Source of the DNA: Hybos culiciformis
Lineage: Eukaryota > Arthropoda > Insecta > Diptera > Hybotidae
Direction: 5' to 3'
NCBI GenBank assembly: GCA_964007475.1
Contig: CAXFZM010000042.1
Location: 62,001-126,000, forward strand
Length of the DNA stretch: 64,000 nucleotides
Shown: piece by piece, positions 1 to 64,000 of the stretch
Layout: each line of letters begins with the position of its first letter
Numbering within the stretch: position 1 is the stretch's first letter
Translations under genes and position numbers: made by a program
Notes under the pieces: model-generated
What the model was told of the DNA's origin: nothing
Seen by the model: only the letters and a program-made list of their open reading frames with translations
Databases searched by the model: none

Positions 1-983
1 TTTAAAATTCTTAGGCCTTTCATTAGACTTTGTACACGACTTAAAGTTATTGAATCTGATGCTTTTTTGTATTGTTTTTTAATCCAGTAATATCGATAGT
101 TGTTTTTCTTGTTTTTTTCAATTTTCTTTTAACTTGGGACCTAAATCCCTCTATTGGGAGTAGCTGTGGACAATTTGGAGGATTTGCATATTTTGGAACG
201 AAATTAATGAAGTTTTCCTCATAAAACTTTAAAATGGTTTGCTGTAATGACACGTGGCTAAGTCTGGCCAAAATAAAAAAGGAGTGCTATGAGACTTTAC
301 AAATGGAATAAGCCTTTTCTCTTTCAAGTAAATTTCAGAATTAATGGTTCCAGTTGTCACGAAAGGCTAAGACTTGAAGCCGCAAGAACAAATAGCATGT
401 CAAATTAGGAATTTTTTCTGAAATTAAGCTTGCTTTCTATTTTTAAATTTATCTGCAACTTCTCCCCCACCAGAAGCAACATAAAAATCTTGGCCACGAA
501 TTTGTTGGAAATCGGCTTTACAATAAGTTTCATCATCCATAACACAACAGGGAAATTTTGTTAAAAATTGTTGAGACAATTTTCGAGCACGTGTTTTTGC
601 CCTCAAATGTTGCTCTATGGACCGAACTGGAACAATTCAAACTTTAAATCTTCTCATTCCAGCCTGGGCTTTAATTCTTTGGACAGATGACTTTGATGTT
701 TCAAGTTTATTTGCCACATCTCTAACGGAAGAGTTAGGGTTTCGCTTTATTGAGGCTATGGCGCGACTTTTTAATTTTTTATCGACAAAACCGCCTTTTC
801 TTGCCGTGCTTTCTGTCCTTGCTTTCTGTCCACACTCTGAACTTCCTTAAACTTACTTAATGCATTCTGGATAGTACTTTTGGGAATTTTCAATAGTTTT
901 GATAGTGCACGCTGAGACAAATTTGGATTTTCAAGGTGTTTGTACAAAATTAATTTTCTTCTTTTGACTTGTTCGACCTTCAC
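1..983 (-). pseudogene. Tc1/mariner-type transposase, degraded
   Basis: This encodes a cut-and-paste DNA transposase of the Tc1/mariner group. Reading leftward from 983, the first piece (983-771) has a helix-turn-helix (LSQRALSKLLKIPKSTIQNA) for binding the transposon end. A second helix-turn-helix follows near 770-650 (SVRDVANKLETSKSSVQRIK) in another frame. The catalytic motifs follow: VMDDETY (about 530) for the first acidic residue, FWPDLATCHYS (about 250) for the second, and PPNCPQLLPIE (about 150) for the third. At least two frameshifts and several stops separate these pieces, so it is inactive. The C-terminus runs to or past the left edge of the window and no terminal repeats were identified. 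The family call is from motifs and is firm; the subfamily is not assigned. Confidence 0.85.
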
Positions 984-3290
984 TTTTTGTTAAATGAAAG
1001 AATCACAATGAAACGAAATTTTTTATTTATTTTTGAATTACGACTACTTTGGTTAAATTTAAAAAAAAAAAGTATTTTAACGGTTTTTGTACGCATATGA
1101 AAGTGGTCGGTTTTTTTCTGGGATAGTTCTTAATACTACTTTTTGAAACGCTGTAAAAAGTGTAGTAACATCAATTACTGACCTTACGATTTATTTTTGA
1201 GACATACCTAAAGACACTTACGTTTTGAATTTTTTTCTTTATATAGACATTATTATTTTAATCAATTTTCAAATTTTATAAATTACTCAGTGTCCTGCCA
1301 TTTCCTATAATTTTAAATGTAAACAAAAAGCAGAAAATAAAATAAATTTTATATTTTGAAAAATAATATTTTGGATGTAATTTTTTTGCTCATCCAATAT
1401 TTCGAATTAGCGTTAAATTACAGGAAAATGCATTTTCAATTTATTGTTCAGGTTAAAAATATTATATTTCTATATCTGACAATTAAATTTTATTGTCTAT
1501 TAAGTGTTATTTCCTTTCATGGTTCTTTATTTTTCTAACCAATTTTTTTATCGCTACCTTTCTTAATTCTATTGACAAATTTATTGAATTTTCCTTTTAA
1601 CGAAATTCTGTATTTAAGGAAATTAGAAATTTTTATTGTGTTGAAAACGAAATAGAATAGTACCATGTATAAAGTTATACTATAGTACTATACACACAAT
1701 ATCCTATATTTTATACTAATTATTTAAATTCTTATTTTCTTTTCAGGTGAGTAAATCATTGTTATTATGATGAAGAAGTTATACCTACGAACTTTAACTA
1801 TTATTAAACTGATCAAATATCTGCATAAGTGTATTTCAAAAATGTTTGGTTGGTAAGAATTTGAACAAAATTTTATGATGTGGTGACAACACTAATACAT
1901 TTTGTTTAAAAACTACTATGAACCTTTTGAGGAATGGATTCGAAAAGTCTTGCAGGATTATGGCATTTAGTGATTTATTAAATCTAAATTAACAACATAG
2001 TCGTCAGAATTACAACTTGCATAATCAAAATCATATTTTTTTTTATACAAATTTTAAAAACTATTTTTCGGATGTTAAATTTATAATTGGATTCTAATAA
2101 AAAGATCTGATCGGACCAATTCATTTTCCAAAATTTATTTAAACCTCTACTAATGACAATCTATTAAATATTAGTGAATAGTAAATTAGTTCATAAAAAG
2201 AGCTTGAGGGACCTATTAAAATGTATATCTAATACTAAATATTATTTTTATATAATAAATGACCTAAGAATATTATATTGAAATTTCATTAAATGTTTTT
2301 TAAAATCTTGGGTACTTGGAACTTTATTAAAAAAAACATTAATCTTACTGAATATCAAATTATAATAATTTCATAAAGATAAAGATACTTTACTACGTAT
2401 AGGTAGGTATGTATTATACTTGTGAATACTTAAAGATCTATTAGAACTGTTATATTCTTTGTTATAATTTTTTTTTTTAACAATTTGCTGTTAGAATAAT
2501 TTATAAAGAGTATAAATTATATATAAATACAATTATGAACATACACAACACACATATATATATTATACATATATAAAATAAAAATTTCTTTTAACATATT
2601 TAAATATATATTAAATATAAGGACAAGCTATTAAAAATTTAAAATATTCTATGTGTGTAAAAGACAAAAAAAAAATATTATTATTATTATTATTATTCCA
2701 ACATAATAAACTGGAGTTATTTTTTGAATGAAGAAGAAAGTCAACAGGTACATAAAAAAAATATGATGAAAAAAATACTCAAAATAAAAACAAAAAACTT
2801 CTATAGGAAATGCATAACTTTGTTTTTTATTATATGAACTGCGAACACTTATATAATATAAATACATAAAAAATAGATAAATTTCGTTATACATAGTTTG
2901 TTTGCTATTAGTTTGTTTGCTATTAGTTTGTTTTTTTATTTAATTTTTCTTCAATATCTAGACAAAGACATACAATGTGGGATAATAATTACAGATTTTA
3001 AGAAGAAATATACATATATGTATGTGTATAACATATCACATATGGATAATTTATAATTTCTTTTAGTTTTTTTCTTGGTACCGTGTTAAAATTATTTATG
3101 CTTACATGAAAAAGATGATTAAAATCCTTTTGATTCAAAACAACAGTAAAAAAAAAAAATAACAAAATTTAAAAGAAATTTTGCTTGTTTTCTTAGTATA
3201 CTTGGTTTCTTTGATTTCTTTGCATATCTTATTAAAAAATGAAAATTGTTATATACATTACGTAAAATCATACAGCAAAATACATCAATA
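984..3290. other. AT-rich spacer, no gene seen
   Basis: I see no coding region with family features here. It holds an ATT microsatellite at about 2676-2697, alternating TA-rich runs near 2530-2570 and 3010-3040, and a short tandem repeat of GTTTGTTTGCTATTA at about 2895-2930. The open frames present are short and of biased composition. Confidence 0.6.
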
Positions 3291-3816
3291 TGTAGCCACC
3301 ATAAATTTATATAAATTCTATTTGATTTCTCTATTTTATTTTATTTTAATGTATAATAGATAAGTTGTCTTCATTTAATTATTTAAATATCCATGAAATG
3401 AAGATTACTGAAATAAAAAACACTTAAAGGGATTATTGTTGTTACGTCACGATATCAGTTTATGAGTACTTTAGTTAGCTTTGTATTGCCTTATTAAATA
3501 TATATATTTTAAAAAGATGACTTGATAAAAATTGATAGTTAAAAATTAATAATTTAATAAAAAATTATATTTTAAAAAGATTCATTCAGTTCTTAGCAAT
3601 CGCTTAGTGAACAACTATTTGGTCCTTAGCTGATACTAAGAATTTCTTCAATTAAATAAATATTCGTAGCAAATATCTCTTGAAGGAAGAAATATTAATA
3701 TTCAATATTGTATTATTGTAAAAATCGAACGTTACAAAATCGAATAATAAATAACAATAATCTATTAACAAATATTAACAAGCGTTATTATTAAATAGCA
3801 CAGTTACATTGCTACA
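3291..3816 (+). repeat. Gypsy-type element, first LTR
   Basis: This 526-bp long terminal repeat begins TGTAGCCACC and ends GCTACA. It is nearly identical to the repeat at 6600-7116. It is followed after one base by a primer-binding site beginning TGGCGCCC. The two copies differ by small indels and point changes, so the insertion is not recent. Confidence 0.88.
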
Positions 3817-3817
3817 T

Positions 3818-3835
3818 TGGCGCCCAACTTCTGTT
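3818..3835 (+). promoter_or_regulatory. Gypsy primer-binding site
   Basis: TGGCGCCCAACTTCTG lies one base after the LTR, where the tRNA primer for minus-strand DNA synthesis anneals. The TGGCGCC start is typical of insect Gypsy elements. The same site recurs at 7118 after the second LTR. Confidence 0.7.
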
Positions 3836-3945
3836 CAACCCACTTCAACATAGTTTCATCGTTTTTTTATTTCATTTTTTGACAAAACTAATAATTCAAA
3901 GTGGAATTAAAAAGCGGCAGAATTATTAATCAAGCTCCAAATAAA

Positions 3946-4760
3946 ATGACTCAATTTTGAGGCGATCAATTTAAAACTTTGCTTGAAAAATTAACAACTC
4001 CATCTACAAAATCATTTGCTGAATGCACAGCCAGATATAATGGTGTTCGAGATATTTTAAACTCGAAGAATTTATTACTACTATTTCAGTATACAAAGAA
4101 ATTCAAAATATATCTGATGCTGATGCCATAAAAGGAATTCCATTCCTCTTAGAAGATTATGCGTCAAGTTGGTGGCAAGGAATTAAATCTGAAGTAACGA
4201 CATTTGATAGTGCAAAATTTATTTTGCGCCTCCTCGACCTGTTTGGAAAGTTTATTTGGTTATTTTTAATAAACAACAGCAGCGAAATGAGCCTAGTGAC
4301 AAGTTTATATGTGCTAAGCGGTCTTTATTTTCAGAACTTTCCGATCAATTGACAGAAGAAATAAAAATTAATATGATTTATGGTTTATTACATTTTAAAA
4401 TAAGAGAAAAAGTCTCTAAAGATAAATGTAATTCATTCCAACACTTATTGAAAGAAGCCAGAAATGCTGAATTATTATTTGCAGAAAATGATTTATCAAG
4501 GATAACGCAAATCAACCCAGAGAGGAAAATAAACAAAGATGTTCCTATTGTCGTAAATTTGGTCATTCTATTTGTTAATGTAATAAAAAAGCAAATAAAG
4601 ACAAAGAAAAAGAAAAAACTTCTGAATTAGATGCAAAAGATAATCTGTCTTCAAGAACTTCCAAAAATTCTAGCTCAAAAGAAAATTCAACATCGATGCT
4701 TTCATGCTATGGTTGCGGTACACCTGGGGTTTATTGATCAAATTGCCCTAAATGTACAAC
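3946..4760 (+). pseudogene. Gypsy gag, degraded
   Basis: This is the remains of a Gypsy Gag nucleocapsid gene. The ATG at 3946 is followed by an in-frame TGA at 3958-3960. Later pieces in shifted frames carry Gag-like helical sequence (FICAKRSLFSELSDQL, about 4290-4350) and a cysteine-rich segment with CSYCRKFGH (about 4540) and CYGCGTPG (about 4710), which match the RNA-binding zinc-knuckle type CX2CX3-4H. Several frameshifts and stops are needed to connect these pieces, so no product is expected. It follows the LTR and primer-binding site directly and is followed by the protease region. Confidence 0.75.
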
Positions 4761-5190
4761 AAAACATGTAAATTCTCCAAGTCAAGTTAGTTTTCAATCC
4801 ATTATAACAACAACGATTGGTAGAGATGTTCCACTAGTCAATGTGCAGGTTTTGGGTGTAAACGGTACGGCCTATCTTGATATAGCTGCACGAACCAGCG
4901 TGGCGAGTTCCAGTTTATTTAAATTATTAACTGATAGTAAATGCCCGTTTCAACGTGTTCATGCAGATCTCACATTAGCTGATGGCAAATGTCAACGACA
5001 AATGGTATATTCAACAATTGTAGACATTATTATCGGCGATCGTTGTAAACAAATACGTTTCATCAACTTACCCAATGCAGAAAATAACCGTACATTAATC
5101 GGCATCGATTTCCTTGAACAATGTGGAATTGTTATGGATTTCGCTCAAAGTATTTGGTATTTTTCAGATGCATCAAACAAAAAATTTTAA
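4761..5190 (+). pseudogene. Gypsy aspartic protease region
   Basis: This is a retropepsin-like domain of the Gypsy pol gene. An open stretch from 4843 contains LDIAARTSVASSSLFKLL, which aligns by eye with the catalytic LDTGAxxS motif of insect Gypsy proteases but has I-A-A where T-G-A is expected. The later RTLIGIDFLEQCGIVMDF fits the flap-distal ILG-type motif of the fold. The altered active site suggests an inactive enzyme. It normally processes Gag-Pol. No reverse transcriptase motif follows it, which is abnormal for the family. Confidence 0.7.
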
Positions 5191-5434
5191 TGTCGAAGTT
5201 CTCAACTAATTCGACTAGGATAACTGAATCAAATGTTCAAGCTGGACCAATTCTTACATCAATTGAAAATTATCAAAAGTACCACGAATAAGGTCATGCT
5301 AACACATTTAATGTATATCCAATGATGTCTCCAGAATCAAAAATAATTGATGAGGTTTCCAGTTTTATTTCATGGTTTGAAAATAAAAATTAAGTCCAAT
5401 TCCAAAAAGTCCAAATTTTGAATTAGATATTGCT

Positions 5435-6431
5435 ATGACTGACGTGGAAGACACAATCGAATATTCCGAAGAAATGGTAGATGAAATATTTCGGGATTCA
5501 ATTCCTATTTTAAGCACATCATCAGATTATTTTAATGACAATGAGAATTTATTAAATTTCTTCACCATAGATATTGCATTGCGAGATGATGAAGGAAATG
5601 ATGCTAATAAGTCACAAAAACAGCGTTTCGAAACCATTGCCATTGATTTTTTTGGTCCACTACCAGCAACATCTGCAGGCTATCAATGGATTTTCATCAT
5701 AGAAGATATTGCAACTCGGTGGGTAGAAATTTTTCCTTTAGTCAGTCGCAGCCCCAGCTGAAATATGTGCAATAACATTATTTCACGAAGTCTTTCTCCG
5801 TTATGGTATAGCACGAAAAATAATAAGTGATAATGGAACACAATTTGTGTCAGCTATTATGCAATATCTAACATACTGTTTGGAAATAGAATCAAGTTTT
5901 ACACCTAAATATCACCCTGAAGCTAATCCAGTTGAAAGAAAAAATCGCGACTTAAAAACTCAACTAGCCATCTTAGTAGAAAACAATCATTCAGCATGGG
6001 GAAAATTCACACCTACCATCCGTTTTGCCATGAACACAGCGAAATGTGAAAGTACGGGTTACACTGCTGATTACTTAACATTGGAAGAGAATTAAGAACC
6101 ACTGATGATATTCAACATGATTTAAAAGCAAAATTGAATCTGAAAATTTTTTACCACAAAAACCTCATATTTGAAGACATTTTCTAACATTATGACCAAA
6201 GTAAGAGAAACAAATGAAGCTTTGCAAGATCGAAATAAAAACTACATTGACAAACATCGTCGCCCACATCCAAATTACGGAATTGGTGATCAGGTTTTAC
6301 TTATAACGCATGTGTTGAGCAATGCTGGAAAAGGTACAACGTCCAAATTTATTCCAAGACGAGATGGTCCATACACAATAATTCAAAAGAAAGGATCATC
6401 CACTTATGCCATTGCAACAATCATGACTTAG
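5435..6431 (+). pseudogene. Gypsy integrase, frameshifted; RT missing upstream
   Basis: This is a DDE integrase of a Ty3/Gypsy element. The first piece (5435-5761) has IAIDFFGPLPATSAGYQW with the first catalytic Asp. Between pieces, IISDNGTQFV (about 5820) carries the second Asp. The piece at 5847-6095 holds YHPEANPVERKNRDLK with the catalytic Glu, and 6171-6431 is the C-terminal domain with the GPY/F-type RRDGPYTIIQKKG. Frameshifts occur at about 5758 and 6095-6171. Only about 250 bp separate protease and integrase, so reverse transcriptase and RNase H (normally about 1.5 kb) are deleted. The left part of 5435-5600 is acidic and not recognised. Confidence 0.85.
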
Positions 6432-6587
6432 ACACACCACTCGGAAATTATCATTCATCAGCATTGTCCCCTTACAATAGTTATTCAGCAGAACCAACTC
6501 CTACACCAGTCCAACCAATCAGAAAACGTGGCCGACCAAAGAAGACCAATTAATCCTGCTGCAATGTCGGGACGACTCTAATGCAAC

Positions 6588-6599
6588 AGAGGGGGAGAT
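6588..6599 (+). promoter_or_regulatory. Gypsy polypurine tract
   Basis: AGAGGGGGAGAT lies directly before the second LTR and primes plus-strand synthesis in LTR elements. Its position fixes the LTR start at 6600. Confidence 0.75.
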
Positions 6600-7116
6600 T
6601 GTAGCCACCATAAATTTATATAAATTCTATTTGATTTCTTTTTTTTATTTTAATGTATAATAGATAAGTTGTGTTCATTTCATTATCCATGAAATGAAGA
6701 TTACTGAAATAAAAAGCACTTAAAGGGATAATTGTTGTTACGTCACGATATAAGTTTATTAGTACTTTAGTAAGCTTTGTATTGCCTTATTATTATATTA
6801 AATATATTTTAAAAAGATGACTTGATAAAAATTGATAGTTAAAAATTAATAATTTAATAAAAAATTATATTTTAAAAAGATTCATTCAGTTCTTAGCAAT
6901 CGCTTAGTGAACAACTATTTGGTGCTTAGCTGATGCTAAGAATTTCTTCAATTAAATAAATATTCGTAGAAAATATCTCTTGAAGGAAGAAATATTAATA
7001 TTAAATATTGTATTATTGTAAACCTCGAACGTTACAGATTCTAATAATAAATAACAATAATCTATTAACAAATATTAACAATCGTTATTATTAAATAGCA
7101 CAGTTACATTGTTACA
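6600..7116 (+). repeat. Gypsy-type element, second LTR
   Basis: A 517-bp LTR matching 3291-3816, with the same ends (TGTAGCC and TTACA). It is not the end of the element: the primer-binding site and the first about 220 bp of internal leader follow again. Confidence 0.88.
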
Positions 7117-7337
7117 TTGGCGCCCAACTTCTGTTCAACCCACTTCAACATAGTTTCATCGTTTTTTTATTTCATTTTTTGACAAAACTAATAATTCAAA
7201 GTGGAATTAAAAAGCGGCAGAATTATTATTCAGCTCCAAATAAAATGACTCAATTTTGAGGCGATCAATTTAAAACTTTGCTTGAAAAATTAACAACTCC
7301 ATCTTCAAAATCATTTGCTGAATGCACAGCCAGATAT
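7117..7337 (+). repeat. Second partial Gypsy leader and gag start
   Basis: This repeats 3817-4038 almost exactly, including the primer-binding site and the gag start with the same early TGA. Similarity ends near 7337. The structure LTR-internal-LTR-partial internal is what unequal LTR recombination between neighbouring copies would give. Confidence 0.85.
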
Positions 7338-8579
7338 ATAAATAAAAATTGAATAATATCATCATATTGAAATTATCGATAATTAAAAATTTCCGAAAAA
7401 CATTGAATTTCCTTAATTAATTCTTTTGTAGATTGTAAGGACAGAGATATTAACATTAAAAAAAAATTCAATAATGTTTCAATGTTTATGAGTTCGTGGA
7501 AAATTTGTTTTATATTAACAGAAAGCTACAAAATAATAGAATCAATGAAACTGATAAGTGATATAACTTTTCTCAAATTTCCAAAACTAATAGGAATCCT
7601 TAAGTGGCTCGGAGCGATAAATAATATTTCTAAAACCAGGTGGAATATTAATAACTTGGACATTATTTCTTCTGTCATTGTTCAAATCTAAGATGTTGGT
7701 AAAACATAAACGAAGCAAACAGAAGAATAGACGACTTCTCGAAATTCCAAACATTATAGAACTGAAAATTAAGCAATTAAATATACCACCAATCTCCTCC
7801 CTCTTGATCAAAGATTCAAATTAAATATCAATCTCTTGATCAAAGATTCAAAGTTTATGTGATCTTTCTATCCTATATATTTAAACCTTATCAAAATAAA
7901 TTATCTTTTTTCCAAATGCGAAAAAAAGTCCATATCTGTTTAGTTTGCCAGTAAAAATAGCAAAATTTAAAAAAAAAATAACAAAAATAATCTTATTCAG
8001 CACTAAATGAAACTGATAATATTTTCCTTTTTGTTTATAAATTATCTAGATTTTAGAAGAAACGATAATAAATTCAAATGAAATTAATGAATAAAAAGAA
8101 AATATTTCACTTTTAAGATTTTCATTCCCTATTCTCACATTATTGTAAGATTTTTTTTGGGAAATTGCAAAAAAAAAAAGCATAATAAAAAAAAAATTCA
8201 AGGAAGATAACTATTTTCGAGTAATATTTTCTAGAAAAGTCTAATGTTTTTTTTTAACATAAATATATAGGTATTAGTTTTTATGTTCAGTTCATACAGT
8301 CTCTGTGTTATTGATTCTGAAAAATTAATCAGAAAGAGGAAGTTGTCATATTAATAAAGGAATTAGAACTAAATATGTATTTATAGGATAGGTATCGGTA
8401 ACTAGTTATATACTTTATTCTAGTGTATATTAAACCACAATATCAAGAGAGATTTTGTTACAATTTTAAGTAGCATCCTTTGCAAAATTGCACAAATTTC
8501 TAGCACAAATTTTTGTTTTTCTTTTTGCATAATATAAATATAATATACATGTATTTTATAATAATTTTTAAGTTGAATT
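7338..8579. other. AT-rich spacer, no gene seen
   Basis: No recognised coding sequence. It has a short direct repeat, AATCTC followed by TTGATCAAAGATTCAAA, at about 7791-7820 and 7830-7852. Confidence 0.55.
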
Positions 8580-9870
8580 TTTCAAAATCGGAAGCACACT
8601 AATAGAATTTAATGCTTTTTAGGCTTACAAATAATACAGTATTAAATAAAGCAAGATATTGAAATGCTCTGAAATACATAGGTTCATTTTAATTATTTTG
8701 AAGGTAACATAGGTACATTTAATTTTTATTACAAAATTGATCCGAATGTTTTTTACTCTAGAAAAAACAATTTAATTTGAATTATTTGAATATTTATAAA
8801 TTATATATTCAAATCACAAAAAAATCAAATTAGTATACTTTTCAGCGCAAATAATGAATTTCCTTTACTCATTATTCTTATTCTTATACATAATTCCCTT
8901 TCCTACATTCTAATGTTTTTTAGATGGTAAATTTAGTGTCTGCTATTAAAGCAAATTTAATTCCTACCCCTTTCATATTATTAAGAATGCATAATTTAAA
9001 ATCATTATTCGGTACATTGAAATTTAGATTAACGCCTGCTATGAAATTTAGCCGTTAATAAAAATTCCATACAAAAAATAATGATTTCAAAAATTTTTCC
9101 ATTAGTACAGAATTTCAGTATTCAAAAGCGACATCTGATTAATATAATCAATACTGAAATTCTCTTTGAATGGGAAATTTTATGTAATCATAAGTGCTTC
9201 ACCCTTAAAAAAATTTAAAAATTTCAAATTCTGAATTTCAAATTCCTAATGTATTTTGTTAGTGTAAAATTTCAAATTTTTTTTTGTTGTTGTGAATTTC
9301 AAATACACGCCTCAGAGCGTGTATTTGAAATTCACAACAAAAAAAAAATTTGAAATTCAAGTTCTGTCATTCTAATTGTCAAATCAAAAAAAAAAGCCAT
9401 GCCAGATGAAAAAAATTCCGCAAATTTCCTGAGATTTTTTTGCACAATAATTTTTTGTTCATAATTTTTCCCCAGTATAATAAAATTCTCTAAATTTATG
9501 GAAAGAAAATGCTACTCCGGCAGCTTTGTCATTAATATTTGAAATTTATGAAAAAAAGTGCAAAAAGTGTTCACCCGAAAACTTTTTTTTGACATTAAAT
9601 TACACTAACAAAATACATTAGGAATTTCAAATTCAGAATTTGAAATTTTTAAATTTTTTTAAGGGTGAAGCACTATAATAATGGATTAAATTTTTGCATT
9701 CTTAATATTAGAAAGCGTATAGAAAGATGTAGGTATTGTAAATAAAACTTAATATAGAGGTAATCCCTATTGAATGCTTTTTTTGTTAAATATTAAAATT
9801 ATTTCTACGGAAGCACTCAATACGTTCAATATATGCAGGATTTGTCCCTGATACATATATACTTATACAA
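8580..9870. repeat. Dispersed repeat, copy A
   Basis: This non-coding stretch matches 55515-57660 base by base over long runs once insertions are set aside. It starts near TCGGAAGCACACTAATAG and ends after CGGAAGCACTCAATACG. Copy A carries a 482-bp inverted-repeat element (9193-9674) that copy B lacks, and copy B carries two insertions that copy A lacks. No coding sequence is recognised, so its class is unknown. Confidence 0.8.
9193..9674. mobile_element. Inverted-repeat MITE-like element in copy A
   Basis: The ends are AGTGCTTCACCCTT and its reverse complement, with about 75 bp of near-perfect terminal inverted repeat. A second inner hairpin sits at about 9276-9352 (GAATTTCAAATACACGC and its complement around CTCAGA). 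The matching site in copy B (about 56478) lacks it and has ATA once, whereas ATA is on both sides here, so the target duplication is 3 bp. There is no coding capacity, so it is non-autonomous. Confidence 0.85.
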
Positions 9871-12800
9871 TTCCTGGTTAAAAACGATTACAAATCGTAG
9901 TCTTAGAGAGTATGTATCCCAAATACATTAAACGAAAACCTAAAATCTGAAGATTATTATCTTAAAACCAGAATACCAGAATTCGCGACTGAAATAAAAT
10001 CATCATAGAAAATAATGCTGAAATCCTTAAGCCAAATATTTTTTTACCCCTTTTTTCAAGAACACGAATGTTTCAAACCTATAAAAATTATTTTTGGTTT
10101 TTGGAATTGTACATCGGAAATTTAGAATTATTATGAATCTAAAACATTTTTGGAAGAATAAAATAAAATGAAATATAAAAACAACTTTAATAAAAATTTA
10201 CAACATTTTTGGAGGTCAAATTTCATGTATTCGCATTATAATATTGTGAAAATTTTTCTTATTTTGACTCACCAAACTGTATTGAACAAACATCAAGCGT
10301 ATTGAACTCTTGTGTCGGAATTCAAATTTATTGTTGACTTGTTGTTAAATGTGACAGAATAACTTATATAGGCTTTCAATTAAAAAAACAAAATTCTATA
10401 CCTACGAATAAATACTAAAGGAAGAGTAAATCCAGCTCTGGAATGAAGTATCTCTCTTACATGGATTAGTGAAACCTATACATTAACATTACAGGGTGCT
10501 TTTTGCAAAATCTGCAAACATTATGTTTGTCGTTTTGGGATTGTTTTCAATTTATTATAATTAGTATTTCTACTTTCCACACCACCTTTGAGGTAAAGAA
10601 ATAGGCGCGTTTTCATACATTCCAAAATATTTTACCATATTATTTTTTGGAAAAGAGCAAAATATTTCGGAAAAGGAAGACTCCCCCGAAAAAACCGTCT
10701 TGGATTTCACATCGCGGGGTACGCCTCTACCCCTTCGCCAAAATTAGGCCAAATCGGAGTTAAAAAATTCCTTCCCCATATCCAAATTTATGAAAACTTT
10801 GAGGGGCCAAAACTCGTGAACTGGGCCTTTCCCCCAAAAAAAAAAATACAGCGCCTCTACCACCCCACCAAGTTTGAGCGAAATCTGAGGGGTGCACGCG
10901 TTCTGCACTTTAGCCAATATTTATTTAAAAAGAGACCGATTATAAGCCCAACACTCTATAAGTTTATATTTTTTATTTTTTGACATTTGTGTTCCAAAAA
11001 AATTTTCCCTCACCCACCGATTTTTTTTTCCCAACCCACAATTTTTTTTGAATTTCTTTAACAAAATAATAATAAATAAAAAATACTGGAACTCACATTG
11101 AAAATGGAGTGAGCCGGAAGTGATGAGCTGACAGAAAAAAATTAGCTGATAGTTGTTAAAATTTTAACCCGCCCATTTACTTACTTATTATTAAACATGT
11201 TCAAAATTTATAAAAGAAAGAAATATGACATAGAAGAGTGAGATATGATAATTGTGAATAGATTTTTACCAGTTTTTTATTAAATCTATTGAACTGATGG
11301 TATACATTTTTTTTTGTAGGTATTATGAAATTATTCGTAGGCATTACAATGTTATATGAACAGGTTTATACAAGCGTGCTACTTATGGAAACTCCAATAG
11401 ATGTCGCTATACTTACTTAAGACATTGTCAATTTTATTTTATCTGTCAATTCACTGTTTTGACAGTCCCTATCTGTGGTCACATAAAATGTTTATTTACA
11501 TTGAATTTTGTATGAAAAATACGAAATTTAGATTTTATTTAGATACTTCGCAGATATGTGAATATTTTATAAACATTTTTATTAATTAATAAATGTTTTA
11601 CATCTAAAATAAAATAAAATTTCGCATTTTTGTGAATTGAAAAATAAAGCGACCGTGCGGCTAATGTAAAAAGTTGAAAGCTGATTTATAACCTTAATAA
11701 TAGTAACGGCGTTCCTTTTTTTTTTCTTTCTAATTTTTGACATTTGTGTTCCAAAAACCAAGTACTTCTTCTTTTTCTTCGGCTTCATTCCTTTATAGTA
11801 TAAACGTACGAAAATATTTATCCATATAGATCGATGTTCTATACTTTCACATCAAAATTAGCATTTTTGCACTATACATGAACATTCAAATAAAATATGC
11901 CATTAATTAAAGATTTCAATCAAATCTTGAATCTGAAAATAAAAACTTTAATCGTAAAAACCTCATTATCAAAATATACTATTTTATATGTTTTTCTATA
12001 TATGTCTAACATACTTCAAAAATTATATACATGAATTATGTCATTTATTTATATATTAATTTATATTGAAACATCTCTCTAACTATGTATAGTAGGTATA
12101 TAATATTTATTCCGCACTAAATGTAATTGATATCCTATTTATTATTTATTATCATAGTAAAATTCAATATTCAAGGTAACACATAAAGTACTTTTTTTTA
12201 TAAACCACAACGATGAATAAAAAAAATATAAATTGATTTTGTCTGACAAGCTGTACTAAAATCAATATGCACCTAAATATAAAATTATTCTAATCACTGA
12301 CTTCTCTATATAAAAAAAGAAACATCAAATTTGTCTATGTATTAAGGTCGAATAAGCTTTTCATACAAAAGTCAAATTCGTGTATGGAAAATTTATTTTT
12401 ATTTTTAAAAATTTTTTTTTTTATATGAAAAACAAGGATTATCCATTTGACATGTAAGTATAAATTTTTATTAATATTTTTTTAATTTTTTAGTAAAAAA
12501 AAAATTGCTAAAATATTACGGAATATGCATAAAATTCGTAATATTTTCGGCTATACAAAAGAAGCGAATTTAAAAATCGTTCGATAGGGGGGACCCCTGC
12601 TCAAAATTTTTTTTTTCTACAGTAACGGGAAAAATAAGGCGAGCAGTCGAAAATTAAGATATAATGACAAAAAATAAATTTTGGACTACCCAAAAGGTAA
12701 AATTTTAATAAGATTTTTTTTAAATCTAAATATTAAATTTTACAGCAAAGAAGCATGTTCGAAAACGAGTGTAGGTCCAATTCCGCACAGTACCAAAGGG

Positions 12801-13548
12801 AATACGACTATAAGTTTAGTTTAATTCTGATTAATTTTGTGAATTTGAATAAAATTTTATTTTCATTGTTTAAATGTTGTTTTATTCATAATTGGTCATT
12901 TTGAAGGCTTTTAGTTTTTGGAACGTAGTTCCTTATCAGACGCTCTTGTGTCGCTAACATATGATAAACAAAAAAAAAAGTTAAAAAAAAAATTTTTTTT
13001 TTGTTGAAATTTTGAATTTTTTAAAAATTATTTAAATTGACTATTTAATTTGAATATTAAATTTAATTTAATTTAAAATATTTTTTTTTTTTTTTTAATA
13101 TAAAACAAAACAAAATAAATTTTATTATTATTATTATACGATATTTTTTTATTTTTTAAATAAAAAAAATAAACTCCCGTCGCTTAAAGCTTTTTTTTTT
13201 TGATATTTTTTTTCTCTTTCCAATTGGAAGTTTGAAATTGGATATTTGTTTCGCTTTTTGTTGTTGTCATGTCGCTTAGTGCAAAACAGTGGTTGACTTT
13301 ATTATGCTACAATGAAAATTTATTAAAATGCATACAGATTGATTGGGCATACACCGTCGTAAGAATGAAATGCGAACTGACTTAGAAACTGGATTTTTTC
13401 ATACAGAAAAAAAAACTAACTAATAGCTTTTCCAAACTTATTTTCTTATAATTTAATGATACATTAAAGAAATCGTTCGTGCTATTAAAACATCTAGGTT
13501 TTTAAATATTTTTTAGTTATTTTAATAAATATTGTGTTCTTATATGGT
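9871..13548. other. AT-rich spacer with one GC-rich island
   Basis: No recognised gene. A GC-rich stretch at 10669-10915 is listed separately. The rest is AT-rich, with poly-T runs near 12410, 12970 and 13080-13200. A self-complementary motif GGAACGTAGTTCC occurs at about 12920 and again at about 14880. Confidence 0.55.
10669..10915. repeat. GC-rich non-coding repeat
   Basis: A sharp rise in GC with phrases such as GGGGCCAAAACTCGTGAAC and GCCTCTACCACCCCACCAAG. Similar phrases (GGGCCATAACTCC; GCCTCTAACGCCCTCCAAG) occur at 25700-26005, so both probably belong to one degenerate family. No coding frame is evident. Confidence 0.5.
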
Positions 13549-13952
13549 GTTCGCATTAGGAGAATATTAGTGGAATATGCTGTTATCCGGAATATTTCAG
13601 GAATATGAACTGGATTTTTCATATAAAAAAATATTCCGGAATATGTATATTCCACTTTCATATTCTAGTTTGTCAGGGTTAGAATTTTACATTTCTAGTT
13701 ATTTTCACTCATTTTTTGAAATTTTGTTATAGTTGGCAACAATTTTTTTGTCAAATTCGAGTCAAAATGAAAAAAAAAACAAAATAAAATTGATAACAAG
13801 CGAGATAAAAAGTCAAAATTTTCAACAACAAAAACTTTTTCTCTTTCTCAATTTTATTTTACACCATCAAATTACAGTTCTCATCAAATTTTGTAATGCG
13901 AACGGCAATTTGTTTTCCGGAATATAAGTGGAATTCAAATTATAATGCGAAC
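13549..13952. mobile_element. Possible short inverted-repeat element
   Basis: The stretch is bounded by GTTCGCATTA and its exact reverse complement TAATGCGAAC, with further partial complementarity (AGTGGAATAT versus the mirrored TTCCACTTATATTCC). Several ATTCCGGAATA palindromes lie inside. No clear target duplication was seen, so this remains a candidate. Confidence 0.4.
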
Positions 13953-14104
13953 AAGGTATTAGCTTTTTGGAAATAAAACAGAAAGAAGAACACATCCATG
14001 AAATGAAAATCAAAAATTCTATCAAAGTTATCTATCAATATTATTTGTACAAAATAATTCCGATGTTTCACATCTATCAAACGTCCCGCCGGTTCTTGTG
14101 TTTT

Positions 14105-14670
14105 TTATTGAACTTAAATTTTATTTCAACTTATAAAGTATTTATATTAATTTTTTATTATTAACTAATTAATATTTTATAGTTCAAATAAAATTTAGAT
14201 TTTCATAGTAATTTCAATGCAAATACAAATCTTGTATAATTTTGTCAGTATTATTTTGCCAATATAAAGGCGCTATTCGGTACCAAGGCAAGTCAACTTG
14301 TCTGCCGGTGTTAGATATTTTGATACTTTGCCATTTTGGCTATGATATTTGTTTTTTTTTGTGTTGCAAAGAACAAAAACAAAAAATTAAAATTCATAAG
14401 TAAATTAACGATACCTGGTAATTTTTTAAAGTTTAAATAATGAGTCGACACCGTCGCATTTCATATGATTTGATGAAAACTTAAATTTTATTTGATTTTA
14501 TAAAATATTAATAAAATATTTAGAAAATATTAATTTTTTTTATTATTAACTAATTAATATTTTATATTTCAAATAAAATTTAGATTTTCATACTAATTTC
14601 AATGTAAATAAAAATCTTGTAAAATTTTGTCAGTATAATATTTCCCCATAAGGGCGCTAGTCGGTACTTT
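14105..14670. repeat. Direct duplication of about 190 bp
   Basis: Sequence at about 14105-14285 recurs at about 14478-14670 in the same orientation. Both contain ATTAACTAATTAATATTTTA, CAAATAAAATTTAGATTTTC and a terminal GGCGCTA-TCGGTAC. The copies have diverged by small indels. The spacer of about 190 bp is unrelated. Confidence 0.75.
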
Positions 14671-15269
14671 ATAATTCATGTAATACAATATTGAAATGAA
14701 TTTTGTTTAAATTAAAAAAATACAAAACTGACGAAATTGGGAAAAAGTAGAACAAAACGAAAAAAAAAGTGGTTTGAGATATTATGATGCAGGGTTCGTA
14801 TATTTTTTTAAATTTTTTTTTAAACTAATAAAATTTTGAATTCATCGAAAATAAAAATTATTTATATGTACGCTAAGGAACTACGTTCCAATCAGGTGTC
14901 CCATGACAGCTCTGTGTTTTTTTTATTATTATTTTTGATACTTAGTCCTTAACTTTCACTATCGAAATAACAAAGCCGCCAATCTATCGCTGATGCTTTA
15001 AGTTTAATTAGTTTACCTTCTTACTTTTTTTTTGTAAATGATAGGTCTTTCTGTTTTTAAAATTATTTATATTTTTCATATTATAAAATTTTAATATTTT
15101 TTAAAAAGTAATAAGTTTTTTTCCTACAGTGTACATTTATTTTGGTCGAACCATTTGACAGATAAAAATTTCTATGTGTAGTCTTTATATAGAAGTCAAT
15201 GTTCTAATATTAACTGAATAATAAAAATAATAATAATAATAATAAAAAAAATTGGAAAATTTCACTTAA

Positions 15270-15766
15270 ATATCACTTCGTCAAGTTATAAAAGAATATC
15301 GATACAGTTACATACATGTGTTAAACGAACAAAAAATGTATATAAGAAATTGAAAACAAAAAAGTTGTTAAATCCTAAGATTGATTCGCGTGCATTTTGG
15401 TAATTTATAAGGGGAAAGAGGAATACTGATGACTGGAATACGCGGATAATTTCTCGAATGATCCTGAAATTATTTGTGAGCTTTTTGCAAATTGCTTCAA
15501 ATTGGCTTTTAAGAGTGATTTTGATCATGATTAAAGTTCTAATTCCAATTCTCCAACTCGTGACTTCTTCAATGCCAATAATATTCCCTCTTTTTCTCAT
15601 CTTTACAGTATTGATTTTTCTTTTTTCAATGCTAACATTGAGAACCATTTGTTTAAAGTTTCAAATAATTACTCAAGTGGACCTGATGGAATACCATTAT
15701 CGATCCTTAAAGGTTCTGCTGAATTGATGTCGGTTCCATTGGGCATAGTTTTCAACAAATCACTAG
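15270..15766 (+). pseudogene. LINE reverse-transcriptase ORF, 5' part (split by Polinton)
   Basis: This is part of ORF2 of a non-LTR retrotransposon, covering the linker between endonuclease and reverse transcriptase. The plus-strand frame includes NDPEIICELFANCFK (about 15455-15500) and SSGPDGIPLSILKGSAEL (about 15680-15735), a signature of the Jockey/CR1/R1-like groups before the polymerase fingers. It ends in FNKSL at the Polinton target site CACTAG (15761-15766), and the reading resumes in the same element at 50019. At least one stop and one frameshift lie inside, and the endonuclease half is not seen upstream. The element was already damaged, or has decayed since, in addition to the insertion. 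Confidence 0.8.
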
Positions 15767-17069
15767 AGTAGTATAGATATGTATGTTCTGGCTCACTCCG
15801 GAGTGAAAATTCACTCCGGAATAAGTTTTACTATATAAATTATTAAGGGTGAATGAACTTTTATTATATAAAATATGAAAAAAAATTTCTGGCTCCTCCG
15901 GATCGAATTTCGATCGAGTTTGAACTTTTATTATACAAAATATGAAAAAATTTTTTTGCCTCACTCCGGAGTGAGAATATGAAAGTTAAAAATATTTAAA
16001 ATGAAATATAATATTTAAAAGTATTTATTGCAAAATTACAATTTTCGGGAAAGTTTGAGTTTATTATTATGAAATTAATTTGAAAAAAGTGTTTAATAAA
16101 AAGTAGGTATAATTTTTTTTTTATTGATCAAGAATAGCAAGTTAGGATCATATTTCAATTTTTTCGTTTTCCATAAATTTCAAATAGTTAGCGATTTTAA
16201 TTCAAAAATGAAAAATGCATTTTTTTAAACTACAAATCAGAGTCTTCTTGCTATCATTAGTTTATGAAAATTTTTATTTGAATTTAATATTCGAAAGCAG
16301 TAACTTTTTTTTTAAATATCTTAAAAATGTCTTCAATTGGAAAATCGCGACAATTATGCCATAAATGTGGTAAATTTTTTGCAAGCAGCAAAACTCTACG
16401 AATGTACCTAAAAAATGTGTGTTCGATAGAAAACCAGATCCAGATTGTTGGTAAGTTTTAATTTTTTATTATTTTATCTTTAATGTGATTTTTTTTGTCA
16501 ATTTCTTTTACTTCAACAAAATAAATATTAAATAATAAATATTTTTTTATTTCAAGAAAACTTATTAATTAGACCAGCTGATTCAAAGTACTGGACCGAG
16601 CTGCTTAATGATGATAATGATGATTACTTTGTTCAGGTATCGGATGAACATCTTTTAAATGATGATAATGATCATCTTTTTGATTTTTCAAACCACCAGG
16701 TTTCGGATGAACATCTTTTAAATGATGATAATTATCATCTTTTTGATTTTTCAAACCACAACAAAATCAATTCAGATTCCTGGAATTGCGCGCAAGTTAT
16801 CACAACGCAAGATCTCCTATCTGCTGACAGTCATTTTCAAGATGAAATAGATGAAAAGGGGGAAGTAGAAGCAGATAAAATTAACGAGAGTTTCTGGGAC
16901 GACTGGGACGAACGAGAGTTTCTGGGACGACTAAAATGAGCGATAGTTTCTGGGAAGACGTGGAAATGTTTTTAGAAAATAATAAAACAACTTTCTTTTA
17001 ATATTTTATAATAGTTTAGAAATGTAAATTTATAAAATTAATTGTATAAAAACTTTTTTAAATATTATA
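15767..17069. repeat. Polinton left terminal inverted repeat
   Basis: It matches 48701-50018 in reverse complement. The outer 200 bp hold several copies of the perfect palindrome CACTCCGGAGTG or its half. The inner part holds a spliced gene (16327-16939). At about 1.3 kb it is longer than many Polinton repeats. Confidence 0.9.
16327..16939 (+). CDS. Zinc-finger-like acidic protein gene inside the terminal repeat, one intron
   Basis: Exon 1 is 16327-16450, the intron is 16451-16556 (GTAAGT...TTTCAAG, 106 bp) and exon 2 is 16557-16939. Spliced length is 507 bp, giving 168 residues. The N-terminus has CHKCGKFFASSKTLRMYLKNVC, a C2H2/C2HC-like finger where the usual first His is Tyr, so zinc binding is uncertain. 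The rest is acidic and carries a near-exact repeat of about 25 residues containing VSDEHLLNDDN and HLFDFSNH. The tail ends in a repeated SFWDDWDE-like segment. A second copy is in the right repeat (48830-49455) with its start codon changed. The function is unknown; DNA binding is only inferred from the finger. Confidence 0.65.
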
Positions 17070-17453
17070 TTATACATTAATTGAATACATTTGTATAAAA
17101 AACTTTTTTAAACATTATATTAGAAAATAAAAAACAATTAAAAAATATATTTTTAAGTTTGTTATTGAAAATTTTTATTTATTATTTGATGAGAGTAATA
17201 ATTTATATTTCCCTGTCTTCAATATACATTTTGTAGCTTTGTATGTGTCAAAGCAAAGTTCTTTTGTGTATTCTATATAAATTTTTTAGCTTGGATACAC
17301 ATACATTTTATAGTCTGAAAAACCAAAGATCTTATGTATTCTATGTGCATTTTTTACCCTGAACACATATCAAAAAATTGTTTTCTTTTTATATAAAAGC
17401 TCACAGTTAGTTTTTACAGTTAGTTATTACAAGGAATTCTCTCCGTTAAAGAC

Positions 17454-17642
17454 ATGGCAAATTTAATTGAAAAATTTTGTACTGGAGGTACTACCTCAAT
17501 TTCTAATTTTAAAAAAGTGGATAGCTTAACGATTGATAAGGAATATGCAATTTTGAAATTCCGATTTGACTTAACAATACATGGGAAGCAGTTATTAGTT
17601 AAGCTCTTGGACAATGGAGAAAAGTTTTGGGTATACTTGTAG
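17454..17642 (+). CDS. Small hypothetical Polinton protein, probably truncated
   Basis: A 62-residue frame starting MANLIEKFCTGGTTSISNF. It has no motif I can name with confidence. The pattern of a short N-terminal helix followed by a beta-rich segment (KEYAILKFRFDLTIHGKQLLVKLLDNG) resembles small proteins seen next to insect mobile elements. The frame ends just before an imperfect hairpin (17669-17763), so its 3' end may be displaced. It lies between the left terminal repeat and the integrase, on the opposite strand to the latter. Confidence 0.4.
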   Translation: MANLIEKFCTGGTTSISNFKKVDSLTIDKEYAILKFRFDLTIHGKQLLVKLLDNGEKFWVYL

Positions 17643-17668
17643 TGGCAACACTACAAGTTTTACCTCCG

Positions 17669-17763
17669 GCCGTGTCAAGTAAACCTCAGCCAAGCTAACA
17701 ACGCACAGTCAATAACTGCGCAGTTGTTAACGAAGCTGGCAGAGTGTTCACTTGACACGCCAC
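17669..17763. repeat. Imperfect hairpin of about 95 bp
   Basis: The left arm GGCCGTGTCAAGTAAAC pairs with the right arm GTTCACTTGACACGCC, and inner segments (CAGCCAAGCTAACAACGC against the mirrored GTTAACGAAGCTGGC) also pair with gaps. It is more GC-rich than its surroundings and could be a very small fold-back insertion. Confidence 0.6.
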
Positions 17764-17831
17764 ACAAAAAAAAAATCAAAAACGTCAAAAAAAATAAAAG
17801 AAACTTCTCTCTTCTGAATTAGGGTTGCCAG

Positions 17832-18581
17832 TAGGGATTGCACATTCGAAATTCGAAATTCGAGAATTCCGGAATTCGTTTTCATAATATAGTTTCGAAT
17901 TCCGAAAATTTCCCAGCGAATTCCGAAATTAAAATTAATTTTTTCGTGCTCTCTCCAACTTTTAAATAATGTTTTCGTTTCTGTACATATTAATATTCTA
18001 TATTCTAATTCTATAAAAATTAAATCTGAAATGAAATTCTTTGAAGAGAACGGCTTTCGTGGCAAAATATTAGAGTCCGCCTACTCATTTTTGATTTTGA
18101 TTCCGCCATCGAGCATGGAGTCTGAGCGAGCTTTCTCAATTGCAGGTAACTTTTGTACAAAAGTTCGTTCGAGACTCGGAGACGCAGCTTTAAATGATCT
18201 CTGCTTCCTCGAAGCTTATTTTAGGCAAATAAAACAATAATTTTATATTTTTTATTATTAAATGATATGCCAAATTAGAATGTTTCTGTACAATAATTTT
18301 ATGTTTATATTTCGTATTAAATAATATAGTTTTTTTTAACTATTATTGTTATTTAATAATTGAATTTGGTATAATTTTTCAGTATGTTCCATTTTTATTT
18401 TTAAAAAAAGTATTTTTTAGTCAATAAATAACAATGAATTATCTCAAATAAGTTATTTTTATTATTTGTATAGACATAAAAAAAATTAATAATATATCGG
18501 AATTCGACCGAATTCCGAAAATATTTAATTTCGAATTCCGAATTCCGATTTTTTTATTATCGTCAAAATTTGCAATCCCTA
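17832..18581. mobile_element. Deleted hAT derivative nested in another hAT
   Basis: Ends are TAGGGATTGCA and TGCAATCCCTA, flanked by the perfect 8-bp duplication GTTGCCAG (17824-17831 and 18582-18589). The subterminal sequence repeats TTCGAAATTCG- and GAATTCCG-type motifs on both sides. It keeps only the end of a transposase gene (18031-18240). It inserted 12 bp from the left end of the outer element. Confidence 0.93.
18031..18240 (+). pseudogene. hAT transposase C-terminal dimerisation domain fragment
   Basis: The 69-residue frame contains PPSSMESERAFSIAGNF and RSRLGDAALNDLCFLEAYF, the hallmark of the hAT C-terminal domain, with the catalytic Glu in SERAFS. Everything upstream (zinc finger, first two catalytic Asp residues) is missing, so it cannot act as a transposase. 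It identifies the 750-bp element as an internal-deletion product of an autonomous hAT. Confidence 0.85.
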
Positions 18582-19604
18582 GTTGCCAGATTTTTTTTCA
18601 AAAAAAGCAGTAGATAGAAATAGAATATTGAGAAAAAAAGTTAAATAAATATGCATTAATTTTTTTTTTTTTTTTTTTCACATTTCTACACATCACGATT
18701 ACTTACAATTACCTGAAAATATATTCACATATGATAAATAAAACAGTCTTTTACAAAAGTTCTATTATTAGTATTTTAAAAATAAATTGCAAATAATAAT
18801 TCACACAAACATAAAATAACTAAAAAGGCCGAATTTCAAAGCTTCAAGTAGATAAACATTAATATTAATACAAAATAATTCAAATATATTTTTCGTTGCC
18901 TCGAATTGTTTTTTAATAATTCGGAATTTTCAGTTTTTCGAAAAAATAAACTACAATAACGTTAGCATTGGCAAATCAGTAACAGTATTTGTAGTAGAGT
19001 TCGCATTTCGTTGTAAAGTTGTAGTAAGTTTTACATTTCTTGTGGAATTTGGTATCATAAATTAACAGAAATCTGTTCGCATATATAAGAAACTTATCAT
19101 ATTTTAAGAAAAGGGGTATTTTGTCTACCCCTTTAGCGATTTTCGTAAAGGTGTATATCTATGTAAATCATGACGAAAAGGGGTAGTCTAACCCTCAAAG
19201 GGGTAGAAATGGCAACCCTATTCTGAATCCGGATTTCATTCACGACACAAGTCGTAAAAGAAGAAATAAAAAAAAATTAACTTTAAGGTTATAATTTTAA
19301 CAATTGAAAAAAAGAATAAAAAGTGATTAAAAATTCAAAAGAATTTTTATTTAGTAAAAGCAAAAATAATTAAGTTCAATGAAATTATTAATTACAATAA
19401 ATTAATAAAATTTAGAAAACTATTTTATGTGAACAAAAATAAGTGTTTAAAATAAAAATATTTTTTGAACAAAAAAAAAATTTTTAAAATAAAAATATTT
19501 TTTGAAAAAAAAAAAATTAAAATTAAATTAAGAAATCAATTAAATTAAGGTTATAAACAATATTTGAAAATAAAATAAGTGTAAATTAAAGATTCAATAA
19601 AATT

Positions 19605-20033
19605 GTGATTCTCTGTGAAAAAAGAAACCAGTGGGAGTTTCATTTTTCACTTCAACAAAAAATCAACAGGTACAATCCAAAGTTCCAACACACATATACA
19701 CAAACCTCCTCATACTTACCTAAACGTCTCAAGAAACTCATTTCCAATGAGAATGACTTAAAACAACTAAACAACAGCATCAAATCTATGATTTTCAAAG
19801 GGAGGAACGAGAGTCTAAGAAAAATGGCAATAATTAGTTTTGTTGAACGGGTTGAAGGGGATGAACCCTACATGAGCTCTGATATCGATGACGATGAAGA
19901 TGACGGTGATTATTGTAAGGATTTTAATGATGATGATGGCGAGAATGAATATAGCAATAGTTCTAATGCAAAAAAACGTAAAAATGAGGAAGATATAAAA
20001 TTTAATAATAATAAAAATAAAAAAAAGGAATAA
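19605..20033 (+). CDS. Hypothetical acidic Polinton-region protein
   Basis: A 142-residue frame. The N-terminal half is basic and mixed, with RLKKLISNENDLKQLNNS. The C-terminal half is strongly acidic (SSDIDDDEDDGDYCKDFNDD, about residues 90-110), followed by a Lys/Asn-rich tail. I do not recognise a family. It lies between the left repeat and the integrase inside the Polinton and could be an accessory gene, or low-complexity sequence that happens to stay open. Confidence 0.35.
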   Translation: MILCEKRNQWEFHFSLQQKINRYNPKFQHTYTQTSSYLPKRLKKLISNENDLKQLNNSIKSMIFKGRNESLRKMAIISFVERVEGDEPYMSSDIDDDEDDGDYCKDFNDDDGENEYSNSSNAKKRKNEEDIKFNNNKNKKKE

Positions 20034-20215
20034 GTATTATATGATAAATTTTTATATTTTGTTTAAAAAATAAAATTGTCACAAAATATTATTAAAAATA
20101 AAAAAAAAAGAAAAAAAGATTTAAACAAAAATAGTTTTTTCTTTTTTAAAAATAAATTACGTTTTTGTATGAAACAAAAACTATAATTTTTTGTTTTTTA
20201 TTGATCAAGAATAAA

Positions 20216-21163
20216 TTAAGCTAAATAAGATTTATCAATCCATGAGTTATGCGTATTATCAAATCCCAACCATTTCACAAAAATTTGGTTACCTTTCAAA
20301 ATTTTTTTTTTCAAAACTTTTTCAACTAAATATGCGTTAGGATTTTTAACTGAAGTCATTTCCTGTTCATAAAAACCTCCCGAAATTATATTTTTTTTGT
20401 AATCTTCAAGAATATATGTTACTGGATTTGTTATATTAACCTTCTTAATTTTAAAAATTTCTGCAGACCAGTTTGGTTCATATCCTTTGCGAAATATTCC
20501 CTTGTATTTATTTATTCGAACAAAATCACCTCTCTTAAATTTTCTTCTTTTAAAAACTTTGAGTCGATTGTATATTGTTCGAAGTATTTGCTTCTCATTT
20601 TTCTTCGTAATATTTCGGGGAGCCATTTTAATAGTTCGATGATATTTTCCATTATAGGTTTTTATTAGATCTTGCAATATGTCAATCCATTTATATTTAC
20701 CACGTAGACTAAATTGCTTCCACATAAGATTTTTTAGAGTTCTATTAAATCGTTCACAAATCGAAGCTTTTAAATCCGAATACGTATGATAATGATTAAT
20801 AGCGTTTTGAGACATAAGCTTTTGAAATTTTGAATTAAACAACTCTAAACCTTGATCTGAATGTATGTTTCGAGGTAGATTAGAAGCTCCAGCTTATTTA
20901 AAAATGAGTGCCATTGCTTTTACAACAGCGTCACCTGTTTTTTGTTTTAATGGTTTAGCATATGCGTATTTGTAGAATATATCAATTACGGTTAACATAT
21001 ACTTATGACCATTATTTTCTTTATGATAAGGCTGCATTTCTACTAGATCAATTTGCCAAGTGTCATTTAAGCCTTTCTGAATAACTCTTCGGCGAGGGAA
21101 TTTTTTTCTAACGCTCCTATGTAGTTCATTAACAATTTGTTCTTTCTCCTTAGAGTATTTCAT
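20216..21163 (-). pseudogene. Polinton integrase with chromodomain, one internal stop
   Basis: This is a retroviral-type DDE integrase that inserts the Polinton into DNA, making 6-bp duplications. Reading leftward: KFPRRRVIQKGLNDTWQIDL (first Asp in DLVEM), then a single TAA at 20894-20896, then IHSDQGLELFN (second Asp) and ICERFNRTLKNLMW (Glu). The C-terminus has the basic FKRGDFVRINKYKG segment and a chromodomain-like end (VEKVLKKKILKGNQIFVKWL, with HNSWI). Both sides of the stop are in one frame, so apart from that codon the gene looks intact over about 315 residues. Its orientation, divergent from the ATPase cluster, is usual for Polintons. Confidence 0.9.
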
Positions 21164-21309
21164 TCTACTTAAATAAGAGTATTAGATTAATTTCCTCCAG
21201 TCCTATTTATATATTCAAGATGAAATGTTCACGCGATGAAACAATAATATTAGATTTCCAATATGTAATAGGAAATCATAAACAAATTTTTATTAAATAA
21301 TTATGCTTT

Positions 21310-21714
21310 ATGTTTGCTAACTCTGTGAACTGCAAGCAAGTGTTATTAAAATCCCCCTATCCATATCAAGAATTATGTAGAAAAGGAAGGCAACAAAGTG
21401 ATTATTGTTTTAATTTTATTAATGGTTTAAAATGGACAGATGGTGTTACTGATTACATAATGTTGCCGATCATTTTTCAAAAATTTGACGGATATACCAT
21501 TCTTGTTCCTGGGAGCGAAAAAAATAAATTTTTAGAGCAGTATATATCATCACATATAATTGATTTGAATGATGTAAATAATCCACTCAGCCTAAATAAA
21601 GCAGACAATTATGAGACCAATTGTTTAATTCATAAAAAAACTCAATTCAAAAAATGCGCCGTAAATAATGTATTTAATATTTTAATGTACAAAATAAGTT
21701 TGAAGTATAAATAA
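21310..21714 (+). CDS. Uncharacterised Polinton protein
   Basis: A 134-residue frame between integrase and ATPase. It contains YPYQELCRKGRQQSDYCFNF, GLKWTDGVTDYIMLPIIFQK and a late CLIHKKTQFKKCAVNNVFNI. The position is where some Polintons carry the cysteine protease, but I do not see the spaced His, Asp and Cys pattern of adenain-like proteases clearly enough to call it. It is uninterrupted, unlike most neighbours. It may be a conserved accessory or virion gene of this Polinton lineage. Confidence 0.5.
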   Translation: MFANSVNCKQVLLKSPYPYQELCRKGRQQSDYCFNFINGLKWTDGVTDYIMLPIIFQKFDGYTILVPGSEKNKFLEQYISSHIIDLNDVNNPLSLNKADNYETNCLIHKKTQFKKCAVNNVFNILMYKISLKYK

Positions 21715-21793
21715 AAAAATTTATCTAATTTATTTTGTTTTAAAAAAGTATAAATAGTAAACATGTTATGCATTTAATATAAAAGAGTTCAGA

Positions 21794-22495
21794 ATGATAC
21801 CTCTTAAACATCCATTTACAATGATTGTTGCAGGTCCATCATCTTGTGGAAAAACAACTTTTGTAGAGAATTTCTTAAAACAAAACAACTTAATACAACC
21901 GAATATAACAAAAATATTATGGTGTAATCCAGAATCATCTGCTTTACCAAAAACGCTTAAATACTTAGATATAGAATTTTATAAAAATATCCCAGAAAGT
22001 ATTGAAAATAAAAACAATGACCGTCTATTAGTAATTTTAGATGATATGATGACAGAAGCATACAATAAGCAAATATGTGAGTTGTTTACAAAAGGCTCCA
22101 ATCATCGTAATTTATCAATAATTTTATTGGTTCAAAACATATTTCATCAAGGAAAATTCTGTCGTGACATTTCGTTAAATACTAAATATTTGACATTATT
22201 TAAAAACCCCCGTGATATGTCACAAATCATTCCTCTGGCTCGACAAGTATTTCCTCATTGTCTTCAAGATTTTGTGAAAGTTTATAATGAAGCTACCTTA
22301 CCAGCTCATGGTTATATTCTGCTAGATTTAACTCAAGATTGTAATAGTTTATTGCGGATACGAACTAACATTTTAGAAAAAAACTTTTGTGAGATTTATT
22401 GCATTGAATCCGATCTAAATAATAAAAAAATTTGTCAAAAGTATGAAGAGGTTGAAGAAAAACCTACATTTATTACAAATACTACAAAAATCTAA
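21794..22495 (+). CDS. Polinton packaging ATPase (FtsK/HerA type)
   Basis: This is a P-loop ATPase expected to drive DNA into the capsid. The start MIPLKHPFTMIVAGPSSCGK contains the Walker A motif GPSSCGKTT at residues 14-22. Walker B is LLVILDDMM near residues 79-87. The downstream LSIILLVQNIFHQGKFCRDI matches the sensor region of the A32-like family found in Polintons. At 233 residues it has the usual length and no internal stop. It opens the plus-strand cluster of virion genes and its end overlaps the start of the next small gene (22443) in another frame. Confidence 0.93.
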   Translation: MIPLKHPFTMIVAGPSSCGKTTFVENFLKQNNLIQPNITKILWCNPESSALPKTLKYLDIEFYKNIPESIENKNNDRLLVILDDMMTEAYNKQICELFTKGSNHRNLSIILLVQNIFHQGKFCRDISLNTKYLTLFKNPRDMSQIIPLARQVFPHCLQDFVKVYNEATLPAHGYILLDLTQDCNSLLRIRTNILEKNFCEIYCIESDLNNKKICQKYEEVEEKPTFITNTTKI

Positions 22496-22676
22496 TAAGA
22501 AGCTTCGAAATGCCATTTTGAAAAATTGTGGTGACGATACTATAAAAGCCATAGCGGAAATATCCATGAATACTTTAAATGGAAATTCCAAACTGTCGAA
22601 ACAAGCTCATTCCCGTTTAAAAAAGTACAAACACATATTGCGAAAACTAGTCTGCTCCAAGAACAATATTAAATGA
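22443..22676 (+). CDS. Small basic Polinton protein
   Basis: A 77-residue, Lys-rich frame with CGDDTIKAIAEISMNTLNGN followed by KLSKQAHSRLKKYKHILRKL. Short basic proteins of this kind follow the ATPase in other Polintons. A nucleic-acid or core role is plausible from charge only. Its first residues overlap the ATPase end in another frame, and its TGA overlaps the ATG of the next small gene (ATGA at 22673-22676). Such tight packing is typical of these clusters. Confidence 0.65.
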   Translation: MKRLKKNLHLLQILQKSNKKLRNAILKNCGDDTIKAIAEISMNTLNGNSKLSKQAHSRLKKYKHILRKLVCSKNNIK

Positions 22677-22784
22677 AAAAGAAATATTATAATTCAAAAA
22701 GGGGGTTTTCTGCCTGTTCTAATAGGAACAATTCTTTCCGGAGTTATTGGAAAATTACTAAGTGATTATCAAAATAAATCATGA
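22673..22784 (+). pseudogene. Tiny mu/pX-like hydrophobic peptide gene, frameshifted
   Basis: Two frames make up a roughly 37-residue protein: a basic start (MKKKYYNSK) and a hydrophobic, glycine-rich end (GGFLPVLIGTILSGVIGKLL). They are joined across a run of A and G bases where the frame is lost. The GGFLPVLI-type segment resembles the C-terminus of adenovirus core peptide X/mu and the matching small gene of Polintons. The ATG overlaps the previous stop and the TGA overlaps the next ATG (22781), so its place in the cluster is clear. Resemblance is by eye only. Confidence 0.55.
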
Positions 22785-22980
22785 ATCAAATGAAGCGAAT
22801 GATTGTTATACCCCCAGAAGTTTTTCTCAAGTTAAAAAAACAAATTGAAAATGATTCTAATCTGAGTATGCTTGATCAAAATATGAAAAAGATCTTATAT
22901 AATAAATCATTAAATACATCGCAAAAGTGGTACTTATATCGTCAAAATTTAATGAAATATATGAATGTCAAGAGACATCA
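22781..22980 (+). CDS. Small Polinton protein with LYNK/WYLYRQ motif
   Basis: The frame starts MNQMKRMIVIPPEVFLKLKK and includes LDQNMKKILYNKSLNTSQKW and YLYRQNLMKYM. This helical pattern recurs in small proteins placed before the penton gene of Polintons. The frame stays open to 23278, but after about residue 65 it runs over the penton-like gene in another frame, so the natural C-terminus is uncertain and my end is approximate. A frameshift may have removed the original stop and the start of the next gene. Confidence 0.5.
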
Positions 22981-23954
22981 ATTATTACCTGCCATAACGT
23001 CCAATACAGAATCACAAACCGAGAATTTTATGTTACATTACTTAGTAATGAATCAATTAATTTTTTTCCAAATAATACATTGTCTAGTTTTGAAAACAAA
23101 ATACCCAGTCATATTCATTTCACCAGGGGTAATTGGAAAGTTGGTTTGGTTGAAACTTCTATTAATGACTTTATACAAACTGATATTTTCAATAATGAAA
23201 CTGATATTAAAATTAATATTGGCCATTTTCCTCACTATAACCACACATATAAATTTAATCGAATTGAACACAGTATAATGGGCTACACATTTTTTCCAAA
23301 AGAAAAAATTAAATTGGAAAATGATTGGAAGAATAATTTTTTACCTACTATATTAAAAAATATAACACCACATCATAATTATACTCGTAGAGAAGTGGAA
23401 GAAAAATTAATAATTGAAATTTTAAGTATTTTGAAAGATGAAAATAGTTTTCAAGAAAATGGGAAAGATATTGTTTTTACACCTATATCCAAAAATACTG
23501 ATATGATTCCAATTTCATCAACATTTCAGAAAGAAACATTTTATATTAAATCAGGTGTTGAAATGTTGAATATACAATAATTGAGTTATTAAAGACTCTT
23601 TTTAAACAAAAAAAGGATTTGCATACTATTAAAAAGAGTCTTCCTGATTTATTTAATCAAGTTTTAATAAACGCTAGAAATTGTATTAGCAAATATGAAA
23701 TGATACTTCTATACAGTGATATAGTTGAGCCAGTAATATATGGAGGAAATAAAATTCAGGCTTTGAGAGCAATTAATGTAGAAAATGATAGAAATCAAAT
23801 TATTATAGAATTTAAAAATGTACATTATATACCAGTAGCTAAAAAATTATTTGATACCATTGCTATTAGAATTTGTAATAAAAATGGTGAAAATTTAAAT
23901 ATTGTACCAAGTGAATTTCCTACAAGAGTTGTATTACATTTTAAGAATTTCTAA
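22927..23954 (+). pseudogene. Polinton minor capsid (penton-like) protein, frameshifted
   Basis: This is the single jelly-roll penton-type capsid protein. The first piece (22927-23580) has NREFYVTLLSNESINFFPNN and IHFTRGNWKVGLVETSIN, matching the start of the family. The second piece (23619-23954, another frame) has ISKYEMILLYSDIVEPVIYG and YIPVAKKLFDTIAIRICNKN, the conserved C-terminal part. The break is near 23577-23600. No ATG is seen at the expected start before EFYVT; the open frame begins with GTG. It would fill the capsid vertices alongside the major capsid protein at 24728. It is not expected to be functional. Confidence 0.8.
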
Positions 23955-24017
23955 AATTATAAATATAACTGATTTTTTTACTATATGAAACATTGTGATT
24001 TTTACTTTTAAAACATC

Positions 24018-24727
24018 ATGCAGCATCAATACGTTAAATACTACCATAGATTAAGAATACAGAAAGATGGGAAGCTTCATACAACATTTTTTCAGTCACT
24101 TTTGGTATGTGAATGTGTTAGTAAAACTAAATAAAATTCTTTTCATATATTGATAATTATCATGTATTTTATTTTGTTTTACTAACACATTCACATAAAA
24201 ATACCAAAAATAATGTTGTATCAATCTTCCCATCTTTCTGTATTCTTAATCTATGATACTACTTAGCACAGACGGGTGGAAATTTAAATGATATTGAATA
24301 TCTACTACGATCTCCCCATCAAGTCCTGAAAGGAAGAGGTTTAGGAAATTTTTTTGGAGGTTTATTTAGATGTTTAAAACCGGCTTTTATGTCTGGTCTA
24401 AATTTAATAAAGGATGAAGCCCTAAAAACAGGTTCTAATATTATAACAGATATTGTAAGCGGCGCTACTCCAACTGAAGTATTGCAGAATCAAGGAAAAA
24501 CAGGCTTGACTAATTTACGTAAATCAGCTGTAAATAAATTACATGAGATGTACGGTGGTGGTAATAAAATTAAAAAAAGAAAAAGTATAAAAAGAAGGTT
24601 AAATCAAAAATTGAAATCCATACAAAATACATTCATTAGACGGGGAACTTTAAATAAAAAAGCTACTAATAAAAATTTTTTAGATATATTCATAAAATTA
24701 GATATAAGCATAAAATTAAAACTTAGT
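24018..24727 (+). pseudogene. Polinton pVI-like/minor virion gene, split by a 211-bp element
   Basis: The ATG at 24018 opens nine codons that end at a 7-bp duplication. After the inserted element the frame resumes at 24263. Downstream it has a glycine-rich amphipathic stretch (GRGLGNFFGGLFRCLKPAF) and DEALKTGSNIITDIVSG, typical of the Polinton protein compared with adenovirus membrane-lytic pVI. The C-terminus is basic (KKRKSIKRRLNQKLK). No stop is present before the major capsid ATG at 24728, so the two are now in one continuous frame, probably through loss of the natural stop near LDIF (about 24690). Confidence 0.7.
24045..24255. mobile_element. 211-bp inverted-repeat element inside the pVI-like gene
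   Basis: Ends are CATAGATTAAGAATACAG and its reverse complement, with inner complementarity over about 80 bp (for example TTTTACTAACACATTCACAT against its mirror). It is flanked by ATACTAC at 24038-24044 and 24256-24262. The flanking reading frame matches up when one copy of the 7-bp duplication is counted. It has no coding capacity. Confidence 0.9.
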
Positions 24728-25699
24728 ATGGCCGCAGTTGAATGCATGAAATCTGAATTAGATATTTTCTCCACACCACCTATACAAACGAGTATATTAC
24801 GTACAGATGAAGTTGCCTACAATCCAATAGCATGACTTAATTCCAGTGGCGTGCCGTGATATTTTTAAGTGGGTGTGCAATATCTAAATACAAATTTATA
24901 CATAAATATGTAATCGCCCTAAAAACTATATTTAAAAAAAAAATTAAATAAGTAAAAAAACCTATTATTCTTTAATCAAAATATTTTTGTATCTTAAAAC
25001 AAAATTATTCCTGAAGCATCGATATTATTATGCACGCATACATTTTTTCTTCTAATTGTTTTATTGTTGGCTGTTTAATAACCAGCGCTTTCTTTTCCTT
25101 ATAGGACTTTTTGAAATTATGTATACACAATTTTTTCATGTATTTTTTAACATGACAATAATAAAAAACAACATAATGAGCAACAAATCTAATGCGCCTT
25201 CGCCTTCATTTTTGTAACATTTGCATTTGTAAATAAAAAAAGCTTTTTCTCTCAAAAAATGTTAACGCACTCTCTTATCTTAATTCATTTCTTTTAAATC
25301 TGATACTGTTGTTCGCTGTGTGATAGCCAGCGCTTGCTTTCTTTAAAACTTATTATATATTTTTAAAAGTATATAACATTTTTTTTATGTATTTTAGCAG
25401 CACGATACCAAAGATGACATATTATAAAGATAAGAAGCTCAGGAATAAGTGTAGTTTTCTCCCGCCAAAACTTCTCTTGGTATCGGTTGTTTTTTTTTTT
25501 TTTACACTTAGTTTTTATATGATTTTATTATAGGTGTTCAATAGACAAAATCAGGGATGGACCCGATGAAATATTTTTTAAAGAAAAATTCTTAAATTTA
25601 AACGTGTAACACAGATAAAATTTTATTTCTATTTTTCTTAATTTTAATTAAAGCACTTTAAAATATAAAAATTCGACAGCGAATAAAAGGATTTACTAA

Positions 25700-26005
25700 A
25701 AATTCTTGGCGATACTGCCGTTTGAAAATTTTAAAGGGCCATAACTCCAAAATGGGGGCCTTCCCGCAACAACCGTTTCGGATTTAACATTTTAGGGACC
25801 GTCTCTATTACCTACCCAAAAATAGGGCAAATGGGGCACAAAACAAATTTTTCCATACAAAAATGTATCAAAACTTTGGGAGGCCCTATCTCCGAAACAG
25901 GGCCTGAGCCCCAAGAACTGATTTCAGTTTTGGGAGTTTGGGCATCGCCTCTAACGCCCTCCAAGTTTCAGCCCATTCTGAGAGGTTCAAGGAAACGGAA
26001 GTTTA
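25700..26005. repeat. GC-rich non-coding repeat, second copy
   Basis: Shares phrases with 10669-10915 (GGGCCATAACTCC, ACCGTTTCGGATTT, GCCTCTAACGCCCTCCAAG). A 63-residue frame runs through it but shows no family features and is probably chance. Confidence 0.5.
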
Positions 26006-26080
26006 GCCAAATTCTTTATTAAAATAATTGTAACAGTGGTAGGAATCAACATTAATTAAACTGGATAAAATTATGAACAA

Positions 26081-26277
26081 ACATTATTTCCACCTTGTTT
26101 TCTAATTATTGCAAAATATTATTCTTAACAATCTTGATATAAGTGGCTAAAGAAATATATCCTTATCGAACCTTATTGAACCTTATTGAACATTATTTCC
26201 ACCTTGTTTTCTAATTATTGCAAAATATTATTCTTAACAATCTTGATATAAGTGGCTAAAGAAATATATCCTTATCG
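26081..26277. repeat. Tandem duplication, period 109 bp
   Basis: About 88 bp from ACATTATTTCCACCTTGTTT to AAATATATCCTTATCG is repeated at a distance of 109 bp (26081 and 26190) and looks identical. The 21 bp between are ACCTTATTG-rich. Confidence 0.88.
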
Positions 26278-27007
26278 ATTTTTACATGATGGGAACAAAA
26301 ATAATTATATTTCGATCATTATACCTGGCAAAATAATCTTTTTCCTGACATTTTAATATATTTAATTATTTTTTTGAAAAAAATTTATTATTTTACAAAT
26401 TTTTTTTTTACACAACTTAACTTCAGTTGAAAGTTTTCAAATTTAAGTTTACATCCCTAATCATTTATGTTTTTCTTTATCGTTTTGTTTTGGAAAAAAG
26501 CAAAAATCGTGACGCGTTTAAAACAATAACATTCAATTTGACGACGCGTTTAAGGCAAAACGTGTAAAAAAAAAAATTCTTATTCATATACAGAGTGACT
26601 ATACTTATTTTAATTTTAAAAAGTTTACTTAAAAATTTATAAAAAAATAAGTATTTTGGGTTTTATGCTAATAATAAATTTAGAAAACAATTTTTGAAAT
26701 GTTACAAAATATTTTTGTTGTTTAAAAAATAGAAATAAAGGTTTTTTAAACAAAAAAATTTCAATACAACCTGAAAAATTTAAATATGTTGAGAGGTAAA
26801 TTTATGCAATATACCTTGTAAATTAGAAAAATAATACACATAAAAATGTATTGCTGTCCTTGTCTAAAAAAAAGTTTACACTATGCTACTTATCTTTATA
26901 ATATGTCATCTTTGACGATACATAAGAGTTTTAGTTCAGCCTTTAGCGCAATAATTCTAATGCGCTATTATTGTTATTATTATTCGAATATCGAATGTTG
27001 TTAACTA

Positions 27008-27925
27008 TACCTTTTCAACTTCAAATTGGAAATAATCATTTTCAAATTGGAAATAATCATTTTCAAAATGGAAATAATCATTTTCAAAATGGAATTAATC
27101 ATTTTCAAAATGGAAATAATCATTTTCAAAATGGAATTAATCATTTTCAAAATGGAAATAATCATTTTCAAAATGGAAATAATCATTTTCAAAATGGAAT
27201 TAATCATTTTCAAAATGGAAATAATCATTTTCAAAATGAAAATTAATCTTAAAATAGTAAGGTAGCAAGCCAGATACGATCAAACAGTGTTTGAAGTTTT
27301 TTATTAGTTGCATCTTTGCCAAAAAGTGCAATATACAAAAAAAAAAATTTTTGTTTAAAAAAATGTCGTATATTAAGAAATGGGAACCTGATAATGTTAA
27401 AAATCAAATTTGTGCTTTATAAAACAACTTTCCATCCATTAACCCACCTATATAATGTCGTTTTCACTCCTAAAGTTTTTGAGAGCGCTCTCCAATCCCC
27501 ACCACATTGTTGTGTAAAACATAAATTTTCTTTTTAACATTATCAGGTTCCCACTTCTCAATGAACGACATTTTTTTAAACAAAAATTTTTTTTTTGTAT
27601 ATTGCACTTTTTGGCAAAGATGCAACTAATAAAAAACTTGAAACACTTTTTGAGCGTATCTGGCTTGCTACCTTACTATTTTAAAATTAATTTCCAATTT
27701 GAAAATGATTATTTCCATTTAGAAAATGATTATTTCCATTTAGAAAATGATTATTTCCAATTTGAAAATGATTATTTCCATTTAGAAAATGATTATTTCC
27801 ATTTAGAAAATGATTATTTCCATTTAGAAAATGATTATTTCCATTTTGAAAATGATTATTTCCATTTTGAAAATGATTATTTCCATTTTGAAAATGATTA
27901 TTTCCAATTTGAAGTTGAAAAGGTA
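27008..27925. mobile_element. Fold-back element with 21-bp minisatellite arms
   Basis: Ends are TACCTTTTCAACTTC and its reverse complement, flanked by TA on both sides (27006-27007, 27926-27927). Each arm has about ten copies of a 21-bp unit (GGAAATAATCATTTTCAAAAT) at about 27019-27246, and inverted at about 27690-27915. The inverted repeat continues inward through AGGTAGCAAGCCAGATACG to about 27400 and 27530. The TA duplication suggests a Tc1/mariner-type integrase, but there is no gene. Open frames through the arrays are repeat artefacts. Confidence 0.88.
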
Positions 27926-29457
27926 TAGAGAAAGCTTTTTGCTTTTTTACACATTTTTTTATTACGTATCTACCTATAAATTTTTGCACGATTATGTACA
28001 ATAATGTTGATTTGTTACAAAAAGCAAAAATTAAATAGGTATGTAATTTTTTTAGAGATAAATATTAATTTTTAATTTAAAAAAATAAGTAATTTTTAAT
28101 TTTTTTTTTAAGTTTTGGTAGGTGTGCAGTGCGCATTCTGCGTCTTAAGATGCACGCCACTGCTTGATTCATCACCTTCAACGATAGAATTTATTTCATT
28201 AGGTCATGGTGACACATACAGGGATTTATCGTCAATTTTTTTAAGATTTAAGGTTCAGATATTGAAAAAAGATGGTTCTCTATGGAATGATGATAAGACT
28301 ACTGTAACACCCTCAACTCTTATTGAACAACCTAGGGTTGTCAACAATCTTTTACATTCAATGATAAAACAATGTAATGTCACACTTAACGGCAAATGTG
28401 TTACACCTTCGGATAGTAATTATCATTACAGAGCATACATTGAAAGTTTATTAAATTATGGAAGTGACGCAGCAAATACTCACTTAGAATGCGCTCTTTG
28501 GGAATTGGACAAACCTAACATGAACTCTTTTAATAATGCTGGAGCAGTAGCTCGTCAAAAAATTTTAAATAATAGCGCTGTAGTAGAACTTATGGGAAGA
28601 TTACATGTAGAGATGTGTCGTTCGTGAACGACCGAGTTAAAAAGAACGGATCACTAAAGTGAACGATGACCGATCGGTCAGTAAAAAAAAAATATATCGT
28701 TCACTGTTCATCGTTCTTTTCTAAAAAAAAAAGTTCTGTAGGTGTAGAGAAGAGATAAATGTTTGAAAAGAGCAGTACACTTATTTTACAGCTATAAGGA
28801 AGAAAGAGAAATTGTATTGTAACATTGTAATGTGAATGTGGCTGTGTACAATGGCTAGCTGTTTACTGGTTTAAAAATGTTCGTCTTTTTGAATTGAAAA
28901 TGCCATACGTAATCAAAGCAACATCCATAGAAAAAAAAAATGCAATAACAAAAACTGATGGGAAACATATTTAATATTTAAAGGGATATTTACAGGAAAA
29001 ATTCAAAAGAACAACCGCCTGACTGGTTTTCTTTCTATTATGGTTGGTAAATAAATAATTCAGCTGGTAGATAATTTAATTAAACAAAAAATCTCGCAAT
29101 GTTGTATTTACTTAGTTATTAAGAAAATATTATTGAAATTAAATTAATAAATATACATTTAAATTTTTAAAACGAACAGAAAAATGTCTTTGTTTACATA
29201 TGAAAAATAAATTGATGTCCGCAATAAGTTCTTGCGACAAACACCAGGGGTATTTGCCCATGGATATTATTCTAAAATCCAAATTCCAAAGGCAGGAAGC
29301 AATAAAAAGTAAGTTGCTAAGATAACGAAGTAGCTGTTGCTGTGGAAATGAAAATTTGTTTTCTTTCGTCAAATTTAAATAACTTTAACGTTAAAATTAA
29401 ATTTTTTTTTAACCATATACCTAGTAAGTTGTTAAAAAATTTAAATTAGAAAAAAAA

Positions 29458-31772
29458 TGTCTGACGATAGATTTTCGCGAAAAACCAGTGAAATTTGGAG
29501 CTTTTTTACAAAAAAAGATGAAAATATTGCAAAATGTTCCTTTTGTTCCCAAAATTTGTCTTCACATAAACTGCACTTACGCCCTTATTTATAAAAGTCC
29601 GTATCTAAATTTGATTGCAGCAGCTAAATAACTACATTATATTTTAGGGGAAAATGAGTTATTAGTGCCAGTTATTGATTTAGACATGGACAATATCGCA
29701 GCATCAACTTCTTTAAAATCATCAGCTTCAGCATCTGTAACAGTTTCAGCATCTTCAATACCAGACCATCCAGCATCAACATCTACATCTTCATCTTCAA
29801 CCGTACTTTCATCACATTTAACTTCAAAAAAACCAAAAACAATGACTCAAAGTTCAGTACTGCATCATTTAAAAAAGCCTCTTCCAATAAGTAGAAGTAA
29901 AATTATTGATTCACAACTAATTAAAATGATTGCAAAAGAGTATCACCCATTTTCCATAGTTGAAGATAAAGAATTTAAAAAACTTTTGGAATTATTAAAT
30001 CCGGGCTATACTCTTCCATCCCGAAAAACTTTATCTTGTAGCTTATTGCCCCAAGTTTATGAGAAAACTAAATGTGAGCTTAGAGATGATTTAGTTTCCT
30101 GCATAAACCAAAATTCAGCAGTAGCCTTGACAGTAGATGGTTGGACATCAGTATCCAACAAAAGCTTCTTAGCTGTCACTGTCCATTACATCGACATAGA
30201 GTGTCGCTTACAAGCTCGTCTATTGGACTGTTTAGAGTGCAGTGACGAGCGTCACACTTCTGAAAATTTGTGTAGTAGCATTAAAAATATAGTGCATCAA
30301 TGGGGGCTAGAAAATAAAGTAAGTGCCATCGTCAGCGATCATGCGAGTAACATTGTTGGAGCAATTCGTCTAGGTACGTCCAAAATATTCTTGAATATAT
30401 CCCGTCAAATAAAAAAAAATTGCGATTTTTCCAGAAAAGAGATATTTAAATTAAAGAGATATTTAAATTGTAATTAATGTTTTCATTAACTTGATTTTTT
30501 AATATATTAAACCTTTTTGAAATAAAACTATAACAACACTTCAAATAAAAAAAAAATTATATTGAAAATTAAAAATCTGGTTCCTAAAAATTTCAATAAA
30601 ATATTATAAACTATATTTTTATTCTTGTTATTATAAAATTATAAAAATATATTTTTATTCTTGTTTTTTTAGGAAAGTGGCACCACATTGGATGTTTCGC
30701 TCACAAATTAAATCTCATAGTGCAAAATTGTCTGTCGAAAATTGAGGATGTACGACTGAAAATTAAGTCAATTGTAGAATATTTTAAAAGAAGCCCTCAT
30801 GCAGCAACCAAATTAGAAGCTATTCAAAAACAAATGGGACAGCCAATTTTAAAATTGAAACAAGATGTTGCGACACGTTGGAATTCAACTTTGGAAATGC
30901 TCGAACGCTACATCACTGTAAAAGACTCGGTAGCGTACATCATTCCTCAGTTGAATTCGTCTTTATCAATACCAACAAAAGAAGATATTCAACAAATTGA
31001 TAAAGCAATAGAAATTTTGCAACCGTTTAAAGAAATTACAATAGAGCTTTCCAGCGAGCAACATGTTTCATTATCAAAAGTTCTCGTTTTAAGCAACGCT
31101 TTAAAAAAAATAATGGTAAAAAATGCAAACGACATCACATTACAACCAGAATTAAAGGAAATGGTTGCTGTCATACTTAAAGATTGTAATGAACGGCTGA
31201 ATTTTTTTTCACAGACATCCTACTATTTGTATGCTGAGGCCACTTTTTTGGATCCAAGGTTCAAAAAAATTCCTTTTACGGGAAATATTACAACCGTTAT
31301 TGAGGCTGCAGCTCAAAGGGCGAATAAATTTCAAATAATATTCCCTGTTGAACAACATCCCGAAACAACAATCACCACGACCTTGCCTTTCAGTTCCGCA
31401 TTGTGGGCCGATTTTGATAAAATGGCATCAAGTTGTCAAGTATTAAATACTATAATTTTTCAATTTTTAATAAATCATCCCTTTTTTTTATTTTAGGCAA
31501 CAATGAGTGTATCAGCTGGAAGAGTTGAAATGGACAAATATTTGTCGGAACCAATAATTCCAAGGAATCAAGATCCCTTGATTTGGTGGAATTCTCGAAA
31601 ACAAATTTATCCTCATTTATATGAGTTAGCGAAAAGGAGATTGTGTATTCCAGCTACCTCAGTTCCTTCAGAAAGGATTTTTTCCAAAGCTGGACAAACA
31701 ATCACAGACAGAAGAAGCCGCTTATCAAATGGGAAAGTCTCAAAATTATTATTTTTAAATAAAAATTTATAA
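29458..31772 (+). CDS. hAT transposase (BED finger, RNase H-like, hATC), spliced
   Basis: This is a cut-and-paste transposase. The ATG at 29458 begins a BED-type finger (SEIWSFFTKKDENIAKCSFC), whose second half is degraded around 29590, where a TAA occurs before the next exon-like segment (about 29648). The catalytic core has ALTVDGWTS (first Asp) and IVSDHASNIVGAI (second Asp). An intron at 30374-30672 (GTACGT...TTTTTAG, 299 bp) joins to GKWHHIGCFAHKLNLIV. A second intron at 31440-31496 (57 bp) joins SCQ to the C-terminal hATC dimerisation domain with PATSVPSERIFSKAG (catalytic Glu) and RSRLSNGKVSKLLFLNKNL. Apart from the 29593-29648 segment, which may be a further intron or damage, the frame is intact. 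It resembles ZBED-type hAT transposases. Confidence 0.88.
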
Positions 31773-32159
31773 TTTTTTGTAAATTTTATTTATTATAAAA
31801 AAATATTAAAAAAAAAGATGAAAAAAAGATAAAAAAAATATAAAAAAAAGATGAAAAGAAAGATGAAAAGAAGATTAAAAAAACGGTCCTTATCAGGACC
31901 ATAATAAAAAAGAGTGAACAAATTTGAATAATTATTAATAGACTGATATATATGCTCTAAATATTTTTAATTTCTTTATAATAAAAAATGAAGTATCTTT
32001 TAGTTAATGAATAATTGGTTTACTTCTTATTATTTAATGAAATAAACTTATTGCATATTAACTTTAAAAATAACCGATGAATTTATTGTTCACAGTTCAC
32101 TTTCAGTTTATTTTTATTTCATTTGGTTTTTTTTTTTCCAAAGTTCATATTTTCGGTCG

Positions 32160-32490
32160 TTCAATTGAGCTATATTTTTAACTCGGTCAGTACAAACAGA
32201 ACCTTCAATTTTTTTAACTCGGTCAGTAAAAATAGTACGTTCATTTTTTAACCCGTTCAATATTTTTTAACTCGGTCTGTAAAAATAGTACGTTCATTTT
32301 TTAACCCGTTCAATTTTTTTTAACTCGGTCAGTAAAATAGTTCGTTCATTTTTTTAACCCGTTCAATTTTTTTAACTCGGTCAGTAAATTGATTTGAGTT
32401 AATTTTTTTTCGGTCGTTCAAACGAGAAAATAGGTCGTTCAATTGAACGATATTTTTTAACTCGGTCAGTAAAAAAGAACGAACGAGTTA
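32160..32490. repeat. hAT subterminal tandem repeats
   Basis: At least five imperfect copies of a unit with TTTTTAACTCGGTCAGTAAA followed by TAGTACGTTCATTTTTTAAC and CCGTTCAA. They lie just inside the 3' end, where hAT transposases usually bind arrays of short motifs. Related motifs occur inside the 5' end at 28615-28700. Confidence 0.75.
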
Positions 32491-33377
32491 ACACAGGTCA
32501 CTGAAGTGAACGAGATTTCCCATCACTAATTACATGTAGATTTTTTTAATCAATCAACTCTTTTAGTGAATAATGTGGATATTAGAATTTTGCTAACACT
32601 AGAAAAACCAGAATTTTATTTTTTCTGTAAAGACGATGAAGGTAGCATTTAAAAAATTATGGAGGCAACTTTATTTATCAAACATGTGACAATAAATCCC
32701 AATATTTTATTAGCTCATAATACAGTCTTAGAGAGCAACAATGCAAAATATCACTATAAAAGAGTTGAAACGAAAACTTTTACAATTCCTGCTAATACCT
32801 CCAATTTCTCACTTGATAATGTGTTTATTGGTCAACTTCCAAATACATTATTATTTTGTATGGTGAATAATGAAAACTATTCAGGAAAAAAATCAAAAAA
32901 TCCCTATGATTTTGATCATCATAAATTATCTTAATTTCAATTATACGTTAATGGAACACAAGTACCAAATTTACCTATTGAAATGAATTATACAAGTAGC
33001 AAAAATTCATGTGATACAAGAGCATATCTTACGCTATTTAATGGAACAGGAATTTATAATGGAGATAGAGGGCATCAGATTACAAAAGAGATGTTTAAAA
33101 AGGCTATTTTATTTTAGCTTTCGATTTATCTCCAGATGGATTAGGAAATGACGCTTGTCAAGGTTTTTTAAATCAGGGGACAATAAGAATTGAGGGAAAA
33201 TTTAGCTCAACAAATACCCAAACAATTACCTGTCTTGTTTATGGACAGTTTGATTCCGACTTTTTCATTCCTATAAACATAAACTATCCTCAATTTAATT
33301 ATTCACGTCTTTTTTATGAAATTCCACTGTTTTTAGAAGGGAAAATCTGTCAAATAATAAATAAAAAATTTCAATAA

Positions 33378-33585
33378 AAAACTTGAAAATACATTTTTTA
33401 ATTGCTTTTATTTTATAATATAATATGTATTTAAAAAAGTTTTTATTTTATAATATTCAAAAAAGTTTTTATACAATTAATATTTTAAATTTACATTTCT
33501 AAACTCTTATAGAATATTAAAAAACTAACTGTTTTCAATTATTCTGAAGACTATCCAACAACAACATTGGAATTTTATAATGCCC
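33378..33585. other. Spacer between capsid and polymerase genes; related to TIR sequence
   Basis: These convergent gene ends are separated by AT-rich sequence. About 33440-33520 contains CAAAAAAGTTTTTATACAAT and ACATTTCTAAACTCTTATAG, which also occur beside the zinc-finger-like gene in both terminal repeats (about 16990-17069 and 48701-48785). Confidence 0.65.
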
Positions 33586-35879
33586 TCATGCTAATGTTTC
33601 ATGACTACCATTATTTATTAAATACCTTTTATCGTCGAATGGACTTAGAGCTATTTTATTAACATTTTGAGTGTATATGTCATGCAATTTACTTCTAAAA
33701 ACTAGCTGCCTGCCATATATTGTTGATGAAGATAACAAACATTTTTTATAATCGGCGCTTGTTATATTATTCAAAACAAATTTTTTTATACCCTTAGCTT
33801 TTTTAATCTGCTTATTCTTTATTACATCTATTGAATACATTTTAGACCTGAGTCCAATAAATTCTCTCATAATTTTCCCATTATTTTCATCTTTCATTAA
33901 CCCCAAGACTTTTTTGTTAACTAGTGGAATATTATAAAGATTATCACTGGGATAATCTGAAGTATCAAAAAATTTATGACAATCTCGTTTTATTACTTCG
34001 TAAATGTCAGGGCAGGTGATCTCATAGGTTAAACTATCTGTGTCAGAATATAATAGGGCGCTGTTTAATCCAAATTGGGGTAATACATAATTATAATGGA
34101 AATTGTACATATGGACTTTAGAAACATCTAAAACCGTGAAGCCAATATATATAGGTTTATCATATAAAACAGACACCTTATTTAACTGTATAGCCACCAA
34201 ATCTTCTGTGAAGTGAGAGGCGCTATGAAAATTTGGTTTCGATATTAATGCTCTTGCCCCTAAATGTCGACCTCGACTTTCCCAACTATCTACGATTTTA
34301 ATGTCCTTTCTTTTATCAACATTTTCCATGGTTTTACCGTATACCGCATTATTGTACAATTTAAATTGATCTTTATCAAATTTATTTGTAGCTTGAGTTC
34401 TATAATGATTATTTAAATCAATAAATTTTTTTAACCATGGTTTTTGCGCGAATTTTAAAATTTTATGAATTTTTACTAATTTTAGACCGTGCTCCAAACA
34501 TTGCTTTAAGTTTCGATAATGTATAACCTAATTTTCTTTATTATAAAGATTGGGTATTAACTTTTTATATTTTCCATTTGGTGGTCGAAAATTTTCAGCA
34601 CAAAAAGGTAAGTCATTGTGCTTGTCATGTAGCTCTTCAGGATATTCTAAGTCCACTTCTAAAATGTAGCCGTTGTCATCATTGTCCATCATTGTCCCCT
34701 ATTTCATTAACATTAAAATTACTAACATCTAAAACCCATTGAAAATTTTTATAAGGTAAAGGTTGAGTCATCGCCCAACCATATAGGTTGTTAGCGTCTA
34801 AATAAATCAAATATATTGATAACTCGATGGAGTTATATTCGTCTCCCATATATTTATTATTGGCCTTAGAATATCTTTTAGAGCACTGACTTATCCCACC
34901 CCTAATGCCTATCTGTATCATTTTGAACATTTCTATATCGGTTATAAGTTCTAATTCAACCCCCGTATACTTCAGCATAGCGTCCCAAGACAACCGTGGA
35001 GCGGTGAAATAATGTGCTGCATCTAGGTTGTAAATATTCTGGCATAATTTTCTAAACTTTTCAAATATATCAGCCAATAAAAGAATATCAGATTTTAAAT
35101 AAAGTTCCGTATAGTGTTTAAAAGTTTCGCATTCAAATTCTCGCCGAACATTTTGAGCATGCTCATAATCAGTTCCCCTACATTCACAACCTATTAATGA
35201 GTTTTTAAAGTTTTCTATTGAAGGTAAAGATGTTTCATCTAATTTCTCAAAACTATCAAAATATTCATACGGAAAAACCCCCTTACGTTTCAATAATGCG
35301 AATTTCGATTCCTCAGGAAAATGTTTTTTAAGCTCCCTCAAATCAACGTTATCTAAATTTGATGATAAAGTATCTAAACTAGAAGCCATAAACCTATTCG
35401 AATCTACGAATCGTAATGAGAATCTTAAATCTGAATTAATGGAAATTTTTTTGCTAAGACTTACATAATGTTCTTTATTAATCGGTATTGCACTTATATC
35501 ACCTTCAATTACATTTAATTCTTTAAATAATAAGTGACAATCGTATCCTGGGAAATTATGGAAACATACCGGAAAATAGTTGGGGAGTTCGAACTCCAAA
35601 TTACATTTTTGATGGGCTGCACCCCTGAAATTACCAGTTAAATGACAATGATCTCTAACTTTAACATCATTTTGATTGAATTTTTTTTCACATATATGAC
35701 AGGCAGAAGCTGAGAGGAATTTAATGTTTTCTGCAGGTGTTAATGGTAGCATAGGGACAACGTTTTTTGTATAATTCAAAAATAAATATTTACAATCATT
35801 AACTAATGAAACTATAAATTTCCTAGCACAATTTTCACCTACAAAAGATTTATAACTATCTAAACTAGAATTAAAAGAA
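33586..35879 (-). pseudogene. Polinton DNA polymerase B, copy 1
   Basis: This is a protein-primed family B DNA polymerase. Reading leftward: a Cys/His segment (SACHICEKKFNQND, RDHCHLTGNFRGAAHQKCN), exonuclease motifs FHNFPGYDCHLLFKEL and FVDSNRFMASSLDTL and YTELYLKSDILLLADIF, polymerase motif A (YLDANNLYGWAM), motif B (YNNAVYGKTMEN) and motif C ([12 protein letters not shown]). The true C-terminus is YLINNGSHETLA. Damage includes a 10-bp tandem duplication near 34680-34695 that shifts the frame after VNEIGDND, and a TAG near 34528. The N-terminus is cut at about 35880 by a repeat spacer, so the protein-primer domain is missing. Catalytic residues are otherwise present. Confidence 0.93.
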
Positions 35880-36104
35880 CATCACCGGGGACGGCAGTCC
35901 CCCGAGTGACGCAAGCACCTTTACGTGTGAAGCTTCACGACAATATATACAGCTAACTTTCGATTTTTTGAACTGTTGACCCTAGCCCCTCATGTTAGAT
36001 ACCGTTGGAAAGGTCTTGGAACGTAGATGCGAAAAATATCATATGTCATCCAAAAAGGTCAAAAGGTCATCAAGTTATGGCCATTTGAATTTTTTTTCAC
36101 CTTT
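35880..36104. repeat. Spacer repeat S1 between polymerase copies
   Basis: It begins with a strong hairpin (CGGGGAC, loop GGCA, GTCCCCCG) and a second palindrome (GTGAAGCTTCAC), and continues with CCGTTGGAAAGGTCTTGGAA and AAAAGGTCAAAAGGTCATCA. Nearly identical sequences lie at 37032-37222 (without the first hairpin) and 39464-39692. It joins the truncated N-terminus of one polymerase copy to the C-terminus of the next. Confidence 0.85.
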
Positions 36105-37022
36105 TCGTCGAATGGACTTAGAGCTATTTTATTAATATTTTGAGTGTATATGTCATGCAATTTACTTCTAAAAACTAGCTGCCTGCCATATATTGTTGAT
36201 GAAGATAACAAACATTTTTTATAATCGGCGCTAGTTATATTATTCAAAACAGATTTTTTTATACCCTTAGCTTTTTTAATCTGCTTATTCTTTATTACAT
36301 CTATTGAATACATTTTAGACCTGAGTCCAATAAATTATCTCATAATTTTCCCAAGACTTTTTTGTTAACTAGTGGAATATTATAAAGATTATCACTGGGA
36401 TAATCTGAAGTATCAAAAAATTTATGACAATCTCGTTTTATTACTTCGTAAATGTCAGGGTAGGTGATCTCATAGTTTAACTATCTGTGTCAGAATATAA
36501 TAGGGCGCTGTTTAATCCAAATTGGGGTAATACATAATTATAATGGAAATTGTACATATGGACTTTAGAAACATCTAAAACCGTGAAGCCAATATATATA
36601 GGTTTATCATATAAAACAGACACCTTATTTAACTGTATAGCCACCAAATCTTCTGTGAAGTGAGAGGCGCTATGAAAATTTGGTTTCGATATTAATGCTC
36701 TAGCCCCTAAATGTCGACCTCGACTTTCCCAACTATCTACGATTTTAATGTCCTTTCTTTTATCAACATTTTCCATGGTTTTACCGTATACCGCATTATT
36801 GAACAATTTAAATTGATCTTTATCAAATTTATTTGTAGCTTGAGTTCTATAATGATTATTTAATCAATAAATTTTTTTAACCATGGTTTTTGCGCGAATT
36901 TTAAAATTTTATGAATTTTTACTAATTTTAGACCGTGCTCCAAACATTGCTTTAAGTTTCGATAATGTATAACGTAATTTTCTTTATTATTATATTATTA
37001 TTAATTAACTTTTTATATTTTC
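36105..37022 (-). pseudogene. DNA polymerase B, copy 1b (C-terminal part only)
   Basis: It carries motif B (FNNAVYGKTMEN), motif C (LLYSDTDS) and the thumb-like C-terminal part (RSKMYSIDVIKNKQIKKAKG). The natural C-terminal end is replaced by spacer-derived residues. It has a small internal deletion near 36345 (loss of the LGLMKDENNGKIMREFIGL segment), a missing base near 36475, and lacks everything upstream of about 37022, where it jumps into spacer S2. It is nearly identical to copy 1, so the duplication is recent or homogenised. Confidence 0.9.
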
Positions 37023-37031
37023 CAATGCCTA

Positions 37032-37222
37032 TCTGCCTCTACGTGTGAAGCTTCACGACAATATATACAGCTAACTTTCGATTTTTTGAACTGTTGACCC
37101 TAGCCCCTCATGTTAGATACCGTTGGAAAGGTCTTGGAACGTAGATGCGAAAAATGTCATATGTCATCCAAAAAGGTCAAAAGGTCATCAAGTTATGGCC
37201 ATTTGAATTTTTTTTCACCTTT
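37032..37222. repeat. Spacer repeat S2
   Basis: Second copy of the spacer, starting at CCTCTACGTGTGAAGCTTCA and lacking the GGGGAC hairpin. The junction on the left reads CCAATGCCTATCTG, a phrase also found within the polymerase gene (near 34905), which suggests a deletion brought it next to the spacer. Confidence 0.85.
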
Positions 37223-39463
37223 TCGTCGAATGGACTTAGAGCTATTTTATTAATATTTTGAGTGTATATGTCATGCAATTTACTTCTAAAAACTAGCTGC
37301 CTGCCATATATTGTTGATGAAGATAACAAACATTTTTTATAATCGGCGCTTGTTATATTATTCAAAACAGATTTTTTTATACCCTTAGCTTTTTTAATCT
37401 GCTTATTCTTTATTACATCTATTGAATACATTTTAGACCTGAGTCCAATAAATTCTCTCATAATTTTCCCATTATTTTCATCTTTCATTAACCCCAAGAC
37501 TTTTTTGTTAACTAGTGGAATATTATAAAGATTATCACTGGGATAATCTGAAGTATCAAAAAATTTATGACAATCTCGTTTTATTACTTCGTAAATGTCA
37601 GGGCAGGTGATCTCATAGGTTAAACTATCTGTGTCAGAATATAATAGGACGCTGTTTAATCCAAATTGGGGTAATACATAATTATAATGGAAATTGTACA
37701 TATGGACTTTAGAAACATCTAAAACCGTGAAGCCAATATATATAGGTTTATCATATAAAACAGACACCTTATTTAACTGTATAGCCACTAAATCTTCTGT
37801 GAAGTGAGAGGCGCTATCAAAATTTGGTTTCGATATTAATGCTCTAGCCCCAAAATGTCGACCTCGACTTTCCCAACTATCTACGATTTTAATGTCCTTT
37901 CTTTTATCAACATTTTCCATGGTTTTACCGTATACCGCATTATTGTACAATTTAAATTGATCTTTATCAAATTTGTAGCTTGAGTTCTATAATGATTATT
38001 TAAATCAATAAATTTTTTTAACCATGGTTTTTGAGCGATTTTTAAAATTTTATGAATTTTTACTAATTTTAGACCGTGCTCCAAACATTGCTTTAAGTTT
38101 CGATAATGTATAACGTAATTTTCTTTATTATAAAGATTGGGTATTAACTTTTTATATTTTCCATTTGGTGGTCGAAAATTTTCAGCACAAAAAGGTAAGT
38201 CATTGTGCTTGTCATGTAGCTCTTCAGGATATTCTAAGTCCACTTCTAAAATGTAGCCGTAGTCATCATTGTCCATCATTGTCCCCTATTTCATTAACAT
38301 TAAAATTACTAACATCTAAAACCCATTGAAAATTTTTATAAGGTAAAGGTTGAGTCATCGCCCAACCATATAGGTTTTTAGCGTCTAAATAAATCAAATA
38401 TATTGATAACTCGATGGAGTTATATTCGTCTCCCATATATTTATTATTGGCCTTAGAATATCTTTTAGAGCACTGACTTATCCCACCCCTAATGCCTATC
38501 TGTATCATTTTGAACATTTCTATATCGGTGATAAGTTCTAATTCAACCCCCGTATACTTCAGCATAGCGTCCCAAGACAACCGTGGAGCGGTGAAATAAT
38601 GTGCTGCATCTAGGTTGTAAATATTCTGGCATAATTTTCTAAACTTTTCAAATATATCAGCCAATAAAAGAATATCAGATTTTAAATAAAGTTCCGTATA
38701 GTGTTGAAAAGTTTCGCATTCAAATTCTCGCCGAACATTTTGAGCATGCTCATAATCAGTTTCCCTACATTCACAACCTATTAATGAGTTTTTAAAGTTT
38801 TCTATTGAAGGTAAAGATGTTTCATCTAATTTCTCAAAACTATCAAAATATTCATACGGAAAAACCCCCTTACGTTTCAATAATGCGAATTTCGATTCCT
38901 CAGGAAAATGTTTTTTAAGCTCCCTCAAATCCACATTATCTAAATTTGATGATAAAGTATCTAAACTAGAAGCCATAAACCTATTCGAATCTACGAATCG
39001 TAATGAGAATCTTAAATCTGAATTAATGGAAATTTTTTTGCTAAGACTTACATAATGTTCTTTATTAATCGGTATTGCACTTATATCACCTTCAATTGCA
39101 TTTAATTCTTTAAATAATAAGTGACAATCGTATCCTGAGAAATTATGGAAAAATACCGGAAAATAGTTGGGGAGTTCGAACTCCAAATTACATTTTTGAT
39201 GGGCTGCACCCCTGAAATTACCAGTTAAATGACAATGATCTTTAACTTTAACATCATTTTGATTGAATTTTTTTTCACATATATGACAGGCAGAAGCTGA
39301 GAGGAATTTAATGTTTTCTGCAGGTGTTAATGGTAGCATAGGGACAACGTTTTTTGTATAATTCAAAAATAAATATTTACAATCATTAACTAATGAAACT
39401 ATAAATTCCCTAGCACAATTTTCACCTACAAAAGATTTATAACTATCTAAACTAGAATTAAAA
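37223..39463 (-). pseudogene. DNA polymerase B, copy 2
   Basis: It is almost identical to copy 1 over the exonuclease and polymerase domains, with all three polymerase motifs. It has the same 10-bp duplication near 38265-38280 that breaks the frame after VNEIGDND. The TAG of copy 1 is not present (it reads NKENYVIHY). A 4-6 bp loss near 37970 (after DKDQF) shifts the frame again. Its C-terminus runs into spacer S2, and its N-terminus is cut at the same base as copy 1. Confidence 0.92.
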
Positions 39464-39692
39464 GAACATCACCGGGGACGGCAGTCCCCCGAGTGACGCA
39501 AGCACCTCTACGTGTGAAGCTTCACGACAATATATACAGCTAACTTTCGATTTTTTGAACTGTTGACCCTAGCCCCTCATGTTAGATACCGTTGGAAAGG
39601 TCTTGGAACGTAGATGCGAAAAATGTCATATGTCATCCAAAAAGGTCAAAAGGTCATCAAGTTATGGCCATTTGAATTTTTTTTCACCTTTT
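39464..39692. repeat. Spacer repeat S3
   Basis: Third copy of the spacer, with the GGGGAC hairpin as in S1. It lies 3584 bp from S1. Confidence 0.88.
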
Positions 39693-40982
39693 CGTCGAAT
39701 GGACTTAGAGCTATTTTATTAATATTTTGAGTGTATATGTCAGGGATGTCAATAACGTCGATCACGATCTACCGGTCGATCGCGTAATGATTTTAAGTCG
39801 ATCGCCAATAAATATGTATTCATATTTCCGATATTTATTTCGTTTCAAATTGCCAATTTCAATTTTGAAGAATCTCAAAATATTATCTAATTTTCCAAAC
39901 ATGTTGGCACAATTAAAAATTTCTGCTTCTACTAATTATGATGAAAATAAATACATCAAAGAAATTAAGAACGTTATTGAAGAATTTGGTAACCGTTTCC
40001 AAGATTTTAAAAAACTTTATAATGTAGTTTTATTTATGAGTTTTCCATTTGATAGCAATATTAAAACAGAAACAATTGCAGAAAAAATATCAACTATTTT
40101 TGATATGGATAACATTGCACTTGAAACAGAAATTATTACATTGCAAAATTATATTTATATTAAAGCAAGAGCTTCCGGAGATAAATTCTGGAAATATTTA
40201 GCAGATCGATAAATATCCGAATCTAAGAGAGTGCTCACAATTTATGCGCCTGTTTTGGTTCAACATATTTGTACTAATCAGCATTTTCACAAACGAAAAT
40301 AATAAAGTCGAAATACCGAACTAATTTAACAGGCGAACACTTAGAATTTGGATCCCTAAATGTTGCCTTCCGTCTTAATCCTACTTTTAGAAAAAGTAGA
40401 TCGCAGAGGATTTTTACTGCGCGAAGTAGATCTTATAGAAAAATCAGTTGACACCCCTGGTATATGTCATGCAATTTACTTCTAAAAACTAGCTGCCTGC
40501 CATATATTGTTGATGAAGATAACAAACATTTTTTATAATCGGTGCTTGTTATATTATTCAAAACAGATTTTTTTATACCCTTAGCTTTTTTAATCTGCTT
40601 ATTCTTTATTACATCTATTGAATACATTTTAGACCTGAGTCCAATAAATTCTCTCATAATTTTCCCATTATTTTCATCTTTCATTAACCCCAAGACTTTT
40701 TTGTTAACTAGTGGAATATTATAAAGATTATCACTGGGATAATCTGAAGTATCAAAAAATTTATGACAATCTCGTTTTATTACCTCGTAAATGTCAGGGC
40801 AGGTGATCTCATAGGTTAAACTATCTGTGTCAGAATATAATAGGGCGCTGTTTAATCCAAATTGGGGTAATACATAATTATAATGGAAATTGTACATATG
40901 GACTTTAGAAACATCTAAAACCGTGAAGCCAATATAAATAGGTTTATCATATAAAACAGACACCTTATTTAACTGTATAGCC
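39693..40982 (-). pseudogene. DNA polymerase B, copy 2b, split by a hAT and cut by BEL
   Basis: The C-terminal part of a fourth polymerase unit. It includes motif C ([12 protein letters not shown]) but ends before motif B, at 40982, where BEL gag sequence begins. A 719-bp hAT derivative (39741-40459) sits within it with an 8-bp duplication. The remaining sequence is nearly identical to copies 1 and 2. Confidence 0.9.
39741..40459 (+). mobile_element. Deleted hAT derivative with transposase fragment
   Basis: Ends are CAGGGATGTCAA and TTGACACCCCTG, flanked by the perfect duplication GTATATGT (39733-39740 and 40460-40467). The plus-strand frame at about 39860-40212, continuing past the stop-free end in another frame (KYPNLRECSQFM), matches the C-terminal part of ZBED5/GTF2IRD2-like hAT transposases. 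GTCGATCGCG and GTAGATC motifs lie near the ends, as in that family. The N-terminal and catalytic parts are missing. Confidence 0.92.
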
Positions 40983-42254
40983 GAGGAAACTGCAGGTCAT
41001 CCAGCTGAGTATTTTACAACGCAGCTCATTACCATCAACAACTTATGGGACCAGATTGAAAGGTTGAACTACACTATTTGGGAGACAACAGACGACCCGG
41101 TGGCACAAGGATATAACATGACAGCGTACATTGAACTCGAAAAGGCCGTCCAAGAATATCGTGTAGAATTGGCTGTGAAACAACAGGAACGTGAAATAAC
41201 CACAACACCAAAAATAGAAAAACCAACTCTAGACTTGCCGAAGATGACTAGACCCAAATTCGATGGATATTACTTGAAGTGGCAACAATTTTTTGACATG
41301 TTTTCTCAAATGATTCACAATCAACCATTGCCCGCAATTCAGAAAATGTGGTATCTAAAAACTAATGTGACTGGAGAGGCAGAAAGAGTAATTAGGCATT
41401 TAACCTTAACTGAAAGTAATTACGAAGCAGCATGGAAAATAATGCAAGAGAGGTATAATAATAAGCGTGTATTGTTTGCAGCCGTGATTCATAAACTAGT
41501 ATCACAACCCAACTTATCATCAGATTCAACCTCAGCAACATCGGTTAAAAATCTACATGATACCACTTACGAAAGTTTAATAGCCCTCAATAATTTAGGT
41601 ATTGACACGTCATCCTGGTCGCCACTATTAGGTTATCTATTACTCAAAAAACTGGATCGCCAAAGTCATGTCCTGTTTGAGCAATCATTAGAGAATCCAA
41701 AAGAAGTACAACCAATAGGAGACTTTTTAAAATTTCTGGAGTGTAGGTTCCAAACATTAGAAGCAATTGGATATAAGCATAAATCATCAAGTAAAAAAAT
41801 TGTGTCATCAATCACAACAACCAATAGTGAAGGTCAAAATTGCAAAATGTGCCATGAGTCGTCACATCCGCTGTTTGCATGTAAAACGTTTCTTCAATTA
41901 ACTCCAGCTAATCGACTTCAATTTGTTCAGAAACAACGACTATGCATGAACTGCTTGAAATTCGGCCACAAGGCAATACAGTGCTTGTCTCGCAATTGCA
42001 TGAAATGTGATCGTAAACATAACACCTTATTGCACCTTGATGAGAAAAATAATGCAAGAACAGCCAGTCACAATGAAGCAAAGGCGCCATCTGTAACATT
42101 AACATCATCTATGGAGGACAAGGAGCCAGAGCAACCACTGATCACGTTAACTACATCAAACAATAACAACCGACACAGCAAAAATAAGATTAACATCATT
42201 AAACGGACAAACAATAGAATGCCGAGCTATTTTGGATTCAGGATCACAAATTAA
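40983..42254 (+). pseudogene. gag: BEL Gag, 5'-truncated
   Basis: The frame is open from the junction at 40983, upstream of any ATG, starting EETAGHPAEYFTTQL. Downstream PKFDGYYLKWQQFFDMFSQM is the conserved Gag domain of BEL/Pao. It ends in three cysteine-rich zinc-knuckle-like units (CKMCHESSHPLFAC, CMNCLKFGHKAIQC, CMKCDRKHNTLLH). The N-terminus is missing. The frame changes before the protease near 42190-42250, where these elements normally read through, so a frameshift is likely. Confidence 0.9.
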
Positions 42255-45200
42255 TCTGTTAACCGAAAGAATTATAAGGAAATTGGAATTAAATCCCAAG
42301 CAAACGTCTCTGAAAATCGAAGGTATAGGAAATGGAAGAAAGACCAGTTATCAACGAATTAATATCAATGTTGAATCAATAACAAGTTCATTTGCAGCCC
42401 GTCTTGAAGCGTTTGTATTACCTCATATCATATCAAGCCAACCAACTCAACAGTTCGAAACATCATCATGGCCAATACCAACAAATATAGACCTAGCTGA
42501 TCCGAATTTTTATCAACCGGAACAAATTGATGTGTTGCTAGGAGCAGAATTCTACCATCAATTGCTGTTATCAGGACAAATTTCACTAGGGAAAGGAATG
42601 CTTATTTTACAAAACACTGTTTTTGGATGGGTAATATCCGGAGGTGTTCAACTTAATCATGATCACAGCCCAATTTGTGCAATTCTTAGTGAAGATGAAG
42701 AACGAACAAATCAATTAATAGAAAGGTTTTGGAAACTGGATGACATTGACGAACCTAGCTCATCTCTTACAACCGCAGAAAAACGATGTAAGTCTCATTT
42801 TGCAAACAACACCATAAGAAATGCGGAAGGCAGATTTGTAGTACGGATCCCCTTAGCTGATGATCCATCAGCACTGGGAGAATCCAAAAACATAGCCCTA
42901 AACAGATTTCTAGCACTGGAGAAAAGGTTAAGCAAGGATAATGATACAAGGGAACAATATATCAAATTCATGAACGAATATGAGCAACTGGGACATATGA
43001 GTGAAATCAAACTGCGGGATATTTCGTCACCCCACTATTTTATTCCACATCATTGTGTGATTAAACCAGAAAGCAAGTCAACAAGGCTTCGAGTTGTTTT
43101 TGATGCATCAACAAAAACATCATCAGGTTTATCATTAAATGACATCATGTATAATGGCTCGGTGATCCAAGACGAATTATTTGCCCTATTGATCAGATTT
43201 CGATTATCAAAATTGGTTTTACCACTGATATTCAAAAAATGTACCGACAAATTGTAATGCACAAGAAGGATCGAATGCTTCAACTCATTATTTGGCGAGA
43301 AAATACAAATGTGCCGCTTCGTTATTACCAGCTCAATACTGTCACTTATGGCACGAGAGCAGCTCCGTATTTAGCAATAAAATGTCTACAACAATTGTCA
43401 AAAGAGTATGAAGGATCACACCCACTTGGAGCAGCCGCGTTACGTAATAACTTCTATGTAGATGATGGTTTGGTTGGATCCAATAGTCTCACAACAGCTC
43501 TAGACACCCAACGACAGCTGACAACAATATTGGAATTGTCAGGATTCAAGTTACTGGTGTGATCAACAGTTATTGGACCAAGTACCTGCGGAAGATCAAG
43601 AAGTAAACTTGGATTTTGACAATGACGAGATTGAAGCAATCAAAACATTAGGATTAGTGTGGATGCCGAAAAGTGATAATTTTCGGATCAAGACAGGGCA
43701 GATGCGTGATCAAAAAATAACAAAACGGGTCGTGAACTCGGATTTAGCAAGCATCTTTGATCCACTAGGAATATTGGCTCCTATCGTGGTTACGGCGAAG
43801 ATCTTTGTTCAACAGTTGTGGCAACTCAAGTTAAATTGGGATGAAGAATTACCAAAGGAGTTACAAACTACGTGGATAAGATTTAGGCAAGATATTAAGG
43901 ATCTCCATGATGTCAGTATTCCAAGGCACATATTAGGTCAGAAATCAACCGAATTGATCGAAATACATACATTCGCCGATGCATAGAAAAGGCTTACGGC
44001 GCGGCAACGTACGTTCGAACCACCCAAACAGATGGTACCATAATAATAAGGCTATTATGTTCAAAGTCGCGTGTAGCTCCACTCGACGCTTCCAAGGCTT
44101 GAACTATGTGCTGCATTTCTGGGTGCCCAATTGACTGACAGAATAAAACGTGATCTGGGTTACGAAGATAAACCGACATTTTTATGGTCAGATTCTGAAA
44201 TAGTATTAAATTGGATAAACGCTGCATCGTCATCATTTCATACCTTTGTTGCAAATCGCATTGCAAAAATTCAGGAGTTGTCAGTAATGCAACAATGGCG
44301 GCACGTTGGTTCAAAGGACAATCCAGCTGACATTCTATCAAAAGGTTTATCGCCAAGAAGGTTTTCAGCATGCAACAACTGGTTCTATGGCCCATTTTTC
44401 TTACATGGCAGGCCAACATGGTTTGAAACAGTCGCCAAAAGACACCTAGTAGAAGATGACCCAGAGTTAAAACAAAAGAAATCCACAGCAGTGGCACTTC
44501 CATCAACGTCAACATCAGAAGGAGAAATTGTGTATCAAATAGGTCATCAAAATTCATTTCGGAGATTGCAACGGATTCTAGCCTACATCTTGCGATTTAT
44601 TAGACATTCAAAACCACGGGCAACCTCACGACAACGAGAGATAACACTTACGCCAGAAGAGCTAAATGAAGCACTCATCTTCATCATAAAAACAATGCAG
44701 GCAACAAGTTTTGACAGTGACATAAAACATTTAAAGAAATATGGTGAAGTCAATAAGAAAAGCACGTTATCAGGACTTTCTGCATTTGTGGATGAGAAGG
44801 GAATACTAAGAGTGGGCGGAAGACTCAGCGCGTCGTCGCTACCACATGATTCAAAACATCAGATGCTCATTCCATATAACGACCCGTTTGCAAAAATTCT
44901 AATGAAAATGTTACATGAGGAAAATCTACACTGCGGACCGCAAGCATTATTAGCTACAACTCGTCAAAGATTCTGGCCCATTAAATGAAAAACTATGGCA
45001 AGATCAATTGTACAGCATTGTATGAAGTGTGCTAAAACCCGACCAAAATTGATGAATCAAGTTATGGGAAATTTGCCGGCAAACCGTGTTCGACAAGCCA
45101 GGCCATTCATCAATACCGGCGTAGATTACTGTGGGCCATTTTGGATTCATTATAAAATTCGAGGGAAAAACCTCAGAAGGCATATATGGCTGTGTTTTGC

Positions 45201-46020
45201 TGTTTTGCAACAAGAGCAGTGCATCTCGAAATTGTTAGCGATCTCACGACCGAAGCGTTTATCGGAGCATTAAAACGATTTATAGGGCGGAGAGGAAATT
45301 GCCAAAATTTATATTGTGATAATGCGACAAATTTCGTTGGCGCTAATAACCAATTAAAGGAACTTCGTGGAACCATTTACTCTCACACGGCTCGAGAAGC
45401 TATTACGAAGACATGCAGTAACAAGGGCATAAAGTTCAATTTCATTCCACCTCGGTCGCCACATTTCGGGGGAATTTGGGAGGCAGCTGTAAAATCGGCA
45501 AAACATTTGCTATTTAAGGGCGTGTCAACAGCTTCTCTCACGCACGAAGAACTACAAACTGTAACCGTTGAAATCGAATCAATTTTAAATTCAAGGCCTC
45601 TTACTCCTATGTCTAATGATCCAAATGATGTCACAGCGTTAACTCCTGGTCATTTCTTGATAGGAGAACCATTAACAGCTCAAGTTGATTGCACCCCTGA
45701 AGGGACCAAACCAAGTTTACTAACAAGATGGAAGTTAGTCTCACATTTAAAGCAAGAGTTTTGGGACAAATGGTCAAGGGAATATTTAAGTGAATACAGT
45801 ATAGGTAGAAGTGGAAAGAGGTATCTCCAAACGCAAAAATTGGGACCATGGTGCTTATTAAGGAAGATAATCTACCAGTCCAACAGTGGATACTGGGAAG
45901 AATAGTCGACGTTCATAAGGGAGAAGACGGAGCGGTACGCGTTGCTGATGTACGAACTGCCAATGGAGTATTCAAGAGAGCGGTGCATAAACTTGCCCCT
46001 TTACCCACAGAAGATTATTT
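42200..46020 (+). pseudogene. pol: BEL Pol (PR, RT, RNase H, IN), several breaks
   Basis: Domains in order: protease with AILDSGSQINLLTE (about 42225); reverse transcriptase with RLRVVFDASTK (about 43090), DIQKMYRQI (about 43235, after a frameshift) and NNFYVDDGLVGS (about 43450); RNase H region with FLWSDSEIVLNWI and HVGSKDNPADIL (44180-44340); integrase zinc-binding part with HEENLHCGP and HCMKCAK (44920-45025), core with NTGVDYCGPFW, YCDNATNFVGAN and SPHFGGIWEAAVKSAKHLL, and the C-terminal VLIKEDNLPVQQWILGRI domain (45848-46000). Breaks occur near 43235, 43560, 43985, 44100, 44986 (TGA) and 45180. The order of domains and the YVDD and GGIWEAAV signatures fix the BEL/Pao assignment. Confidence 0.92.
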
Positions 46021-46080
46021 TGGTGAAGACACAGAATCAGAAGAAGGACCAAGCGACAAGTCACCTAAGAAAAGAAACCG

Positions 46081-47836
46081 GTCACCATCCAAACCTGGAT
46101 TATGGGCAGCATTAACAATGTTGCTATTGTTGCCGATAATTTTTGGAAACCCAATCAAAGTCATGGAAGTGAATCAACAGCCTGGATTGCATTTTGAACA
46201 AATTGGAATAATGAACATAGCCATGTCAAAATGGAAGATGATAATCTTTTATGATATGATACCATTTCGAACCGAGTTAGCTACATTTGTTAATGGGACA
46301 GCCGCACTAAGACAACTATGCGAAAGGTCTCAGCAGAAAACAAATTGCAAAACATTGTCCGAAGAGTTTGATCATGTAAAAATAGAGCTGTCTCGGTACG
46401 CAGAGGTGTTACGACTACGACGAGCAAAAAGAGGAGCTTTGAACATAGTAGGAAATGTTGCAAATTCATTATTTGGAGTATTTGATTCGGAGTATGCAGA
46501 CGAAATGGCGAACATGATCGATCAGGTGCGAGGGACATTTATTGCAATTGTTCAAGAATCAAACATTAATCATTGATTCAACAATCAACATAATGAAGCA
46601 TGACCAAGTTGCAGTACAAAATAAATTTGAGAAACTTGACAGGCACATTGACGAATTGCTGAAGAGAATTCAATTGGCTGAAAATGAAAATTATCAAGTC
46701 AAGATATTTCAACTGTTAATATCTCTCTCAGTACAATTAACACTAATATCGTCAAATTTACGAAGAACTGAAGCCGCACTTTGGGATGTGTTTACGGAGA
46801 CGCACCATGGCAAAATAAGTCCAATACTATTGTCACCAATACAATTTAAACAAGAAATCATCAGTATCAAGGCTCACCTTCCGCTCCACCTCCAGCTACC
46901 AGCAGATCAAAATAACATACTAGAATTTTATAAACTCATGAAGGTGAATGGAAGTCTGACAACGAATTATGCTTTATTTGAAATTAGTCTCCCGTTGGTA
47001 AATCACGGGCACTATGATTTGTTTAAAATAACACCAATTCCAGTGCTGGTCAACAACACATTCATTGCGATCAAAAGTACAGTGTCCATGATTGCCATTA
47101 ATTCGCATCGAAGCAAATATCTAGTGATCAACGACCAGGAATTGCAATCGTGTAGAATTATACTCAGTCAAACATTCTTGTGTATTAACCAGCATCCAAT
47201 ATACGACAAGGCTTCGGTATATCACCAGTGTGAAATCGGTCTACTCAATAATGAAACAAAACCACATTGCAATTTGGAAGAGATTCACAAGGAAACCATT
47301 TGGACCCAGCTAAATGATCAGAACAGATCGATATATTCAGTACGATCACCAACAAACCTAACAACAGTATGTGGAACTCAAGTTGGTCAAATAGAGTTAC
47401 GAAATTAAGGAATTATCACTATGGAACCTAAATGCTCGATTCACCATGCTGTTTTAACCATTCAAGGACAGCAAGTGGTATCAAGTTCTGCACAGTTGTC
47501 GTACATCAGCATGGGGCCATTGACCATGATAGCAAGGCCAAATCAATTGGAGGTCACGATGAGAAGAAAAGAACTGGAAAAATATTCACCGCGACTAAAG
47601 GAGCTAACTGAATCACAAGAAAAGCAAGAACAACAGCTATCTGGAGCTACCTAATAAACTGCGAGTACACAATCAACTTCATTACGTAGTGGGTTATTCA
47701 TCTCTCATCTTGACGATTGCAATCATTGGTTACATTATTTGGCACAGCATCCACAGCAAGGTCGAATCCACCGCAGTCACAGATAAACCTAGCATCATAC
47801 CCAGACGACAACAATTCGACGTCCAGGTTAAATAGC
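46081..47836 (+). pseudogene. env: Envelope gene, insect F-type, frameshifted
   Basis: A membrane fusion glycoprotein related to the baculovirus F/errantivirus Env group. A hydrophobic signal-like segment (LWAALTMLLLLPIIFG) follows Pol directly. A furin-like site (RRAKR) near 46425 precedes a glycine-rich fusion-peptide-like start (GALNIVGNVANSLFGVF). The ectodomain continues in other frames (46542-47408, 47421-47654) with paired Cys residues and N-glycosylation sites. A transmembrane segment (LTIAIIGYIIW) and short basic tail end at 47836. At least three frameshifts or stops (about 46550, 47406, 47652) break the gene. I give no repaired sequence. In living relatives it would act at the cell surface. 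Confidence 0.85.
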
Positions 47837-47851
47837 GGTTGAGTTAGTACT

Positions 47852-47866
47852 CAACGGGGGCCAGAA
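47852..47866 (+). promoter_or_regulatory. BEL polypurine tract
   Basis: CAACGGGGGCCAGAA, next to the TGTT start of the LTR at 47867. The purine run is interrupted by CC. Confidence 0.6.
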
Positions 47867-47928
47867 TGTTCACAAACATCATTATGATTTTGAAGAAAAA
47901 AAGAAACAAAAAAAAAAACATTGAACAC

Positions 47929-47976
47929 CAATAATTATGTTGATAAAGCATTACACTTTATCAACCCAATTATTTA
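47929..47976 (+). repeat. Long hairpin in the LTR 5' part
   Basis: AATAATTATGTTGATAAAG and CTTTATCAACCCAATTATT pair around the loop CATTACA, with two mismatched bases. It differs in loop from the downstream array. Confidence 0.75.
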
Positions 47977-48255
47977 TGTGTAATTTAATATGCCTGTAAA
48001 TATTTTGTTATGTTAAGAATGACTTTATACGTTAAGAACGAATTTATATGTTAAGAATGAATTATACGGAATTTGAATATGTAGCAATTTTGGTAAAATA
48101 ATAATTTTATTTTGTAAGTAAATTCCAAATAAAAAATATTATAATACAAATGCTGACTAGGGACTAAAATACTATAAAAATGCATGAATTCGAATAATAA
48201 AGTCTTTATAATTTTAGAAACAGATTAAAGTGTTTGTTCTTTTATTGTGATCCCC

Positions 48256-48674
48256 TTATTATTAAGGTTCCAAGTGCCCTAATAATAAATTCAGTAGAAG
48301 TTGTTGAGGTTTCAAGTGCCTTAATAATTTCATAAAACAAAGGAAGTTGTTGAGGTTTCAAGTGCCTTAATCATTTCATAAAACAGCGGAAGTTGTTGAG
48401 GTTTCAAGTGCCTTAATAATTTCATAATAGATTGGATTCCAGTCCAAGTGCTGGAATAGCAATCAGGTAAATATAGTAGAGTGGGTCTTTTAGTTCAAGT
48501 ACTAAAACACTCTGCAATATTACCTTCAGTAAGAATTAATACATTGAATATTCTAGTCCAAGTACTAGGGTATTTTATCTCTCAATTTTAGCTCCAGGAC
48601 AGCAGTTCACGGTTGTTTAGTTCAAGTGCTAAACAACCCCAGCAAAATCCGGATTTAGTTCACGCACTAAATTC
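48256..48674 (+). other. Array of nine hairpins with a shared loop in the BEL LTR
   Basis: Hairpins at 48256-48288, 48299-48329, 48345-48375, 48391-48421, 48430-48464, 48478-48513, 48546-48575, 48611-48638 and 48651-48674. Loops read TTCCAAGTG, TTTCAAGTG (three times), TCCAAGTG, TTCAAGTA, TCCAAGTA, TTCAAGTG and TTCACGCA. Stems differ in sequence but still pair: for example GGTTGTTTAG with CTAAACAACC, ATTCCAG with CTGGAAT, and GAATATTCTAG with CTAGGGTATTT using G-U pairs. They lie after the TATA-like and AATAAA signals, so they would be in the leader of the element RNA. Confidence 0.85.
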
Positions 48675-48700
48675 ACCATCAGTTTCGGTATATTCATACA

Positions 48701-50018
48701 ATAATATTTAAAAAAGTTTTTATACAATTAATTTTATAAATTTGCATTTCTAAACTCTTATAAAATATTAAAAGAAAGTTGTTTTATTATTTTCTAAAAA
48801 CATTTCCATGTCTTCCCAGAAACTATCGCTCATTTTAGTCGTCCCAGAAACTCTCGTTCGTCCCAGTCGTCCCAGAAACTCTCGTTAATTTTATCTGCTT
48901 CTATTTCCCCCTTTTCATCTATTTCATCTTGAAAATGACTGTCAGCAGATAGGAGATCTTGCGTTGTGATAACTTGCGCGCAATTCCAGGAATCTGAATT
49001 GATTTTGTTGTGGTTTGAAAAATCAAAAAGATGATAATCATTTAAAAAAGATGAAAATCATTTAAAAGATGTTCATCCGAAACCTGGTGGTTTGAAAAAT
49101 CAAAAAGATGATCATTATCATCATTTAAAAGATGTTCATCCGATACCTGAACAAAGTAATCATCATTATCATCATTAAGCAGCTCGGTCCAGTACTTTGA
49201 ATCAGCTGGTCTAATTAATAAGTTTTCTTGAAATAAAAAAATATTTATTATTTAATATTTATTTTGTTGAAGTAAAAGAAATTGACAAAAAAATCACATT
49301 AAAGATAAAATAATAAAAAATTAAAACTTACCAACAATCTGGATCCGGTTTTCTATCGAACACACATTTTTTAGGTACATTCGTAGAGTTTTGCTGCTTG
49401 CAAAAAATTTACCACATTTATGGCATAATTGTCGCGATTTTCCAATTGAAGACAATTTTAAGATATTTAAAAAAAAAAGTTACTGCTTTCGAATATTAAA
49501 TTCAAATAAAAATTTTCATAAACTAATGATAGCAAGAAGACTCTGATTTGTAGTTTAAAAAAATGCATTTTTGCATTTTTGAATTAAAATCGCTAACTAT
49601 TTGAAATTTATGGAAAACGAAAAAATTTAAATATGATCCTAACTTGCTATTCTTGATCAATAAAAAAAAAATTATACCTACTTTTTATTAAACACTTTTT
49701 TCAAATTAATTTCATAATAATAAACTCAAACTTTCCCGAAAATTGCAATTTTGCAATAAATACTTTTAAATATTATATTTCATTTTAAATATTTTTAACT
49801 TTCATATTCTCACTCCGGAGTGAGGCAGAAAAATTTTTTCATATTTTGTATAATAAAAGTTCAAACTCGATCGAAATTCGATCCGGAGTGAGCCAGAAAT
49901 TTTTTTTCATATTTTATATAATAAAAGTTCATTCACCCTTAATAATTTATATAGTAAAACTTATTCCGGAGTGAATTTTCACTCCGGAGTGAGCCAGAAC
50001 ATACATATCTGTACTACT
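48701..50018. repeat. Polinton right terminal inverted repeat
   Basis: Reverse complement of 15767-17069, ending CATATCTGTACTACT. It contains the second copy of the zinc-finger-like gene and the CACTCCGGAGTG palindromes. The copies differ by scattered substitutions and an indel in the internal coding repeat. Confidence 0.9.
48830..49455 (-). pseudogene. Second copy of the TIR zinc-finger-like gene, start codon changed
   Basis: Same exon-intron layout as 16327-16939 in mirror image, with the donor at about 49331 (GTAAGT) and the acceptor near 49225. The position matching the ATG is TTG here (49453-49455). In the internal acidic repeat (about 49040-49075) this copy has inserted and changed bases. 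Cys residues of the finger are kept. If translated at all, it would need another start. Confidence 0.7.
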
Positions 50019-51512
50019 CACTAGACTTGGCTTACTTTCCTAAGTTATGGAAACATACTTTTATTATTCCACTTCACAAAAGTAAATCAAAATCATCTGT
50101 GGAAAATTATAGATAGACCTGTTGCTAAATTATCAGCTTTTTCTTAAGTTATTTGAAGCTATCCTAACTGATAGAATGGTATTGTATTTGTCCGATGTGA
50201 TTTCCCCTTGTCAACATGGTTTTGTTAAAAAGCGTTCAATTGTTACTAATTTATCGAAATTTGTTGTGTATGTCTCAAATTGTTTTTCTAATAGTTATCA
50301 GGTAGATTGTGTGTTTACTGATTTTAGTAAGGCATTCGATAAGCTTGTTCATAGTACATATATTACTTTCAAATTAATTTAAATTGGGATTTAGTGTAGA
50401 TTTTGTGAAGTGGATTGGATCATATTTAATGGAAGTAAATACTGTATTGCTCTTCGAAATTTTTTTTCTGAATATTTTTCTGTTTATTCAGGCGTCCCTC
50501 GCCATCTGGTCCAATTTTGTGCGTACTTTTGTTAACGACTTACCTACTGTGATTAAATATTTTAAAATATCCCTTCATGCTGATACAAAGTTGTTTAAAG
50601 TTTAAGTTGTTTTTCCGATTTGTATCAATGTGTTCAGTTTTAATCTGACTTGAAATCTTTTTGTAATTGGTTTACGAAAAATCGTCCTTTTTTGAATGTG
50701 AATAAATGTTGTGTCATGAATTTTTCAACAAAGAATTCGGATATAATTTTTGATTATAAATTTAATGATATTTCTTTGAGAAATGTCACACATCATTCGG
50801 ATTTAGGGGTGACTCTTGATAAAAAATTATTGTTTAATGATCACATAAGTGTAATCATAAGTAAATCTTTGGCCCTTTTAGGTTTTTTGCGCCGAGAGTC
50901 AAGTGAGTTTCAAGTCAAGTGAATTTCATTAAGTTGTTGTATTGTTCTTTTGTTAGGCCTGTATTGGAATATGTTTGTGGGGTGTGGTATAAAGTTCATG
51001 TAAGTAGATTAGAATCAGTTCAAAAAAGATTTCGACGCATACTATTTCGTAATCTACCTTAGCACGATCGCTTACATTTACCTCCTTAATCTGAGAGACT
51101 AAACTTGATAAATCTCCCTTCTATTGAAAATCGTCGTAGTTTTTGTTACTTGGTTTTGTATCATTTTAAAAAAGGTTGATTCAGTTTTTTTGTTGAATCA
51201 TATACATTTTAATGTTTCTAATAACAATTCATTAAGAAATGTCAGTCCAATAATAGTACCGTATCGTAGAACAAATTATATGTATTTCTTAAATTTCAAT
51301 GTTGAATGCAGATTATATAATCAGTTTTGTCAAATTGAAAATCTCCATAACTTAAATTCTGTTGCTCTTAAAATTTCTTTTTTAATAATATTTAAAACTA
51401 ATAAAAAAAAAATATATAACATATATTTGTACATATTTAATGAAAATTATAGTAGAGTAAGAAATGCTTGTAATTAAGCCATGTGAAATAAAGAAATAAA
51501 TAAATAAATCAT
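50019..51512 (+). pseudogene. LINE reverse-transcriptase ORF, 3' part and tail
   Basis: This continues the element broken at 15766. It has YFPKLWKHTFIIPLHKSKSK (50035-50095), a degraded NYRPVAKLS, then ISPCQHGFVKKRSIVTNL and CVFTDFSKAFDKL (catalytic Asp of motif A, about 50320). The catalytic FADD-type motif reads LHADTKLF (about 50575) and looks disabled. NWFTKNRPFLNVNKC and the later RPVLEYVCGVWY (about 50955) complete the polymerase. Several frameshifts are present. It ends in a TAAA-rich tail (AAATAAAGAAATAAATAAAT) near 51490-51510, as in Jockey/CR1-like elements. Confidence 0.85.
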
Positions 51513-52805
51513 TTAATAAATAAATGATTTTTCATTAGTAAATATTACTTAATTTTATCTATTATATAATTTGAAAAAACATTTTTTTTTTCAAATTTAC
51601 AATCGCATACTATGCGCTTAGTAGATAAATTTAGGCGAATTACTAAGTGGAAATATCAAAGGGTAAAAACGAAAAAAGCAAAAAAAAGATAAAATTATTT
51701 GATGATCAAATAAAATAAAATAAAATATATTTTTTTTATCCCTTATTTCTAGCAAATGATTGCAATTATTGGATTAGTATGAGAGTTTCATGGAATTGAA
51801 CATAAAAAAAATGTACGATGAATCTAAGTTAAAATTTCTTCTTTTTTTTTAAACTTTGATTATAATAAAACACACATTTTTTTAATTCTCACAATGACGT
51901 TTATCCCCTAAAGACGGTTATAATATATATAATTTGTAGGGGATGACTATCGTCATCTACTAATAATAGTCTTCTTTGGCTTTGATGAAAAAAAAGACAA
52001 TTGATTTTTAATATAATAGAGCCTTTTAATTTAATTTTCTTCTTTGTGTGATTGAAAACAAAGCATAGAATTTTATTTATTAAAATTTATAGAAGTTTAT
52101 CTTAGTACCACCAAGGACCAATAATTTTAATGTTCACAGGACGGATGCCAAGATTATTCTGATTTTAATTTGAAAAATGTTCTATATTTATACTCTCAGA
52201 GTTTTGTGGTTTTATCGGCTACGTGACGAATGTCATAACCGCGAAACTTTTTTGTCATAACCGCGAAATAAAAAATAAAAATAACCGGGAAAAATGTCTT
52301 ATTTTTTTTTTGTCATAACCGCGAAAAAATATGGCAAAAAATTGAAAAAATTTCGTTTCGCGGTTATAACAAAAATTTTAGTTTTTTAGTTAAAAGAGCA
52401 ATACACTGCATAAAAACATAAAAATTAACAAATCATTTTACTTAATTAATTTAAATTTTAGCTCATAAATACATTTACATAGTTTATACATTTACCATAG
52501 TTTAGAAAAAAAAAAACTTTAAACAAATACATAAAAATGAACAAATCATTTTACTTTATAAAACCCAAAACCAATGTGGTAATAGAAAAGAAAAAAAAAA
52601 AAATAAAAATAAAAAAAATATATAAAGCTTTACAAATAACAAGGTAGCAGTTAGTCGAACTGACGACTTAAGATCGCAAAACTATACAATCTTTTTTTTA
52701 TGCAATCTTTACTAAAATTAAAGTCAAAGTCAGCACAAGATTCATTTACCTCTCTGAGCATTCTAGAAACTGGTTATTCCTCCCGTAGTTTGTGCGATGG
52801 TGTTT
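51513..52805. other. AT-rich spacer with a small inverted/direct repeat
   Basis: No gene recognised. At 52227-52372 the motif GTCATAACCGCGAAA occurs three times directly, and once inverted as TTTCGCGGTTATAAC. A pair TTTAGACAAAT- and ACAAATCATTTTACTT-like copies lies at 52420-52560. Confidence 0.6.
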
Positions 52806-54519
52806 AACTCAAAAAAGCTCAGCTGACCTCAAACAGCGACCAACACAGCGAAAACTAATCAAAGCTAACAAATTAGACGAGCGAATATTATCTTGAATAA
52901 GTTGATGAACAAAGGCAATATCCGCTACCCTCCTTCGCTTCTCTAAAGTTTCTAGCTCCAATCCAGAAAGACGCTCAAGATACGGAATACTCCCCAAAAC
53001 CTCACCTGAGGTTTGACTGATGCCACTGAATGCGAATCTTGAGAATCTTCTCTGCACTGCTTCTATTCTGGATATGTCAACGAAATAATGGGGCGACCAA
53101 ACCTGGCTCGAATATTCCAAAATGGGTCTAACCAAACTTTTGAATAAGGATTTTGTAACTTGGGAAGATTTGAACCCTTTTGACCATCTAATAATAAATC
53201 CAAGCTTTGAGTTAGCCCTACTGACCATTTGGTTAATGTGGTACTGAAAGTTAAGGTATGCATTGCAATTAATAGCTAGATACTTAGCGACGGGAACTCT
53301 AGAAATCATGATTCTATCCATCGAATATTCGAGATTAAGGTGATTCAATTTACCAGAAAACGTTATAAACTGACACTTATTAGCATATAGTTTAAGGTTA
53401 TTCTTAGTGCACCAGATAGAAAAGCTATTTATATCGTTCTGCAACAACAGACAATCATTGAAGCAATCTATTGATCTATATATTTTCATATTGTCAGCGA
53501 AAGCACTGATATTGCTATTAATAACAGTTTTCTCCACATCATTGATGGTTATAATAAATAAAAGTAGACCCAGGTGACTACCTTGTAGCACACCCGAAGT
53601 AGCTTTAAATGAGGTAGAAATCTGTGATCTAAACTATACGAAGTAGCTCCTGTTTTTTAAATTAGAAGAAATTCAGAGATTAAATTTTAGAGTGAAACCC
53701 AGTATAGGTTCAGTTTGAATAAGATCAGGTCATGAGACAATATATCGAACGCCTCACTAAATGCTGTGTTGACGAAATCTGTTTGGCGCCCGTTCTCCAT
53801 TGCATCCATGGACCAAACTAGTGGTAGTGGACCTTCCTTGGACGAAGCCATATTGAAATTCTGATAAAATTGATCTAAAGTGGAAACATAAATTATTAAA
53901 TACAATTTTTTTAAATAACTTGGGTAATGCAGAAAGCTTAGCTATGGGTCTATAATTATTTATTTCAGCCTTATCTCCACTTTTATGAATAGATTTTATA
54001 AAGGATGATTTCCAAAAATCTGGAAAATGTGCAGAATTTAAAGATCTTTTAAATATAATAGGAATTAGGTAGAAGGCCATCAGGCCCAGGTGAGCAATCA
54101 TTCCTTAGGGCTTTTATAGTCTCCATAACTTCTTCTTCAGTAATTAAGAACGATGAAAATGTAGTTTTAGGGTAAGGTTTAAAATTATTAAAATAGTCTA
54201 CTTCAGGGTGGAAAACTGATGTAGCAGAGTAAGTTTTAGAGCAAAAATGGGCAAAGTTATTAGCTATCACTACAGGATCACGAAAAGAAACATCATCATA
54301 CTTCAATGACAAAGGATAACCGTCACATGTTTTTTTAAAATTAATAAAATCCCAAAATTTTTTAGGGTTTACAATTAGATCACTACTCATTGAACTAATG
54401 TAATTCTTATAAGAGTTCTCTAATTTGACCTTATAGTATTGTATAGTAGTGTAGTATTCTAGATTTGACTGCTCATAAAAAATCACCACAATTTTTATAA
54501 CAAACATTTTTCTAATCAA
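52806..54519 (-). pseudogene. Second LINE, reverse-transcriptase ORF, degraded
   Basis: Reading leftward: NPKKFWDFINFKK and IKALRNDCSPGPDGLLPNSY (54400-54060), then SFIKSIHKSGDKAEINNYRP and LSEFQYGFVQGRSTTTSL (54010-53810), a motif A remnant (FVNTAFSEAFDILSHD), then LQGSHLGLLLFIITINDV and SAFADNMKIYRS (53590-53480), where FADD reads FADN. The thumb has WCTKNNLKLYANKCQ and RPILEYSSQVWSP. The C-terminal 260 residues (53591-52809) are open, while the upstream part is broken by at least three frameshifts and a deletion near 53650-53690. The Asp-to-Asn change and breaks mean it is inactive. It is related to, but distinct from, the LINE at 50019. Confidence 0.9.
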
Positions 54520-55514
54520 TGAATTAAAACTGGATTTATATTAAAAATTGTTTGTGGAATTATTACTAAGTATGGGGAAGAAATATTGGAAAATATTAAC
54601 ATACTATAACAAGGAACTATAGTAGTTAATAAGAATAGACACAGAAGATATATTTTTAATTTTTAATAATGAATTTATTAAAATTATTCTATTTATATCT
54701 TTTTTAAACTGTCATACTAATACAAAATTTATCAAAAAAAAAAAAATCTTCAGGCTATTGCACTATCAAGTTTAAGTCAATAACTAATAATGAAAAACCA
54801 AAAATGCATATTTCTTTCTGTAGAAATAATTTCCGTACGAATAATTAAGACAAGTTTTCGATTTTTTCGACCTTATATTTTTCACTGAAATCTATGTTTA
54901 ATTTACTTAAAAATAAAATTTTAAGGTCTTTTTTTTAATGACATTTCTTAATAATTTTATATAATTTTTGTACCTGTATATTGAAAGGAATAAAAAAAAA
55001 TCCTAAATTCTAATTTAGAAATCTAGAACAGAATACTGTCTGCAAAATAATTTCTTATAAGAAAACAAAATTTATTTTCAATAATTTTTTTTTATTGTTT
55101 TCTCAAAATAAATATTTTTATATAAAAAAAATTTCTTTTATATAATTGTGACTAATTAATTTTTGTGGTAAATTTTTTTTTTGTAGAGAGAAGCAAAATA
55201 ATAAATACTGATTTCTTTGTTTTTTTTGTTTTTTATTCCAACCGCATTTTATATTCAAGCGCATCTACAATTTTGTTAATTAATCTTTTTCTAATTTCTT
55301 TTATTCAAGAAAAAGGAATCAAAATAAATAAATAAGACAAAAGAAATGAAATAAAATAAAAATATATTGTTGTGCGAAGAGACGGATAATTAAAAGACGT
55401 CTCTTCATTTTGACTTATCATTTATTTCTGTCTTATCTTAATTTACAGCCTTATATTTATATCCTAAGCTCACAATAGCTGAATATTTAGGACTCAGGCA
55501 CTAAGCGTGAGTTT
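54520..55514. other. AT-rich spacer, no gene seen
   Basis: Only AT-rich sequence with poly-A and poly-T runs. A short inverted pair GAGACG...CGTCTC occurs near 55380-55405. Confidence 0.55.
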
Positions 55515-55900
55515 TTCAATATCGGAAGCACACTAATAGAATTTAATATTTATTAGACTTAGAAATAAAACCTTATTAAATAAGGCAAGATATTGAAATG
55601 CTCTGAAATACATAGGTTCATTTTAATTATTTTGAAGTTAATTTAGGTACATTTAATGTTAATTATTGATCCGAATATTTTTTACTTTACAAAAAGAAAT
55701 TTAATTTGAATTATTTGAATATTTAAAAATTATATCACCAAAAAAAATCAAATTAGTATACTTTTCAGCGCAAATAATGAATTTCCTCGTTCATTATTCT
55801 TAGTCTTATACATAATTCCCTTTCCTAATGTTTTTAGACGGTAAATTTAGTGTCTCGGATATTAAAGGGAATTTAATTCTTATCCCTTTCACGTTATTGA

Positions 55901-56302
55901 CAGATCCCGTTCCCAAACTGAGACTATTTTAAATCGTAAAATATACATTTTCTGCTAAAGAAAATTCCTTTTTTTCAGAAATTGAAATAGGCTTGACATT
56001 TAATCTGTATCATCTGCAAACGTCTGCTTAAATTTTCAATTTTTTGTTTTTTTTTTTAAAATGAGGTGCACTAAAAAGTACACCTATAAACTGAGTTTGT
56101 TATGGGAAATTTAAAATTTCCCTTTGCAGATTTTTAAAATATAAAATATCATTTCGGAACGATTTTTACGTCAAAAAATCCTGATTTGTAAAATAATTGT
56201 AAAATAACAGCTGTAAAATCGTGTCGTTCCAAAACTAGAAATTCTAGAAATTAAAAAAATTTTTCAGTTTCTAAAATAGTCTCAGTTTGGGAACGAGCTC
56301 TG
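55901..56302. mobile_element. 402-bp inverted-repeat element
   Basis: Ends are CAGATCCCGTTCCCAAACTG and, in reverse complement, CAGAGCTCGTTCCCAAACTG, followed by matching AGACTATTTTA. It is absent from copy A, whose sequence runs ATTATTAAGAATGCAT through this point. The target duplication is unclear (2-3 bp at most). No coding capacity. Confidence 0.82.
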
Positions 56303-56574
56303 AGAATGCATAATTTAAATTCATTATTTGCTTAATTGAAATTTAGTTTAACGCCTGCTAGAAATTTAGCCGTTAATAAAAATTCCATACAAAAAATAAT
56401 GATTTCAAAAATTTTACTATAAGAAGAGAATTTCACTATTGAAAAGCGACATATTTATCAAAATTCTCTTAATCATAATAATGAATTAGAATTTTGCATT
56501 CTTTCTTAATATTAGAAAGCATATAGAAGAAAATATTATGTACATATTGTAAATAAAACGTAATTTAAATTTTA

Positions 56575-57552
56575 GCATTGCGGACAATTCACCGTCAACA
56601 ATTCACCGTAAGACAATTGACCGTAAAGAATTCACCGTATGGACAATTCACCGTATGGACAATTCATCGAATGATCAATTCACCGTATGAACAATTCACC
56701 GTATGGACAATCACAGTATGGACAATTCACCGTATGGACAATTCACCGTATGGACAATTCACCGTATGGACAATTCACCGTATGAATAATTCATCGCAAA
56801 GAAAATTATTTTTATCAATCCGGGCCGCCCGGATTGATAAAAATAATTTTCTTTGCGATGAATTATTCATACGGTGAATTGTCCATACGGTGAAAAATTT
56901 TTTTTCTAAATTAAATTTTAGGTGGATCATTTAGTCAGTACCACGAGGAGGCGATCTACGTTACAGACCACTTTTTTAGTTCATTTAGTTTTTTTTTGTT
57001 TTTTTTTTTTTAATTTTTTTTTGGTTTTTCTTAAATTTTTTTATTTTTTTTTTTTGGTTTTTGTTAAATTTTTTTATTTTATTTTATTTATTTTTTTTTT
57101 TCTGGTTTTTGTTAAATATTTTTTTATGGCACCAGTTTCTACTTGTGCTAAGAGTTGTTCTAAAATTATTTCATTTTTTCCCTCCTCTGACTTAAGAAAA
57201 TCAATGAATCTGCAAATGGAAGGATGATGAATATGAACAAGTTCATTGAAAGCACGATGCCATCCTTCAATATGGTTATTTGTTTTTGGTAATTCATTTC
57301 CAGAATTGAATAAATTCCACTGATCCATACGGTGAATTGTCCATACAGTGAATTGTCCATACGGTGAATTAACCATACGGTTAATTGTCCATACGGTGAA
57401 TTGTCCATACGGTGAATTGTCCATGCGGTGAATTGTCCATACGGTGAATTGTCCATACGATGAATTGATCATACGGTGAATTGTCCATACGATGAATAGT
57501 TTACGGTGAATTGTATTACGGTGAATTGTTTACGATGAATTGTCCAGACACC
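56575..57552. mobile_element. MULE-type fold-back with minisatellite arms
   Basis: Arms consist of many copies of a roughly 15-bp unit (TGGACAATTCACCGTA) in direct order at 56579-56800 and inverted at 57323-57545. A perfect inner palindrome of about 75 bp is centred near 56825. The whole is flanked by a 22-bp direct duplication (56553-56574 and 57553-57574). A Mutator-like transposase fragment lies inside on the minus strand. Confidence 0.82.
57130..57330 (-). pseudogene. MULE transposase C-terminal fragment
   Basis: The frame reads NSGNELPKTNNHIEGWHRAF and HHPSICRFIDFLKSEEGKNE, matching the N-N-x-I-E-G-W-H motif that holds the last catalytic Glu in Mutator-like transposases of animals. Everything upstream is replaced by the minisatellite arm, which also translates in this frame. 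About 65 residues are recognisable. Confidence 0.75.
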
Positions 57553-57660
57553 ATAAAACGTAATTTAAATTTTAACCTATGTTTTTTTTGTTAAATATTA
57601 AAATCTTTTCTACGGAAGCACTCAATACGTTCAATATATGAAGGATTCGTCCTGATAGGA

Positions 57661-58055
57661 CTATCTACTGTTGCTTACTTAATGTCTAATTATTATATAC
57701 TTAATAGAATATATCTTAACCTAAGTAGTAGGTGCGGCCTGACACCTCGCCTCTTCGAAAGATAAATTTATTAAACTTATATTTAGATTATGAACATAAG
57801 CTGAGAAAATCTACCCTGCCTTATTACATTTATCTTAAAATTCCAGTATATGTTTAATAAATTTTTCTTTTTATTATACTTTTTACATTTTGTATAAAAT
57901 TTAGCAATAGTTCATTAGACTTTTCCTTTTTTTTTTTTTTTTTAATTTTTTTAATTTTTTTTTAAATAGGTATACTAAAGTTTTTATTCTTAACATTTTA
58001 ATTTTTTAAACTTAAAATAATTTCGATTTATTTTTTTTTTTTTTTTAAATATATG
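57661..58055. other. AT-rich spacer
   Basis: No recognised feature apart from poly-T runs (57926-57960, 58030-58046). Confidence 0.5.
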
Positions 58056-58605
58056 CACTCAAAAAATTCTTACCTTACCAAGTACGGTTTTTTTTACCAT
58101 TAAAAAAAATCTCATATATTTTTTCCAGAACGGTAAAAATTTTATTAAGTTAACTGTCAAGATCATAAATTTATCCTTCCTTCCTAAAGGTTTTCGAAAT
58201 CCTTAAGCCGTTAAAACTTCCCATTAAATTTAAAAATTGCTTTAAAACAACATTTTCGTAACCATTCTACGGTTTTAAAAACATTATATTTTTTTCAACG
58301 TCTCTTTTACAATTATTGCAATGGTCAAAGCTATTCTAATAACGATGAAAAAAAGAAGTCCATTGCAATAATGTTTTTTTTTTCGTTCTACGGTTTTCAA
58401 CACCTTCTTATGCTTGCTTATAACGCCTTTTAAAAGGAAATTGTCATTTATTGTAATGACATATGCATAAAAAAAAAATCAGTATTTCTAACAAAAAAAA
58501 TATTATTTTAACGTACAAAATATATTCCGTCGAACTTATATTTTCCATTTTACACATTGTCGTAGATTGAAATAAATAAATAAATAAATAAATAAATAAA
58601 TTCAG

Positions 58606-58676
58606 TTCATAGCTCAGTGGAAAGAGTTGATGGATTGCAATGTTCAGGACAGTGGTTCGAAGCTACAAGCGGCCAT
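58606..58676 (+). ncRNA. tRNA-like unit 1 (GCA loop)
   Basis: A-box-like TAGCTCAGTGG (58610-58620) and B-box-like GGTTCGAAGCT (58654-58664) are spaced as in tRNA genes. The anticodon-loop-like TTGCAAT would give GCA. The acceptor arms do not pair, so it is a tRNA-derived unit (as in a SINE head) rather than a working tRNA gene. Confidence 0.6.
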
Positions 58677-58790
58677 GAAAAAATTATTAAAAAAAAATAA
58701 ATAAATAAATTAAAAAAATAAGTAAAAAAATTAATAAAAATAAATAAAAAAATTTAAATAAATAAAAAAAATTAAATAAAATAAAAAAAA

Positions 58791-59018
58791 AAAACACACG
58801 AAGCAGTCATAGAACTGCCTACAGAAGTTTATACTTAAAAATTTAAACTATGAAATAACAGTGGCTACAAATGACAGTACAAAATGTAAATTAAAATATT
58901 TTTTTTTTAATTTACATTTTGTACTCAGCAGACTATCATTTGTAGCCACTGTTATTTCATAGTTTAGATTTTGAAGTATAAACTTCTGTAGGCAGTTCTA
59001 CGACTGCTTCGTGTGTTT
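58791..59018. mobile_element. Near-perfect 228-bp hairpin
   Basis: Arms of about 105 bp starting ACACACGAAGCAGTC and CTGCCTACAGAAGTTTATAC, with a short AT-rich centre. Arm differences are few, which suggests a young fold-back insertion. No coding. Confidence 0.85.
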
Positions 59019-59141
59019 TTTATATATACATAAACAACTAAAAAATGTAATATCTTATATCGTATATTTTTCTTGATTAAATAAATAAAAAAATAAAAAA
59101 CAACACAAAAAAATATCAAAATACTGTTTTATTATGATTCA

Positions 59142-59388
59142 TGTGTTTTTTTATTATATTTTAGAAATCCAAAATCATATGGGCTATATGGCTTAGTGGC
59201 TAGAACATCGGACTATAAGAGTGAAGGTGTCAGGTTCGATTCCCCAATGAATACATTTTTTTTTTCATTTTTTTGAACATAATAATTTTTAATTTTTTTG
59301 AACATAATTTTTTTATTGGTAGAATATGTAATTTTTTTGCTTGTAATATTGGGCCCTATATATACATATATTTGAAATTAAAAAAGTG
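59142..59388 (+). repeat. tRNA-like repeat, first copy (unit 2)
   Basis: Unit 2 has A box TATGGCTTAGTGG (59187-59199) and B box GGTTCGATTCC (59233-59243). The tail has two AATTTTTTTGAACATAAT-type repeats and ends near GGGCCCTATAT. The whole block recurs at 60535-60765. Confidence 0.85.
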
Positions 59389-60534
59389 TACGATAATTAT
59401 GAATTCCTACCCAAAATTTTTGGTCTGGTAATCTTTATTTCACCAGAGATACCTATTTTGAAAATTTTTTTTTTGCATATTTTGAGCCGGGAAAACCTAT
59501 AATGATAAATTACTTGATCGATATCTATACTATCAATGCCAAAATATACCTATGTTGTTTCTCAAGGCTTTAATAAAATTATTTGTAACGAGTTTAGTGC
59601 GTCCAATATTATAAATTTGTTTTAAAGGATATAATATTTATAACTTTAGTGGTTACATGATCTCTGTAAAAAAATAAAACAAAAACATGAAACGTGAAAT
59701 GAAATGTGATCACTTTTCTTACTTATTTTTCTCCTGGGAAATTCGTACTTTTTTTAGCGTTTATTGTCTTATTAACTACAACAGGATTAACAAATGCTTG
59801 TTTAAATACATATATACATATAACTGTCTTGTCATAGTAAGTGGTAAAACATGTTTGAAAATTAGTTGGGACTTTAGTGATATACCTATTATCCGGTGTC
59901 TAAATTTTTTATTAATGATCACAAGATTATGTAAATTGTGAAAATAAGATTGCCCGAAAAAGCTGTGAATATTGCAGAACGCTGCCCACAATATTGAAAA
60001 ATAGTTCATTCAACTCGCTATTAAAAAACTGATTTCTGAATAGGATAGTTTTTTTTTCACAATTAAATTTTTAAAATAACCTTTGCCACCAAATTTGCTA
60101 CAATTTTACTTAGCTCTGTGTTTTGCTTCAAAAATAGAATATGTATAAAAAATGATAAATTAGTGGCTGATAAAAATATTTTGGTTTGTTTAAATATCTC
60201 AAAAAAACTAATTATTATGAAAAAAAAAAATTAAAATATTTCACAAAAAACTCGTTATTGGGACAGTGTGATGTTCTACTACTAAGCCATATTGTGTATG
60301 AGTTTAGCTTTCTAAAAAAACACAAAAAATTTATTTTCCTAAATAATATTAAATCTCAATTTATGACAAAATGATGAAGGTTTTGTGTTGTAGTATTAAT
60401 TTTTTGTTTGGGTTAGTTAATTTTTCAAACTCGTTTTTTGAGTATTCTAATTCTTTTCTTATTTTCTTTTTTGAGTATTATTTCATATTCTCCTACAATA
60501 AAATAAAAACAAAAAAATGAATGGTTTATTAGAA

Positions 60535-60880
60535 TTTTTTTATTATATTTTAGAAATCCAAAATCATATGGGCTATATGGCTTAGTGGCTAGAACATCGG
60601 ACTATAAGAGTGAAGGTGTCAGGTTTGATTCCCCCCAATGAATACATTTTTTTTTAAATTTTTTTGAACATAATAATTTTTAATTTTTTTGAACATAATT
60701 TTTTTATTGGTAGAATGTGTAATTTTTTTGCTTGTAATATTGGGCCCTATATTTGAAATTAAAAAAAAATCTTTTCATTGGGAATCGAACCAGGCACCTT
60801 CAGACTTACAGTCCTATGTTCTTGCCACTAAGCCATATTCTCCATATGATATTGGGTTTCTTAAATATAATAAAAAAATA
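60535..60880. repeat. tRNA-like inverted pair (units 3 and 4)
   Basis: Unit 3 (plus; A box 60578-60588, B box 60622-60632) belongs to the second copy of the repeat at 59142. Unit 4 (minus; B box 60780-60791, A box 60825-60836) is a diverged inverted copy with the flank ATATCATATGG. Together they make inverted repeats of about 100 bp. Loops read ACTATAAG and ACTGTAAG, tRNA-Tyr-like in unit 4. The acceptor stems do not pair. Confidence 0.75.
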
Positions 60881-61003
60881 AGTATTCTTATTCTAATTTT
60901 TCTGAGAAAAATGATGAGAAAAATTCTATATGAAAATGGATTTTTACCCTCTACCAAAATTCATCAAACGCCGCTAAAGAAGTATAAACTTCAAAACAAA
61001 TAA

Positions 61004-61245
61004 AATTAACAAATAAAAAAAAAAAAAAAATTAAAAAAAATTAAAAATAAAAAAAAAAAATTAAATAAAAAAAATAAAAAAAATATAAAAAAAAAATAAA
61101 AAAAAATTAATAAAAAATTAATAAAAAATAAAAAAAAAAATAAAAAAAATATAAAAAAAAAAAATAAAATAAATAATAAAAAAAAAATTAAATAAATAAA
61201 AAAAATGTAGTCTAGCAAATTTTTTTTTTTGTATTTGCGGTGTTT
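61004..61245. repeat. A-rich low-complexity tract
   Basis: Mostly A with AAT, AAAT and AATAA units. The Phe-rich frame on the minus strand is a product of this composition. Confidence 0.85.
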
Positions 61246-61673
61246 TTTGCTGAGGAATTTGAAAGGTTTTTGGTTTTGGGTCATCATCAAGCTAAAGTAC
61301 GTTTATACTAAAAAACTACCTTAATTTTAAATAACAAATCCGTTATCAGAACGAATCGGACCTTTTTATTAATTAAAAGTAACCTTAATATTAACGATAT
61401 TTGTCGTCATATTTAAGGCCTATTATATCATATATTCGTTATTTAAATGGTATAGACCTTATAAGAAGGACCTTACCTTGGTTTGAAAGAAAATATCAAA
61501 GGTTTTTAAAAGAGAGAGTTTTAAATAGAAGGGAGATGTAGTTAGTTTAAAGACCCTTTTTAACGACATAAGGAAGAAAAATAATGGGAACTCCTTTGGA
61601 CAAAAAATAAAGTGAAATCCCGTTAATAATAACAGCGTTTTTTTTTTAAAAGTAAGGTAAGAATTTTTTGAGT

Positions 61674-62079
61674 ATGTCACATTTTATTTATATAACGAGA
61701 GGATTGTATTGTAGTGTAAAAACAGTTGAGCTGTAAAAATTATTGTTCTTTACAATGCAATCCAGCCCTTTTAGGTAATTAAATAATTTAATCCTAGTTT
61801 GTTATTTTATTTACATGTTCTGTTTTAACATTATTTCCGATTACTATTTTTGATTTCATCATTTCAAAAAAAATTTTTTTTAACTTATCTGAGTTTTCTT
61901 TTACATTCTTGATTTTTCTTTTTAAATATATATTATAACAAATAATATAGTTAATTTATTCAAAATTTTTTAACAATTTAATTTATTTATTTTTTTTTTT
62001 TTTTATACATTCTTGATTTGCTAATTCTAATTTTTTTTTTTTTGAGAAATACTTTAATATAATTTATATGTTTACCATT
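61674..62079. other. AT-rich spacer next to Gypsy fragment
   Basis: T-rich. TACATTCTTGATTT occurs twice (about 61900 and 62007). It may be the 3' part of the Gypsy element whose integrase is on the minus strand, but no LTR or env is recognised. Confidence 0.4.
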
Positions 62080-62631
62080 TTATTTTGTATATTTCATAAT
62101 TCTATTTTTGTGAACAATAAATTCATTATTTTTATCGTTTTTAATTGTAATATTAACATTATCAATGCGTTTGATTTTGTAAGGTCCTGAATAGACTGGG
62201 TCTAATTTGTGTCGATTTTCTTTACGTAATAAAATTGTATCATTTACTTTAAAATTCTGAGTTTTACTCTCTAAATAAATTTTGGCTAGAATCCCTAGCT
62301 TTGATCTAGTTAAACGATTTTTACTGGGAAATTCAATTATTGAAAATAGTTTTATAGTTTCAGAAACTAGTTTACGCAAAAATCTAGTTCTCAAAAGCTA
62401 GATTTCTAGGTAAAATTTTACAAATTATTTACCGAACATAGATTCCATTTCAGATCATTAATATTCCAGTTATTTTGGTAAACTAGATTACAAGAACGGA
62501 AATTTAAAACTAGAATACAGTTTTAAAATAGTTTTAGACAAATTTGAAAAATTATTAAAATCTAGTTTCTGCAATTATCATCTATTTCTCATTGCTAGAT
62601 TTCAATTATTGATACCAGATTTTTTTGCTGT

Positions 62632-62700
62632 CTTCGGGATTTGAACCTGCGTCCTTAGAATTGCAAATAACTAACATACCACAAAGAAAATGTGTATACC
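62632..62700 (-). ncRNA. tRNA-like unit 5
   Basis: On the minus strand, the B-box-like GGTTCAAATCCC is at 62636-62647, with a weak A box near 62687-62697 and a TTGCAAT loop (GCA). The acceptor arm does not pair. Confidence 0.55.
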
Positions 62701-62735
62701 AAATTTATATTTTCTATTTTATGTACATTTTAAAT

Positions 62736-62810
62736 TTCAATACCGTAGCTGAGTGGTAGTGTTGGCGAATTGCAATGTTAAAGAACCAGGTTCGAATCCG
62801 GAAGAAGGCG
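62736..62810 (+). ncRNA. tRNA-like unit 6
   Basis: A box TAGCTGAGTGG (62746-62756), B box GGTTCGAATCC (62789-62799) and a TTGCAAT loop. It lies about 40 bp from unit 5 in the opposite direction. It resembles unit 1 more than units 2-4. Confidence 0.6.
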
Positions 62811-64000
62811 TAAGAAATAAAATTAGAATTTAATAAAAATCTAATAAAGAAATTGTAATAATATAAATAAAAAAAAATATTAGAATAATTTTTTTTTTTT
62901 TTTTTTTTAAAAAGTCACTAGATTCTAGTAAAAAAAATGGAAGATCTAGCCTTGGTAACTAGAATTCCACTAGGAATCTAGTTTGGCATTTTAACTAGAA
63001 TCTAGGTAAATTTTGGAAGCTAGATTTCCAACTAGATCCTAGTTGCACACAATCTAGTTGCTCAATCTAGTTTTTTTCCCCACAATCTAGCCAAAATTTA
63101 TTTAGAGAGTAGCTTTTTGATAGTAAAATTTTTTCGATTTTTCTTTCGCAATTTTTAAAAATTCTTGAGCTATTTTGTGATTCGTTTGCATACGAAATTT
63201 AATGTAACTATCAAAATTATATAGTGGATCAATTTTATTATCTAACAAAAATTTGTGAATGTTTGGTTCTTTAGCAAATACTAATTCATAAGGCGTATAT
63301 TTAAGGTTAAAGTTTACATTCGGAGTTACGTTGTAGCAATAACTAAAATATTTAAGGTATTCGCCCCAATTATCCCTATTTTCATTGATGCAAGATCTTA
63401 AGTATTCGTTGAATACTCTGTGATTTCGTTCTATACAGCCTACTGTCTCGTGATGGTATGGTGTTGAATTTATATGATTAATGTTTAAAAGATTAAAAAG
63501 TTCAGAAGTAATGCAGTTAACGTACTCTTTACCACAATCAGAAAGTATCTTCCGCATCGGGCCATATATTAGAATGCAATGTTCAAATATTGCACGCGGA
63601 ATTGTATTAGCTTCTTTATTTCGGTATTGTAATTAGATATTTGGTTAAATTGCATATTAAAGTGACTCCGTATTGATTACCATTGATTGTTTTCTGAAAT
63701 GGACCTATCGTATCGATGACTACAACGTCGAAAGGTTTTTCAGGTGTTTTTGTTATCATTAGAGGTTCCGTATTCCTATTTTTAGATTTATTTTTCTGAC
63801 ATTTTTCACAACTATTAATATATTTTATCACATCTTGTCCTATTTGTTTCCAATAAAAATTTGATCGTAATTTAGCATACATGTTTTTGGTCTGTATGTC
63901 CCCCGAAGATAGGATCATTATGATATATATTTAAAATATTGACTTTTAATTTCCCTTGGTACGCATACAATTAATATATTTAATTTACTTAAAGTTTTGT

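What the first reader, a model, noticed from the sequence alone, without database searches (positions are those of the whole stretch)
48256..48674. Nine hairpins with a conserved loop and covarying stems in one BEL LTR
Seen directly: nine consecutive hairpins share an 8-9 nt loop close to TYCAAGTR, while the stems differ between units and still pair. G-U pairs keep stems closed where one side changed (AGTTGTTGAGG with CCTTAATAATT; GAATATTCTAG with CTAGGGTATTT). Unit 8 is a perfect 10-bp stem. Independent stem sequences around one loop suggest selection for RNA structure in the leader of the element transcript: a packaging, dimerisation, translation or host-protein-binding array. An alternative is DNA: CAAGTG is the core of NK-2-class homeodomain sites.
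Basis: partly seen in the sequence, partly recalled or inferred. Interest (0 to 1): 0.86.

Follow-up and report, generated by a model that had tools for sequence, protein, structure and literature searches.

The report
Hairpin array in retrotransposon leader RNA
A fly BEL-type retrotransposon carries, near the start of its RNA, a row of about nine small hairpins that show the same loop on differently spelled stems; copies across the genome keep the stems paired, so the RNA shape appears to be selected, most likely to be gripped by a protein that reads the loop.

Summary
The nine hairpins at 48256-48674 are real (fold z -9.8, 0 of 100 shuffles as good). Swapping arms between seven distinct units destroys pairing: the true pairing is the unique best of 5040. 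The genome holds dozens of copies. Over 48 distinct rows of 50 aligned copies, 97.7% of stem cells pair (one unconserved outer helix left out), and a diverged subfamily has compensatory changes in three stems. Variants shared by three or more rows keep pairing in 7 of 7 cases, rarer ones in 18 of 65 (P 0.0003; not significant at two or more rows). Sense RNA folds better than antisense in 40 of 40 copies, which speaks for RNA and against a DNA site. The array sits in U5, downstream of a TATA box and poly(A) signal; in 7 of 14 copies with a primer-binding site the leader holds no AUG before the gag AUG. Array length changes by whole hairpins. Two other BEL families sampled lack it. Best mechanism: loop U-YCAAGU-R read at many sites by a protein, Gag (packaging) first. 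RNA selection is well supported; the reader protein is inference.

The parts
47867..48700 (+). 3' LTR (TGTTC...ATACA, 834 bp) of a BEL/Pao element
   Evidence: the last 12 bases TATATTCATACA are identical in 35 of 40 copies and followed by different DNA or by the primer-binding site; two other copies of the flanking repeat continue through the junction; 5' end read by eye next to the purine-rich GGGGGCCAGAA
40938..47408 (+). broken gag-pol-env open frames of the same element
   Evidence: Pfam DUF1759, Asp_protease_2, Peptidase_A17, rve (below its cut-off), DUF5641, Baculo_F
48173..48179 (+). TATA box (TATAAAA)
   Evidence: read from sequence; matched in 8 of 9 copies looked at; TATATAA at the like place in three diverged copies
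48196..48201 (+). poly(A) signal AATAAA; transcript start inferred about 48203
   Evidence: absence of ATG from 48203 to 48700
48217..48242 (+). possible tenth hairpin, loop TAAAGT, in R
   Evidence: 9 of 10 pairs; changed but still 9 of 10 in L161
48256..48288 (+). hairpin unit 1, loop TCCAAGT
48297..48331 (+). hairpin unit 2, loop TTCAAGT
48343..48377 (+). hairpin unit 3, tandem copy of unit 2
48389..48423 (+). hairpin unit 4, tandem copy of unit 2
48436..48457 (+). hairpin unit 5, loop CCAAGT; its outer 5-bp helix 48430-48434/48460-48464 is not conserved
   Evidence: C-G to T-A in three diverged copies
48466..48524 (+). hairpin unit 6, loop TCAAGT, with two further helices outside
48544..48577 (+). 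hairpin unit 7, loop CCAAGT
48611..48638 (+). hairpin unit 8, loop TCAAGT (T in 18, C in 17 of 36 rows at the first position)
   Evidence: T-A to A-T in four diverged copies
48651..48674 (+). hairpin unit 9, loop TCACGC (first base G and last base T in 25 of 36 rows)
   Evidence: T-A to C-G in four diverged copies

Best explanation
The array is a structured RNA element in the U5 part of the 5' leader of the genomic RNA of one BEL/Pao family. It displays many copies of one single-stranded loop, U-YCAAGU-R, on stems of free sequence, and grows or shrinks by whole hairpins. Shown by computation: the structure, its conservation on the sense strand, and the lack of AUGs around it. Inferred: the transcript start, and that a protein reads the loops at several sites at once. 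I think it most likely that this protein is the element's own Gag (its frame carries CCHC knuckles), so that the array marks the genomic RNA for packaging; a host RNA-binding protein is the next choice.
For: Fold z -9.8; -11.0 sense and -3.1 antisense; arm-swap unique maximum, 75 of 84 pairs against mean 55, again in L161 (five units) and L117 (six units); 97.72% of cells paired in 48 distinct rows, slid controls 35.5-51.2%; compensatory changes in units 5, 8 and 9 of the diverged subfamily; shared stem variants 7 of 7 pairing-preserving; minor-letter fraction 0.019 in stems, 0.029 in loops, 0.065 in linkers; loop 6-mers unpaired with mean probability 0.93 against 0.37 for all bases and 0.42 for the same 6-mer in the coding part; AUG-free leaders; gag-only derivatives keep 9-11 detected hairpins with this loop type; the Gag frame holds two CX2CX4HX4C knuckles (read by eye).
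Against: No expression or binding data exist here. Clean both-side changes number only three, plus one possibly paralogous; the shared-variant test is not significant at a threshold of two rows (P 0.18). Unit 9 has another loop in both subfamilies. L161 shows a weaker G.U excess (8 against 4 A.C). The choice of Gag over a host protein rests on analogy. Two other BEL families sampled do without such an array, so it is not a general BEL packaging signal.
Confidence: 0.45

Rival explanations
1. The array controls translation: a long AUG-free structured leader that scanning ribosomes must melt, or an internal entry or shunting device, sets the balance between making Gag and keeping the RNA as genome. 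The shared loop would bind a host translation factor or repressor.
For: No AUG before the gag AUG (context AGCAAAATGG) in 7 of 14 copies holding a primer-binding site (654-879 nt in six; 566 nt in L100, measured from the array because its R part did not align); gag-only elements keep both array and leader.
Against: AUG avoidance suggests that ribosomes pass, not that the hairpins act on them; a plain stem would do, yet the loop is conserved. The diverged subfamily has one AUG in the unit 9 loop, with a two-codon frame in L167.
Confidence: 0.25
2. The loops pair with another RNA (a tRNA, or the element's own RNA) for primer capture or dimerisation.
For: Loops are exposed; retroviral leaders use loop pairing (general knowledge). 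The partner would read RCUUGR; the Y position varies as a G.U-tolerant pair would allow.
Against: YCAAGU is not self-complementary. The primer-binding site TGGTGACCCCGACGTGA looks like that for tRNA-Trp (recalled), and the recalled tRNA-Trp holds no CUUG. Genome searches for the tRNA gene by recalled letters found none, so the primer was not verified. The partly palindromic unit 9 loop GCACGT is absent in the window group and in the diverged group.
Confidence: 0.1
3. DNA element: CAAGTG repeats bind an NK-2-type homeodomain or E-box protein in the LTR as enhancer or insulator.
For: Core CAAGT in 8 of 9 units; CAAGTG in units 1-5 and 8.
Against: Units 6 and 7 have CAAGTA; stems covary though a DNA site needs no palindromic flanks; sense folds better in 40 of 40 copies and G.U exceeds A.C 12 to 2 in seven distinct units, which DNA binding would not produce.
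Confidence: 0.05
4. Mutational origin without selection: template switching at hairpins during reverse transcription or replication perfects palindromes, and tandem duplication multiplies them.
For: Units 2-4, block 5-6-7 and unit 8 are duplicated.
Against: Template switching makes perfect Watson-Crick stems; these keep G.U pairs on one strand, shared variants preserve pairing 7 of 7, and loops and stems stay constant while linkers drift.
Confidence: 0.06

Closest known systems
Retroviral and Ty1 leader packaging/dimerisation domains (Ty1: PMC5454406, search listing and opening of the abstract only; the rest recalled)
   Same: Structured hairpins in the 5' leader near the primer-binding site, before gag
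   Different: Those are a few distinct hairpins; here one loop is repeated on nine or so stems, inside U5, with changing copy number
Packaging-signal-mediated assembly of RNA viruses (PMC6281560, passages read)
   Same: Many stem-loops with a shared loop motif and otherwise free sequence, thought to bind coat protein at several sites
   Different: Those are dispersed over the genome; here they are clustered in the leader, and no coat-protein binding is known
Achilles, a BEL/Pao element of the olive fly (PMC4580426, passages read)
   Same: BEL/Pao element of a fly; [quoted passage not shown]
   Different: Its repeats lie between LTR and ORF; its PBS is for tRNA-Tyr; no hairpin array with a shared loop is described in the passages seen (word hairpin: 0 occurrences in the main text)
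gypsy insulator Su(Hw) repeats (recalled)
   Same: Array of short repeated motifs in an insect LTR element leader
   Different: Protein-bound DNA sites, no paired flanks

Membership tests
BEL/Pao (Belpaoviridae) LTR retrotransposons | Gag DUF1759, Peptidase_A17 region, integrase rve and DUF5641 in this order | tested here: met
   (rve at 27.3 bits, below its curated cut-off of 32.6)
BEL/Pao (Belpaoviridae) LTR retrotransposons | LTRs with TG...CA ends and a tRNA primer-binding site just after the 5' LTR | tested here: met
   ends read in the window; primer-binding site after 14 copies; tRNA identity not verified
BEL/Pao (Belpaoviridae) LTR retrotransposons | 4-6 bp target-site duplication | not tested
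   no 5' LTR of this copy in the window; not examined in other copies
Retroelement packaging signal | Lies in the 5' leader of the genomic RNA | tested here: met
   by inference from TATA box, poly(A) signal and AUG absence; transcript start not mapped
Retroelement packaging signal | Needed for packaging and bound by Gag | not testable with these tools
   needs biochemistry
Packaging-signal-mediated assembly arrays | Multiple stem-loops sharing a loop motif with variable stems | tested here: met
Packaging-signal-mediated assembly arrays | Sites dispersed over the genome | tested here: inconclusive
   clustered in U5; YCAAGT occurs 10 times in the coding part of the window copy but is not loop-like there (mean unpaired 0.42); only this motif was looked at
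NK-2 homeodomain site array | Strand-symmetric double-stranded DNA motif with no need for paired flanks | tested here: not met
Rfam RNA families | Match to any of 4227 models | tested here: not met
   window 47000-50000, no match at E up to 5

The most novel reading that the evidence does not exclude
A tandem packaging-signal array: an LTR retroelement whose genomic RNA is recognised through many identical loops on freely evolving stems, with recognition strength tuned by gaining or losing whole hairpins, and kept or lengthened in gag-only derivatives that depend on other copies for reverse transcription.
Probability: 0.3. Interest if true: 0.82.

Novelty: new variant of a known kind. Interest (0 to 1): 0.63.

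Why it matters
How BEL/Pao elements, a major group of animal LTR elements, pick their own RNA for packaging and balance it against translation is little known as far as I am aware (recalled; the nine paper searches answered here listed nothing on it, judged by titles and abstract openings). A repeated loop with free stems is a ready-made, countable recognition code: the loop gives one bait for finding the protein, and natural copies with 3 to 11 detected CAAGT-type hairpins (some of the missing ones are decayed rather than absent) are a rough dose series. It is also a case of a non-coding RNA structure found by reading raw sequence and borne out by copies in the genome.

Tried and rejected
Relatives outside this genome: pattern and protein scans of viral contigs and genome contigs gave no array that I could see; among the 69 pattern loci none had two hits with stems of 6 or more within 600 bases; the five loci were not examined further; one marine contig (L070) encodes a 32% relative and was not examined further.

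Kissing-loop or primer capture by the loops: no self-complementarity; the recalled tRNA-Trp has no complement; gene searches with recalled letters gave nothing, so the primer tRNA stays unverified.

tRNA mimicry (anticodon arm of tRNA-Leu CAA, or T-loop/B-box; both recalled): the loop resembles both, but the position of U33 or T55 is C in several units, and the loop sizes differ. Rejected as a resemblance from memory.

Dimerisation palindrome in unit 9 (GCACGT-type in 25 of 36 rows): absent in 11 rows of the window group and in the diverged group. Not pursued.

Outer helix of unit 5: pairs mainly in the window group; 91 of 149 broken cells come from it; it was left out of the counts.

Five of the nine both-side changes are single-row (L163, L168), mostly at units those copies seem to lack; I set them aside as likely misalignment. 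The unit 1 change may compare a unit-2-like paralogue with unit 1.

Loci L158-L160 match the search pattern but have no array and at most 27 nt of similarity to the LTR: chance.

Full report
WHAT IS THERE. The window lies in an unnamed 342-Mb genome of 509 contigs. The best-scoring named protein relatives of a pol piece are from flies (Teleopsis, Haematobia, Musca). On the + strand, 40938-47408 holds broken frames with Pfam domains of a BEL/Pao element with a Baculo_F-type env. It ends in a 3' LTR, 47867-48700. Its 3' end is fixed by two facts: two other copies of the flanking repeat run through the junction, and 35 of 40 copies end in the same TATATTCATACA, followed by different DNA or by a primer-binding site. 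No 5' LTR of this copy was found in the window.

THE HAIRPINS. Nine hairpins lie at 48256-48674. The loop core CAAGT is exact in eight; the ninth has TCACGC. Counting the U.R closing pair, the loop is U-YCAAGU-R; units 1-4 carry one extra base. Units 2-4 are tandem copies of 46 bp. RNA folding of 48240-48690 gives -138.9 kcal/mol, z -9.8, 0 of 100 shuffles as good. In that fold units 2 and 4 pair with each other around unit 3, an alternative made possible by their identity; the loops stay open.

DO THE STEMS BELONG TOGETHER? For seven distinct units I exchanged 3' arms in all 5040 ways. The real pairing gives 75 of 84 pairs (mean 55) and is the only arrangement that reaches it; outside the shared inner three pairs it is 54 of 63 (mean 35.6). 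Five stem types alone give the same answer (40 of 45, mean 27, no other of 120 arrangements reaches it), as do five units of L161 and six of L117.

OTHER COPIES. A DNA search found 59 matching pieces from 40 scored candidates of 84, and a two-hairpin pattern matched 135 times against 1 for the reversed control (not all rows were listed; three listed places, L158-L160, are unrelated). I fetched 39 copies and aligned them with the window by sequence only. Over 36 distinct rows of 40, 95.7% of stem cells pair with the unconserved outer helix of unit 5 counted in. No both-side change between orthologous stems was seen at this stage apart from one cell in that helix. Leaving that helix out, variants present in three or more rows keep pairing in 7 of 7 cases, rarer variants in 18 of 65 (Fisher P 0.0003). 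At a threshold of two rows the contrast is 10 of 21 against 15 of 51, P 0.18, not significant. Stems vary least (minor-letter fraction 0.019), then loops (0.029, mainly the Y of units 1 and 8 and the loop of unit 9), then linkers (0.065).

COMPENSATION. A diverged subfamily (L161, L167, L168, L169) keeps an array in which I detected no unit 6. L161 matches the window LTR in pieces of 72-78% identity; in gapped global alignments of three of the four, R-U5 is 83-85% and U3 76-79% identical over aligned columns. Against the window the subfamily has C-G to T-A in unit 5 (three copies; L169 keeps C-G), T-A to A-T in unit 8 (four), T-A to C-G in unit 9 (four), and A-T to G-C in the first unit (two, with G.U in the other two; possibly a paralogous comparison). 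Over 48 distinct rows of 50, without the outer helix of unit 5, 97.72% of cells pair (shuffles at most 97.24%; slid partners 35.5-51.2%) and 9 pairs show both-side changes (shuffles mean 1.7, maximum 6 of 500; slid 0-6). Five of the nine are single-row and I do not rely on them.

WHICH STRAND, WHICH MOLECULE. Sense RNA folds better than antisense in 40 of 40 copies, mean difference 24.5 kcal/mol; z is -11.0 sense and -3.1 antisense for the window. Within 12 positions of each arm, seven distinct units hold 12 G.U and 2 A.C; L117 has 8 and 1, L161 a weaker 8 and 4. A double-stranded DNA function would be symmetric. Loop 6-mers are unpaired with mean probability 0.93 over 368 loops in 50 copies (lowest copy 0.66), against 0.37 for all bases and 0.42 for 10 occurrences in the coding part.

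IS IT TRANSCRIBED? TATAAAA (48173-48179) and AATAAA (48196-48201) put the start near 48203 and the poly(A) site just before the array (inference from sequence). The window has no ATG in 48203-48700 (dinucleotide expectation 5.5, P 0.001) but 12 in the 336 nt of U3. In R-U5, 25 of 40 copies have none, 14 have one, one has two (some copies are partial, and for the longest arrays that count stops short of the LTR end). Of 14 copies that hold the primer-binding site, 7 have the gag AUG (AGCAAAATGG, open to the end of the fetched piece) as the very first AUG: 654-879 nt after the inferred start in six, and 566 nt in L100, measured from the array because its R part did not align. Of the other seven, five have one or two AUGs before it (L094, L103, L105, L114, L119), and L089 and L099 show no AUG in that context among those listed. 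None of 2000 shuffles of each of the seven leaders was AUG-free; the antisense control CAT occurs 14-23 times. In the diverged subfamily the unit 9 loop TCATGT contains an AUG, with a two-codon frame in L167. So ribosomes appear to have passed through this region over evolutionary time, which needs it to be in the RNA.

HOW IT EVOLVES. Arrays change by whole hairpins: unit 2 in one to three copies, unit 8 doubled in some, and the block 5-6-7 doubled in the gag-only derivatives. Of these derivatives three internal pieces were examined (L123, L125, L127; 98.9-99.4% alike). They match the window's gag (89%) and then jump to the stretch just before the 3' LTR, with no match to its pol or env; the gag frame is open for 443 codons in two and 309 in the third. 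Two other BEL families (48% and 45% pol identity; one search lists many more that I did not look at) have LTRs that match as 316 and 566 bp between the fetched pieces, the same primer-binding site, and no YCAAGT in those LTRs. The array is therefore an invention of this lineage, as far as two families can tell.

HOW IT PROBABLY WORKS. Conserved loop, free stems, many copies and exposed loops are what one expects if a protein reads the loop and the stem only presents it. Retention in gag-only elements fits a role in cis for the RNA, or in making Gag. I rank Gag-mediated packaging first (about 0.45 for the statement as a whole), translational control second, RNA-RNA pairing third. That the sense RNA structure is under selection I hold at about 0.9.

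WHAT IS KNOWN. Rfam has no match. Nine paper searches were answered (two of them returned nothing); by titles and abstract openings none listed a paper on a hairpin array in a BEL leader. I read passages of four papers: PMC4580426 (Achilles; unspecified direct and indirect repeats in the 5' UTR), PMC3630058 (Calliphora elements; CsRn1 has a tRNA-Trp primer site), PMC6281560 (many stem-loops with one loop motif guiding virus assembly) and PMC12992720 (insect endogenous retroviruses; nothing on such arrays in the passages shown). Of the rest I saw listings and abstract openings only.

LIMITS. No expression data, no transcript map, no copies from other species. Copy numbers are lower bounds. The primer tRNA is unverified.

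Noticed in passing
L123, L125, L127 (G000 C319, C1:86.6M, C1:79.69M): Nearly identical (98.9-99.4%) gag-only derivatives of the BEL family: gag kept, no match to pol or env, LTR hairpin arrays enlarged.
   Followed up: partly
L124 (G000 C251:15950-18500): The stretch between two LTR-array copies on C251 matches the BEL element over only 35 nt and holds repeats of its own.
   Followed up: no
47939-47965: Perfect 10-bp palindrome in the U3 of the LTR (loop CATTACA), found by a strict pattern in 36 of 50 copies; a looser pattern found none in three diverged copies.
   Followed up: partly
21761-42000: Maverick/Polinton-like pieces: Pox_A32-like ATPase at 21761-22492, DNA polymerase B2 at 34682-35881 (-), and several near-identical repeated segments at 33.6-41.1 kb.
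   Followed up: no
26973-27928: 21-bp repeat arrays in an inverted pair (94% complementary arms).
   Followed up: no
56582-57545: Two facing arrays of a 16-bp unit.
   Followed up: no
59146-59245 and 60535-60634: Repeat that looks tRNA-like by eye, as in a SINE (ARAGORN calls no tRNA).
   Followed up: no
60500-60946: Control stretch with fold z -13.3, perhaps from inverted repeats.
   Followed up: no
48701-50019: Repeat into which the BEL element appears to have inserted; another copy at 15766-17068 (-), 97.7% alike.
   Followed up: partly
L174, L175: A second BEL family (45% pol identity) has a tandem array of about 100-nt units beside its LTRs and a second LTR copy upstream.
   Followed up: no
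L161, L167: In the diverged subfamily the unit 9 loop holds an AUG, with a two-codon frame in L167.
   Followed up: partly
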